Assembly (NCBI RefSeq): GCF_024448165.1
Contig: NZ_JAMOLN010000004.1
Span: 51,667 to 115,666, forward strand
From: Streptomyces longispororuber
GTDB taxonomy: Bacteria > Actinomycetota > Actinomycetes > Streptomycetales > Streptomycetaceae
Reading direction: 5' to 3'
DNA: 64,000 nucleotides
Part shown: positions 1 through 64,000 of the stretch, in pieces
How positions within the stretch are numbered: the stretch's first letter is position 1
How the letters are laid out: each line of letters opens with the position of its first letter
Notes under the pieces: generated by a model
What the model was told of the DNA's origin: nothing
What the model saw: only the letters and a program-made list of their open reading frames with translations
The model's database searches: none
Position numbers and translations under genes: made by a program

Positions 1-3000
1 GCACGGGCCCGCTTCGACCACCGTGCGGTGGTCGTGGGCGAGACTCGTGAGGAACTCCTCGACGCACTGCGCGCGCTGACCCCGGGCGAGACGGCCACGA
101 CGGGCTCGCTGGCGTTCCTGTTCTCCGGCCAGGGCAGTCAACGCCTGGGCATGGGGCGCGAGTTGTACGCGGCCGAGCCGGTGTTCGCCGCGGCGTTCGA
201 CGACGTGGTCGCGGCGCTGGACGTCCACCTCGACCGTTCGCTCGCCGGCGTGATCGAGGGTGAGCCGGAGCTGCTGGAGCGGACGGTGTTCACGCAGCCG
301 GCGCTGTTCGCGATCGAGGTGGCGCTGTTCCGCCTGCTGGCCCACTACGGGGTGACGCCGGACTATCTGGTGGGTCACTCGGTGGGTGAGTTGGCTGCGG
401 CTCATGTGGCGGGTGTGCTGTCGCTTCCGGACGCGGCGCGTCTGGTGTGTGCGCGGGCCCGTCTGATGGAGCAGGTCGCCGAGGGCGGGGCGATGGCCGC
501 CCTGAACGCGGGGGAGGAGCAGGTCTCCGAGTGGCTCGCGGGCCGCTCGGGCGTGGAGGTGGCGGGGCTCAACAGCCCGGCCGGCACGGTCATTTCGGGT
601 GACGAGGCGGCCGTGCTCGACGTCCTGGAGCTGGCGCGCGGGGAAGGCGTGAAGGCGACACGGCTGAAGGTGAGCCACGCTTTCCATTCCGCGCATCTGG
701 ACGGCATGCTGGACGAACTCACCTCAGTGGCACAGGAGTTGATCCACGCGGCACCCCGCATCCCGGTCGTGTCGAACGTGACCGGTGAGGTGATCGAGGA
801 GTTCACGCCGGAGTACTGGGCCGTGCAGGCCCGCTCGGCGGTGCGGTTCGCCGACGGCGTCGCCACCCTGGCCGGACGGGGCGTGACGGCGTTCGTGGAG
901 CTGGGCCCCGACGCGACGCTCGCCGGTCTGGCGGGCGAATGCCTGGCCGACACCGAGGGCGTCGTCGTGGCCCCGGTCCTGCGCAAGGACCGCGCCGAGA
1001 AGCGCTCCCTGCTCGCCGCCCTTGGCGCCGTGCACGCCCACGGCGTGGAGGTGGACTGGGCGGGCTTCCTGCCGGGTTCCGGCGTGGTGGAGCTGCCGAC
1101 GTACGCGTTCCAGCGCGAGCGATTCTGGCTGGACGCACCGCGTTCCGGCGACGCGGCCGGCCTGGGCCTGACGGCCGTGGACCATCCGCTGCTGGCCGCC
1201 GTGATCACGGAGCCCGACGGTGACGCGGTGCAGTTCTCGGCCTCCGTGTCGCTGTCCTCGCATCCGTGGCTGGCCGACCACGCGATCGGCGGGACGGTTC
1301 TCGTCCCGGGCACCCTGTTCCTGGAACTTGCGGGCACCGCGGCCGAACAGCTGGGGCACGCCACCGTGGAGGAACTCACCCTCCAGGCACCCCTGATCCT
1401 CCCGCGGCGGACGGCTGCCCAACTGCGGCTGACCGTCGACCGGGCCGACGCGCGCGGCGACCGCCGGTTCACCGTGTACGCCCGCACCGGCGAGGAGCAG
1501 TGGACCGCCCACGCGGCAGGACTGCTCACCTCCGCCGTCCCCGCGCCGGGCATCGCCCTCGACCAGTGGCCCCCGGCCGACGCCACCCCCGTCCCGCTGG
1601 ACGGCGTCTACGACCGCCTCGACGACCTCGGCTACGGCTACGGGCCCGCCTTCCACGGTCTGCGCGCCGCCTGGCGCGCGGGCGACGACGTGTTCGCCGA
1701 GGTCGCCCTGCCCGACCGGCTGCACACCGAGGCCGCGCGCTGCGGCGTGCACCCCGCCCTCCTCGACGCCGTGCTGCACCCCCTTGTACTGGAGGCCGCG
1801 GACCCGGCGGGGGACGACGGCACGATCCGGCTGCCGTTCTCGTTCTCGGGCTTCGCGCTGCACGCGGTCGGTGCCACGGTGCTGCGCGTCCGCTGGACCC
1901 GTACCGGCCAGGACACGGCCCGTCTCGCGCTCGCCGACGGCACCGGCGCCCCGGTGGCGGCGATCGAATCGGTCGCCCTGCGGCCCATCGCCCGTGACCG
2001 GCTCGCCGTCGCCGAACCGGCCGTCGAGTCCCTGTACCGGGTGGCCTGGGAGGCCCTCCCCGCGGTCGAGCCGGTCGCCGACCAGCGCTGGGTCAGCATC
2101 GGCGGGGCCCCCTACGCCGACCTCGCCGCGCTCGGCGCCGCCGTCGACGGCGGCACCGCCGCACCGGAGTTCGTGGTGCTCGGCGAGCAGCAGCTCGTCG
2201 TAGGTGCCTCCGACGACGTACTCGACCGGACCCATGCCACCGCGGCGCGCGGCCTCGACGCGGTGCGCGCATGGCTGGCCGCCCCGCAGTTCGCGGAGAG
2301 CCGCCTCGTCCTCGTCGTACCGGACGGCGCGCTGCACACGGCCCCGCTCGTCGGCCTCGTCCGCACCGCGCAGACCGAGCAGCCCGGCCGGCTCGTCCTC
2401 GCCCACCTGGACGAGAGCGGCGCCGAGCTGCTGCCGGCCGTGCTGGCCTCCGGCGAGCCCGAAGTGGCCGTGCGGGACGGCGCGTTGCTCGTGCCGCGCC
2501 TGACGCGTGCCCCGGGTGCCGTCGAAGGCGCGGTGGACGCTCTGGACCCGGAGGGCACGGTCCTGGTGACCGGCGCCCTGGGTACCTTGGGCCGGCTGGT
2601 GGCACGCCGGCTGGTGACGCGGCACGGCGCACGGCACCTGCTGCTGGTGTCGCGGCGTGGGAGTGACACTCCGGGAGCTGCCGAATTCGTCGCCGAACTG
2701 GGGGAGTTGGGGGCCAGTGCCCGGGTGGCGGCGTGCGACGTGGCGGACTTCGACGCGCTGGCGGGGCTGCTGGACGAGGTCGCGGCCCAGCGTCCGCTGA
2801 CCGCCGTGGTGCACACGGCGGGCGTTCTCGACGACGTGACGGTCGCGTCGCTGTCGGCCGACCGCCTGGAGCGGGTGATGCGCCCGAAGGTGGACGCGGC
2901 CTGGAACCTGCACCGCCTCACCGAGTCCCTCGGCCTCGCCTCGTTCGTCCTGTTCTCGTCCATCGCCGGTCTCATGGGCAACGCGGGCCAGGCCAACTAC

Positions 3001-6000
3001 GCCGCCGCGAACACCTTCCTCGACGCCCTCGCGCAGCACCGCCGCGCCCGGCACCTGCCCGCCACCTCCCTCGCCTGGAGCCTGTGGGACAGCGCCGACG
3101 GCATGGCCGGAACCCTCGCCGACGCCGACGTCGCCCGGTGGAAGCGGAGCGGCATCGTCCCGCTGACCCCGGACCTGGGCCTCGACCTGTTCGACGCGGC
3201 GCTCGCCTCGGCCGAGCCGCTGCTGGTCCCCGCCGAACTCGACCTGGCCGCCCTGCGCGCCCGCGCCACGGAGAACGCGCTGCCCGAACTGTTCACCGGC
3301 CTGGTCCGCGTCCGCCGCAGGCAGGCGGCCGGCACCGCCCCCGGCGCCGACTCGTCGTGGGCACAGGAGTTGACCGCGCTCACCACGGAGGAGCGGGCAC
3401 GGGCCGTGCTCCGGACCGTGCGGGAGACCGTCGGACTGGTCCTCGGCCACGGCGCCGACGCCGACATCGACCCGGCCAGGGCGTTCAAGGACACCGGCTT
3501 CGACTCCCTCACCAGCGTCGAACTGCGCAACCGCCTCAACGCGGTGACCGGGCTGCGCCTGCCCACCACCCTCGTCTTCGACCACCCGTCGCCGCAGGCG
3601 GTGGCGGACTTCCTGCTGGAGCGGCTCGACGCCACCGGATCGGCCGCCGTCCCGGCGACGACCGCCCACTCCCCGGGACTCGACGAGCCGATCGCCGTGG
3701 TCGGCATGGGCTGCCGCTACCCGGGCGGAGTCTCCTCGCCCGAGGACCTGTGGCGGCTCGTCGCGGAGGGCCGCGACGCCATCGACACGTTCCCGTCCGA
3801 CCGCGGCTGGGACGTGGAAACCCTCTACGACCCGGACCCCGACAAGACCGGCACTTCGTACACGCGCAAGGGCGGATTCCTCTACGAGGCGGCCGAGTTC
3901 GACGCCGAGTTCTTCGGACTCAGCCCGCGCGAGGCGATCGCGACCGACCCACAGCAGCGGGTCCTCCTGGAGGTCGCCTGGGAGGCGCTGGAGCGTGCGG
4001 GGATCGACCCCGCCGCGCTGCGCGGCTCCTCGACCGGCGTCTACGCGGGCGTCATGTACAACGACTACGGGTCGCGGCTCGGAGGTGCGCCGGAGGGCTT
4101 CGAGGGACATCTGCTGACGGGCACGATCTCCAGCGTCCTGTCGGGCCGGGTGGCCTACACGTTCGGTCTCGAAGGGCCCGCGGTGACGCTGGACACCGCG
4201 TGCTCCTCCTCGCTGGTGGCCGTCCACCTGGCCGCGCAGGCGCTGCGCCAGGGCGAATGCTCGATGGCCCTGGCCGGCGGTGTCACGGTGATGTCGACGC
4301 CGACGACCTTCGTCGAGTTCTCGCGGCAGCGCGGCCTGTCGCCGGACGGGACCTGCAAGTCGTTCGCCGCGTCGGCGGACGGCACCGGCTGGGGCGAGGG
4401 CGCCGGCATGCTGGTCCTGGAGCGGCTGTCGGACGCGCAGCGGCTCGGGCACCACGTCCTCGGCGTGATCCGCGGTTCCGCGGTCAACCAGGACGGCGCG
4501 AGCAACGGCCTCACCGCCCCCAACGGGCCCTCCCAGGAACGCGTCATCCGCCAGGCCCTCGCCAACGCCCGCCTCGCCCCGCACGAGGTCGACGCGGTCG
4601 AGGCGCACGGCACCGGCACCCGGCTCGGCGACCCGATCGAGGCCAACGCGCTGCTGGCCACCTACGGCCAGGACCGCGACGAGCCGCTGCGCCTCGGTTC
4701 GATCAAGTCGAACATCGGTCACACGCAGGCCGCCGCGGGCGTCGCGGGCATCATCAAGATGCTGATGGCGATGCGCAACGGAGAGCTTCCGGCGACGCTG
4801 CACGTGGACGAGCCGACGCCGCACGTCGACTGGTCGGCGGGCGCGGTGGAGCTGGTCACCGAGCACCGGGCGTGGCCGGAGGTGACGCGTCCGCGGCGCG
4901 CGGCCGTGTCCTCGTTCGGCATCAGCGGCACGAACGCGCACGTGGTCCTGGAGCAAGGTCCCGGGCAGGCCGTGACCGACGGGCCGGTGGCGGCGGAGCT
5001 GCCCGGGCTGCCGCTCGTGCTGTCGGCGAAGAGCGAGGCGGCCCTCGCGGCGCGGGCCGGCCAGGTGCGGGAGCTGCTGGCCGCGGACACCACCGACCCG
5101 GCGCGGGTCGCCTCGGCGCTCGCGACCCGGGCCCCGCACCTCCCCTTCCGGGCGGCCGTCTCGGGCACCGGCCGGGACGAACTGCTGGCCGGTCTCGACG
5201 CGCTGGCCTCCGGCGAGGTCGCGGCGAACCTCGTGCAGGGCGCGGTCACCGGCCGGGGCAGGACGGTGTTCGTGTTCCCCGGGCAGGGTTCGCAGTGGCA
5301 GGGCATGGCCCTGGAACTCGTCGGCTCCTCCCCGGTGTTCGCCGCCCGGCTGGCCGAGTGCGAGCGGGCGCTGGCACCGTTCACCGACTGGTCGCTGCTG
5401 GACGTCCTGCGCGGTGCGGACGGCGCGCCCGGCCTGGACCGGGTGGACGTGGTGCAGCCGGCGCTGTGGGCGGTGATGGTGTCCCTGGCCGCGCTGTGGC
5501 GTTCGGTGGGCATCGAGCCCGACGCGGTGATCGGCCACTCGCAGGGCGAGATCGCGGCGGCCGTCGTGTCGGGGGCGCTGTCCCTGGACGACGCGGCGAA
5601 GGTCGTCGCGCTGCGCAGCCGGGCGATCGTACGGCTGGCGGGTACGGGCGGGATGGTCTCGGTGGCCCTGCCGGCCGACGAGGTCCGCGCACTCGTCACC
5701 CGCTGGGACGGCGCCATCGACATCGCCGCCCACAACGGTCCGCGATCCGTCGTGGTCGCCGGAGAGGTGACCGCCCTGGAAGAGCTCGTCGCCCACTGCA
5801 AGGACAACAAGAAGCGCGCCAAGCGCATACCGGTCGACTACGCCTCCCACTCCGCGCACGTCGAGAGCCTGCGCGACGAACTCCTCGACGCCCTGACCTC
5901 CCTCACCCCGCGCCCCGTCGAGGTGCCCTTCCTCTCCACCGTCACCGGGCAGCCGCTGGAGGGCACGGAGCTCGACGGCGCGTACTGGTTCCGCAACCTG

Positions 6001-9000
6001 CGCAACACCGTCCAGCTGGAGGAGGCCACCCGGACCCTGCTCGACCAGGGCCACCGCGTCTTCATCGAGGCCAGCGCCCACCCGGTGCTGACCATCGCCC
6101 TCCAGGAGACGATCGACGACACGGCGCACGACACCGCCGTCACCGTGCCCTCGCTCCACCGCGGCGAGGGCGGACTCGACGACTTCCTGGCCTCCGCCGC
6201 GCAGGCCCACGTCGCGGGCGCCCCGCTCGACTGGGCCGCCGTGACCGGCGGCCCCGGCACGGCCGTCGACCTGCCGACCTACCCCTTCCAGCGCCGCCGC
6301 CACTGGCTGGAGGGCCCGGCCACGGCCGGGGACGCGAGCGGACTCGGCATGGCCACCGAGCGGCACCCGCTCATCGGGGCCGCGGTCCGCACCGCCGACG
6401 AGGACAAGCTCGTCCTGAGCAGCAGGATCGCCCTCGACACCCAGCCCTGGCTGGCCGACCACGCCGTGGCCGGCACCGTGCTGCTCCCCGGCACCGCCTT
6501 CGTGGACCTCGCCGTCCGGGCAGGGGACCACACGGGCCTCGACCGGCTCGACGAACTGACCCTCCAGGCACCGCTGGTGCTGGCCGCCCGCGGCGCCGTA
6601 CAGCTCCAGGTCGTGGTCGACGCCCCGGACGAGGAGGGCCGGCGCGCCCTGTCGGTCCACTCCCGCCCGGAGCCCGGGTCCGACGACGCCGCGACCCACC
6701 CGTGGACCCTGCACGCCACCGGCGTCCTGGGCCACGCGGACGGACCCGCTGACCCGCCCGTCGTCACCGCCTGGCCGCCGGCCGGCGCCGAGCCGGTCGA
6801 CCTGACGGCGGCGTACGACACGCTCGCCGAGCGGGGCTTCCAGTACGGCCCCGCCTTCCAGGGCCTGCGGGCGCTGTGGCGCGCGGGACAGGAGACGTAC
6901 GCCGAGGTCGCGCTGCCGACGGACGTCCCCCCGGGCGAGTTCGGCATCCACCCGGCCCTCCTTGACGCCGCCCTGCACCCCCTGGCCCTCGCGGCCGACG
7001 GCCGCCTGGTGCTGCCGTTCGCCTGGACCGGCGTACGGCTGCACGCGACCGGCGCCGACGTGCTGCGCGTACGGATCACCCCGCACGGCTCGGGCGCCGC
7101 CCTGTCCCTCACCGACACGAGCGGCATGCCCATCGCCTCGGTGGAGACGCTCGGCCTGCGGCCCGTGGACCCCGCACAGCTGGCCGGTGCGGGTACTCCC
7201 CGTCAGCCGCTGCTCCAGGTGGAGTGGACGACCGCCCCCAAGGCGGAACCGGCCACCGCGTGGGCCGTCCTCGACGACGCCGGCCACGGACTGCCCGCGC
7301 CGCTGGGCAGCTCCCCCGACCTCACCGGCCTGGCCGACGTCCCGCCGCTCGTCGTGGTCCCCTTCCCCGGCGACGACGGCCCCCGCGCCGGGGCGCACCG
7401 CGCCCTGCGGCTGGCCCAGGAGTGGCTCGCCGACGAGCGGTTCGCCGACGCGCGCCTGGTCTTCGTGACCCGTGACGCGACCACCGCCCGCACGGAGGCC
7501 GGACTCGGCGCGGCTCCCGTCTGGGGTCTCGTACGCACCGCGATGGCCGAGAACCCGGGCCGGTTCGGCCTGCTCGACCTGACGGACTGGGACCTCTCCG
7601 AAGCCGAGCTCGGCCGCGCGCTGGCCGTACCGGACGGGCAGGCGAGCCTGCGTGACGGGACCCTGCTCGTACCGCGCCTTGCCACGGCCACGCCGCCTGC
7701 GGCGGACTCCACCGCGCCCACCCTGAACCCCGACGGCACCGTGCTCGTCACGGGCGCCACCGGCACCCTCGGCCGGCTCTTCGCCCGCCACCTCGTCGCC
7801 GAACACGGCGTACGGCACCTGCTGCTGGCGAGCCGCCGCGGCCGGGACGCCGCGGGCATGCTGGAGCTGGAGGCCGAACTCACCGCCCACGGAACCGACG
7901 TGTCCGTCGTCGCCTGCGACACGGCCGACCGGGCCGCGGTCGCCGCGCTGCTGGACGCGATCCCCACCGAGCACCCGCTCACCGCGGTCCTGCACACCGC
8001 GGGCGTCCTCGACGACGGCACGCTGCCCGCCCTCACCGCGGAGCAGCTCGACACCGTGTTGCGCCCCAAGGTCGATGCCGCCCGGCACCTGCACGAGCTG
8101 ACGGCCGGCCTGGACCTGGCCGCGTTCGTCCTGTTCTCCTCGCTGGCCGGCACGGTCGGCACCGCCGGGCAGGCCAACTACGCGGCGGCCAACACCTACT
8201 TGGACGCCCTCGCGCAGCACCGCACGACCCTGGGCCTGCCCGGTACGTCGCTGGCCTGGGGCCTGTGGGCCGAGGGCAGCGGGATGACCGGTCACCTGAC
8301 CGACGCCGACCTCGCCCGCCTGTCCCGCGGCGGCATCGCCCCGATCGGCAGCGAGCAGGGCCTCGCCCTGTTCGACGCGGCCCTCGCGAACGACCGGCCG
8401 GTGCTCGTCCCGGCGCTCCTCGACCACACCGGGCTGCGGGCCCGGAGCGCGGACGGCACGCTGCCCGCGCTCTTCCACGGCCTGGTGCGCCCCGCGCGGC
8501 GCGCCGCCGCCTCCGGCGCCGACGAGCGGACGGGCGGGAACTCGCTCAGGGAACGCCTGGCGCCCCTGCCCCCCACGGACCAGGAGCGCGCGCTCCTCGA
8601 ACTGGTCCGCGGCGCAGTGGCCTCCGTACTGGGCCATGCCGACGCCGACGGGATCGCACCCGAACGGGCCTTCAACGAGCTGGGCTTCGACTCGCTCAAG
8701 GCGGTGGAACTGCGCAACCGGCTGAACGCGGCCGCGGGCCTGAAGCTGCCCGCGACGCTGCTGTTCGACCACCCGAGTACGGCCGAGCTGGCCGCCTTCC
8801 TGCGCACCGAACTGCTCGGCCCGGCCGACGGGACGACCGACGCCGGAGCCGCCGTCGCAGGACCGGTGGCCGACACCTCCGACGAGCCGATCGCGATTGT
8901 CGCCATGGCCTGCCGCTACCCGGGCGAGGTCAGCTCCCCGGAGGAGCTGTGGACGCTGCTGTCCGACGAGCGGGACGCCATCGGTCCGTTCCCCGACGAC

Positions 9001-12000
9001 CGCGGCTGGGACCTGGACGGCCTGTACGACACGGACCCCGACCACGCGGGCACCTCGTACACCCGGCACGGCGGATTCCTCTACGAGGCGCCGCAGTTCG
9101 ACCCCGAACTCTTCGGGGTGAGTGCCCGCGAGGCCACCGCCATCGACCCGCAGCAGCGCCTCCTGCTGGAGATCTGCTGGGAGGCCTTCGAGCGCGCCGG
9201 CATCGACCCGACCTCGCTCAAGGGCAGCCAGACCGGCGTGTTCGCCGGTGTGATGGCCAACGACTACGCGGCACGCCTCAAGGACGCCCCCGAAGGGATG
9301 GAGGGCTATCTGTCGGTCGGCAGCACGGTCTCCGTCGCCTCCGGCCGCGTCGCCTACACCTTCGGCCTGCAGGGGCCGGCGATCACCGTCGACACCGCCT
9401 GCTCGTCCTCGCTCGTCTCGATCCACCTCGCCGCGCAGGCACTGCGCAACGGCGAGTGCGGCCTCGCCCTGGCCGGCGGCGCGACCGTACTGGCCGCCCC
9501 GACCCTGTTCGTCGAGTTCAGCCGGCAGCGCGGCCTGGCCCCCGACGGCCGCTGCAAGTCCTTCTCCGCGCGGGCGGACGGGGCCGCCTGGGCCGAAGGC
9601 GCCGGCGTCCTCCTGCTGGAGCGGCTCTCCGACGCCCGGCGCAACGGCCGCAGGATCCTCGGCGTGATCCGCGGCACCGCCGTCAACCAGGACGGCGCGA
9701 GCAACGGCCTCACCGCACCCAACGGCCCCGCCCAGGAACGGGTGATCCGCCAGGCCCTGACCAACGCGGGCCTGACCACCGCCGACGTCGACGCGCTGGA
9801 GGCGCACGGCACCGGCACCACGCTGGGCGACCCGATCGAGGCCAGGGCCGTCCTCGCCACCTACGGGCAGGACCGCCCCTCGCCGCTCCTGATGGGCTCC
9901 CTGAAGTCCAACATCGGCCACTCGCAGGCCGCCGCCGGGGTGGCAGGCGTCATCAAGATGGTCATGGCGATGCGGCACGGGGTGCTCCCCAAGAGCCTCC
10001 ACATCGACGAGCCGAGCCCGCACGTGGACTGGTCCGCCGGCGAGGTGGAACTGCTCACCGACGCGATGCCGTGGCCCGGGTCCGAGCGGCCGCGCCGGGC
10101 AGGCGTGTCCTCCTTCGGCATCAGCGGCACCAATGCCCACGTCATCGTGGAGCAGCCGCCGGCCGATGCGCCGGACGCGCAAGCCGAACCGGCCGCACCG
10201 ATGCCGGTCGTGCCGCTGCTGCTGTCCGCGCACAACGAAGCGGCCCTGCTGGCGCAGGCCGACCAGGTGGCCGCGGCCCTCACCGGCACCGACCGGCAGG
10301 ACCTGGCACCGACGGGCCGGACCCTGGCCGTCGGACGGGCCGCACTGCCGCACCGCGCCGTGGTGGTCGCCGCCACCGCCCCCGAAGCGGTCGACGCCCT
10401 CGCCGCACCGGCCGTACGCGGCACCCCCGTGGACGGCCGGACCGCCTTCCTCTTCACCGGCCAGGGCAGCCAGCGACTCGGCATGGGCCGCGAGTTGTAC
10501 GCCGCCTACCCCGTCTACGCCCACGCCCTCGACGCCGTGTGCGCGGAGCTCGACCCCTGGCTGGAGACACCGCTGCTCGACGTCCTGTTCGGCGAGGACC
10601 CGGCGCCGCTGGACCGGACCGGCTTCACGCAGGCCGCCCTGTTCGCCACCCAGGTCGCGCTCTTCCGCCTCCTCGAAAGCTGGGGCGTACGACCGGACTT
10701 CCTCGCGGGCCACTCCATCGGCGAACTGGCCGCCGCACACGTCGCCGGCGTCCTCTCCCTGCCGGACGCGGCGCGGCTCGTCGCGGCCCGCGGCCGGCTG
10801 ATGCAGGCCCTGCCCGAGGGCGGCGCCATGCTCGCCGTCCAGGCCGAGGAGCAGGAAGTGCTGCCGCTGCTCGCCGGACGCGAGGACCAGCTCGACGTCG
10901 CCGCCGTCAACGGCCCCGCCTCCGTGGTCCTGTCGGGCGACGCGGCAGCCGTCGAGGCCGTCGGCGCCGAACTCGCCGCCCTGGGCCGCAAGACCAAGCG
11001 GCTGCGCGTCAGCCACGCCTTCCACTCCCCGCACATGGACGCGATGCTGGACGAGTTCCAGACGGTCGCTAAGGGCCTCACCTACGCCGCGCCCGCCATC
11101 CCGGTCGTCTCCACCCTGACCGGGCGGCGAGTCGGCGCGGAGGACCTGACCACGCCCGAGTACTGGGTGGAGCACGTCCGCCGTCCTGTGCGCTTCCTGG
11201 ACGCGGCCCGCGCCCTGGAGGCCGAAGGCGTACGGACCTACCTGGAACTCGGCCCCGACGGCGTGCTCAGCGCGCTGGGACAGGACTTCCTCGACCCCGC
11301 GTCGGTCCTGGTCCCGATGGTGCGCGGCGGGCGCCCCGAGCCGCACACCGCCGTCACCGCCGTGGCCCACGCCCACGTACGGGGCGTACCGGTGGACTGG
11401 CCCGCCCTGTTCGGCGGGAGCACCGCACCGGCAGCGGACCTGCCGACGTACCCCTTCCAGCGCAGGCGCCACTGGCTCACCGACGGGCCCGGCGGCGGCG
11501 ACGTCACCTCGGCCGGACTCGACTCCGCGCGGCACCCGCTGCTCGGGGCCGCGGTGCCGCTCGCCGACTCCGACGGCGTCCTCTTCACCGGCCGGATCTC
11601 GGCCCGCAGCCACCCCTGGTTCGCCGACCACGCCGTCGCCGGGACCCTGCTGGTCCCGGGCACGGCCCTGGTCGAGCTCGCGCTCCACGCGGGCACCGCA
11701 CTCGGCTGCGAGCGGCTTGAGGAACTCGCCCTCCAGGCACCCCTGGTCCTCCCCGACGAGGGCGCGCTCCAGCTCCAGATCACCGTCGGCGGCCCCGACG
11801 ACGACGGCCGCAGGCCCGTCGCCGTCCACTCGCGCGGCGACCAGGAGGGCGACGTCTGGAACCGGCACGCCACCGGAACCGTGACGGCCGCCGTCCCCGA
11901 CCCCGGCCCCGCACCCGACCTCGCGTCCTGGCCGCCGGCCGGCGCCGAACCCCAGCCGGTCGACGACCTGTACGACCGCCTCGCCGACCAGGGCTACGGC

Positions 12001-14217
12001 TACGGCCCCGCCTTCCAGGGCCTGACGGCGGCCTGGCGGTCGGGCGACGACCTCTACGCCGAGGTACGGCCGCCCGCCGACCACGCCGAATCCGGCGGAT
12101 TCGCCCTGCACCCGGCCCTGTTCGACGCCGCGCTGCACGCCCTGCTCCTGGAGGAGCCGGCCGGACTGCGGCTGCCCTTCTCCTTCGGCGGCGTCCGGCT
12201 GACCGGGTCCCCGGCCGGTGCCTTGCGGGTCAAGCTGTCGACCCGCCCGGACGGCACGGTCGCGGTCACCATCGCCGACGAGACGGGCGCGCCGGTCGCC
12301 GACGTCGCCTCCCTCGCCCTGCGGGCCCTCCCGGCGGGCAGCGCGCTGCAACGCCCCTCCGCCCCGCACCTGTACGCGGTGGAGCGGGCCGCTGTGGCAC
12401 TCGCCGACGGCGGCGACCCGTACGTCGTGGTCCTCGGCGGGACCGACACCGGACTCGCCGCCGAGCAGCACGCCGACCTCGCCGCCCTGGCCGCCGCGAC
12501 GGCGGACGGCGCGAGCGCACCCGACGTCGTCGTCCTGCCGGTGCGCCCGGCCCCGGTGCAGGAGACCGGCCGGGTCACGCGGGAGGTGCTGGCGGTCCTG
12601 CGGGAGTGGCTCGCCACCGACCTGCCGGACGGAGCGCGGCTCGCCGTGGTCAGCACCGGGGAACTGGCGCACAGCGCGCTGTCCGGGCTGCTCAGGACCG
12701 CCGAGTCGGAGCACCCGGGACGCTTCCAGCACGTCGTCACGGACGGCCTGCCGGCCGATCGCGCGCTGCTCGCCGCCGCCCTGGCCGACCCCCGGCCGCA
12801 GCTCGAACTCCACGACGGACAGGCCCGCGTGACCCGGCTCGCCAAGGTCCCGCACCCGGCCCAGAACCAGACCCAGCCCCAGGCCCCGGACGCCGACGCC
12901 GCGTTCGACCCGGAGCACACGGTGCTGATCACCGGCGGCACGGGCGCACTCGGCGCCCAGGTCGCCCGGCACCTGGTGACCGCCCGCGGCGCCCGCCACC
13001 TGCTGCTCACCAGCCGGCGCGGCGGGGCGGACGACCTGGTCGCCGAACTGACGGCGCTCGGCGCTGACGTACGGGTCGCCGCCTGCGACGCGGCCGACCG
13101 CGACGCGCTGGCCGCACTGCTCGCCTCGGTCCCGGCCGAGCACCCGCTCACCGCGGTCGTGCACGCGGCCGGAGTCGTCGAGGACGCCACGCTGGAGGCC
13201 ATGGGCCCGGAGAGCCTCGACCGGGTCCTGCGGCCGAAGGTGGCGGCCGCCTGGAACCTGCACGAGCTGACCGCGGGCCTCGGACTGACGGACTTCGTCC
13301 TGTTCTCCTCCGTCGCCGGTCTGGTGGGCAACGCGGGACAGGCCAACTACGCGGCGGGCAACACCTTCCTGGACGCGCTCGCCGAACACCGGCGCGCGGA
13401 CGGCCTGCCCGCCGTCTCCCTCGCCTGGGGCATGTGGCAGGACGGCATGGCGAACGACCTCGACCACGCCGACCGCGCCAGGCTCGCCCGCAACGGAATC
13501 CTGCCGATGCCGACCGACCGGGCGCTCGCGGCCCTCGACACGGCCCTGACCGGGGCCGCGGCGCCCCAGGCCGACGGCGCGGCGGGCACCCGTCCTGTGC
13601 TCGCACCGGTGGCCCTCGACCTCGCGGCACTGCGCGGCCTCGGCGACGCACTGCCCGAGCTGTACCGGGGCCTGGTGCGCACCGAACGCCGAGCCGGCCG
13701 CAGCGCCACCGCCCCGACGGAGATCCCGCTGGCGCAGCGGCTCACGGGCCTGGACGCCGAAGAGCAGCAGCAGTTGCTGCTCGACTTCGTCAGGGAACAG
13801 GTCGGCACCGTCCTGGCCCACCCGGCCCCGCGGACGATCGACGTCCAGCGCGGACTGATGGACCTGGGCCTCGACTCCCTCACCGCCGTCGAACTGCGCA
13901 ACAGGCTGAACAACGGCACCGGACTGCGGCTGCCCAGCACGCTCGTCTTCGACCACCCGACCACCAGGGCCGTCGCCGAATTCCTGTGGAGCGAGCTGGT
14001 CGGCGAGGCACCGGACCCGGTCCAGGCCGCCCTCGACGCACTGGAGACGGCGCTCGCGGCCGCCGGCCCGCCGGACGGTGACGGGCCGTCAGGAACGTAC
14101 GCCGCGCGGCTGCGCGGCCTGCTCCGGACGGTGGACGGCGCCCCCGACGGCACCGACCTCGACCTGGCGACGGACGACGACCTCTTCGCCGCACTCGACA
14201 ACGAACTCGGCAGGTAG
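1..14217 (+). CDS. Modular type I polyketide synthase, 5'-partial (AT-DH-KR-ACP; KS-AT-DH-KR-ACP x2)
   Basis: The frame is open from base 1, and the first residues look like a KS-AT linker, so the gene begins outside the window. Module A: AT about 112-940 (GHSVGE; HAFHS, malonyl type), DH 1180-2000 (H-x3-G-x4-P and HPALLD), KR 2558-3110 ([11 protein letters not shown]), ACP 3390-3620 (FDSL). Module B: KS 3682-4960 (TACSSS, EAHGTGT, KSNIGH), AT 5263-6110 (GHSQGE; YASHS, methylmalonyl type), DH 6361-7170, KR 7735-8280 (LDD), ACP 8590-8810. Module C: KS 8881-10150, AT 10441-11290 (HAFHS), DH 11530-12340, KR 12919-13450 (VED in place of LDD), ACP 13780-14000. The last 65 or so residues look like a C-terminal docking region. 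Catalytic residues appear intact in every domain. LDD-type KRs usually give the B (D-hydroxyl) configuration that DHs convert to trans double bonds; that outcome is inferred. The product is not identified. Translation is probably coupled to the next PKS gene, 2 bp away. Confidence 0.97.
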
Positions 14218-14219
14218 AC

Positions 14220-25694
<11,475 letters not shown>

Positions 25695-25717
25695 GGCACA
25701 CAAACTCCGGGAGTGCA

Positions 25718-25756
25718 ATGAGCGAAATCCGGAACAGCGAAATGCACGACAAGTAA
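25718..25756 (+). other. Possible 12-codon micro-ORF after the PKS terminus
   Basis: An ATG preceded by GGGAG at normal spacing opens a 12-codon frame (MSEIRNSEMHDK) that ends in TAA before the helicase promoter. It could be a leader peptide or the leftover start of a deleted gene, or it may be chance. A weak CATGG/CCATG inverted repeat lies just after it at 25781-25796. Nothing else is visible between the PKS stop and the palindrome at 25813, and I see no strong terminator there. Confidence 0.2.
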
Positions 25757-25812
25757 GCGACGAGCAATACGTTCGGCCGTCATGGATTCAGCCATGGGGG
25801 CACGGCTCCAAC

Positions 25813-25832
25813 AGGTAAGTCAAGACTTACCT
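25813..25832. promoter_or_regulatory. 20-bp perfect palindrome, probable operator of the helicase gene
   Basis: Two 9-base arms, AGGTAAGTC and GACTTACCT, are exact inverted repeats around a central AA. The right arm covers the candidate -35 hexamer of the helicase gene, which is where a repressor would act. It is not an iron box, because the arms are too far apart, and it does not look like the rifamycin-associated element known upstream of helR genes. Confidence 0.6.
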
Positions 25833-25855
25833 TTGGGGAGCTGTGGCCCTATGGT
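25827..25855 (+). promoter_or_regulatory. Candidate promoter of the HelR-like gene
   Basis: TTACCT (25827-25832) and TATGGT (25850-25855) are separated by 17 bp and would start transcription near 25862. That leaves a short leader containing GAAGGAG (25868-25874) before the proposed TTG start at 25882. An earlier in-frame GTG at 25843 would lie upstream of this transcript. The hexamers match consensus only moderately. Confidence 0.4.
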
Positions 25856-25881
25856 GTGGCTCGAATCGAAGGAGCCCTTTG

Positions 25882-28062
25882 TTGTCGAAGAAGAATGATT
25901 CTGCTGTGCGTGCGGTTGAATCGGAGCAGGATTATGTGTCCTCCTTGTACGCCGTGCTCGGCGAGCGCCTTTCCGAGGCGAGAGCGCAGCGCGCGAGTGT
26001 GCTGAAGGCGCCGACGGACAGCGCAGGCGAGGCGTACGAGAGGGAAATCGCCGCCGAGCGCCTCGCCAAGGAGATCGGCCGGCTGGAGGGCGCCGAGAAA
26101 GGACTCGTCTTCGGCCGCATCGACTGGACGGACGGCACGGCCCTGCGCATCGGGCGGATCGGACTGCACACCGAGGAGGACGACCTGCCCCTGCTCGTGG
26201 ACTGGCGCGCGAACGCGGCGCGGCCCTTCTACGAGGCGACGCCGGTCCACCCGATGGACCTGCGGCGGCGCCGGCACCTGCGCCTCGACGAGCGCACGGT
26301 CGTCTCGGTGAGCGACGAACTGCTCGACGGGACCGACCCGACCGACGAGGACGTCGTGGGGGACGGCCCGCTCACCGAGGCGCTGTCGGCCCGGCGCACC
26401 GGCCGGATGCACGCGGCCGTCGCCACGCTGCAGGCCGAGCAGGACGAGATCGTCCGCTCCCGCCACCGCGGCGTGACCGTGGTGCAGGGCGGACCCGGCA
26501 CCGGCAAGACAGTGGTCGCCCTGCACCGGGCGGCCTACGTCCTGTACGCGTTCCCGCGCGCAGCGGAGGAGGGCGTCCTGGTGGTGGGCCCCAACGCCCG
26601 GTTCCTCGACTACATCTCGCAGGTCCTGCCCTCGCTCGGCGAGAACGACGTCGTCCTGGCGACCTGCCGGGAACTGGCCGCGACGGCCACGGACACCGTG
26701 ACCGCTCTGGACCCGGCGGACCCGGCGGACCCGGCGGACATGGTGACGGACTCGTTCGACACGGCGCGCCTCAAGGGCGGTTCGGACCTCGCCGACGCCT
26801 TGACCGGGCTGCTGCGCACCCACCAGGCCCCCGACGGCGACTTCGCCGTACGCGTCGGACAGGAGCTCGTCCACCTGTCCGAGGAGGACGTCGCCACGGC
26901 CCGCGCCGCCGCCGTGTCGGCCGTGCCGGGGCACAACCCCGCGCGCCAGGTGTTCAAGGAGCTCCTGGCCGACGCCGTCACCGACGCGATGCAGCGGGAC
27001 ATGGGTGACCTGCTGGAGCAGATCGACGCCGATGCCGAGAGGATGACCGGCCTGAACCTCGACCGGTTCACGGGCGCCGCCCAGCGCCGTGCCGAAGGCG
27101 CGGCCGAGCCGGGTCCCGCCCACGAACTGGACCTGGACGCCCTGCGCGCCGACCTTCTCGGGGACGCGGGCTTCGACGGAGCGGTCGAGGAGCTGTGGCC
27201 GCGCCTGGCCCCCGACGCCCTCGTGCAGGCGCTCCTGACGGACGCCGACGCCCTCGCCGAGCACCTGCCCCGCCTGACCGCGCCCGAACGAGACCTTCTG
27301 CTGCGCGGTCCCGACGACCCGTGGACCGAGGCCGACGTGCCGTTGCTGGACGAGGCGGCGAGCCTGGTCGACGGCCCGCCGGAGCGGACGTACGGGCACG
27401 TCGTCGTCGACGAGGCGCAGGAACTCACCGCCATGCAGTGGCGGATGATCGTGCGCCGCTGTCCGGGACGGGCGATGACGCTGGTGGGCGACTTCGCCCA
27501 GGCGGGCCCGGTCGCGACCGCACGGGACTGGAAGGAAGCGCTGGCTCCGCACGTCGGACCGCGGTTCAAACTGCACAACCTGACCGTCAGTTACCGCACC
27601 ACGCAGGAGATCCTGGACAGCGTCCGGGACCTGCTCACGCGGATCGCCCCCGACCAGGAACCCACCCGGTCACTGCGGAGCGGCGAAAGCCCGCGCACCG
27701 TGACCACACCTCACGACGAATTGGCGACCGCCGTCCTGCGGGAACTCCGCGCCCAGAACAGCGCCCAGCCGGACGAACTGCTGGGAGTGATCTGCGCGGA
27801 CGACAGGGTGGGCGAACTGACGACCCAGGGAGTCGCGCAGCACGCCCGCATCGTCCCGGCGTCCGAAGCGCGCGGACTGGAATTCGACGGAGTCGTCGTG
27901 ATGAATCCCGAGGAAATCATCACGGCCCGGCCGGGCGGGGAAAGGGACTTGTACGTGGCGCTCACCCGGGCCACCAAACGTCTCTGCACCATCACCGCCC
28001 AACCGGTTCCGGCGGACCTGGTCGGTCAGGACAGCAGCCGGTCGACCAGCCCGTCGACGTAG
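25882..28062 (+). CDS. helR: HelR/HelD-type RNA polymerase-associated helicase (UvrD-like)
   Basis: The roughly 726-residue protein has the layout of HelD-family RNA-polymerase-binding helicases. A charged N-terminal coiled-coil segment (about residues 10-75) comes first, and in the family this arm enters the RNAP secondary channel. A superfamily 1 core follows, with Walker A GGPGTGKT (about residue 203), Walker B VVVDEAQE (about 507) and LVGDFAQ (about 534). Actinobacterial HelR displaces rifamycins from RNAP; HelD recycles stalled polymerase. I chose TTG 25882 because GAAGGAG ends 7 nt upstream and the candidate promoter fits; TTG 25879 or GTG 25843 are alternatives. A 9-bp repeat (26710-26736) encodes DPADPADPAD inside the protein. 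The gene sits directly behind the PKS, suggesting target protection, and its end overlaps the convergent tetR by 37 nt. Helicase family membership is secure; assignment to HelR rather than generic HelD is inferred. Confidence 0.85.
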   Translation: MSKKNDSAVRAVESEQDYVSSLYAVLGERLSEARAQRASVLKAPTDSAGEAYEREIAAERLAKEIGRLEGAEKGLVFGRIDWTDGTALRIGRIGLHTEEDDLPLLVDWRANAARPFYEATPVHPMDLRRRRHLRLDERTVVSVSDELLDGTDPTDEDVVGDGPLTEALSARRTGRMHAAVATLQAEQDEIVRSRHRGVTVVQGGPGTGKTVVALHRAAYVLYAFPRAAEEGVLVVGPNARFLDYISQVLPSLGENDVVLATCRELAATATDTVTALDPADPADPADMVTDSFDTARLKGGSDLADALTGLLRTHQAPDGDFAVRVGQELVHLSEEDVATARAAAVSAVPGHNPARQVFKELLADAVTDAMQRDMGDLLEQIDADAERMTGLNLDRFTGAAQRRAEGAAEPGPAHELDLDALRADLLGDAGFDGAVEELWPRLAPDALVQALLTDADALAEHLPRLTAPERDLLLRGPDDPWTEADVPLLDEAASLVDGPPERTYGHVVVDEAQELTAMQWRMIVRRCPGRAMTLVGDFAQAGPVATARDWKEALAPHVGPRFKLHNLTVSYRTTQEILDSVRDLLTRIAPDQEPTRSLRSGESPRTVTTPHDELATAVLRELRAQNSAQPDELLGVICADDRVGELTTQGVAQHARIVPASEARGLEFDGVVVMNPEEIITARPGGERDLYVALTRATKRLCTITAQPVPADLVGQDSSRSTSPST
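26710..26736 (+). repeat. 9-bp x3 in-frame tandem repeat in the helicase gene
   Basis: GACCCGGCG occurs three times head to tail, encoding DPA three times. It sits in a variable region between Walker A and the later helicase motifs, so copy-number change would alter a flexible acidic loop without shifting the frame. Confidence 0.8.
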
Positions 28063-28592
28063 TCCGCAGTGAGCTCCATGCCGAACAGGACGCGGATGTA
28101 CATTGGGGCCAGGACGTGGTCGAGCACGTCGAGCACACCGGGCGGTCGTTCACCGCGTTCGGTGGCGCGATCGAGCATGGCCTGCATCTGCCGCGTCCGT
28201 TCGGCGAGGAGGCCGTCGCGCGCCTGCGGGCCCTGCCGGCCGTCGGCCGACAGGGCGACGGCCAGGCGCACCACCGCCAGTCCGTCGGGTCCGGTGATCT
28301 CGCGGGCCACTTGGGCCGCGTACGTGCGCAGGTCGCCGGCGACGCTCCCGGTGTCGGGCATCGGCGACTGCGCGTTGAGGCGGGTGAGCGCCACGTCGCT
28401 GAGCAGGGCCTCCAGGCTGCCCCACCGGCGGTAGATGCTGCTGTCGGCCACGCCCGCGCGGGTGGCGACCTCGCCGACGGTGAAGTTGCCGTAGCCGCGC
28501 TCACTGATGAGGTCGGTGACGGCCTGGTGCACCTGCGCGCCGACGCGCGCGCTGCGTCCGCCGGGCCGCCGGACCGGCTGTCGCTCGTTCAT
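28026..28592 (-). CDS. TetR-family transcriptional regulator
   Basis: The 188-residue protein has an N-terminal TetR helix-turn-helix (about residues 20-65, including FTVGEVATRAGVADSSIYRRWGS) and an all-helical ligand-binding C-terminal half. GGAGGG precedes the ATG. It is transcribed away from the MFS gene, and the shared 145-bp gap holds two related inverted repeats placed over the promoter elements. It therefore probably represses itself and the exporter until a ligand binds. Its 3' end overlaps the helicase gene tail to tail by 37 nt. The ligand is unknown; the neighbouring polyketide is an obvious candidate but this is inference. Confidence 0.93.
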   Translation of the reverse strand: MNERQPVRRPGGRSARVGAQVHQAVTDLISERGYGNFTVGEVATRAGVADSSIYRRWGSLEALLSDVALTRLNAQSPMPDTGSVAGDLRTYAAQVAREITGPDGLAVVRLAVALSADGRQGPQARDGLLAERTRQMQAMLDRATERGERPPGVLDVLDHVLAPMYIRVLFGMELTADYVDGLVDRLLS

Positions 28593-28601
28593 CCCTCCAC
28601 C

Positions 28602-28623
28602 TTAACGCAGTCAGGACTTGCGT
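28602..28623. promoter_or_regulatory. Operator 1 in the tetR-MFS intergenic region
   Basis: Arms AACGCA and TGCGTT flank nine bases. The left side, TAACGCAGTC, is identical to the left half of operator 2. This site covers the -35 (TTGCGT, 28618-28623) of the rightward promoter. Confidence 0.6.
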
Positions 28624-28647
28624 TTGTGAGGTGACCCGTTCTATAGT
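28618..28647 (+). promoter_or_regulatory. Promoter of the MFS gene
   Basis: TTGCGT and TATAGT are separated by 18 bp, a good actinomycete housekeeping promoter. The CTATAG core is itself palindromic and may also serve as part of the leftward tetR promoter. Confidence 0.55.
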
Positions 28648-28650
28648 CGC

Positions 28651-28675
28651 CTAACGCAGTCCCTGACTGCTTTAG
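28651..28675. promoter_or_regulatory. Operator 2 in the tetR-MFS intergenic region
   Basis: Eleven-base arms CTAACGCAGTC and GACTGCTTTAG match at ten positions around a central CCT. The site begins four bases after the -10 box, so a bound TetR dimer would block transcription of the exporter. Confidence 0.7.
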
Positions 28676-28737
28676 GGCGCTCGGGGCTGACCACGTCGGC
28701 CGTGGAGAGGCTCAACCAACAAGTGAGAGGAATCCCC

Positions 28738-30201
28738 ATGGCTGCATCGCCCGCGACCGCAGGCAGCCGGTCGAACCCGGCCGTGCTGCTCACGGTGACC
28801 TGCCTGGGCCAGTTCATGGTCCTGCTCGACAACACGATCGTCGGAGCCGCGCTGCCCGACATGCAGCACCGGCTGCACACCGAACTGACCGGTCTGCAGT
28901 GGATCGTCGACGCGTACGTCCTGCTGGTCGCCATGCTGCTGCTGTCCGGCGGCGTCTTCGCCGACCGCTTCGGCCGCAAGCGGGTGTACCTGACCGGCGT
29001 CGCGGTGTTCACCGCCGCGTCCCTGCTGTGCGCCCTCGCGCCCTCGCTCGGCTGGCTGATCGTCGGCCGCGTGCTGCAGGGCGTCGGAGCCGCGGCCCTG
29101 AGCCCCGCCTCGCTCGCCCTGCTCGCCGCCGCGTATCCCGTACCGCAGGAGCGGATGAAGGCGATCGGGATGTGGGCCGGGTTCAGCGGCATCGGTCTCG
29201 CCGCGGGCCCGGTGGCCGGCGGCGTGCTGACCGAGGCCTTCGGCTGGCCCGCCATCTTCCTCGTCAACCTGCCCATCGGCGTGGTCCTGCTGCTGGTCGG
29301 CGTGCGCCACCTCGGCGAGTCCCGCAATCCGCACGCTCCCGCGATCGACGTCCCGGGCACGGTGCTGTCCGTCCTGGCCGTGGGCGTCCTGACCTACGGT
29401 CTGATCGAGGGCGCCGCCCGCGGCTGGACCTCCCCGGTCATCCTGGGCAGCTTCGCCGCCGCGGCGGTCCTCCTCGCCGCCTTCATCGCCGTCGAGGCAC
29501 GCCGGTCCGCTCCGATGCTCCCGCTGGGCCTGTTCCGCCGGCGCCTGTTCACCGTGTCCAACACCGCCATGACGGTGGTGGGGTTCGCGCTCATGGGCTC
29601 GTCGTTCTTCTTCTCCCAGTTCTTCGTGTACGTCCAGGGCAGCTCGATCCTCCGCGCCGGCCTGCAGACGCTGCCGCTGTCCCTCGCGATGGTGGTCGTC
29701 AGCCCGTACGCGGGCCGGCTCGCCGCGCGGTACGGCTTCCGCATCGTGGTCACCGTCGGCATGGCCCTGGCCGGTCTCGGCCTGCTGGCACTCGGCACGG
29801 TGCACGCCGACACCGGCTACGGGAACGTGTGGTGGCGGCTCGGCATCGCCGGTGCCGGCTTCGCCCTGGCCATGTCCCCGCTGACGGGAGCCGCCATCCA
29901 GGCGGTCAGCCCGCAGGAGGGCGGCCTCGCGTCCGGCATCAGCAGCACCACCCGGCAGATCGGCGCGGTGTTCGGCGTGGCCGTCCTGGGAGCCATCGTC
30001 CGCGCCCGGCAGTCCGGCGGCGCCTCCTTCGAGTCCGGCCTCAACAGCGCCTTCCTCGCCGCAGGAGCCGTCACCTTGGTCACCGCCGTGTTCACCGGCC
30101 TCTGGCTGGCCAAGTCCAGGCCCGCGCAGGCCACCGCGGCGCCGCAGCCCTCCGCCGAGGCGGTCACGGCCCTGAACGAGGCGCCCGCGAACAGCCGTTG
30201 A
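28738..30201 (+). CDS. MFS drug exporter, DHA2-like (14 TM)
   Basis: This 487-residue inner-membrane protein resembles DHA2-type drug/proton antiporters. The first helix carries LDNTIVGAALPDM, motif A GGVFADRFGRKRV follows TM2, and about 14 hydrophobic segments alternate with short loops to a polar C-terminus. I chose the ATG at 28738 because GAGAGG lies just upstream and similar transporters begin near here; the frame is open a further 36 nt. It is divergent from tetR with operator-covered promoters, the standard layout of a ligand-induced efflux pair. It may export the neighbouring polyketide. A strong terminator follows. Confidence 0.93.
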   Translation: MAASPATAGSRSNPAVLLTVTCLGQFMVLLDNTIVGAALPDMQHRLHTELTGLQWIVDAYVLLVAMLLLSGGVFADRFGRKRVYLTGVAVFTAASLLCALAPSLGWLIVGRVLQGVGAAALSPASLALLAAAYPVPQERMKAIGMWAGFSGIGLAAGPVAGGVLTEAFGWPAIFLVNLPIGVVLLLVGVRHLGESRNPHAPAIDVPGTVLSVLAVGVLTYGLIEGAARGWTSPVILGSFAAAAVLLAAFIAVEARRSAPMLPLGLFRRRLFTVSNTAMTVVGFALMGSSFFFSQFFVYVQGSSILRAGLQTLPLSLAMVVVSPYAGRLAARYGFRIVVTVGMALAGLGLLALGTVHADTGYGNVWWRLGIAGAGFALAMSPLTGAAIQAVSPQEGGLASGISSTTRQIGAVFGVAVLGAIVRARQSGGASFESGLNSAFLAAGAVTLVTAVFTGLWLAKSRPAQATAAPQPSAEAVTALNEAPANSR

Positions 30202-30223
30202 CGTCGACGGCAGCGCCCGTCGC

Positions 30224-30272
30224 GACCGGGAGGTGTCCCGCTGGAAACCCTCCAGCGGGACACCTCCCGGTC
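30224..30272. terminator. Bidirectional terminator hairpin between convergent genes
   Basis: A perfect 22-bp stem with a 5-base loop (AACCC, 30246-30250) lies 22 bp after the MFS stop and about 50 bp from the 3' end of the convergent hydrolase gene. There is no U tract, as is common in Streptomyces. Confidence 0.9.
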
Positions 30273-30322
30273 ACCGTCACGTGCCCGCGCATCCCCCGCG
30301 CCGCGCTTCGGGTCGCAGCGCT

Positions 30323-31246
30323 TCAGGCTCGTCCCGCCACGAAGTCGCGCACGGCGTCGGCGAAGACCGACGGCTCCTCGATGTGCCCGAAGTGACCGCT
30401 GTTCTCCAGCATCAGCAGCCGTGAGCCGGGGATCAGCTCACTCAGTTCCAGGCCCCAGCGCGGGCCGCAGATCACGTCGTGGCGGCCCACGATCACCAAG
30501 GCCGGCACCCGCAGCTCCTTGAGCGCGGCGCGGTCGTCGATGACGTCCGGGGCGCCGTGCTCGTCCAGACCGGAGATGTACGTGGCCCTGATCGCGTCCC
30601 GGACCTGGGACAACTCCGCTTCGTGGGCCCAGTAGTCGGCGAAGTACGAGGGGAAGACGCCGCGGGCCACGGCGACCGTGTCGGCGTCGCTCGCCATCGA
30701 GGACATCGCGCCGAACGCCGCCAGGACCTCGCCGAGCCCGGGCTGTTCACTGTGCTTCGCGGCGAACTCCTCGACCCTGCGCCCCGCTTCCGCGCCGTGC
30801 TCCGGTCCGGTGACGGGCGCGCCTTCGTACAGCACGACGCCTGCCAGCTGCTCGGGGTGGTGCAGGGCGTGGTGGGCGGCCACGAACGCGCCGTGCGAAT
30901 GCCCCAACAGGTGCACCGCGGGCACGTCCAGGTGCTGGATGAGCCGGTCGAGGGCCTCGCTGTACCGGGCGCGGGTGTAGCCGTGCGGGTGTGAGGGCAG
31001 GCGGTTGCCCTCGCTGGTGCCGATGGGCTCGACGTACACCATCGTCAGGTGCTCCTCCAGCGCGGGCATCCGCAGGTACTCCCAGAAGATTCCGGGGCCA
31101 CCGGGGTGGACGACGCACACCGGCCCGTTCCCATGCACGTGGTACCGCTGGACGAGGCCGTCGTGGTGGTGCGTGTGGGTTCCGGGGGAGAGGGGGCCGG
31201 TGGCGGCCGGTCCCTGGTCGTGGGTGTCTGCGGTGGTGGGGGTCAT
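30323..31246 (-). CDS. Alpha/beta hydrolase, proline iminopeptidase-like
   Basis: The 307-residue protein has the features of this fold: oxyanion segment HPGGPG, nucleophile elbow GHSHGA, an acid in GRHDVICGPRW and a late catalytic His in SGHFGHIEEP. The N-terminus is rich in His (THTHHHD). GGAGA precedes the chosen ATG at 31246; the frame is open about 180 nt further upstream but without a better start. No signal peptide is seen, so it is probably cytoplasmic. It is clearly related to the hydrolase at 58773-59702, sharing WEYLR, TMVYVEP and CGPRW in order, so the two are paralogues. The substrate is unknown; peptidase, esterase or lactonase activity is possible. Confidence 0.9.
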   Translation of the reverse strand: MTPTTADTHDQGPAATGPLSPGTHTHHHDGLVQRYHVHGNGPVCVVHPGGPGIFWEYLRMPALEEHLTMVYVEPIGTSEGNRLPSHPHGYTRARYSEALDRLIQHLDVPAVHLLGHSHGAFVAAHHALHHPEQLAGVVLYEGAPVTGPEHGAEAGRRVEEFAAKHSEQPGLGEVLAAFGAMSSMASDADTVAVARGVFPSYFADYWAHEAELSQVRDAIRATYISGLDEHGAPDVIDDRAALKELRVPALVIVGRHDVICGPRWGLELSELIPGSRLLMLENSGHFGHIEEPSVFADAVRDFVAGRA

Positions 31247-31389
31247 CCGGGTCTCCTGTCGTCGGGTGCGGGCGATGTGCCGGCTGCGGCCCCGAGACAG
31301 CTGTGGTCCGGGCGTCCGACATGAGAACGGTCCCGGGCCCGTTCCGGGTTCACATGTGTCTCGCTTCCGCCCTCGCGTCGCGCATTCAC

Positions 31390-31414
31390 TCGTCACCAGC
31401 TTGACGGGTGACGA
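31390..31414. promoter_or_regulatory. Inverted repeat TCGTCACC / GGTGACGA
   Basis: Eight-base arms match perfectly around a 9-base spacer about 145 bp upstream of the hydrolase start. TTGACG lies inside the spacer. It is a likely operator, but which gene it controls is unclear. Confidence 0.4.
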
Positions 31415-31599
31415 ATGTGCTGCCATGCTCGTATCACCGCCTCAACCGGTGACGACGGATCCACTGTCGGCCCGGCAGGCAACCGAGCACCTCTCGACCC
31501 GAACGGGGAGCACCCAGACCGCGGGTCCCGTGCCACTTCCCCCGGCACGGGGCCCGCACCGGACCGGGCGGTCACGCCGATGACGAGGGACGACACATC

Positions 31600-31812
31600 A
31601 TGTTCATGAAGAAGCAGAACCACACAGGCGCTCTCCGGCGGTGGCGTCGCCGTTCCGAACCCACCGCGACACCAGTGGCGTGCGACGGTCCCGCGCTCCA
31701 TACCACCGCGACCGCGGTGGGCCGCCGGTGGCCCGACGCCACTCAGGTGTCGGCGTGGTCCACGACGGCGGTCACCTGGGGCTACGGGCCGGCGCCGTCG
31801 GAGTTCCTCTGA
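31600..31812 (+). CDS. Possible small hypothetical protein (70 aa)
   Basis: An ATG-started frame of 70 codons has about 85% G or C in third positions, which fits Streptomyces coding sequence, and a basic N-terminus (KKQNHTGALRRWRRR). There is a poor GAGGGA-like ribosome site and no recognisable domain. It sits between the hydrolase and the sigma-factor promoter. It could be a real small gene, a leader, or a chance frame in GC-rich DNA. Confidence 0.3.
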   Translation: MFMKKQNHTGALRRWRRRSEPTATPVACDGPALHTTATAVGRRWPDATQVSAWSTTAVTWGYGPAPSEFL

Positions 31813-31853
31813 CGTCACGGGGTGTGGGGTTTCCCCGAATGCGGCGAGATAAG

Positions 31854-31887
31854 TCACACGTGTGATCCCGGCACACCCACCTACAAT
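31854..31887 (+). promoter_or_regulatory. 12-bp palindrome and -10 box upstream of the ECF sigma gene
   Basis: TCACACGTGTGA (31854-31865) is a perfect palindrome whose right part sits where a -35 box should be. A TACAAT -10 box (31882-31887) follows after 16 bp. The palindrome is a likely operator for the sigma-factor gene. Confidence 0.5.
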
Positions 31888-31968
31888 GGGTTCCTACCGC
31901 TCGCCGCTGTCCGCGGCCCCCACGACGGCTCGTCGCCGCGTCACGTCGCCGCACGACACAGAACCAGG

Positions 31969-32562
31969 ATGGCTCAGAACGCTATGGCCACGTCCGTCAC
32001 GGCTGTGACCCGAACCGGCACCTCGCGATCCGGCCTCTCCGGGGCCGGCGTCCCCCGGTCCGAGGCCGCCGGGTCGGAACTTCTCCGGACCATCGTGGGA
32101 GAGCACCGCGCCGGACTGGTCTCGTACGCCGAGAAGATGCTGGGCGATCGCGGGCTCGCCGAGGACATCGCCCAGGAGACCGTCATCCGGGCCTGGCGGA
32201 ACATCGACCGGCTGCTCGGCATGGAGGGGTCGGTCCGGGGCTGGCTCTTCACGGTCGCCCGCCACCTGGTCATCGACCGGGTCCGCAGGGCGCACGTACG
32301 ACGGGAAGTCGTCGGGGAGGCCCACCACGAGCGCGCTTCGGGCCCGGACGGCACGGCGCTCGTCCACGACACCCTGGTGGTCAGGCCGCTGCTGCTCCGG
32401 CTCTCCCCCGAACACCGCGCCGTACTGGTGCACATCTACCTGTGCGACCGCAGCATCCAGGAGACCGCCGGCATCCTGGGCGTGCCGACCGGAACCGTGA
32501 AGAGCCGTCACCACAACGCCCTGCGCAAGCTCCGCGCCGTGGCCCGCCGCGAGGCCGCCTAG
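31969..32562 (+). CDS. ECF-family RNA polymerase sigma factor
   Basis: The 197-residue protein has sigma-70 region 2 (about residues 45-110, with LAEDIAQETVIRAWRNI and RGWLFTVARHLVIDRVRR) and region 4 (about 135-190, with SIQETAGILGVPTGTVKSRHHNALRKL), the two-domain ECF layout. It resembles Streptomyces SigL-type ECF factors. The ribosome site at the ATG is poor (CCAGG); a second ATG lies 15 nt downstream. No anti-sigma gene is adjacent, so control is probably transcriptional through the palindrome/-10 region upstream. Neighbouring SsgA-like and Wbl genes suggest a role in development or secondary metabolism, but the targets are not visible. Confidence 0.93.
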   Translation: MAQNAMATSVTAVTRTGTSRSGLSGAGVPRSEAAGSELLRTIVGEHRAGLVSYAEKMLGDRGLAEDIAQETVIRAWRNIDRLLGMEGSVRGWLFTVARHLVIDRVRRAHVRREVVGEAHHERASGPDGTALVHDTLVVRPLLLRLSPEHRAVLVHIYLCDRSIQETAGILGVPTGTVKSRHHNALRKLRAVARREAA

Positions 32563-32614
32563 CCGGTCCGGGGCGTACGGGTTGGTCAGGGGGTGGCTGC
32601 CCGGCCATGCGTCG

Positions 32615-32634
32615 GCCGCCGCGTGTGCGGCGGC
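32615..32634. terminator. Terminator hairpin between sigma factor and SsgA-like gene
   Basis: GCCGCCGC and GCGGCGGC form a perfect 8-bp GC stem with a GTGT loop, midway between the two convergent genes. Confidence 0.7.
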
Positions 32635-32689
32635 ATACGTGTGGAGTGGTGAGCACCGGCAGGTCATGCGTGGCCGGCCGCGGCCGTCG

Positions 32690-33157
32690 TCAGTCGGCCG
32701 TCGCCCCGGGGCTGCCGAGGAGCCTCCGCAGGAAGGCGTCCCAGTCCAGACCGGCCATCTCCGCCTCGGCGGTGACGATCCGGTACGTGGCGTCGAGCCA
32801 CTCCGCGAGCCGGGCGGTGGGCAGCTCGAACAGGGCCTCCACGTCCGGCGATTCGAGGAGCAGCCACGACGAGGGCCGCTCGCGGGACAGCGTCGGCCAC
32901 ATCCGGACCTCGCCCGACCCGCTCATCGACGTCACGCCGCGGTGCAGCAGCTCGCGGCCGATCCGCCACAGGAGGCCGGGGCCGCGTTCGGCGAGGAACT
33001 CGACGCTGATCACCGCGGGCGCGTCCGGGTCGAAGTGGAAGGCCGCCCGCACGGGCCGCCGGGTGAACTCGTCGAGCATCTGGTCGACGTCCAGGAGCAG
33101 CGGCGGTACGTGTCCGGGCACCGGACGCGCCCGCAGAGGTGACTGATCACGGTGCAT
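32690..33157 (-). CDS. SsgA-like sporulation/cell division regulator (SALP) 1
   Basis: The 155-residue protein fits the SsgA/SsgB-like family, small proteins that guide septum placement and wall synthesis in sporulating actinomycetes. Family hallmarks are a central GSGEVRMWP segment and a C-terminal FELPTARLAEWLDATY helix ending in LDWDAFL. I chose the ATG at 33157, with GAAGGGGA upstream. It is convergent with the ECF sigma gene and downstream of a hairpin (33194-33218) that separates it from the SnoaL-like gene. Its N-terminus is longer than that of SALP 2 in this window. It probably acts at the septum or membrane through partners; its specific role is unknown. Confidence 0.88.
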   Translation of the reverse strand: MHRDQSPLRARPVPGHVPPLLLDVDQMLDEFTRRPVRAAFHFDPDAPAVISVEFLAERGPGLLWRIGRELLHRGVTSMSGSGEVRMWPTLSRERPSSWLLLESPDVEALFELPTARLAEWLDATYRIVTAEAEMAGLDWDAFLRRLLGSPGATAD

Positions 33158-33193
33158 GACGGGGTTCCCCTTCGTGAAGTGATGTCTGCGTGT

Positions 33194-33218
33194 GTCCCCC
33201 ACTCTTCATCGGGGGGAC
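33194..33218. terminator. Hairpin between SnoaL-like gene and SALP 1
   Basis: GTCCCCC and GGGGGAC form a 7-bp stem with an 11-base loop between two leftward genes. It may end the upstream transcript or act in the SALP 1 leader. Confidence 0.45.
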
Positions 33219-33314
33219 GAACGCGCACATCAGTCACATGACGCCGAGCGTCCGGGACAGTCACGGGCCACCGCCGCATGTCAGTGCGTCAACTGTGGTT
33301 CTCCGCGGCGTCGG

Positions 33315-33788
33315 CTAGCGGTCCCCGGCCGCCGCCCGCAGATGGTGACGCACGTCGCCGACGAGGTTGATGCGGGCCCGCCGCTCCACGAAGTACCACT
33401 GCCCGGCGCGGAGTTCGAAGCGATCGTGGTAGCGGCCCGCGGCGATCGGTTGCAGCGTGGAGCCGGGCAGGGCCTGCAGCACGGTGACGTAGGAACGCGA
33501 GGACGCGGTGGCCGCCGCGGCGTCGACGTCGATGGCGATGTTGGTGGTCACGTGGTGGGTCCGGGGCGTGCCGTCGGCGTACACGATCAGCATGTCCCGG
33601 AACATCTCCTCGATCGCGTCGCGTCCGCTCACCGGATCGCCGCTGCCGGTGAAGACGGCATGTTCGAGAAGCACGCCCAGACCGGCGAAGTCACCGTCGT
33701 CCACGAGCTCGGCGTACCGCGCGAGCAGGTTCTCGATCGCCCGGTGACTGGACGGCAGGTCGACGGGCGCGGGACTGGATACGGACAT
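33315..33788 (-). CDS. SnoaL-like / NTF2-fold protein
   Basis: The 157-residue protein has the conserved start of SnoaL_4-type NTF2-fold proteins (helix AIENLLARYAELVDDGDFAGL), a central RTHHVTTN segment and a C-terminal RYHDRFELRAGQWYFVERR strand pair. Family members include steroid isomerase-like and polyketide cyclase-like enzymes and small binding proteins, so the reaction cannot be named. GGAGGAA precedes the ATG. It lies 56 bp after the leftward LAL regulator gene and may be co-transcribed with it, although a GTGTGT/ACACAC inverted repeat (33812-33833) lies in the gap. The protein appears cytoplasmic. Confidence 0.85.
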   Translation of the reverse strand: MSVSSPAPVDLPSSHRAIENLLARYAELVDDGDFAGLGVLLEHAVFTGSGDPVSGRDAIEEMFRDMLIVYADGTPRTHHVTTNIAIDVDAAAATASSRSYVTVLQALPGSTLQPIAAGRYHDRFELRAGQWYFVERRARINLVGDVRHHLRAAAGDR

Positions 33789-33844
33789 GTTTCCTCCGGG
33801 CGATACGTGCCGTGTGTGGGGGCGGTGACACACATCTTGCCCGA

Positions 33845-36652
33845 TCACCGGTGGCGGTCGTCGTCGTTCATCCGGTGCAGTGCGTCCCGCAGCGCCACCC
33901 GGGACGCGATGCCGAGCTTCGGATAGATCTGGTACAGGTGTGTGCCGACGGTCCGGTGGGAGATGAAGAGCCGCTCCGCGATCTGCTTGTTCGTCAGCCC
34001 GGCGGCGGCCAGTTCGGCGATCTCGCGTTCCTGGGCGGTGAGTGCCGTCCGGTGGCCGTCGGCCGTGCTCGGCGTCGCCCGGCCCGCCGCCCGGAGTTCC
34101 TTGCGGGCGCGCTCCGCCCAGGCCGCGGAGCCCAGTTGCTCGAACGCGTCGAGGGCGGCGGCCAGCGGGACCTTGGAGTCGGACAGGGCCCGGGACCTGC
34201 GCAGCCGTTCCCCCTGCGCCAGGCGCACCCGCGCCAGCGCGAACGGCGCCCGCTCCGCCCCCGGCGTGGCCAGCGCCTCGCCGAACAGCCGGGCCGCGTC
34301 GGCGTCGTCCTCGGCGACCAGCGCCCGCGCGCCGCAGGCCAGCAGCGCCAGCCGGGGCGAGAGGCCCGCCACGTTCGTCTCGCCCAGCGCCCGTACGTGG
34401 GCGAGCGCCTCGGCCCGGCGGTCCGTGCGCACGGCGGCCTCGACCAGGTCGAAGAACACCCACGACGCGTGGGCGACGTACGGCGGGAAGTCGCCGGCCG
34501 GGCTGATGGCGCTCACCCGCCCGAACGCCGCGTCGAACTCGCCGTCGGCGATGTGCGCCAGCGCGTGCACGTGCAGCGCGCAGTGCACGGCCTCCCGGAT
34601 GCCCCGGGGCGCCGCCCAGTTCGTCATCGCGTCGGCGAGCGCGTGCGCCGTACCGGAGTCGCCGCGGGACGCGGTGATCAGGCCCTTGGTGTACTGGAAG
34701 AACCAGGTGCACACGGTGTACCCGGACGTCGCGCACGCCGTCAGCCCTTCCTCCGACAGCTCCAGCGCCTCGGCCCACGCGCCGCGGTGCCAGTCCTCCA
34801 GGCACAGGTGCAGCAGCGCCCCGATGTGCCGGCGCACCGCACCGCCCTCCCGCCCCTGCCGGACCAGCCGCCAGGCCGCCTCCCGCACCGCGGGCAGCCG
34901 GTCCGGGTACACCGCGGCGGTCCCCACCCTGACCACCCGGGCCGGGTCGGTCTCCGCCGTCGTGCCGTCGATGATCTCGTCCAGGGCCTTGAGCGTCTCC
35001 GCGTCGGCGTGCGCCGGGTCGCCCCACGTCCGCGCGGCGACCAGGAGCAGCGGCGGGGGAGCGGGACGCAGCCGGGCGACGGCCGCGTAGAACGGCGCCC
35101 ACAACTCCTCGTTCGCCCCGTAGTTGCACAGCAGCAGAAGGAAGTGCAGCGCGTCGACGAGCGCCGGATCGTCCGCGTCGAACCCGTGGTCGCCCTGCTC
35201 GATGGCACCGACCAGCAGCCGGTGGGCCGTCGCGAGGTCCCCGTCCCCGTTCAGCACGAGCTGCACGGCGGCGGTCGCCGAGCGCAGCGACGCACCGTGC
35301 CGGGGATCCGCCCGCCGCGCGTCCTCCAGCAGTTCCGAGGCGCTGTGCAGGGCGCCGATCGCCTCGGCGCCCACGTACGCGGCCTCGGCGAGGCGGCGGG
35401 CGCGGTCGCTGTCCAGCGGGCTGAGGTCCGCGGCCCGGGTGAGCGCGCCGATCGCGGCCACGGAGTCGCCGCGCTCCAGGACCCGCCGGGACGTCTGCTC
35501 CAGGAGCAGGGCGACGTCCTCGTCGGGCCGGAGCGTGGACTCGCCCAGGTGCCAGGCCCGTTGCTCCGGCTGGTCGACCCGTACGCGGGCGAGGGCGCGG
35601 TGGGCCGCCCGCCGGGCACTGCTGGGCGCCGCCTCGACGACCGCCGACATGATGAGCGGGTGCCGGAAGACCAGGCGGCGCGGCGACTCCGGCACCCGTA
35701 CGAGGCCGTCCCGCTCGGCGGGATCGAGGTCCCGCAGGTCCGCGTGCCCGTCGCTCTCGCGGGCGGCGGCGGACAGGACGCCGAGGTCGCCGGTGCCGTC
35801 CAGGGTGGCGAGCAGCAGCAGGGTGCGGGTCGCGGCCGGCAGGGAGTTGACCCGGGCGACGAACAGGCTCTGGAGGCGTTCGCCCAGCGGCAGCACGGCG
35901 GGCAGCACCTCCCGTGCGCTGCGCTGGTCCGCGCGCAGCGCGCCGGGGAGTTCCAGCAGGGCCAGCGGGTTGCCCTGCGCGGCGTCCAGCAGCCGGTGGC
36001 GCACCGGGTGGGCGAGGTCGGGGAAGCGCAGTGCGACGAGGCGGGCCGCGGACTGCGCGTCCAGCGGCGGGAGTTCGTACGACGGCAGGCCGCTGCCGTC
36101 GAAGAAGCTGTCCACGCCGGTGCGCGAGGCGCCGAGGAACCGGACGCGGCCGGCGTCCTCGGACAGGCGCCGGGCGAGGAAGCCGAAGACGGCGGCGCTC
36201 GCCCGGTCCACCCAGGGCAGATCGTCCACGATCAGCAGCACGGGACCGTCCCCGGCCACCGCCCGCAGCAGGGCGAGCGAGGCGTTGCAGACGACCAGGC
36301 GCTCGGGCGGCGGCCCCGCCCCGAAGCCCAGGGCGACGCCCAGCGCCTCCCTCGTCGCGGGCGGCAGCCGCTCGAAACCGTCGTACAGCGGCAGCAGGAT
36401 CTGGTTCAGCGCCGCGTAGCTGATGTCCGCCTCGAACTCGGCGCCCGCCGCGCGCAGCACGCGCGCACCGCTCCCGGCCGCGGCGTCGGCCACGGCGTCC
36501 AGGACCGCGGACTTGCCGACCCCCGGGTCGCCGGACAGCAGCAATGCCCCGGCTCCCGGTCCGTCCCACCAGGCGCGGATTCGCCGCAGCTCGCGCTCGC
36601 GCCCCACCAGGGTGTCGGCCGGTCCGGCGTGCGACGCGTCGTCGGGACCCAC
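33845..36652 (-). CDS. LAL-type LuxR-family regulator 1 (ATPase + HTH)
   Basis: This 935-residue protein has the large ATP-binding LuxR layout: Walker A GDPGVGKS (residues 41-48), Walker B LLIVDD (139-144), a long helical TPR-like middle, and a C-terminal LuxR helix-turn-helix (about 865-925, LTAQEREIAELAAAGLTNKQIAERL). Such proteins are activators, often of antibiotic clusters, that sense a ligand or partner through the helical region. The start is GTG with AAGGGG upstream. It shares layout with the LAL regulator at 40077-42839. The SnoaL-like gene follows. Targets are unknown; the PKS about 8 kb away is one possibility. Confidence 0.93.
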   Translation of the reverse strand: MGPDDASHAGPADTLVGRERELRRIRAWWDGPGAGALLLSGDPGVGKSAVLDAVADAAAGSGARVLRAAGAEFEADISYAALNQILLPLYDGFERLPPATREALGVALGFGAGPPPERLVVCNASLALLRAVAGDGPVLLIVDDLPWVDRASAAVFGFLARRLSEDAGRVRFLGASRTGVDSFFDGSGLPSYELPPLDAQSAARLVALRFPDLAHPVRHRLLDAAQGNPLALLELPGALRADQRSAREVLPAVLPLGERLQSLFVARVNSLPAATRTLLLLATLDGTGDLGVLSAAARESDGHADLRDLDPAERDGLVRVPESPRRLVFRHPLIMSAVVEAAPSSARRAAHRALARVRVDQPEQRAWHLGESTLRPDEDVALLLEQTSRRVLERGDSVAAIGALTRAADLSPLDSDRARRLAEAAYVGAEAIGALHSASELLEDARRADPRHGASLRSATAAVQLVLNGDGDLATAHRLLVGAIEQGDHGFDADDPALVDALHFLLLLCNYGANEELWAPFYAAVARLRPAPPPLLLVAARTWGDPAHADAETLKALDEIIDGTTAETDPARVVRVGTAAVYPDRLPAVREAAWRLVRQGREGGAVRRHIGALLHLCLEDWHRGAWAEALELSEEGLTACATSGYTVCTWFFQYTKGLITASRGDSGTAHALADAMTNWAAPRGIREAVHCALHVHALAHIADGEFDAAFGRVSAISPAGDFPPYVAHASWVFFDLVEAAVRTDRRAEALAHVRALGETNVAGLSPRLALLACGARALVAEDDADAARLFGEALATPGAERAPFALARVRLAQGERLRRSRALSDSKVPLAAALDAFEQLGSAAWAERARKELRAAGRATPSTADGHRTALTAQEREIAELAAAGLTNKQIAERLFISHRTVGTHLYQIYPKLGIASRVALRDALHRMNDDDRHR

Positions 36653-36900
36653 CGGTCACCGCCCCTTCCCGGCCCTGTCCGTACGAAGGAGACGACTGAG
36701 CCGGGCCGCAGGGCGTACGGCGCCGGGCGGCGCACGCCGAGGGGGAGGGGACCGCGGGGCGTTTCGCCTGGGCCTCCTTCGGCGCCCCGCCATTGTAGGA
36801 GCGCCCGCCGGCGCGGGAACGCACGGCCGCACGCGGTCCCGCGCGACACCGCACGCCCGGCGCCCGGCGCCTCGGCACATGACAACCGGCACACGAATGA

Positions 36901-37194
36901 ACCCGTACGGGGACGTCCGCCGGCCGCGCCCTGCCGCAGGCCGACGACGGTGACCCGGACGCGCTCGACGTCACCCGCCGCGGGGCCCGCCATCTCGCCT
37001 TCGGCCATGGCATCCACCACTGCCTGGGCGCCCCGCTGGCCCGCCTGGAGGCCCGCGTCGCCCTGCACACCCTCCTCACCCGCGTCCCCGCTCTCGAACT
37101 GGCCGTGCCCGCCGCCTCGTTGGAGTGGTTCCCCGCCGGCATGGTGCGGGGCGTGGTGGCCCTTCCGGTGCGCTACCGGACCACGGTGGCGTGA
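36901..37194 (+). pseudogene. Cytochrome P450 C-terminal remnant
   Basis: The frame opens directly after a TGA at 36898-36900 and has no start or ribosome site. It encodes only about 97 residues. From DPDALDVTRR onward it matches the end of a bacterial P450, including the haem-ligand loop FGHGIHHCLGAPLARLE with its cysteine, then the terminal strands. A complete enzyme is about 400 residues, so the I-helix and ExxR parts are missing and no activity is possible. It is likely a relic of a deleted tailoring gene. Confidence 0.85.
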
Positions 37195-37440
37195 CTGGTC
37201 AGTGACGTGGACGGGCTGAGCGTGGCCCGTCGGCTCACCGGGGAGGACGCGCCGCCGCGCCCCGATCCTCCCGGCCCCTGCTGCCCGAGGCGGCGCAGCA
37301 CCGCCGGCACCCGCCGCTGCCGGCCCGAAGCCGTCCGGACGAACCCCGACGCCAGGGGGAGCAACGGACTTGCACGTGTGAGCCGGTATCGCACCGGCCC
37401 GGTGGACGCGAGCGCGTCGCCGCAGGTCACCGGCCTGGCG

Positions 37441-37477
37441 CCGCACCCCTTGTAGGGAACGCCCTACACCGGTGCGG
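37441..37477. other. Nested two-stem hairpin
   Basis: An outer 7-bp stem (CCGCACC/GGTGCGG) encloses an inner 7-bp stem (TGTAGGG/CCCTACA) with an AACG tetraloop; the internal loop is 3 and 2 bases. It may be a terminator after the P450 relic, an operator, or a leader structure about 190 nt before SALP 2. Confidence 0.55.
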
Positions 37478-37669
37478 GGCAGCCCCGAGCCGGTCCGAGG
37501 GAGCACACGACAGACCCTGCTGCGACGCCGTCACAGACTGGCGCTCGACGGACCGGTCCCGGCCGCCGCGTCGACCGACATCCGCAGCAACATCCCGCGC
37601 CGACCGCCGCGGGAGCCGCCCCACCCACACGTCCAGGCCGGTCGACCGGCCGTGCCCCAGGAGGCACCC

Positions 37670-38077
37670 GTGCCACAGTCCCACCTCTCCCTCCAGGTCA
37701 CGCAGTGGGTGACCGACGAGCTCGCCCTCGCGCTCGACTGCGACTTCGGGTACGACTCCGACGACCCGCTCGCCGTCTCCCTGGACTTCGCCACCGACGG
37801 GACGCGTTCGGTGCGCTGGGTGTTCGCCCGCAGTCTGCTCGCCGAGGGGATGACCGCCCGTACCGGCGAGGGGGACGTGGCGCTCTGGCCGGTGCACGGC
37901 GAGGGCGGCGACCCGGACGCGTTCCAGGTGCTGCTGGGCGGCGCCCGCCGGGCGCTCGTCGAGATCGACGCGGGACCCGTCGCCGAGTGGCTCGCCGACA
38001 CCTGCGCGCTGGTGCCGCCCGGCACCGAACTGGACGGCGTGGACTGGGACGCGCTCGTCGCCGAGCTCACCGAATGA
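37670..38077 (+). CDS. SsgA-like sporulation/cell division regulator (SALP) 2
   Basis: The 135-residue protein has the SsgA-family pattern: an N-terminal strand region with DPLAVSLDF, SVRWVFARSLLAEGM, then the hallmark GEGDVALWPV, and a C-terminal VAEWLADT helix ending in VDWDALVAEL. Length and order match SALPs. I chose GTG 37670 because AGGAGG lies five bases upstream; a frame open further upstream has no family similarity. A Wbl gene follows after 50 bp on the same strand, so the two probably form an operon. The family acts in septum positioning; this paralogue's role is unknown. Confidence 0.9.
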   Translation: MPQSHLSLQVTQWVTDELALALDCDFGYDSDDPLAVSLDFATDGTRSVRWVFARSLLAEGMTARTGEGDVALWPVHGEGGDPDAFQVLLGGARRALVEIDAGPVAEWLADTCALVPPGTELDGVDWDALVAELTE

Positions 38078-38127
38078 CCCGCCGCACCGCACCCCACGAC
38101 ACCCACCCCCTCTCCGGAAGGACGACC

Positions 38128-38403
38128 ATGCACAACGCCCCGCGGCCCCTCCTCGTCGACTGGCAGTGGCAGCAGCGCGCCGCCTGCCGTGGCATGAACA
38201 GCGCCACCTTCTTCTCCCCGACCGGCGAGCGCGGCCGGGCGCGCCGCGTCCGCGAGGAGCGGGCCCGCCGCATCTGCGCCGGGTGCGAGGTCCGTACGGT
38301 CTGCGCGGCGACGGCCCTCCGGCACGGCGAGACCTACGGCGTGTGGGGCGGTCTCTCCCGCGACGAGCGCAGACGCCTCGACCACGAGGCGGCCGGCGGA
38401 TGA
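38128..38403 (+). CDS. WhiB-like (Wbl) iron-sulfur transcription factor
   Basis: The 91-residue protein has the four Wbl cysteines, C20, C50, C53 and C59 (ACRG, CAGCEVRTVC), which hold a [4Fe-4S] cluster, followed by the GVWGG turn and a basic tail (RDERRRLDH) for DNA contact. GGAAGGA precedes the ATG. Wbl proteins bind region 4 of the principal sigma factor and regulate development, redox response or antibiotic production. It follows SALP 2 and probably shares its transcript. It lacks the long N-terminal extension of some developmental Wbls. Which paralogue it is cannot be told from sequence alone. Confidence 0.94.
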   Translation: MHNAPRPLLVDWQWQQRAACRGMNSATFFSPTGERGRARRVREERARRICAGCEVRTVCAATALRHGETYGVWGGLSRDERRRLDHEAAGG

Positions 38404-38559
38404 CGCTCCCGAAGGCATCCGGACGGAAGACATGTCACCGCCGTCGGCAGTGAGATACGTGTCTGAACCCACGGGCGCCTCACCCACGTGGAAGGGAGGG
38501 ATCCAGCGGCCGACGGCACACAGCGGTCGTCGGCCACGACACGGAAGGCGGGTGCGGTC

Positions 38560-39006
38560 ATGCCCACGGAATGGCAGAAGTCCTTCGAGGTCCGGTGGGA
38601 CGACGTGGACCTGAACGGGCATCTGCGCAACACGCGGTACCTGGAGTACGCCGCCACGGCCCGGCTCGGGTTCCTCGTCGAGGCGGGGTGGGGACCGCGG
38701 GAGCTGCGGGGCGCGGGCCTCGCCGCCGTCTCGCTCGGTGAGGAAGTGAGCTATCTGCGCGAGGTGTTCCCGCTCGACGCGGTGACGGTCACGTCGCGGA
38801 TCGCCGGACTGTCCGTGGACCGGGCGCGCTGGCGCTTCGAGCACGTCTTCACCCGGGAGGGCGGGGAGCGGGCGGCCGTCGTCCGCACCCTCGGCGCGTG
38901 GGTCGACGTGCAGGCCCGCCGGATCTCCCCGCCGCCGGCCGGCCTGCGGGCCCTCATGGAAGAGGCGCGGGCGGCCGACTGCGAGACGATCGGGACCAGG
39001 CGCTGA
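38560..39006 (+). CDS. Acyl-CoA thioesterase, hotdog fold
   Basis: The 148-residue protein matches 4HBT-type hotdog thioesterases in length and in its first motif, VRWDDVDLNGHLRNTRYLEY. The aspartate and the asparagine-glycine-histidine of that motif sit where this family binds and hydrolyses acyl-CoA thioesters. An acyl-carrier substrate is also possible. GGAAGG lies about 12 nt before the ATG, rather far. It is downstream of the Wbl gene on the same strand after 156 bp and may have its own promoter. The chain-length preference is unknown, and a role in the PKS pathway is not supported beyond proximity. Confidence 0.85.
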   Translation: MPTEWQKSFEVRWDDVDLNGHLRNTRYLEYAATARLGFLVEAGWGPRELRGAGLAAVSLGEEVSYLREVFPLDAVTVTSRIAGLSVDRARWRFEHVFTREGGERAAVVRTLGAWVDVQARRISPPPAGLRALMEEARAADCETIGTRR

Positions 39007-39242
39007 CACCGGGGCGGGAGCGGCCGCCCCCGAAAAGGCTTGCGGGCGCGGTCCCCCGGCCCGGCGGACCCGACAGCCGGATCCGTACGTCACCGAGACC
39101 GCTCGACCAGTGGCGAGGTTCCTCCGCCGCGCCAGGTTCAGTCATTCGACTGTCGTCCGGGGGGCCGCGCCTGGACGATCCTGGACCGGGCGCCGCCGCG
39201 CCGATGCCGGCGCCGGACGATCGTGGTCGACAGGAGCCAACC

Positions 39243-40055
39243 GTGAAACGTACTCCCGTGGTGTTCATCCATGGCGCGTGGCTGCACGCGCTGTCCTGGG
39301 AGCCATGGGTGGAACGCTTCACCGGCCGGGGGTTCCGCGCCGTCGCGCCCGGCTGGCCGGGCGAGGCCGCCACTGTGCGGGAGGTGAGGGCGGTACCGGG
39401 CGGGCTCGCCGCCCTCGGCCTGGACGACCTCACCGAGCACTACGCGGGCATCGTGCGCTCCTTCGACACCGCGCCGGTCATCGTCGGGCACTCGGTGGGC
39501 GGACTCGTCGCCCAGCAGCTCATCACGTCCGACATCGGCCGAGCCGCGGTAGCCATCGCGCCGGTCCCCGTCAACGACGTCCCGGTCAACGACGTCCCGG
39601 TCAACGACGTCCCGGTCAACGACGTCCCGGCCGTTCCCGGCGAGGGGCTGGTGACGCTGACGCCGGAACAGTTCCACCACTTCGTGGCGAACACCCTGAC
39701 CGCGGCCGAGGCGGGCCGGCTCCACGAGGCGTTCGCGGTGCCGACGTCGTACCGGCTGCTCACCGACCTCGGCCGGCCGGCCGGGCCGCTCGGTCCCGCG
39801 GCCGTGGCCGACGTCGGCCGCTCGGCCCGCGGCCCGCTGCTGCTCGTCTCGGGCCAGGAGGACCGGCTCGTCCCCGACGCGGCCACCCGCGCCGTGTACA
39901 AGCTCTACGGCGACACGGCGGCGGTGACCGACCTGAAGCAGTTCGCCAACCGGGCCCACTCGCTCGTCATCGACGACGGCTGGCGGTCCGTCGCCGACCA
40001 CGTGCTCGGCTGGCTCCACGAGCAGGGCATCCGTGGTGGCCCCGCCGAGCACTGA
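39243..40055 (+). CDS. Alpha/beta hydrolase with VNDVP repeat
   Basis: The 270-residue enzyme shows the hydrolase fold: HGAWLHALSW after strand 3, nucleophile elbow GHSVGG, an acid in GQEDRLVPD and a late His in NRAHSLVIDD. AGGAG precedes the GTG start by six bases. Just after the strand following the nucleophile, a 15-bp unit repeated four times gives VNDVP four times, in the lid region that usually controls substrate entry. No signal peptide is seen. The substrate is unknown. It ends 22 bp from the convergent LAL 2 gene, with no clear terminator in the gap. Confidence 0.88.
   Translation: MKRTPVVFIHGAWLHALSWEPWVERFTGRGFRAVAPGWPGEAATVREVRAVPGGLAALGLDDLTEHYAGIVRSFDTAPVIVGHSVGGLVAQQLITSDIGRAAVAIAPVPVNDVPVNDVPVNDVPVNDVPAVPGEGLVTLTPEQFHHFVANTLTAAEAGRLHEAFAVPTSYRLLTDLGRPAGPLGPAAVADVGRSARGPLLLVSGQEDRLVPDAATRAVYKLYGDTAAVTDLKQFANRAHSLVIDDGWRSVADHVLGWLHEQGIRGGPAEH
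39570..39629 (+). repeat. 15-bp x4 perfect in-frame tandem repeat
   Basis: The unit GTCAACGACGTCCCG occurs four times without mismatch inside the hydrolase gene. Because the unit is a multiple of three, copy-number change would lengthen or shorten the lid by five residues per unit without breaking the gene. Confidence 0.95.
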
Positions 40056-40076
40056 CGCCCGGCGGACCGGTACGGG

Positions 40077-42839
40077 TCACACGTGCTGGTCCGCCGGCAG
40101 CCTCCCCAGGGCGTCGCGCAGCGCGGCCCGCGAGGTGATGCCGAGCTTGGGGAACACGCGGTACAGATGGGAGCTGACCGTGCGCGGCGACAGGTGCATC
40201 CGCGCCCCGATCTCCTTGTTGGTGAGGCCGCCGGCCGCGAGGTCCGCGATGCGGCGCTCCTGCCAGGTGAGTTCGGTCAGCTGGGTGGCCCCGCTGGGCG
40301 TGGGCGTGCCGGTGGCGCGGAGCTCGGCGAGGGCGCGTTCGGTCCAGGGCGGTGTGCCCAGGCGCTCGAACGTCTCGGCGGCGGCGGTCAGCGGGACGCG
40401 GGCCGCCTTGCGGTCGTGGGTGTGGCGCAGGTGGATGCCGTGGGCGAGCCGGATACGGGCGAGCTCGAACGGGAATCCGGCCGCGGACGGCAGCGCCTCG
40501 GCCCGCCGGAAGTGGTCCTCCGCCTCGCCGGGGTCGGTCGCGGTGAGCGCGAGCGCGCCCTCGGTGACGAGCGCGAGGCGCGGCGACACGGCGGGCAGCC
40601 CGGCGTCGCGAGCGGCGACGGCATGCCGGCGGGCCTGTTCGGTGCGGCCGGTGTGCAGGGCCGCTTCGACCAGGTCGAGGAGGGTGCGGGGGGCCTGGTG
40701 CGCGTAGGCGGCGAACGTGCCGGGCGGGGTGATGCCGATGGCGTGCAGGTACGCCGCTTCGTAGTCGCCGTCGGCGAGCGCGGCCGTGGTGCCGATGGCG
40801 TCGGCGATCTGGGTGAGGAAGCCGACCCCGCGCGGCCGCGCCCACGCGTCGACGCCGGCCTGGAGCTCGCGCGCGTCGTCGCCGCGGCCGCGCAGGGCGG
40901 CCACCAGTCCCAGGTACGCGCGCGTGTGCTGGGCGAACAGCACGTTGCCGTGGGAGGTGGTGACCTCCAGGTTGCGCTGCCCGGTGCGCTCGGCGTCGTC
41001 CCACTCACCGGCCGCCATCTGGTCGAGCATGATGTGGTGCAGCATGGTCATGCCCGTCGACACGGCGCCCGTCTCCACCTCCCGGTCGACGACGCGCTGG
41101 AAGCGCGGGCGGTACGGGCCGAGCATGTCCACGTGGTAGGCGGCGGCGCCCAGGCGGGTGATGTCCCACGGTTCGTGGTCGCGCAGTTCGGCGAAGGCGC
41201 GCTCCACCCGTTCCCGTACGCCGGCGCCCCGCTGGACGACGTCGCCCCACGCGTCCTCGTAGATCCGCGAGTTCGGGGGCACCAGGTCGCCGAGCGAGCC
41301 GAGGAGTTCGTGCGTGCGCTGCCAGGCGGCGGCGTCGCCCGTGTACTGGCTGATGGCGAGGAGCAGGTTCACCAGCCGGGTCAGCACGTCGTTCGGTTCG
41401 GTCACGCCGGCGTCCCGGGCGGTCTCGATCGCCGCGTGCACCTGGTGGTGGGAGGCCCGTACGTCGCCGTCCTCGTACAGCGCGACGTAGGCCGACGCGA
41501 TCACCGCCGCCGGGGACTCGGCGGAGCCGCCCACCGCGTCGTGGTGGACCAACTGCCGTGCCTTGTCGAGGAGTCCGGCGTGCGAGGCGATGAACGCGGC
41601 GTCCTCCAGCCGGCGGGCCCGCAGATCGCGGCCCGGGCTGAGCTCGGCGGCCCGGGTCAGCCAGGCCACGGCCGCCCGCGAGCCGCCGCGCCGGGTCGCG
41701 GAGTCCGCGGCGGCCTCCAGGACGGCGGCGACCTCCTCGTCCGGGTCGACGGTCGCCGCCGCCAGGTGCACGGCGTGCCGCTCCAGGTCGTCGCGGTGCA
41801 CCCCGGCCAGGACCAAGTGGGCCGCGCGCCGTTCGTTCGGCGTCGACATCTGCACGACGGTCGAGCGCACCAGGGGGTGCCGGAAGACGAAGTCGCCGGA
41901 GAGCGGATCCAGGTCCAGCAGGCCGCGGGCCGCCGCCTCGTCGACGCCCGTCATGCGGTGGCGGCCGCGGCCGGTCGCCGTCCCTGCCCCGCCGCCGTCC
42001 AGGGCGCCGCGCAGCAACTCCCCGCGCACGGCGCCGTCGAGCGCCGCGATGCGGGCGCCGTACACCTGCTGCAGGCGCTGCGGCAGCGGGGTGCCCGTGT
42101 AACCGCCGGGCAGCGCCGCTTCGTCGTCCGCCGTCAGGGCGCTGCGCTGCACGTGGGGCGGGAGTTCCAGCAGGGCGAGGGGGTTTCCCTGCGCCTCGGC
42201 CAGGACGCGGGCGCGGATCTTCGGGGCGAGGCCCGGGTGGCGCAGGTCGAGGAGGCGCTGCGCGGCCTCGTCCGTGAGCGTGGTCACCGGCAGCCGGGGC
42301 AGCGCGGCCGTGTCGAAGCCCGAGGGCACGTCGGAGCGGAGGCCGACGGTGAGGCGCACCGAGCTGCCGGTGAGCCGGCGGCCCACGAAGCCGCACACCT
42401 CGGTGCTCGACGTGTCGAGCCACTGGCCGTCGTCGAGGACCAGGAGCAGGGGCTGCTCGGACGCGGCGAGCGACAGCAGGTCGAGGACGGCGATGCCGAG
42501 CGTCATGACCGACGGGGGAGTGCCCCCGCTCCGGCCGAAGACCACGTCGAACACCCCGCGCTGGCCCTCGTCCAGCCGGTCGATGCTGGGCAGCAGCGGG
42601 TAGAGGAACTGGTGCAGTCCGGCGTACGGCAGCTCCGACTCGGCCTCGACGCCCGCCGCCCTGATCACCTTGTGGTCCTCGTCCCCGGCCAGCCGGGCGA
42701 CGTGGTCGAGCAGGGCGCTCTTGCCCACGCCCGTCTCGCCCCGCAGGACGAGGGCCTGGGAGCCGGCGCCCCGTACGAAGTCGGACAGCACCTCCTGCTC
42801 GTGCTCGCGCCCCACCATCGACCCGTCGAACGACTCCAT
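40077..42839 (-). CDS. LAL-type LuxR-family regulator 2 (ATPase + HTH)
   Basis: The 920-residue protein has Walker A GETGVGKS (residues 34-41), Walker B LLLVLDD (about 130), a long helical sensor region and a C-terminal LuxR helix-turn-helix (about 855-912, LTWQERRIADLAAGGLTNKEIGARM). It aligns along its length with LAL 1 by eye, so the two are paralogues of the same subfamily. GGGGGGA precedes the ATG. CACATGTG lies about 105 bp upstream (42944-42951). It is divergent from nothing and convergent with the VNDVP hydrolase. Likely a pathway activator; the target is unknown. Confidence 0.93.
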   Translation of the reverse strand: MESFDGSMVGREHEQEVLSDFVRGAGSQALVLRGETGVGKSALLDHVARLAGDEDHKVIRAAGVEAESELPYAGLHQFLYPLLPSIDRLDEGQRGVFDVVFGRSGGTPPSVMTLGIAVLDLLSLAASEQPLLLVLDDGQWLDTSSTEVCGFVGRRLTGSSVRLTVGLRSDVPSGFDTAALPRLPVTTLTDEAAQRLLDLRHPGLAPKIRARVLAEAQGNPLALLELPPHVQRSALTADDEAALPGGYTGTPLPQRLQQVYGARIAALDGAVRGELLRGALDGGGAGTATGRGRHRMTGVDEAAARGLLDLDPLSGDFVFRHPLVRSTVVQMSTPNERRAAHLVLAGVHRDDLERHAVHLAAATVDPDEEVAAVLEAAADSATRRGGSRAAVAWLTRAAELSPGRDLRARRLEDAAFIASHAGLLDKARQLVHHDAVGGSAESPAAVIASAYVALYEDGDVRASHHQVHAAIETARDAGVTEPNDVLTRLVNLLLAISQYTGDAAAWQRTHELLGSLGDLVPPNSRIYEDAWGDVVQRGAGVRERVERAFAELRDHEPWDITRLGAAAYHVDMLGPYRPRFQRVVDREVETGAVSTGMTMLHHIMLDQMAAGEWDDAERTGQRNLEVTTSHGNVLFAQHTRAYLGLVAALRGRGDDARELQAGVDAWARPRGVGFLTQIADAIGTTAALADGDYEAAYLHAIGITPPGTFAAYAHQAPRTLLDLVEAALHTGRTEQARRHAVAARDAGLPAVSPRLALVTEGALALTATDPGEAEDHFRRAEALPSAAGFPFELARIRLAHGIHLRHTHDRKAARVPLTAAAETFERLGTPPWTERALAELRATGTPTPSGATQLTELTWQERRIADLAAGGLTNKEIGARMHLSPRTVSSHLYRVFPKLGITSRAALRDALGRLPADQHV

Positions 42840-43343
42840 CGTCCCCCCACATCCTTCCCCGCTGGAGGAGAGCGCCCCGAGATGTGTCGGGGTCACCCGT
42901 ACCGAATGCGCCAAGCGCAGTGGGTGTGCATACCCCGGCCCGGCACATGTGTCCGCGCGGTGTGTCCCCACCCTGCGCAGAAGCCTAGATGCACGCGCAG
43001 GTTTCGTCATTCTGTGTGGCCGAAAAATGCTGCCCGACGTGTGCGACATGTCTCTCGCTCGGGTGTCAACCGTCCCGTCGGCTCACACGTGGACCGGGCC
43101 CGGCCCGGGCGTTCTCCGCGCGCCGTTTCAGGCGGGCGACCCACCGGCCACGGGGTCCGGACGATCCGTCACGCCGCCTCCCACGGCCGGCCGAGGCAGG
43201 CCCGACGCGGCGCGTGGACCCGGCCGCGCCCGCCCCCGGTCCCGTACGGCCCCTGCATGCACCGGAGTGCAGAGGACGCCTCGGACACCTCCTGCCAGGC
43301 CTTCTTCTCCTGTCCGGCCGGGTCCCGGGGGCGGTGGCGGGGG
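42840..43343. other. Upstream region of LAL 2
   Basis: This 504-bp gap lies between two leftward genes. It contains CACATGTG at 42944-42951, further GTGTG-rich boxes (for example TCACACGTG near 43082) and no convincing reading frame. It probably carries the LAL 2 promoter and the end of the SDR transcript. Confidence 0.5.
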
Positions 43344-44201
43344 TCAGAGCACCGCGTGCTCGGCGGCCCCCGGGAAGTCCGTGCTGTACGCCAGCTCGCT
43401 GCCGGCCTCGAACTCGGCCTTCAGCAGGTCGAGCTTGACGCCGATCCGCCGCTGCGCGTCGCTGCCGAGCACGACCCAGTGGGGCGGCTGCGCGGCGGTC
43501 ACGGCCTGCTGGATTGCCACCGCGGCGCGCGCCGGGTCACCGGGGAACATCTCAGGGGTCAGGCTGCCCATCATGGCGCGGAAGCCGCCGGCCGTGGCGG
43601 CGTAGTCCTCGATGGTGTCGCCGGACGCCCGCGTCCGGTTCTCGATGCCGGTACGGAAGGAACCCGGCTGAATGATCATCGCGTGCAGGCCGATGGGCTC
43701 GATCTCCTGCCACAGAGCCTCGGTGAAGCCCTCCAGCGCGAACTTGCTCGCCGAGTAGTAGCCGTTCGCCGGAAGGCTTGCGAGACCGTCCATGGACGAG
43801 ACGTTGACGACGGTGCCGCTGCGGCGGGCCCGCATGCCGGGCAGCACCGCGCGGGTGAGGGCCACCGCGCCGAAGAAGTTGACCTCGAACAGCCGGCGGT
43901 AGTCGCTCTCCCGCTGCTCCTCCAGGGCGCCGATGAAGTCGATCGCGGCGTTGTTGACCAGGACGTCGATGCCGCCGAACCGCTCCTCCGCGGCGCGGAC
44001 CGCGGCCTCGCGGTCCGCGGGGTCGGTGACGTCGAGCTTCACGGCGAGCGCGGTCCGCGGGTGGCGCGCGGCCAGTTCGGTGGTGGCCTGCGTCGAGCTG
44101 GCGGTCGCGACCACCTGCTCGCCCTGGTCCAGCAGGTGTTCGGCGAGGGCCTTGCCGAGGCCACTGGACGCGCCGGTGATGAGCCAGGTCTTGCGGGACA
44201 T
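43344..44201 (-). CDS. Short-chain dehydrogenase/reductase 1
   Basis: The 285-residue enzyme is a classical SDR: cofactor motif TGASSGLG near the N-terminus, NNAA after strand 4, catalytic Ser in VNVSSMDG, and YSASK with the Tyr-Lys pair. It should oxidise or reduce an alcohol/ketone with NAD(P)(H) in the cytoplasm. AAAGGAG precedes the ATG. It follows SDR 2 on the same strand after 106 bp that contain a 16-bp tandem repeat. The two share length and layout and are paralogues, likely expressed together. The substrate is unknown. Confidence 0.92.
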   Translation of the reverse strand: MSRKTWLITGASSGLGKALAEHLLDQGEQVVATASSTQATTELAARHPRTALAVKLDVTDPADREAAVRAAEERFGGIDVLVNNAAIDFIGALEEQRESDYRRLFEVNFFGAVALTRAVLPGMRARRSGTVVNVSSMDGLASLPANGYYSASKFALEGFTEALWQEIEPIGLHAMIIQPGSFRTGIENRTRASGDTIEDYAATAGGFRAMMGSLTPEMFPGDPARAAVAIQQAVTAAQPPHWVVLGSDAQRRIGVKLDLLKAEFEAGSELAYSTDFPGAAEHAVL

Positions 44202-44311
44202 ACGGGTCTCCTTTGAACGGGTTCGAGCGAGGGGTGAGTGCGGTGAGGTGGGAAGGCGGTTGTGCGGGAAGGCGGTTACGCAGGAAAGGGCCTGCGCAGG
44301 AAAGGGCCTAC
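44202..44311. repeat. Four-unit degenerate 16-bp tandem repeat (44248-44311)
   Basis: Units starting at 44248, 44264, 44280 and 44296 are pairwise near-identical: two contain GGGAAGGCGGTT and two contain AGGAAAGGGCCT. The last unit includes the TAG stop codon of the leftward SDR 2. The rest of the gap before SDR 1 is ordinary. Confidence 0.85.
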
Positions 44312-45141
44312 GCCGGGAAGTCGGCCGCGCCGCTGGCCTCCGCCCACTTCCGCGTCTCCGCGGCACGGGCGTCGCCGGCCTCCAGGGCCATGGCCACGGC
44401 CTGGGCGCCGAGCAGGAGCCGTCGCGGCGGGTCGTCGTGGCGTGCGACGTCGAGGAGGACCTGGGCGGCGCGGGCCGGATCGCCGGGCTGGGTGGCGCTG
44501 TTCGCCGCCCGGTAGGCGTTCATGGCGCCGACGGTCTCCTCGTAGTCGGGCCCCACGGCGTGCAGTTCCATCGAGGAGCCCTGCCAGTCCGTGCGGAACG
44601 CGCCCGGTTCCACGATGACGACCCGGACGCCGAACGGCGCGACCTCGGTGGCCAGGACCTCGGAGAAGCCCTCCACCGCGAACTTCGCGCTCTGGTAGGC
44701 GCCCATGCCCGCCGTGCCGCCCACCCGGCCACCGAGCGAGGAGAACTGCAGGAACGTCCCCGAGCGCTGTGCGCGCAGCACTGGCAGGGCGGCCCGGGTG
44801 ACGTTCACGACGCCGAAGAAGTTCGCCTCGAACTGGGCTCGGAAGTCGTCCTCGGTCATCTCCTCGATGGGGGCGCTGTTGGCGTAGCCGGCATTGTTCA
44901 CGACCACGTCGAGACCGCCGAAGACGTCCACGGCGACCTGCACGGCACGCTGCGCGGCGGCGGGGTCGGTGACGTCGAGGGCGACGGTCCGCACCCGGTC
45001 CCCGTGCAGCGGGACCAGGTCGGCGAGCTGCTCCGGGCGGCGCGCCGTCGCCACCAGCCGGTCACCGCCCGCCAGTACGGCTTCCGCCAGGGCGCGCCCG
45101 AACCCCCGGGAGGCGCCAGTGATCAACCACGTACGAGTCAT
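44308..45141 (-). CDS. Short-chain dehydrogenase/reductase 2
   Basis: The 277-residue protein has SDR motifs TGASRGFG, NNAGY, a Ser in QFSSLGG and YQSAK. GAAGGA precedes the ATG. It resembles SDR 1, which lies downstream on the same strand. CACATGTG (45179-45186) lies 38 bp upstream of the start, close enough to overlap the promoter or leader. Its 3' end runs into the 16-bp repeat, so its C-terminal residues may have been changed by repeat expansion. The substrate is unknown. Confidence 0.92.
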   Translation of the reverse strand: MTRTWLITGASRGFGRALAEAVLAGGDRLVATARRPEQLADLVPLHGDRVRTVALDVTDPAAAQRAVQVAVDVFGGLDVVVNNAGYANSAPIEEMTEDDFRAQFEANFFGVVNVTRAALPVLRAQRSGTFLQFSSLGGRVGGTAGMGAYQSAKFAVEGFSEVLATEVAPFGVRVVIVEPGAFRTDWQGSSMELHAVGPDYEETVGAMNAYRAANSATQPGDPARAAQVLLDVARHDDPPRRLLLGAQAVAMALEAGDARAAETRKWAEASGAADFPA

Positions 45142-45612
45142 GCTGAATCCTTCGTCGATGCCGGACGACGAGGCGCCGCACATGTGTGAGCGGGGCGTCC
45201 GGTGCAGTGACTTCACTGTCGCCGTGAACGCCGGGCGACGCCTCCGTCGTTCTACTGCCGACCGTGCCGGGTCCGTACGCCGACGAAAGCGCCGGAGCCA
45301 CGCGGACTGAGTCATACGTATGCCGACCGACGCCGGACGCCGGAGGCCCGGCTCTGCTCGGCTCGGCTCAGCAGGGAGGATCGCGCCGCGCACCACGGTT
45401 CGTAACGCGCCCGGTCGCACGTTCCGAACATTGTCGGGGTCACGTCACCGACCGGTGCGGCTTCCGCACAGGGCTGGGCCAGGACCGCGGACCTTGCCAT
45501 CGTGAGGTCGCACCAGGAGCCGCAGACGGCGACTGGGGGACGTCCAGCACGTCGCGTCCCGGTTGGCCCACCAGGGCCGGCGAGCCACGACACACGGGAA
45601 TTCGGGGGAATC
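45142..45612. other. Divergent promoter region between SDR 2 and the NlpC/P60-like gene
   Basis: The 471-bp gap holds CACATGTG (45179-45186) and a 10-bp palindrome CATACGTATG (45313-45322). I see no gene in it. Confidence 0.5.
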
Positions 45613-46722
45613 ATGTCTCTTCGCAACAGGCTCACTCGCCGCGCGCAGATCACTCTCATCGGCGTCGCCGCCGGAGGCGTCGCGGCCGCCGCGATCGCCG
45701 TCGTCCCGTCGATCGCCGACAGCGACTCGTCGGGACCGACGACGATCGACGTCCAGAAGGCGGCCGCCTACGGGCCCGAGCCCGAGGCCGACAGCAAGCT
45801 CGTCACCCAGACCAGCGAGCTGGCGTCGATGGCCACGGCCAGCCTCTCGCGCGACACGATGATCAACCGGGCCCGCACCTGGCTCACCGCCAACAACGGC
45901 GGCCCGGTGCCCTACAGCATGGAGCGCAACTGGAAGGACGGCTACCGCCAGGACTGCTCCGGCTACGTCTCCATGGCGCTCGGACTGGGCAAGCCGGGCC
46001 TGAACACCGTCGGCCTCGCCGACTCCCGCAACGGAGTCACCAAGCGTCTCGGCAGCGTGAGCCAGCTCCTCAAGGGCGACCTGCTGATCGACTACAGCAC
46101 CAGTGACGGCGACTTCCGCCACGTGGTGATCTTCGAGAAGTGGGCCAACGCCTCGCACAGCGCCTACTGGGCGTACGAGCAGCGCGGCACGTACGGCACG
46201 ACGCACCGCCAGCTCAAGTACGGGATCGGCAGCGACAACTACGACCCCTTCCGCCCGGTCAAGCTCAGCGGTGGCGGCACCGGTGGCGGTGGCGGCGGGC
46301 AGGTCCCGGCGCCGAGCGCCTCCTGGCCGATCCTGAAGAGCGGCTCCAAGGGCGCGGACGTGCGCTCCGCCCAGCAACTGCTGGCCGCGCAGGGCTACTC
46401 GCTCACGGCGGACGGCAGCTTCGGCCCCAACACCCGTGCCGCGGTCCTCAAGTTCCAGAAGTCCCGGTCCCTGACCGCCGACGGCGTCATCGGCCCCAAC
46501 ACCTGGTCCAAGCTGGTGAAGACGGTCAGGTCCGGCTCCTCCGGCCAGGCGGTGAAGGCGGCCCAGACGCAGCTCAACGTGTACGGCTACGGCCTCAAGG
46601 TCGACGGCGCGTTCGGCGCGAACACCAAGTCCGCGACGACCGCCTTCCAGAAGAAGCACGGCCTCCAGGTCGACGGCGTCGTCGGCCCGCAGACCTGGCG
46701 CGCCCTGCTGGGCACCCGCTGA
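45613..46722 (+). CDS. Secreted NlpC/P60-like protein with two peptidoglycan-binding domains
   Basis: The 369-residue protein starts with a basic segment and a hydrophobic stretch (about residues 12-33), a signal peptide or anchor. An NlpC/P60-like segment follows, with DCSGYVSMA (C115) and DFRHVVIFE (H170), the expected Cys-His pair of a cell-wall endopeptidase. A Gly-rich linker (about 225-235) leads to two PG_binding_1 repeats (about 243-300 and 305-369), each with a DG.(F/I)G.NT or DGVVGPQTW pattern. It should act outside the membrane on peptidoglycan. GGGGGA precedes the ATG. A strong terminator follows. The Cys-His spacing is short for the family, so catalysis is likely but not certain. 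Confidence 0.88.
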   Translation: MSLRNRLTRRAQITLIGVAAGGVAAAAIAVVPSIADSDSSGPTTIDVQKAAAYGPEPEADSKLVTQTSELASMATASLSRDTMINRARTWLTANNGGPVPYSMERNWKDGYRQDCSGYVSMALGLGKPGLNTVGLADSRNGVTKRLGSVSQLLKGDLLIDYSTSDGDFRHVVIFEKWANASHSAYWAYEQRGTYGTTHRQLKYGIGSDNYDPFRPVKLSGGGTGGGGGGQVPAPSASWPILKSGSKGADVRSAQQLLAAQGYSLTADGSFGPNTRAAVLKFQKSRSLTADGVIGPNTWSKLVKTVRSGSSGQAVKAAQTQLNVYGYGLKVDGAFGANTKSATTAFQKKHGLQVDGVVGPQTWRALLGTR

Positions 46723-46746
46723 CCCGAACGACGGTCCCGGCGACCG

Positions 46747-46801
46747 GACGACGGCGCTCCTTCCCCCGCGTACCGGCTGGTGGGGAAGGAGCGCCGTCGT
46801 C
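46747..46801. terminator. Bidirectional terminator, 20-bp stem
   Basis: Perfect 20-bp arms (46747-46766 and 46782-46801) flank a 15-base loop between the rightward NlpC/P60-like gene and the leftward small membrane protein gene. Confidence 0.88.
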
Positions 46802-46838
46802 GTCATCGGCGGCGGCGAACGCGTACGGCCCGAGAGGT

Positions 46839-47189
46839 CTACTCGGGGGCGGCCGTTGCCCGCTGGTGCCGGCGGACGCGCCGCGTCATGACGACACCGG
46901 GGATGCCGAGGGCCAGGAGGACCGGGACGGCGGCGGCGATCCCGAACCAGAGGAAGAGGGCGAGATAGCCGGACGCGGCGTTCTCGGTGTCCGCGTCCGC
47001 GTGCACGAGGAGGACGACACTGGCCACGAGGGCGACCGCCATGAGGCTCGCGACGACGATCGCGAGCGCCAGCAGAACGCGGGCCCACCGCCGATAGCCG
47101 GTGCTGACCTCCGGGACCGGTGGCGGCGGGTACCAGCCGGGCGGTGCGGGCATCGGCACCGGGCGGCGGGGTGGCCATTGATCGGACAT
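46839..47189 (-). CDS. Small proline-rich two-TM membrane protein
   Basis: The 116-residue protein has a Pro-rich N-terminus (PPGWYPPPP), two hydrophobic helices (about 37-62 and 73-100) and a basic tail (RRVRRHQR). The layout matches many small actinobacterial membrane proteins of unknown function. The ATG is at 47189. It lies 64 bp after the leftward 229-residue protein gene and may be its operon partner. Confidence 0.75.
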   Translation of the reverse strand: MSDQWPPRRPVPMPAPPGWYPPPPVPEVSTGYRRWARVLLALAIVVASLMAVALVASVVLLVHADADTENAASGYLALFLWFGIAAAVPVLLALGIPGVVMTRRVRRHQRATAAPE

Positions 47190-47253
47190 GAGGCCCAGTT
47201 CTACTGTGCCCGGCCCCGGAACACCACCCGCGCTCCCGGGCGGGAGCCGCCGG

Positions 47254-47943
47254 TCACCCCTTCGTCTTGTCCCACGACCCGCTGTTGAAGCTGCGCAGCA
47301 GGGCGATCAGCGCGGCGCCGAGCCGCCAGTCCACGCCGGGCGCGTGCAGGTGCAGCTTGTCGCCGCCGGACCTGAACTCCAGCGGGACCTGTCCGTGCGC
47401 ACGCCACCTGATGCGCCGCGGGGCGCGTGCGAGGCCGCCCTCGTTGCCCGGAACGCTGTCGAAGACGGAGAACACGAGGACCAGGACCATGAAGGGCAGC
47501 GCCAGCCACCACAACCACCACCACACGATCCGGCCCTTGAGGCCCACCGCGTCGGGGCCGCCGGACTGACTCACGGTCCAGCGGGTGCGCAGCCGCCGGC
47601 CGCGCAGCGCCTTCTCGCGGACGACCGTGCCGATCAACTCCCCTTGCGAGCCCAGGACTTGGAACGTCGCGACGCCGCCGGTGGCCGACCTGGTCACCAC
47701 GGTCGCCACCCGCTCCCGGCGGCGGTCGTCGGACCACAGCGCGAAGTTACGGACTCCGCCGCCCCGGGCCGCGAGATAGGCGGGGACGCCACCCGGCGGC
47801 AGGTCCCGCTCCACGTACACGGCCGAAGGGGCCGGTCCCGAGGTGTCGGCGAAGCTGACCATGGCCGCCACCCTCTCGGGCCCGCGGTCGTCGGCTCTCT
47901 TCATGCTCTTCGGGCCGTTGTACATGGTCAGTACGTTGCTCAT
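47254..47943 (-). CDS. Hypothetical protein with Trp-rich membrane segment
   Basis: The 229-residue protein has a soluble N-terminal beta-rich part (VATVVTR ... FQVLGSQGELIGTVVRE), which resembles LURP/tubby-like folds, then a Trp-rich hydrophobic segment (WWWLWWLALPFMVLVLVF, about 140-160), and a polar C-terminus. AGGAG precedes the ATG. I do not recognise its function. It may be co-transcribed with the small two-TM protein downstream. Confidence 0.75.
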   Translation of the reverse strand: MSNVLTMYNGPKSMKRADDRGPERVAAMVSFADTSGPAPSAVYVERDLPPGGVPAYLAARGGGVRNFALWSDDRRRERVATVVTRSATGGVATFQVLGSQGELIGTVVREKALRGRRLRTRWTVSQSGGPDAVGLKGRIVWWWLWWLALPFMVLVLVFSVFDSVPGNEGGLARAPRRIRWRAHGQVPLEFRSGGDKLHLHAPGVDWRLGAALIALLRSFNSGSWDKTKG

Positions 47944-48002
47944 CCAGGGGGCTCCTCGGCGCGCGGGCGGGTAGGGCGCAAGTCTCGCCCACCCGACCAC
48001 TC

Positions 48003-49031
48003 TCAGACAGCCCCACCCGACGGCCGGGCGATCAGACGCTCGCTCAACTCCCACAGGCGGCGGGCGGAACCGGGGTCGATGGAGTGGGGCGCGACGTCGG
48101 CCGGAACCGTACCCGCGTCCGGAGCGGTGAGGTCGACGGGCCGGGTGTCCTCGTCCAGCGGTGAGATGTCGCTGTTGTTGAGGTAGACGCCGCCGATGCC
48201 GTCGAGCCGGGGACTGGTGGCAGCGAACAGGATGGTCGCCGCGCCCTGCTCGGGCGTCTTCTGCCCACGCTCGGGGGCGATGACCGGCTCGCCGGACGCG
48301 TCGATGAGACCCATGGCTCGCTGCGCGTCCTCACCCACCGACTTGTTGAAGGCGGTGGCGGGCACGATGCCCGGGTGCGGGGCGTAGGCGCGGATGCCGT
48401 CGGCGGCCCAGCGCCGGTCCAGCTCGACGGTGAACAGCACGTTGGCGGTCTTGGACTGCGGGTAGGCGAGGCCGGGGTCGTAGCGGCCGGTGGTGAAGTG
48501 CGGGTCGTCCCAGAGGATGTCGGACATGCGCTGGGCGCCGGAGCTGGTGGTGACGACCCGGGCCCCTCCGGCGGCGCGCAGCGCCGCGTGCAGGCCCAAG
48601 GTCAGCTGGAAGTGGCCGAGGTGGTTCACGGCGAACTGTGCTTCGTAGCCGCGCGCGTCGTGGACGAGGGCGGCGGCGCCGGGGAAGCCCGCGTTGTTGA
48701 CGAGGATGTGCAGCGGGCGGCCGGAGTCCAGGTATCCGGTGACGAAGGCGTCGATCGACTCCGGGTCGAGCAGGTCGAGGCGGCGGACCTCGACGCCCGC
48801 GAGCCCGGCGACCGCCCGCGCGGCACGGTCGGTGTCGCGGGCGCCGACGGTGACCGAGGCGCCCGCGCCGGACAGGGCGCGGGTGGCGACGAGGCCGAGC
48901 CCGGAGTGGCCCCCGGTGACGATCACGTTCTTGCCGGTGAGGTCGATGCCCGCCATGACGTCGGCGGCCGTCGACGACGGGGTGAATCCGGAGGCGATGG
49001 GGCGCTGCTTGTGTGCGGTGATGAGCGTCAT
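48003..49031 (-). CDS. SDR-family oxidoreductase 3 (retinol dehydrogenase-like)
   Basis: The 342-residue protein is a longer SDR with a 30-residue N-terminal extension, TGGHSGLG cofactor motif, NNAGF, catalytic Ser in TTSSGAQ and YPQSK. The WDDPHF insertion before the Tyr is typical of retinol-dehydrogenase/WW-oxidoreductase-like SDRs. It should reduce or oxidise a small hydrophobic alcohol or ketone. It is divergent from an AraC-type regulator gene 73 bp away, which probably controls it. The substrate is unknown. Confidence 0.9.
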   Translation of the reverse strand: MTLITAHKQRPIASGFTPSSTAADVMAGIDLTGKNVIVTGGHSGLGLVATRALSGAGASVTVGARDTDRAARAVAGLAGVEVRRLDLLDPESIDAFVTGYLDSGRPLHILVNNAGFPGAAALVHDARGYEAQFAVNHLGHFQLTLGLHAALRAAGGARVVTTSSGAQRMSDILWDDPHFTTGRYDPGLAYPQSKTANVLFTVELDRRWAADGIRAYAPHPGIVPATAFNKSVGEDAQRAMGLIDASGEPVIAPERGQKTPEQGAATILFAATSPRLDGIGGVYLNNSDISPLDEDTRPVDLTAPDAGTVPADVAPHSIDPGSARRLWELSERLIARPSGGAV

Positions 49032-49104
49032 GTCTTCAGCGTGCGCCACCTCGACCGGACTCTGAATACTTGTAGATCCGGGTTTTCTTCGCGAGAGTAC
49101 AGAC

Positions 49105-50049
49105 ATGGAGAGAGACCAGCTGTCCCAGGTGTTCGACCTCATCGAGGTCCGCGGAGTGCTGTCCGGTGGCTTCGCCGCGCGTGGACCGTGGGTCTCGCGC
49201 GGGGAGCTGGGGACCACGTTCAAGTTCTTCGCGCTGGTGAGCGGGCGTGCACGGCTGACCACGGACGGCCTCGACGCGCCGATCGAGCTGGAGCCGGGCG
49301 ACGTCGCGGTCCTGAACAACCGGTCGTGGCTGGAACTCGAAGGCGGCACTGACACCGGCACCGGCGGTGGGCCGCGTCGTGAGATCCGGCCCGAGGAGGA
49401 CGCCCCCGCGATCGATCTCGCGGGAGTCGACTTCGACACCGACGACGTCCTGGTCGGCGGCCGGGTCGACCTGGACCCCGCGGGCCGGATGCTGCTGGCG
49501 CAGGCGCTCCCCCCGGTCGGCCACATCCGGGGGTCGGTCCGGGAGGCGGCCGGCCTGCGCGCCACCGTCCACCGGCTGTTCGACGAGGTCAGCGGCGGCC
49601 GGATCGGCGCGGAGTTCGCGATCCGCCAGCACGTCCAGCTCCTGGTCCTGGAGATGGTCCGCGCCTACGTCGGCCAGGCCGAACTGCCCCCGGGCTGGCT
49701 GCGGGTACTGACTGACGAACGGTTGCGGCCGGCCGTCGGCCTCATGCACGCCGATCCCGCGAGGGCCTGGCACCTGGACGAACTGGCCCGCGCCGCGGCC
49801 ATGTCCCGCACGTCGTTCGCCGAACGCTTCAGGGCCGTGGCGGGCGTCCCGCCGCTCACCTACCTCACGCGCTGGCGGATGCTGGTCGCGCAGCAGACGC
49901 TGCGCGACCAGGACGTGTCCGTCGGAGCCCTGGCGTCCCAGCTCGGGTACACCTCCGAGAGCGCCTTCAGCACCGCGTTCAAACGCCAGGTCGGCCAGTC
50001 GCCCCTGCGCTACCGGCAGGGGCAGCGGCTGCGTTCGGGTGCGGCGTAG
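49105..50049 (+). CDS. AraC-family transcriptional regulator
   Basis: The 314-residue protein has an N-terminal cupin-type sensor (AraC-binding-like, with ELEPGDVAVLNN) and a C-terminal double helix-turn-helix (about 215-310, with LARAAAMSRTSFAERFRAV and ASQLGYTSESAFSTAFKRQVG). The ATG at 49105 leaves a 73-bp divergent gap to SDR 3, so it likely regulates that gene and itself. The ligand is unknown. The final GYTSESAF segment matches the AraC signature well. Confidence 0.93.
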   Translation: MERDQLSQVFDLIEVRGVLSGGFAARGPWVSRGELGTTFKFFALVSGRARLTTDGLDAPIELEPGDVAVLNNRSWLELEGGTDTGTGGGPRREIRPEEDAPAIDLAGVDFDTDDVLVGGRVDLDPAGRMLLAQALPPVGHIRGSVREAAGLRATVHRLFDEVSGGRIGAEFAIRQHVQLLVLEMVRAYVGQAELPPGWLRVLTDERLRPAVGLMHADPARAWHLDELARAAAMSRTSFAERFRAVAGVPPLTYLTRWRMLVAQQTLRDQDVSVGALASQLGYTSESAFSTAFKRQVGQSPLRYRQGQRLRSGAA

Positions 50050-50104
50050 GAGGGCGCCGGTCCCGCCTCGACCGACGCCCGCCGGAGGCCACGAAGGGCA
50101 GGGG

Positions 50105-50872
50105 CTACGAGACGAAGCCCCGGGTCACGTGCGTGCCCGTTCCGGCGTTCTCCGCCTGGTAGTTGGACGTGCCGACACAGTCGCTGTACTCGTAGTTGGC
50201 TCTGGACGTGCCGCTCAGGCCGCCCGCGTCCGTGGAGGTCGGGCCGCCGAACACGGCGTCGGACCTGGGCATCTGCGCGCAGCTCGGGATCCCGGCGTAG
50301 TACTCGACGAAGCCGCCCTGCGAGCCCTGGAGCTTTCCGCTGCCCGACGGCAGGCGCCAGGAACCCAGGTGCACGGACGTGCCGGTGACCGAGTCCCGCG
50401 CCGTTCCCTTCCAGGTGTCGGTCCCGGACTGTTCGACCTTGATGTCGTACCGGTGGCCGTAGACCGCGTCGAAGTCGACCGCGCAGGTCACGCCGGGCCC
50501 GCCGTCGGCGCCCGCGTGGCAGAGCGGGTCGGTCGTGGTCGCGCCGTCGGTGAAGGTGGAGAACCGGGCCGAGAGCCGCTCGTGACCGCCGCTGTTCTCC
50601 CGGGGCTGGAGGCCGGTGTAGCCGAAGGCGTTCGCGAAGTCGAACTGCTGGGCGAAGTAGATCCCGCTCTGGTGCGCCGTCGCGGGGTTCACGGTGATGG
50701 GGAAGGTGATGTTGCTCATCCCGCCGGACGGGACGCCGGCGATCGACCATCCGATGGAGACGTTGCCGCCGCCCACGGACGCGGACGCGGCCTGGGGGGC
50801 GAGCGCGAGCAGACCTGCGGTCGCGCCGACGGTGGCCCAGCGGCGCAGAGTCGATCTGACGTGGTGTGACAT
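50105..50872 (-). CDS. Secreted DUF3472-like protein
   Basis: The 255-residue protein has a clear signal peptide (basic start, hydrophobic core to about residue 32, cleavage near ASA-SV). The mature part is beta-rich with QQFDFANAFGYTGLQPRE and SCAQMPRSDAVFG, resembling DUF3472 extracellular proteins of streptomycetes. Cysteines are few and could pair. Its substrate or role is unknown. It is convergent with the AraC gene. No close operon partner is evident. Confidence 0.75.
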   Translation of the reverse strand: MSHHVRSTLRRWATVGATAGLLALAPQAASASVGGGNVSIGWSIAGVPSGGMSNITFPITVNPATAHQSGIYFAQQFDFANAFGYTGLQPRENSGGHERLSARFSTFTDGATTTDPLCHAGADGGPGVTCAVDFDAVYGHRYDIKVEQSGTDTWKGTARDSVTGTSVHLGSWRLPSGSGKLQGSQGGFVEYYAGIPSCAQMPRSDAVFGGPTSTDAGGLSGTSRANYEYSDCVGTSNYQAENAGTGTHVTRGFVS

Positions 50873-51146
50873 GTGCCGTCCCTCTCTCGATGTGTGGGGC
50901 ATCAGGGGCTCGCGGGCCACCGCACCCGAGGGGCGCGACGGCCGCGAGGACGCACTGTCCGGAGAAGGAGGCACGTGTGTCGTGGGGGAGCTCGGCCCAC
51001 CCGCCTGCCCGTGCCGCCGTTCACCCGAGGGACGCACCGTGGCGGTCCCTCAGGGCTCCTTCCACACCGGTTGTACTCGCCCGTACCAGGTGGCTCCATG
51101 GACGAACGAGCAAGGGGACTTGGACTCTTCACCGGTACCGGTGATG

Positions 51147-52427
51147 TCAGACGACGGTGACCGGGTGACGCACCACGGCGTCGAACAGATAGCCCTGCGT
51201 GTTGTGCTGCGTGGCCGCCGGTTGCGTACGTCCCGTCGTGTCGGTCGCGCGGGCGAGGACGGTGGCCGGGCCGGGGGTGGTGGGACGCCAACTCGCGGAC
51301 CAGCGGACCCAGTCGGCGCGTCGCGGGGTGTCGTGGAGGCGGGCGCGCCGCCAGGTGTGACCGGCGTCCGTGCTGATCTCGACGCGGGCGATGGTGCCCG
51401 CGCCGGACCAGGAGCGGCCGGTGAGGCGGTGGCTGGTGTCGGCGGGAAGGCTTGCGTTCCACGGGAGTTCGAAGGCCGACTTGATCGTCTGCCGGGACAG
51501 CGGTGTGCTGCCCCCGGGCGGGTACGCGTCGCCGAACAGACGGTAGAAGTCGGTGTTCCAGGGCGAGAAGAGGGGCTCGGTGGAGACCTCGATGTCACCG
51601 ACCCACTTGATCGAGGCGATGCCGATCCAGGCCGGCACGATCAGCCGGACCGGGGCTCCGTGGTCGGGCGGCAGGGGCTCACCGTTCATCTCGTACGCGA
51701 GGATCACGTCGTCCAGCGCCTTCGCGACGGGCAACGGGCGCCGAACCCGCCCCAGGTTCATGCCGTCCGCGGTGACGTAGTCGGCGTCGAGACCGCGCGG
51801 CAGCACGTCCACCGCGTCGCGCCGCAGCCCCGCCAGCCGCAGCACGTCGGCCAGCCGCGCGCCGCGCCACCGGGCCGACCCGATGGCCCCCAGCGTCCAG
51901 GCCGTACCCGAGACGCTCTGCCCCTGCTGGCTGGTGAAGTAGCTGCGCCCGTTGCCCGCGCACTCGACGACGCAGGACCGGGTCACGGCGGGCAGACGCT
52001 TGAGATCGCCGAGGGAGAACTCCCGACCACCCCCCTCAAGCCCGCCACCCCACACCTTCAACGCCCAGTCCGCGGAATCGAGTTGAGGACTGGAGGTGTG
52101 ATTCCGGACGAAGAAGTGCGAGACGGGAGTGTGGTGCCCGCTGTCCGCGAGGGCCGCGAAGTTCGTCTCCGCGTTCGTGCCCCGCGCCGTGAACCACGCC
52201 TCGGGAAGCGGCTTGACGATCCCGGCCGCCGCCGTGGCCGCCGACGCACCCCGCGCGGCCGCCACCGGCAGCCCGGTCGCCAGCCCCGCGGCGGCGAGCA
52301 GCCGCATCACGTCACGCCGGGCCACCCCATCGGCACGGGCCCGCCCACTCAGCCACTGCCGCAGCCGCCGCCGATCGTAGGCCGCCTCGTCAACCACCGC
52401 TTCACGTACGTCCGTAGAGATCGTCAC
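51147..52427 (-). CDS. Sulfite oxidase-like molybdopterin oxidoreductase, Tat-exported
   Basis: The 426-residue protein has a twin-arginine signal (RRDVMRLL, Arg 37-38, then a hydrophobic stretch). The molybdopterin domain follows with ECAGNGR (C156, the expected Mo ligand), and a C-terminal dimerisation domain of the Mo-co type. The enzyme should work outside the membrane on sulfite or a related substrate. I chose GTG 52427: a TACACT -10 box on this strand (52439-52434) lies six bases upstream, so the transcript may be leaderless. An ATG at 52451 would add eight residues. No partner cytochrome gene is adjacent. Confidence 0.88.
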   Translation of the reverse strand: MTISTDVREAVVDEAAYDRRRLRQWLSGRARADGVARRDVMRLLAAAGLATGLPVAAARGASAATAAAGIVKPLPEAWFTARGTNAETNFAALADSGHHTPVSHFFVRNHTSSPQLDSADWALKVWGGGLEGGGREFSLGDLKRLPAVTRSCVVECAGNGRSYFTSQQGQSVSGTAWTLGAIGSARWRGARLADVLRLAGLRRDAVDVLPRGLDADYVTADGMNLGRVRRPLPVAKALDDVILAYEMNGEPLPPDHGAPVRLIVPAWIGIASIKWVGDIEVSTEPLFSPWNTDFYRLFGDAYPPGGSTPLSRQTIKSAFELPWNASLPADTSHRLTGRSWSGAGTIARVEISTDAGHTWRRARLHDTPRRADWVRWSASWRPTTPGPATVLARATDTTGRTQPAATQHNTQGYLFDAVVRHPVTVV

Positions 52428-52541
52428 GCGGCGAGTGTAGGAAGCCCACATCCTGCGGCCCAGGCCAACTCCGTTACCGCAATGCGGTGTTCACAACACG
52501 GGGTGCGGGTGCAGGACGTGGCTCTGCTGCCGAGACGAAGG

Positions 52542-53435
52542 TCAGGAACAGTCGGAGTGATACGCGAAAGGCCGGTCGGGGCAGCGCAGGCACTCGAAGA
52601 GGTAGATGCCGCCCATGTCCCCGAGCATCAGCCCCGGTGCGCACTGGATCCGTGAGCGCTCCTCGTAGGGCAGGTCCCAGATCGTGCCCGTGGCGGGGGT
52701 GTCCTCGACGGGGAGCCAGGTGCGCCAGCTCTCGCCGTCGAACTCCGCGGAGTTGATGGTGAGCAGGTGGTCCATGCGCTCGGCGCAGCTCGGGCACGTG
52801 GGCCAGTACGGGTCCTGCGTCCAGGTCGGGTAGCCGCCGACCTTGATTCCCTCCGACACGGAGAGGTGCGACCAGTAGGACCAGCCGGTCTCCTCCTCCA
52901 GCTCCTCGAACCTGTCCTCCAGCGCTTCCGCGACGTCGTCGGGCAGATCCCAGTTCGGGTAGTCGGTGACCCGTTCCGGATGCAGGACGCAGGGGTTCGG
53001 GAGGTAGTCGTCGTGGGTGTCGGTCGGGCGGGGCGGGGCGGCCGCCTCGACGTCGATCAGGGAACTGTCCCGCCAGAAGACCTCGGGGCGCGGCACGTAG
53101 CCGTGCTCGTGGTCGAACGGACACCACAGCACCTGCAGCAGATCCGTTCCGGCGGGGTACGGCAGCTCAGGCACGTCGGCGGCGAAGAGTTGAAGGACCG
53201 GGACCAGAGGGATCGGCCCTGGTCCCGACGGGGAGAGGGCCGTGCGCGGGTGGTCGTCGTCGCAGTGCGGCCACGGCTGCGGACCCGGCCACAGCAGCGG
53301 TCCACCGAGAGAGCTCTCCCGTATGCCGGGGTCACCGGCACGCGGATGCAGTCGGACGGCGTCCCGACGGTGAACACTCACCTCCGGGAACAGCGCCTCG
53401 ACGTCGAGAGGGCGTGACGGAGTGGTGCGAGCCAT
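52542..53435 (-). CDS. DUF1963/YwqG-like protein
   Basis: The 297-residue protein resembles YwqG-like proteins of unknown function in its GGPLLWP start region, VPVLQLFAADVPELPYP, a long acidic middle, and GDMGGIYLFECLRCPDRP near the end. CPSC and CLRC pairs could bind a metal. The ATG is at 53435. A terminator (53477-53527) separates it from the DUF4246 gene upstream, so it has its own promoter. Its role is unknown. Confidence 0.8.
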   Translation of the reverse strand: MARTTPSRPLDVEALFPEVSVHRRDAVRLHPRAGDPGIRESSLGGPLLWPGPQPWPHCDDDHPRTALSPSGPGPIPLVPVLQLFAADVPELPYPAGTDLLQVLWCPFDHEHGYVPRPEVFWRDSSLIDVEAAAPPRPTDTHDDYLPNPCVLHPERVTDYPNWDLPDDVAEALEDRFEELEEETGWSYWSHLSVSEGIKVGGYPTWTQDPYWPTCPSCAERMDHLLTINSAEFDGESWRTWLPVEDTPATGTIWDLPYEERSRIQCAPGLMLGDMGGIYLFECLRCPDRPFAYHSDCS

Positions 53436-53476
53436 CTGAAGTGCTCCTCATGGGGCGGGTGGACGGGAGGAGCCGC

Positions 53477-53527
53477 GGTACGTCCGAAGCTCCGCCACGT
53501 CACTTTCGGCGGAGCTTCAGACGTACC
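53477..53527 (-). terminator. Terminator after the DUF4246 gene
   Basis: Twenty-base arms match except for one C-A mismatch, with an 11-base loop. It lies 18 bp after the stop of the leftward DUF4246 gene. Confidence 0.82.
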
Positions 53528-53544
53528 CGCCCCAGTCAGTTCGG

Positions 53545-55053
53545 TCAGTGCTCGCAGAGCGAGAACTCCCGCTCGTAGAGCTGCTCGTTGTGCTCGGCGA
53601 CGAAGAACTTGCGTTCCCGCATGAGCTCCTCGCGGTAGCTCTTGGCCTGGTCGAGCGTCATGGTCGACGTGGCGGCCCAGGGCTGCTGCGGGGGCACGTC
53701 GGAGGTCGAGACGATCGTCTCCGACGGGTCGACCAGGAAGAACGCGAGGATCTTGCGATGCCCGGGGCGCGCGGGGTCCGCGAGACGGAACGGGCTGACG
53801 CGGTGCTGCAGGACGTTCGGGAACGCCAGGCAGCGGCCGGCGGGCGTCGAGGCCGACCCCAGCGTCTGGTTGAGGGCGTCCTCGTTCTCCAGGCCGTAGA
53901 CCTCACGCATGCCGTCGTCGTCGTTCTGCTCGTACTCCGGGTCGTCGAGCGCCGTCCGGAAGCTCAGCCGGCTCTCGGTGATGTTCTCGCTGTCCCAGTA
54001 GTAGATGCCGGTCGAGACGATCCGCTCGTTCAGCATGCCCTCGACGTGCCAGGAACCGCCCGGGTACTCGGGCCGCTCCGGGGTGAGGTGGATCGTGGCG
54101 AGTTTGGCGATGACCTGGAGACGGCGGCCGCGCAGATCGACCCGGGCGGAGTCCTCGGGCGCCTCGGGCGCGGTGAAGGCGGGGGCGTCCGGAACGACGG
54201 GGTGGCGGTTCTCCCGCCAGGCGTCGTAGGCGGTCTCCCACGCCTGGTAGGCCTCCTTGTAGGCCTCGTCGTCACCGTCGGCCGTCTTGCGCGGGTAGAC
54301 CGGCTCCGCGTCGTACCAACCGTAAGGATCGGTCTCGATCCGCAGGGGCCGCGGGTGGCGCAGATCGGTGAGGACGTTCTCCCACAGGGGACGCATGCGC
54401 GCGAACAACTCGGGCAGGACGGCGTTCAGGGCGCGGTGCTGCTCCGGGTGGACGTTGTTGACGTACGAGCGGAAGGCGACGTCGCCGTCGGCACGGACGT
54501 CGACGTCCGTGGGAAGCCACTGGAACTTCTCCGAGAACTCGTACTTCGAGTAGCGGTCCGTCGGATTCCGCCAGGCCCGCTCGGGCGCCCCGCTCACCCC
54601 GTTCACGAGGCAGAAGAGCGAGGGGTGCACCAGGTCCAGCACCTGGCCGTCCGACCCGGGGTGCCAGTCCTTCTCCGCGTCGGGCACCTCTTCCAGCACC
54701 CGGACGGCCTCCCGCAGCCGGGAGCGCAACTCCTCGTCGATCAACGTGTCCGACTGCCACACCCCGTCCACGGCGGACACCTCGATGCCGGTCCGGCCGT
54801 CCCGCAGCGCGGCGTAGTGCGCGAGTTCGGCGAGGACGTAACGCACCTGGGCCTCGGTGAGACCCTGGCCGATCGCTTCCTGCGTCCACCGGGCGACGAT
54901 GCCGGCGTCGTCCTTCTTGTCGAACCAGTCGGGCTTCGCACGGATGTGGGCACTGCACTGCATCATCTGCAGTTCCCGCAGCGTCCGGGGCGTCGCGAAC
55001 GATATGGAGCGGGAGGCGTGAAAGGGCAGCGGGAAAGCAGACAGGCCGGTCAA
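53545..55053 (-). CDS. DUF4246-family protein, possible Fe(II)/2-oxoglutarate-type oxygenase
   Basis: The 502-residue protein matches DUF4246, a family better known from fungi. The N-terminal TLRELQMMQ helix and the GGSWHVEGMLNERIVSTGIYY core are typical. The core HVE (His about 336, Glu 338), a distal His in LQHRVSPF (about 417) and the basic GHRKILAFFL strand have the order of an iron/2-oxoglutarate jelly-roll site; this assignment is inferred, not established. The start is TTG at 55053, supported by GAGGA and by N-terminal family similarity; an ATG at 54966 would cut conserved sequence. The product is unknown. Confidence 0.85.
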   Translation of the reverse strand: MTGLSAFPLPFHASRSISFATPRTLRELQMMQCSAHIRAKPDWFDKKDDAGIVARWTQEAIGQGLTEAQVRYVLAELAHYAALRDGRTGIEVSAVDGVWQSDTLIDEELRSRLREAVRVLEEVPDAEKDWHPGSDGQVLDLVHPSLFCLVNGVSGAPERAWRNPTDRYSKYEFSEKFQWLPTDVDVRADGDVAFRSYVNNVHPEQHRALNAVLPELFARMRPLWENVLTDLRHPRPLRIETDPYGWYDAEPVYPRKTADGDDEAYKEAYQAWETAYDAWRENRHPVVPDAPAFTAPEAPEDSARVDLRGRRLQVIAKLATIHLTPERPEYPGGSWHVEGMLNERIVSTGIYYWDSENITESRLSFRTALDDPEYEQNDDDGMREVYGLENEDALNQTLGSASTPAGRCLAFPNVLQHRVSPFRLADPARPGHRKILAFFLVDPSETIVSTSDVPPQQPWAATSTMTLDQAKSYREELMRERKFFVAEHNEQLYEREFSLCEH

Positions 55054-55232
55054 CTCGCTTGGTCCTCACAGTCGGGCGTGTGATCGACCGGAAGACTACT
55101 GGAGCACGACACGCCGTCCGTACCGGCCGTGCAGAGGCACCGGAACACCGGGGCGCAGCAGCAGCTCGCGTGCCGCCAACCGTGTTCGGTCCCGTCGAAA
55201 ACGGCGGGCCATTCGGCCGCTCACCGGGCAGG

Positions 55233-56759
55233 ATGCGCCCTGTGCACCATGTCCTGTGCGGTCTCGCCGACAACGCCGCCCTGCCGGCCGAGTTCGTCGA
55301 CCGGCTGATCGCCGTCGCGGACGAAGACGTCGCCGCGCACCTCGCCCGCCGCCCCGACCTCAGCCACGCCCAGGCGGTCGCGCTGGCGGCCCGGAGCGAG
55401 GGAAACGCCGTGCAGCTCGCCCACTTGGGCCGGTTGACGGCCGCCGACGTCGACCCCGCGACACAGCCGGACGCCGCGCTCGCCGTGCTCGACGAAGGCG
55501 CGGGCGACCCGGAGTGGACGAGGCTCCTCGCCACCGATCCGAACGTCGAGCGCCGGGAGAAGCTGGCAGCCTGCCCCGGGCTCCCGGCCGACGTCGTCGA
55601 CACGCTCGGCGCGGATCCCGACGTACGGGTCGTCGCCGAGCTCGCGCTGTGGGCCACGCCGGACCGGGCTGCGGGCCTCGCCCGGCACCCGCACGCCGAG
55701 GTCCGTCGCGCGCTCGCCGCCAACGAGGCGACGCCCCCGGCCGTCCTGGCCATGCTGATCACGGGCGAGGGCCTGCCGCCCGCACAGCGGTGCCTGGTCT
55801 GCGACCGGGAGGAGACACCGTTCGTCCACGACCGGAACTGCCCGCGGTTCGACTGCGACTTGCTGCCGGGCGCCTCCTGCGACGGCTCCCACGCGTCCAC
55901 CCTGCACGACCTCCGGCAGGCCGCACTGCGCAACCCGGCCACGCCCACCGCAGCCGTCGTCGGCTTCGCCGACCACCGCTCCGCCCTGCTGCGTTGGGCG
56001 CTCGCCACGCGCACCGACCTGCCCTCACAGGTGTACGCGCGACTCGCCGCGGATCCCACCCCCGGCGTCCGGGCCGACCTCGCCGAGAACCCCGCCGTCG
56101 ACGACACGCTGATCCGCGCCCTCGCAGGCGACCGTGACTCCGAGGTACGGCGCGCGCTCGCGCACCACCCGCACGTACCGCTCGACGTCCTCGTCGACCT
56201 GACCCGCACCACCAGGACCGGCCCCACCCTGCTGCCGCGGATCGCCACTGCATCCCCCACCGAGGTCGAGGAGTTGGCGCGGTCACCGCATCCCGCCCTG
56301 CGGATGCTCCTGGCCCAACGGCGCGACCTGCCGCCCGGGATCCGCGACGCGCTGGCCGCCGACCCCGACGCGAAGGTGGTCACGTCCGTCGCCGCGCACC
56401 CGGGCCTGTCCGAAGCGCAGTTGCGGGCCATGGTCGGCCGGCACGGGGTCCGCGTCGTCGCCCGGGTGGCGGCCAACCCGGACGCGTCTCCCGCACTGTT
56501 GGAGGACCTGGCCCGTCACGATCCCCCGGTACGGAAGGCGCTCCGGGCGGTCGCCCGGCACCCCAACGCCACCGGCTCGGCGCTGCGCGACTGCCTGCCC
56601 GACGAACAGGCGCGCCCCCTGGCCGCCGGCCACCCGGCCCTGCCGCCCCACCTCATCGAGGAGTTGCTGACGGACGCCGACTGGCAGGTGGTGGAAGCCG
56701 CGGCCGCGAACCCGTCACTGCCGCGTGCCGTGACGGCGGGCCTGTTGTCCCTGCCGTAG
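55233..56759 (+). CDS. LRV-type leucine-rich repeat variant protein with Cys-rich insert
   Basis: The 508-residue protein consists of about 20-24-residue helical repeats ending in patterns such as LAANEATPPAVLAMLITG and VAAHPGLSEAQLRAMVGR, typical of leucine-rich repeat variant proteins. A Cys-rich insert in the middle (CLVCDRE ... NCPRFDC) could bind an iron-sulfur cluster or zinc, as seen in LRV proteins. It is a likely scaffold for protein interaction. I chose ATG 55233; the frame is open further upstream without a better start. It is convergent with TetR 2. The partner is unknown. Confidence 0.82.
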   Translation: MRPVHHVLCGLADNAALPAEFVDRLIAVADEDVAAHLARRPDLSHAQAVALAARSEGNAVQLAHLGRLTAADVDPATQPDAALAVLDEGAGDPEWTRLLATDPNVERREKLAACPGLPADVVDTLGADPDVRVVAELALWATPDRAAGLARHPHAEVRRALAANEATPPAVLAMLITGEGLPPAQRCLVCDREETPFVHDRNCPRFDCDLLPGASCDGSHASTLHDLRQAALRNPATPTAAVVGFADHRSALLRWALATRTDLPSQVYARLAADPTPGVRADLAENPAVDDTLIRALAGDRDSEVRRALAHHPHVPLDVLVDLTRTTRTGPTLLPRIATASPTEVEELARSPHPALRMLLAQRRDLPPGIRDALAADPDAKVVTSVAAHPGLSEAQLRAMVGRHGVRVVARVAANPDASPALLEDLARHDPPVRKALRAVARHPNATGSALRDCLPDEQARPLAAGHPALPPHLIEELLTDADWQVVEAAAANPSLPRAVTAGLLSLP

Positions 56760-56779
56760 TCCCGGTTGTACCGCCCCGC

Positions 56780-57436
56780 TCATGCGGGCCGCGAGCGGAT
56801 GAGGCCGATCATGGCGTGGTAGAGCGCCGGGCGCGGCGGAGCCTCCGGCAGTGGTGTGACGGGTGCGTCCGGGGTGGCGTAGGCGCGCAGCATCTGTGCC
56901 ACGAGGCGACGCGAGGCGATCCCGGCCGCGGTTCCGGCCGCTCCGACGACGCCCGCGTTGGCCAGCAGCAGGACGGTCAGGTCGCGGTCGCTGAAATCCT
57001 CGCGCAGGCAACCGGCCTGCTGGGCACGGGAGATGAGCCCCAGCGCGCCGCGGGCCGCCGCGGCGCGTCGGGTCTCCACGACTCCGGCGGGGAACGTCAT
57101 CGTCAGGGCCTCTACGAAGGTCGGGTCCGCGGCCTGCAGGGCGCAGACGCACCGGACGTAGTCGGCGAATCCCTGCCACGGGTCCGGATCGTCCGAACAG
57201 GCCGTCACGAGGCGGTGATGGGCCTCCACACGGTCCAGGAACACGGCGTCGATGAGACGTTCCCTGGTGCCGAAGCGACGGAACAGGGTCGCGTTGCCGA
57301 CGCCTGCCTCGCGGGCGACGGCGGTCATGGAGACGCCGAGTCCCTCGCGGGAGACGAGACGGCGGGCCGCCGCCACGATGCGTTCGCGATTGCGCTCGGC
57401 GTCGGTCCGCAGCGGCGAGCACACCTTCTCGCTCAC
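56780..57436 (-). CDS. TetR-family regulator 2, coupled to flavohemoglobin
   Basis: The 218-residue protein has a TetR helix-turn-helix (about residues 15-60, with MTAVAREAGVGNATLFRRFG) and a helical ligand domain. Its GTG start overlaps the flavohemoglobin stop by four bases (GTGA), so translation is coupled. It may sense nitrosative or solvent stress or simply ride on the operon; the target is unknown. Codon use looks like its neighbours. Confidence 0.92.
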   Translation of the reverse strand: MSEKVCSPLRTDAERNRERIVAAARRLVSREGLGVSMTAVAREAGVGNATLFRRFGTRERLIDAVFLDRVEAHHRLVTACSDDPDPWQGFADYVRCVCALQAADPTFVEALTMTFPAGVVETRRAAAARGALGLISRAQQAGCLREDFSDRDLTVLLLANAGVVGAAGTAAGIASRRLVAQMLRAYATPDAPVTPLPEAPPRPALYHAMIGLIRSRPA

Positions 57437-58641
57437 TTGCTGAGCCAGAGGTCAGGGCCGAACACCTCGTAGTGGATGGACCTGGGGCTCAGCCCGTGGG
57501 CGAGCAGGTCGCCGCGGACGGCCTTCATGAAGGCCAGCGGCCCGCACAGGAACGCCGTGGTGTCGGGCGAGGGGGAGAGACGGGCGACGTCGGCCCAGCC
57601 CTCGTTGACGTGGTCCGCGGCGGCGTCGGGGTGGTCGGTGTCCTCGTACCAGACGTGCAGCGAGGCACGGGGGAGCCGGTCGACCAGCTCGACGAGTTCC
57701 AGGCGATGGGCGTGATCGGCGGGGGAGCGGTCCGCGTGGACGACGGTCACCGGCCGGTCGGGCGAGGTGGTGGCCAGGTGGTCCAGCATGGCCAGCATGG
57801 GGGTGACGCCGATGCCCGCCGAGGCGAGCAGCAGCGGGCCGTCGCCCTCGGGGAGCAGGAGGTCGCCGAAGGGGAGCGAGACCCGGAGGGTGTCGCCGGC
57901 CCTGGCGTGGGCGTGCAGCCAGGAGGAGACCTCGCCCTCGGGCACCCGGCCGTCGGCGGAGTACTCCCGCTTGACGGTGATGCGCCAGGTCTTGAGGCCG
58001 GGGGCCGAGGCGAGGCTGTACTGCCGTATCTGGTGTGCCCCGTCGGGCAGTTCGACCCGTACGCTGACGTACTGGCCGGGGACGAACGGCCCGGCCGGCG
58101 ACCCGTCGGCGCGGCGCAGGACGAGGGACACCGTGTCAGGGGTCTCCTCGTGGCGTTCGGCGACCTCCATGGTCTGCCAGACGTCACCGTCCTCGACCTG
58201 GGCCTGCGCGTACAGCCGGGCCTCCATGGCGATGAGGGCGTTGGCCATCAGCCAGTAGACCTCGTCCCAGGCGGAGGCCACCGCCGGGGTCACCGCGTCA
58301 CCGAGGACCTCTGCGACGGCTCCGAGGAGGTGGCGGGCGACCAGCGTGTACTGGTCGGAGGTGATGCCGAGGGAGGCGTGCTTGTTCGCGATGCGGCCCA
58401 GCACCGCGTCGGGGCGCTCGTCGGGGTGCTCCACGAGCGCGGTCGCGAACGCGGCGACGGCACCGGCGAGCGCCTCCTTCTGCGCGCCGCTGGCCTGGTT
58501 CGCCCGGTTGAACAAGTCGCTGAGCAGCTCGGGCCGTTCCTCGAACATGCGGCGGTAGAACAGCTCGGTGATGGTGCCGAGGTTGGCTCCCACGGCGGGG
58601 AGGGTGGTGCGGACGATCTGTGCGGACCGTTCGGACAGCAT
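57433..58641 (-). CDS. hmp: Flavohemoglobin (nitric oxide dioxygenase)
   Basis: The 402-residue protein is a complete flavohemoglobin: globin domain (1-140) with Tyr B10 (Y29), Gln near E7 (Q49) and proximal His H88 in NKHASLG; FAD domain with RQYSLAS; and NAD domain with GIGVTPMLAML. It converts NO plus O2 to nitrate with NAD(P)H in the cytoplasm. ATG 58641 has GGAG upstream; an ATG at 58671 would translate through the operator. TetR 2 follows with a 4-bp overlap. An imperfect inverted repeat upstream (58651-58675) looks like an NsrR site, so expression is probably NO-induced. Confidence 0.96.
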   Translation of the reverse strand: MLSERSAQIVRTTLPAVGANLGTITELFYRRMFEERPELLSDLFNRANQASGAQKEALAGAVAAFATALVEHPDERPDAVLGRIANKHASLGITSDQYTLVARHLLGAVAEVLGDAVTPAVASAWDEVYWLMANALIAMEARLYAQAQVEDGDVWQTMEVAERHEETPDTVSLVLRRADGSPAGPFVPGQYVSVRVELPDGAHQIRQYSLASAPGLKTWRITVKREYSADGRVPEGEVSSWLHAHARAGDTLRVSLPFGDLLLPEGDGPLLLASAGIGVTPMLAMLDHLATTSPDRPVTVVHADRSPADHAHRLELVELVDRLPRASLHVWYEDTDHPDAAADHVNEGWADVARLSPSPDTTAFLCGPLAFMKAVRGDLLAHGLSPRSIHYEVFGPDLWLSK

Positions 58642-58650
58642 GTCGACTCC

Positions 58651-58675
58651 AAACTGGCAACTGAGATGCATATTT
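58651..58675 (-). promoter_or_regulatory. hmp: NsrR-like operator upstream of flavohemoglobin
   Basis: On the minus strand, AAATATGCATCT and AGTTGCCAGTTT are separated by one base and match as inverted repeats at eight of twelve positions. Geometry and the GCATCT half resemble Streptomyces NsrR sites. It ends nine bases before the ATG. Confidence 0.6.
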
Positions 58676-58772
58676 AACGGTGCGAGTCACCACCGGTGAA
58701 TCATCCGTGCTCGCATGAATGACCGGACAGCGGCTCACTTTGTGACAGCCACGACCGCGGCTGCGCGGATGG

Positions 58773-59702
58773 CTACGACGACGGAACGCCGTGCTCCTGG
58801 AGGAACCCCAGCACCGCGGCACCGAACAGCGCGGGCCGCTCGACGTGTCCGAGGTGCCCGGTGTCCTTCAGGACCGACAACGCGGCAGCGGGCATCGACT
58901 CGACCAGGAGGCGGGCCCAGCGAGGACCGCAGATGAAGTCGTCCTCCCCGGCCAGGACCAGCGTGGGAACGGTGACACGGGACAGCTCCGCCCGCACGTC
59001 GAACGGGGCACCCTCGCCCCGGTTGGGAGCCGCGTACATCCGCAGCGTCCGGCGGGCAGGCCCGAACTCCCCTTCGCGGCCCCAGTAGTTGAAGACGTAG
59101 GCCGGCATGATCTGCCGCAGGACGGTGGTGGCTCCGTCGTCGTCCAGGGGGCCGAGCGGGGTGGTGAGGGCGGCGGTGTAACCGGCTACCTCGGGATGGG
59201 CCTCGACGTTCCGTGCCACGAACCGCTCCATGGCGGCGACCGCCGCCGACCAGAACGCGCCGTCCGCCACCGGGGAGGTGTCGTACAGGACGAGGGAGGC
59301 GAGGCGGTCCGGGTGGTCGAGTGCGTACCGCTGGGCGACGAAACCGCCGTGGGAGTGCCCGAGCAAGTGAACGCGCGGCTGTCCGAGGTGGTCGACGACG
59401 TGGTGCAGGAGGTTCGCGTACGTGGCCACGGTGTAGTCGCCGGCGTCCGGCAGCCGCCCGGACCGGCCCGTGCCGACCGGCTCGACGTAGACCATGGTCA
59501 GACGCTTCTCCAGCTCGGGCGTCCGGAGGTACTCCCAGCCGATTCCCGGTCCGCCTGAATGAGCGACGCACACGGGGCCCGAACCGGCGACGTGGTACCG
59601 CTGTACGACGCGGGCGGTGCCGTGGGGGACGGTGAGCGCATGGGTGCCGGGAGACAGCGGTGCCGACTGGTGAGGGTGAGGGTGAGGGTGAGGGTGCTTC
59701 AC
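58773..59702 (-). CDS. Alpha/beta hydrolase, proline iminopeptidase-like, His-Pro N-terminus
   Basis: The 309-residue protein is a paralogue of the hydrolase at 30323-31246: AHSGGPG, TMVYVEPVGT, GHSHGG nucleophile elbow, CGPRW acid region and TGHLGHVERP His. Its start is GTG, followed by a His-Pro repeat (HPHPHPHPH) made by a hexanucleotide repeat. A cluster of His at the N-terminus is shared with the other copy and might bind metal. No signal peptide is seen. The substrate is unknown. Confidence 0.9.
   Translation of the reverse strand: MKHPHPHPHPHQSAPLSPGTHALTVPHGTARVVQRYHVAGSGPVCVAHSGGPGIGWEYLRTPELEKRLTMVYVEPVGTGRSGRLPDAGDYTVATYANLLHHVVDHLGQPRVHLLGHSHGGFVAQRYALDHPDRLASLVLYDTSPVADGAFWSAAVAAMERFVARNVEAHPEVAGYTAALTTPLGPLDDDGATTVLRQIMPAYVFNYWGREGEFGPARRTLRMYAAPNRGEGAPFDVRAELSRVTVPTLVLAGEDDFICGPRWARLLVESMPAAALSVLKDTGHLGHVERPALFGAAVLGFLQEHGVPSS
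59670..59693 (-). repeat. Hexanucleotide x4 repeat encoding His-Pro
   Basis: GTGAGG (plus strand) is repeated four times at the N-terminal end of the hydrolase gene; on the coding strand it gives CACCCT and thus His-Pro. Confidence 0.85.
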
Positions 59703-60006
59703 GCCGTCCGATGATCCGTGCGTGACGGCCCTGCTTCAAGCGAATCTGCCACTGTTGATGACACTGTTACCGACCGACTCACTTCTCCGAGCATACGGTG
59801 TCAATGGGCGTGCAGACGTGCGGTAGGGTGAATTCAGTGTTTCCGACGCCGAGGCGTATTCCACCCGGAAGGCGTCGGACACACTGTCGCACCCGCTCCA
59901 CCGAACCGGGTGGGTGCTGTGGTCCCCGGACGCTTTCGATCCCCCGCGAACCGGCGTCCGGGGCCATGACAACCATGACCCGCCTTCGCCATCCGGTCCG
60001 TCGGGG
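59703..60006. other. Upstream region of the hydrolase
   Basis: About 300 bp between two leftward genes. CACTGTT occurs twice near 59747-59767, a possible direct-repeat operator near the hydrolase start. I see no gene. Confidence 0.4.
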
Positions 60007-60618
60007 TCAGGACCGCTGGGCACGGTAGAGGCCCCGGCCGGTGCGCTGGACCCGGGAGGCGCCGACGAGACGGTCGAGCGTGCTGCGGATGGCGTTGATG
60101 CTCCCGCTGTCGGTGGCGCGGCCCAGTGCCGCCGCCACGTCGCGGGCGCGCACGTCGGTGTCACCGGCCTGCGCGAGGTAGGCGAGGATCTGTTCGGTCA
60201 GCCGGCCGTACGGGCGGTCCGTGTCCGTGTCCGTGTCCGTGTCCGTGTCCGTGTCCGTGGCGGTGCTGCTCTTCACCCGGGAGGTGTTCTTCGAGCGGGG
60301 CGCCCGCTTACCGGACTTCGTGGCGCGTTTGGGCGGCCGCGGGGCGGCGGGTTTCGCGGCGGGCACCGGGTTCGCAGCGTTCTCCGCCTCCTCCAGCCCC
60401 TCCGAGCCCACTGAATCCGCCGGGCCCGTCATCACGCTTTCCAGGGCGTGCACGGCCCGGCGCACGGTGTCGAGATGGGCGGCGACGGCGGCGAGTTCCC
60501 TCTCCAGCGCCCGTTTCTGCAGCTCCAGACGGTCGAGGTCCCCCTGGAGACCTTCAGCGGTGCTCTCGATGGTGCGGGCCGAGCGGGCCGAGCGTGCAGT
60601 GCGCGATGCCGAAACCAT
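60007..60618 (-). CDS. Coiled-coil/winged-helix DNA-binding-like protein with (TD)7 linker
   Basis: The 203-residue protein has an N-terminal coiled coil (about 18-65), a Lys/Arg-Pro-rich basic stretch (KRATKSGKRAPRSKN), a Thr-Asp repeat (seven TD units) and a C-terminal winged-helix-like domain (about 140-200, [16 protein letters not shown] ... [12 protein letters not shown]). It resembles histone-like or regulatory DNA-binding proteins, but I do not know a named family. GAGGGAG precedes the ATG. A second copy of the C-terminal domain lies at 63710-64000. Its role may be chromosome or regulatory. Confidence 0.75.
   Translation of the reverse strand: MVSASRTARSARSARTIESTAEGLQGDLDRLELQKRALERELAAVAAHLDTVRRAVHALESVMTGPADSVGSEGLEEAENAANPVPAAKPAAPRPPKRATKSGKRAPRSKNTSRVKSSTATDTDTDTDTDTDTDRPYGRLTEQILAYLAQAGDTDVRARDVAAALGRATDSGSINAIRSTLDRLVGASRVQRTGRGLYRAQRS
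60217..60258 (-). repeat. Hexanucleotide x7 perfect repeat encoding Thr-Asp
   Basis: GTCCGT on the plus strand is repeated seven times without mismatch and gives (Thr-Asp)7 in the linker of the coiled-coil protein. Unit gain or loss keeps the frame. Confidence 0.95.
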
Positions 60619-60672
60619 GTCTCCCTCTCATCCCACTCGCGTGCCGCGGGCAAAGGACTTGTCCACCGATTG

Positions 60673-60690
60673 TTGCCACTGTCATGGCAA
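60673..60690. promoter_or_regulatory. Palindrome in the divergent promoter region
   Basis: TTGCCA and TGGCAA flank CTGTCA, between the leftward coiled-coil gene and the rightward hydrolase gene. It is a candidate shared operator. Confidence 0.45.
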
Positions 60691-60825
60691 AGCGCAACGG
60701 TTGCGTGCCTCCCGGCGCGTCAACCGCCACCGCTCCGGAGGGCGGGCCGAAGAAACACGATGTGACAAGATGTGTCTCCTCTTTCGCCCGCGAGGCGCAG
60801 CCGCCTCATGAAGAAGGAATCGCTC

Positions 60826-61560
60826 ATGCCTGCCATCCTGATCCACGGCGTGCCTGACACCCATCACGTATGGGACGGCGTGCGACAGCACCTGACCAGG
60901 ACCGACGTGGAAGCCTGGGACCTGCCCGGCTTCGGCGCCCCGCGTCCGAACGGATTCGGCTCCACCAAGGAGGAGTACGTCGACTGGCTGATCCGACGAC
61001 TGGAACGGGTCGGCGAGCCGGTCGACCTGGTCGGCCACGACTGGGGCTGCATCCTCACCCTCCGCGTCGCCTGCCTGCGCCCCGATCTGGTCCGCACCTG
61101 GGCCGGTGGCAACGGGCCGGTCAACTCCGCATATGTGTGGCACCCGTTGGCCAAGATCTGGCAGGACCGGGTCGAGGGCGACCGCTTCATGCGCGAACTG
61201 CGCCCCGAGCCGTTCGCCCAGGACCTGGCGGCAGGCTTCGACGTGCCCATCCGGCCGGCCAAGGAGATGGCGAGCCGCGTGGACGAGCCGATGAAGGACT
61301 CCGTCCTCAAGCTGTACCGCTCCGCCGTCACCATGGGAGCGGAGTGGGAACCGGGACTGAAGGCCGTGTCGGCGCCCTGCCTGGTCTTCTGGGGAGCGCT
61401 CGACCCCGCGTGCCAGATTGAGTTCGGACGCAAGCTCGGCGCTTCGCTGCACGCCTCCTCGGTGGTCGAGATGGACTGCAACCACTGGCCGGTGCTCCAA
61501 CGTCCCGCCGAGGTCGCCGAGTTGCTGGAAGGCCACTGGAGCGCGCACGCCGCCGACTGA
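60826..61560 (+). CDS. Epoxide hydrolase/haloalkane dehalogenase-like alpha/beta hydrolase
   Basis: The 244-residue protein has HGVPDT near the oxyanion region and nucleophile elbow GHDWGC, with Asp (D72) in place of Ser as in epoxide hydrolases and haloalkane dehalogenases. A late Asp (GALDPACQ) and His (NHWPVL) complete the triad. It is shorter than most family members. AAGGAA precedes the ATG at 60826; an earlier in-frame ATG at 60808 would add six residues. The substrate is unknown; fluoroacetate dehalogenase-like enzymes share this layout. Confidence 0.88.
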   Translation: MPAILIHGVPDTHHVWDGVRQHLTRTDVEAWDLPGFGAPRPNGFGSTKEEYVDWLIRRLERVGEPVDLVGHDWGCILTLRVACLRPDLVRTWAGGNGPVNSAYVWHPLAKIWQDRVEGDRFMRELRPEPFAQDLAAGFDVPIRPAKEMASRVDEPMKDSVLKLYRSAVTMGAEWEPGLKAVSAPCLVFWGALDPACQIEFGRKLGASLHASSVVEMDCNHWPVLQRPAEVAELLEGHWSAHAAD

Positions 61561-61778
61561 CGACCACAGGGACGGTCCGCACTGGCCGAATTACCACTGT
61601 GTTGACCGAGTGGCCCGTCTGATACGTTCAACACGAAACAGTGTGAACGCCGGGGTTCGGGCCTCCTCGCCCCGGCGACCGCACAACTCCCCTGGCGCAG
61701 GCCCCTCATGGGCGTATCACCGCCCCGCCGCGCCTCGTGACGAAGACATCATTCGGCTCGTTCAACAGTGGGACTGAC
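61561..61778. promoter_or_regulatory. Promoter region of the amidase gene
   Basis: The 218-bp gap has TTGACC (61602-61607) and a possible TACGTT -10 (61623-61628) at short spacing of 15. TGTTGA/TCAACA and CACTGT/ACAGTG form nested inverted repeats around it. No gene is seen. Confidence 0.35.
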
Positions 61779-63731
61779 ATGACAGACAGATCGCCTACTC
61801 AGGCATCTCGCCGCAAACACGCCCTGCGCCGCAGGCCGGTCGCGCTCGGCGCGGCGGCCCTGGTGGTGGCGGGCGCGATAGCCGTCCCGGCGGTGGCCCG
61901 GGCGACGCAGGACGATCCGGCCCAAGAGACAACGCTGCAACAGGAGTTCGCGCAGGCGGCCGACGAGTACCAGGTCCCTCGGAACGTCCTGCTCGCTGTC
62001 GCCTACCAGCAGTCGGCCTGGGAGACCCACCAGGGCGGACACAGCACCTCCGGTGGATACGGCCCCATGCACCTGACCGACGTCACCGCCGACATGATGG
62101 CCGGCGGGGCGGCGGGCGCGGCCGGCCGGTCCGACGTGAAGAAGCTGGCGGCGGACGACGCGCTGCACACGCTCCGGGCCGCGGCCCAGCTGACGGGCCG
62201 GTCGACCCGTGCACTGCGCGACGACCCCGCGGCGAACATCCGTGGCGGAGCGGCGCTGCTCGCGTCGTACGAGAAGCAGCTCCACGGCAGGCTGTCCGAC
62301 GATCCGGACGACTGGTACGCGGCTGTCGCCCGCTACGCCCAGGCACGCGACCAGCGGGGCGCCGCCGCCTACGCGAACCACGTGTTCGCCACGATGAAGA
62401 AGGGCACCGCCCGCAGGACGTCCGACGGACAGCGGGTCCGGCTCGCCGCCGACCCCGCGGTCGCGCCGGCCGCCACGCAGCGCGGCGAGCTGAAGCTGCC
62501 CGCCGCCGCGGCCACGGCCACCGAGTGCCCACCGACCCTGGCGTGCGCGTTCGTTCCCGCCCACCCGTCGAACGGCCAGGCCGCCGACCGGCCCGCCAAC
62601 GGCACCGTCATCGACCAGATCGTCCTCCACGACACGGAGGGCTCCTACGCGTCCGCCATCGCCAACGCCCAACTCGCGGGCACGGCCTCGGCGCACTACG
62701 TGATCCGTTCCGCCGACGGCGCGGTCACACAGATGGTCCCCACGCAGAACCTCGCGTACCACGCGGGCAACTACGTCACCAACATGCACTCGGTCGGCAT
62801 CGAGCACGAGGGCTTCGCCGCCCAGGGCGCCACCTGGTACACCGAGACCCAGTACCGGGCGACGGCCGACCTGGTGAAGTACCTGGCCGCACGCTTCGAC
62901 GTACCGCTCGACCGCCAGCACGTCGTCGGGCACGACAACGTCGTGGGGCCCAACTCCTCGCTCGCGTCCGGGGTGCACTGGGATCCGGGACCGTTCTGGG
63001 ACTGGGACCACTTCATGGACCTGCTCGGCGCGCCCGTCGACGGCAGGCACGGTGTCGGTGACATCGGGACCGCCGTCACCATCGCGCCCGGGTTCGCCCA
63101 CAACCGGAACACCGTGCGGATCTGCCCCGAGGACGACCCGAGCGGCGCCACCCCCGAGTGCGCCGACGTGCGGCGGGCGTCGAACTTCGTCCACCTGCGC
63201 ACCGCACCCCGGGCGTCCGCACCGCTCTTCGGCGACCAGGCCCTGCACCCGGACGAGCCCGGGACCACCCGGGTCGACGACTGGGGCAGCACCGCGCAGG
63301 CCGGACAGCAGTTCGTCGTCGCGGACAAGAAGGGCGACTGGACCGCGATCTGGTTCAGCGGCAGCAAGGTGTGGTTCCACAACCCGCACGGTGCGCACAC
63401 CGTTCCGGCGCCCGACGCGACCGTCGTCGGCCCCGTGGGCGTCGAACCGGTGAAGGTCTACGGCACCAGTTACCCGGACCCCGCCGAGATCCCGGCGGGC
63501 CTTTCACCGTCGACGCAGGCGCCCCTGAGCATGTACACCGTGCCGGCGGGCCAGGCCTACGTCACGACGGCGCCGCCCCGGCTGACCACCGACTACTTCC
63601 CGTCCGCCGCCACCAAGGTCGTCTTCGGCGGCAAGCGGATGTACACCATCCAGTACGGCCACCGTACGTCCCTGGTCTACGAAACGGACGTGCGGGCGAA
63701 GGGGGTGGCTCAGGGCTTGACGGCGCGGTAG
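61779..63731 (+). CDS. Secreted N-acetylmuramoyl-L-alanine amidase with N-terminal SLT-like domain
   Basis: The 650-residue protein has a signal peptide (basic start, hydrophobic core 21-42). A segment resembling a soluble lytic transglycosylase follows (about 52-205, with [19 protein letters not shown] and [10 protein letters not shown]). Next is an Amidase_2 domain (about 265-415): IVLHDTEGS (H284), VGIEHEGF (E344), GHDNV (H385) and DPGPFWDW (D402) are the expected zinc and catalytic residues. The C-terminus looks like a wall-binding or SH3-like region. It should cleave peptidoglycan outside the cell. ATG 61779 gives a good signal peptide; GTG 61737 is possible. Its end overlaps the convergent partial gene. 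Confidence 0.88.
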
Positions 63732-64000
63732 AGCCCGCGGCCGGCCCGCTGGACGCGCGACGCGCCGACGAGACGGTCGAGGGTGCTGCGGACGGCGTTG
63801 ATGCTGCCGCTGTCGGTGTCGCGTCCCAGAGCGGACGCGACGTCGCGGGCACGGACTTCGGCGCCGCCCGCCTTCGCGAAGTACGCCAGGATCTGCTCGG
63901 TCAGCTTGCCGTACGTCTTGCCGTCGTCGGCGCCGTCGTCGCTCCGGTCCGCCTTGGCCGGGCGCTCCTTGGCCGCAGCCGTGGGTGCCGCGGCTGCGGC
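63710..64000 (-). CDS. Coiled-coil/winged-helix protein, paralogue of 60007-60618 (N-terminally cut by window edge)
   Basis: Only the C-terminal 96 residues are inside the window. They contain a Lys/Asp-rich linker and [16 protein letters not shown] ... [19 protein letters not shown], nearly identical to the C-terminal domain of the protein at 60007-60618. The stop overlaps the end of the amidase gene by 22 nt. The N-terminus lies beyond the right edge. Confidence 0.85.

What the first reader, a model, noticed from the sequence alone, without database searches (positions are those of the whole stretch)
25694..28062. HelR-type RNA-polymerase helicase gene directly behind a PKS terminus: possible target-based self-resistance
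A HelD/HelR-family helicase gene (Walker A at 26488, Walker B near 27402, N-terminal coiled coil) lies under 200 bp after the thioesterase-ending PKS gene, on the same strand, and is followed by a TetR/MFS pair. Actinobacterial HelR is known to remove rifamycins from RNAP. If HelR belongs to this cluster, the polyketide may hit RNAP. The predicted polyene chain is unlike rifamycin, so it might be a new inhibitor class. All of this rests on gene order.
Basis: partly seen in the sequence, partly recalled or inferred. Interest (0 to 1): 0.75.

Follow-up and report, generated by a model that had tools for sequence, protein, structure and literature searches.

The report
Loopless polymerase-rescue gene in annimycin-type clusters
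A HelD-family gene whose protein lacks the loop known to eject rifampicin lies within 3 kb of the last polyketide gene in all six annimycin-like clusters found in 392 Streptomyces genomes, and it likely protects the producer's RNA polymerase, which would make that enzyme the predicted target of these compounds.

Summary
The helicase gene is real (window 25882-28062, 726 aa, 187 bp after the thioesterase-ending PKS). It is a class II-like HelD: Walker A/B, short secondary-channel arm and clamp arm are there, and the model matches M. smegmatis HelD. But the primary-channel loop, which ejects rifampicin in HelR, is missing (26 residues where looped HelDs have 98-99), so it is not a rifamycin-type HelR by the known mechanism. 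The PKS beside it is the last PKS of an annimycin-type cluster (C5N genes plus polyene PKS, syntenic with S. calvus). In 392 Streptomyces genomes, 6 carry this PKS and all 6 carry helR within 3 kb; 33 others carry helR without it. Fourteen clusters show four gene orders, with two different exporters but always helR. Elsewhere the gene is mostly a single-gene unit behind its own palindrome (29 of 31 palindromes front helR); 10 of 14 cluster copies lack it. I predict a polymerase-clearing immunity factor, recruited by producers and kept by non-producers. Target and protection are inferred, not shown.

The parts
1..14217 (+). 3' part of PKS1 (whole gene up to 6247 aa; starts upstream at L090:7140 or 7194 of contig C334): KS-AT-ACP loading region plus three KS-AT-DH-KR-ACP modules
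   Evidence: Pfam domain counts; read across the 34-base overlap of L090 and the window; 87% identical to the S. calvus T3018 gene
14220..25694 (+). PKS2: two KS-AT-DH-KR-ACP modules and a thioesterase
   Evidence: Pfam; 82-86% identical to PKS pieces beside helR in 10 other loci; 84% to S. calvus T3018
25813..25832 (.). Palindrome AGGTAAGTC-AA-GACTTACCT, predicted operator
   Evidence: Seen in the sequence; one place in the 10.5 Mb genome at up to 2 mismatches; 29 of 31 such sites in 392 genomes lie within 75 bp before helR
25827..25855 (+). Predicted promoter TTACCT-17-TATGGT, first hexamer inside the palindrome
   Evidence: Read by eye from conservation across 80 loci; too weak for the consensus scan, which found none
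25882..28062 (+). helR: loop-less class II-like HelD, 726 aa, TTG start
25900..26091 (+). Secondary-channel arm (residues 7-70), short class II type
   Evidence: Model: 142 N-terminal residues at 1.7 A to the M. smegmatis HelD N-terminal domain 8r2m_H
26488..26511 (+). Walker A GGPGTGKT
   Evidence: Sequence; seven of eight positions invariant over 44 aligned HelDs
27355..27393 (+). Place where the primary-channel loop is missing: 13 residues between LLDE and GHVVVDEAQ
   Evidence: the own-genome HelD on contig C166 has the loop
27400..27420 (+). Walker B VVVDEAQ
   Evidence: Sequence; DEAQ invariant
28026..28592 (-). TetR regulator, arrangement A only
   Evidence: Pfam TetR_N and TetR_C_11; 83% identical copy in G195
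28702..30201 (+). MFS exporter (EmrB type), arrangement A only
   Evidence: TIGR00711 above cut-off; 33% identical to the exporter of arrangement B

Best explanation
This gene encodes a HelD-family protein without the rifampicin-ejecting loop, kept beside annimycin-type polyketide genes, and it likely acts as a self-protection factor that clears blocked RNA polymerase in the producer. Predicted mechanism: the short N-terminal arm enters the secondary channel and the clamp arm wedges the primary channel open. NTP hydrolysis then strips the arrested polymerase from DNA and loosens a bound inhibitor. With no loop at the active site it should not disturb the rifampicin pocket, so protection would concern an inhibitor bound elsewhere, such as the clamp, switch or secondary-channel region. 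In non-producers the same gene is predicted to be an inducible, mobile resistance gene behind a palindrome. In most producers the palindrome is absent and the gene is likely read with the biosynthetic or exporter genes. Shown by calls: gene, loop loss, fold match of the model, cluster linkage, near-private palindrome, scattered single-gene copies. Inferred: RNA polymerase binding, protection, and RNA polymerase as the target of the compound.
Against: No call shows RNAP binding or protection. The target of annimycin appeared in none of the passages I saw. 33 of 39 helR genomes lack the PKS, so helR has another or wider use. Cluster copies do not form one clade and mingle with stand-alone copies in weakly resolved trees, so there is no sign of adaptation to the compound. 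A PKS relative at 58% identity (G527) has no such helR. Loss of the loop also removes the element reported to eject a drug in class II HelD. The 11 clusters found through helR are a biased sample, and 3 of the 6 unbiased ones are the same records.
Confidence: 0.45

Rival explanations
1. Ordinary HelR: the protein ejects rifamycins with its primary-channel loop and rides along with the cluster.
For: NCBIfam ranks motor_HelR_2 first, 455 bits; 39% identity over 615 structurally aligned residues to M. smegmatis HelD 6yxu_H.
Against: No loop and no acidic tip; the review section read says two acidic tip residues are needed for resistance. The four HelR and HelD model scores are all under half of their cut-offs. 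The rifamycin-associated element (consensus recalled) has no match under 5 mismatches of 19 in this locus, nor under 4 at the three paralogues.
Confidence: 0.07
2. Transcription helper: the protein recycles RNA polymerase so that the roughly 30 kb of PKS genes are transcribed well in late growth; no resistance is involved.
For: HelD releases stalled RNAP in general (passages); cluster copies mostly lack the private palindrome (10 of 14), which suits co-expression.
Against: Of the 69 other helR loci none shows the KS motif DTACSS in its flanks and one has a distant PKS-like match (37% identity, L045), so long PKS genes in general do not seem to recruit it; helR also sits with an exporter and no PKS within 10 kb (L017).
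Confidence: 0.22
3. Passenger: helR is a mobile single-gene unit that landed in an ancestral cluster and stays by chance or by selection for resistance to other organisms' polymerase inhibitors.
For: Between most loci homology covers only the gene, typically about 70-260 bp before it and about 40 bp after it (some pairs share more); on 10 plasmid records; cluster copies are not one clade.
Against: A passenger should be lost from some clusters, yet 0 of 6 unbiased clusters lack it, and it was retained through four gene orders and an exporter swap.
Confidence: 0.22

Closest known systems
Class II HelD / HelR (M. smegmatis HelD, PDB 6YXU, 8Q3I; M. abscessus and S. venezuelae HelR)
   Same: SF1 motor, short secondary-channel arm, clamp arm, DWR motif; 37-39% identity in the structural alignments
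   Different: No primary-channel loop, so neither of the acidic tip residues needed for rifampicin ejection; DWRAN instead of DWRAP; a different palindrome from the rifamycin-associated element (that consensus recalled)
Class III HelD (Myxococcus)
   Same: No primary-channel loop, as described in passages seen
   Different: Actinobacterial sequence without the class III hallmark DWRX[A/S]P
Annimycin cluster of Streptomyces calvus (MIBiG BGC0001298, number from a passage of PMC11199612)
   Same: In strain T3018: ligase, aminolevulinate-synthase-like gene, ligase, PKS1, PKS2 in the same order at 78-89% identity, and helR at 84%
   Different: The window has helR directly after PKS2, then TetR and another exporter; T3018 has exporter B before helR. 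The product of the window's cluster is unknown
Small HelD variants of Streptomyces (SCO4195 and SCO4316, 680-681 aa, from PMC8655204 section 3.5)
   Same: Similar size; the short own-genome paralogue on C417 also lacks the loop. That C417 corresponds to these SCO genes was not tested
   Different: C417 is 34% identical to the window protein and branches apart (long branch)

Membership tests
HelD family (SF1 RNAP-recycling motor) | Walker A and Walker B of an SF1 motor | tested here: met
   GGPGTGKT and VVVDEAQ at 26488 and 27400; conserved
HelD family (SF1 RNAP-recycling motor) | N-terminal arm and clamp arm on the fold of RNAP-bound HelD | tested here: met
Class II HelD | Primary-channel loop | tested here: not met
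   26-residue segment against 98-99 in looped HelDs
HelR (rifamycin target protection) | Acidic loop tip (Msm Glu484/Asp485) | tested here: not met
   Segment absent; role from PMC10719064 section 8
HelR (rifamycin target protection) | Curated NCBIfam cut-off for HelR | tested here: not met
   455 of 1100 and 361 of 750 bits
HelR (rifamycin target protection) | Rifamycin-associated element upstream | tested here: inconclusive
HelR (rifamycin target protection) | Protection from rifampicin | not testable with these tools
   Needs MIC and binding assays
Class III HelD | DWRX[A/S]P motif without loop | tested here: not met
   No loop, but the sequence reads DWRANA, without the proline
Annimycin-type C5N polyene cluster | Aminolevulinate-synthase-like gene and ligase for the C5N unit with orthologous type I PKS | tested here: met
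Annimycin-type C5N polyene cluster | Makes an annimycin-type compound | not testable with these tools
   Needs fermentation and LC-MS

The most novel reading that the evidence does not exclude
Annimycin-type C5N polyenes inhibit RNA polymerase outside the rifampicin pocket, and this loop-less HelD is their dedicated immunity protein: expressed with the cluster in producers, and a palindrome-switched mobile resistance gene in about one in twelve Streptomyces without the PKS (33 of 386). It would be the first HelD tied to a biosynthetic cluster in the papers I could search, and would explain how annimycin blocks sporulation of neighbours.
Probability: 0.25. Interest if true: 0.85.

Novelty: new variant of a known kind. 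Interest (0 to 1): 0.62.

Why it matters
Resistance genes inside biosynthetic clusters point to targets. If this holds, the sporulation-blocking activity of annimycin gets a testable target, RNA polymerase, and HelD-type protection would reach beyond rifamycins to a form without the ejecting loop. It also gives a cheap prediction: Streptomyces with the stand-alone gene should resist annimycin, those without should not.

Tried and rejected
Rejected: plain HelR (loop missing). Rejected: the TetR next door as the owner of the palindrome, since stand-alone copies keep the palindrome without that TetR. Rejected: helR as a general companion of PKS clusters. The KS motif is in the flanks of 9 of 11 cluster-linked loci plus the window and in 0 of 69 others; tblastn with the cluster's own genes found one distant PKS-like gene, in L045, and 35-45% ligase- or thioesterase-like matches in L049 and L061. 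NRPS genes were looked for only by short motifs, so a link with those is not excluded. Flanks were 10 kb or less, several cut by contig ends. My notebook says 10 of 11 for the KS motif; 9 is right.

Led nowhere: a B. subtilis-style pair of convergent promoters at the palindrome was looked for by eye (PMC12802891, abstract and passages), but no -10 is clear on the antisense strand. The first structure model was poor (pLDDT 63.4) and was replaced. The DNA tree of 65 helR genes is weakly resolved (12 of 62 branches starred), so it shows mingling but not the number of transfers; no AU test was run. A label slip put P0108 in the wrong group in the tree; it belongs to the loop-less subfamily.

Dropped rows: L060 and L060, L075 and 14 distant rows. 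L060 and L075 have broken reading frames from the start used; L075 stayed in the tree on a very long branch. Rows not readable by the regex: L017, L040, L060, L068, L071, L075. A family missing from the fold lists is not excluded.

Literature limits: Kalan 2013 and Zhang 2018 on annimycin are not held, so I cannot say whether they list a helicase gene. Searches whose listings showed no HelD in a biosynthetic cluster: (capped lists; open-licence papers only). Seen beyond listings: PMC8655204 (abstract, section 3.5, passages), PMC10719064 (passages, section 8), PMC11464796 and PMC12802891 (passages, the latter also abstract), and passages of PMC4525017, PMC9582728, PMC12451607, PMC8068340, PMC4071589, PMC11199612.

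Full report
What is there. The ORF 25843-28062 is real; the start conserved in relatives is TTG 25882 behind GAAGGAG. It gives 726 residues with Walker A at 26488 and Walker B at 27400. PKS2 stops at 25694, 187 bp before. A TetR gene overlaps the 3' end on the other strand and an EmrB-type exporter follows. The genome (G000, 10.5 Mb, 442 contigs) holds three further HelD paralogues, on contigs C166, C417 and C18, matching at 36-46% identity.

The cluster. Upstream of PKS1 on the same contig lie a ligase, an aminolevulinate-synthase-like gene and a second ligase (L090:2782-7052; the functional names beyond the Pfam folds are by synteny and recall). Together with PKS1 and PKS2 this is the layout of a C5N polyene cluster. 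AT motifs are HAFH five times and YASH once (their meaning as malonyl and methylmalonyl is recalled). The cluster is syntenic with Streptomyces calvus T3018: 78, 89, 87, 87 and 84% for ligase B, the synthase-like gene, ligase A, PKS1 and PKS2, with exporter B and then helR (84%) behind. S. calvus ATCC 13382 is the annimycin producer (PMC4525017, passages). PMC12451607 (one passage) reports a T1PKS cluster with 77% similarity to that of 4-Z-annimycin in S. antarcticus, whose type strain H27-S2 is locus L011 here, and says that the compound inhibits sporulation of various actinobacterial genera. I did not see the original annimycin paper.

Is helR part of it? From the helR side, 80 loci were kept of 116 relatives. 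Eleven of them lie in this cluster type; the synthase-like gene is 86-89% identical in 11 of 11 of these genomes and above 70% in 0 of 9 other helR genomes tested. From the PKS side, without that bias: 6 of 392 Streptomyces genomes, the window's own included, have the PKS2 end at E 1e-110 or better. helR at E 1e-250 or better (63% identity and up) is in 39 of 392, among them all 6, at 0.2, 0.2, 2.2, 2.3, 2.6 and 2.9 kb from the PKS match. Fisher p is 7e-7, not corrected for kinship. Against: a PKS relative at 58% (G527) has only one HelD, on another contig, at 43% identity, and 33 of 39 helR genomes lack the PKS.

Gene orders. A: PKS2, helR, TetR reversed, exporter A (window, L016, L024, L050). 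B: PKS2, exporter B, helR (L011, L019, L022, L029, L036, L043, L076, G080). C: exporter and helR beside the other end of the cluster (L028). D: exporter B and helR pointing at the PKS2 end (G262). Exporters A and B are 33% identical, so the exporter differs while helR is common to all. S. chattanoogensis (L017) has exporter B and helR with no PKS within 10 kb and no close synthase-like gene in its genome (best 39%), which looks like a resistance pair without the biosynthesis.

Regulation and movement. Most stand-alone copies share a palindrome, AGGTAAGTC-AA-GACTTACCT in the window, overlapping a predicted weak -35 hexamer. In this genome it occurs once. In 392 genomes there are 31 sites in 29 genomes and none for the reversed control; 29 of the 31 lie within 75 bp before helR, and the other two precede a small SnoaL-like gene with an alpha/beta hydrolase, and a ferredoxin-reductase-like gene (named by eye, not by a family search). 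Within 3 mismatches its core is present in the 500 bp upstream of 55 of 69 other copies and 4 of 14 cluster copies. Between most loci homology covers helR, typically some 70-260 bp before it and about 40 bp after it. The gene is on 10 plasmid records. Cluster and stand-alone copies mingle in the trees: 10 changes of label, at least 6 forced by starred branches.

Reading. Retention through four gene orders and an exporter exchange, a separate exporter-helR pair, and a private, inducible-looking promoter in non-producers all resemble a resistance gene shared by producers and neighbours. The known activity of the family then points to RNA polymerase. The missing loop argues for a site other than the rifampicin pocket. 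The chain from gene to target is inference; a transcription-helper role and a selected passenger remain open.

Verdict. I rate it a new variant of a known kind.

Noticed in passing
window 25813-25832; L172 and L194: The helR palindrome also precedes a SnoaL-like gene plus alpha/beta hydrolase in G150 and a ferredoxin-reductase-like gene in G335 (named by eye); the regulator that binds it is unknown.
   Followed up: partly
plasmid records (H4-H8, H10): In 6 of 10 plasmid records (two of them of one strain) helR lies 7-12 kb from an end of the record, and L036 is under 20 kb from the end of a 10.7 Mb contig: a possible preference for replicon ends.
   Followed up: no
L040, L053, L062, L064 upstream of helR: These copies lack the palindrome and instead show a TTGAC..TTATA or TTGAC..CTATA type promoter (three by pattern, L064 by eye).
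   Followed up: no
G000 contigs C417 (L003) and C18 (L004): Another distant HelD of the same genome, on C417, also lacks the primary-channel loop, and the one on C18 has a shorter segment (64 residues).
   Followed up: partly
L033, L037, L039, L044, L048, L070, L071, L072, L078: Nine stand-alone copies share parts of one conserved neighbourhood of small genes left of helR.
   Followed up: no
window 31984-33121: A sigma-70 type factor and an SsgA-like sporulation protein lie a few kb downstream of the cluster; whether they belong to it is unknown.
   Followed up: no
window 33845-36652 and 40077-42839: Two large minus-strand proteins are 38-39% identical to each other; the first has AAA and LuxR-type domains.
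   Followed up: no
L088 and L089 (G000:C334:1-40000): By eye, what looks like a further biosynthetic cluster with acyl-CoA-dehydrogenase-like, ACP-like and sugar-nucleotide-like genes lies upstream on the same contig; no family search was run.
   Followed up: no
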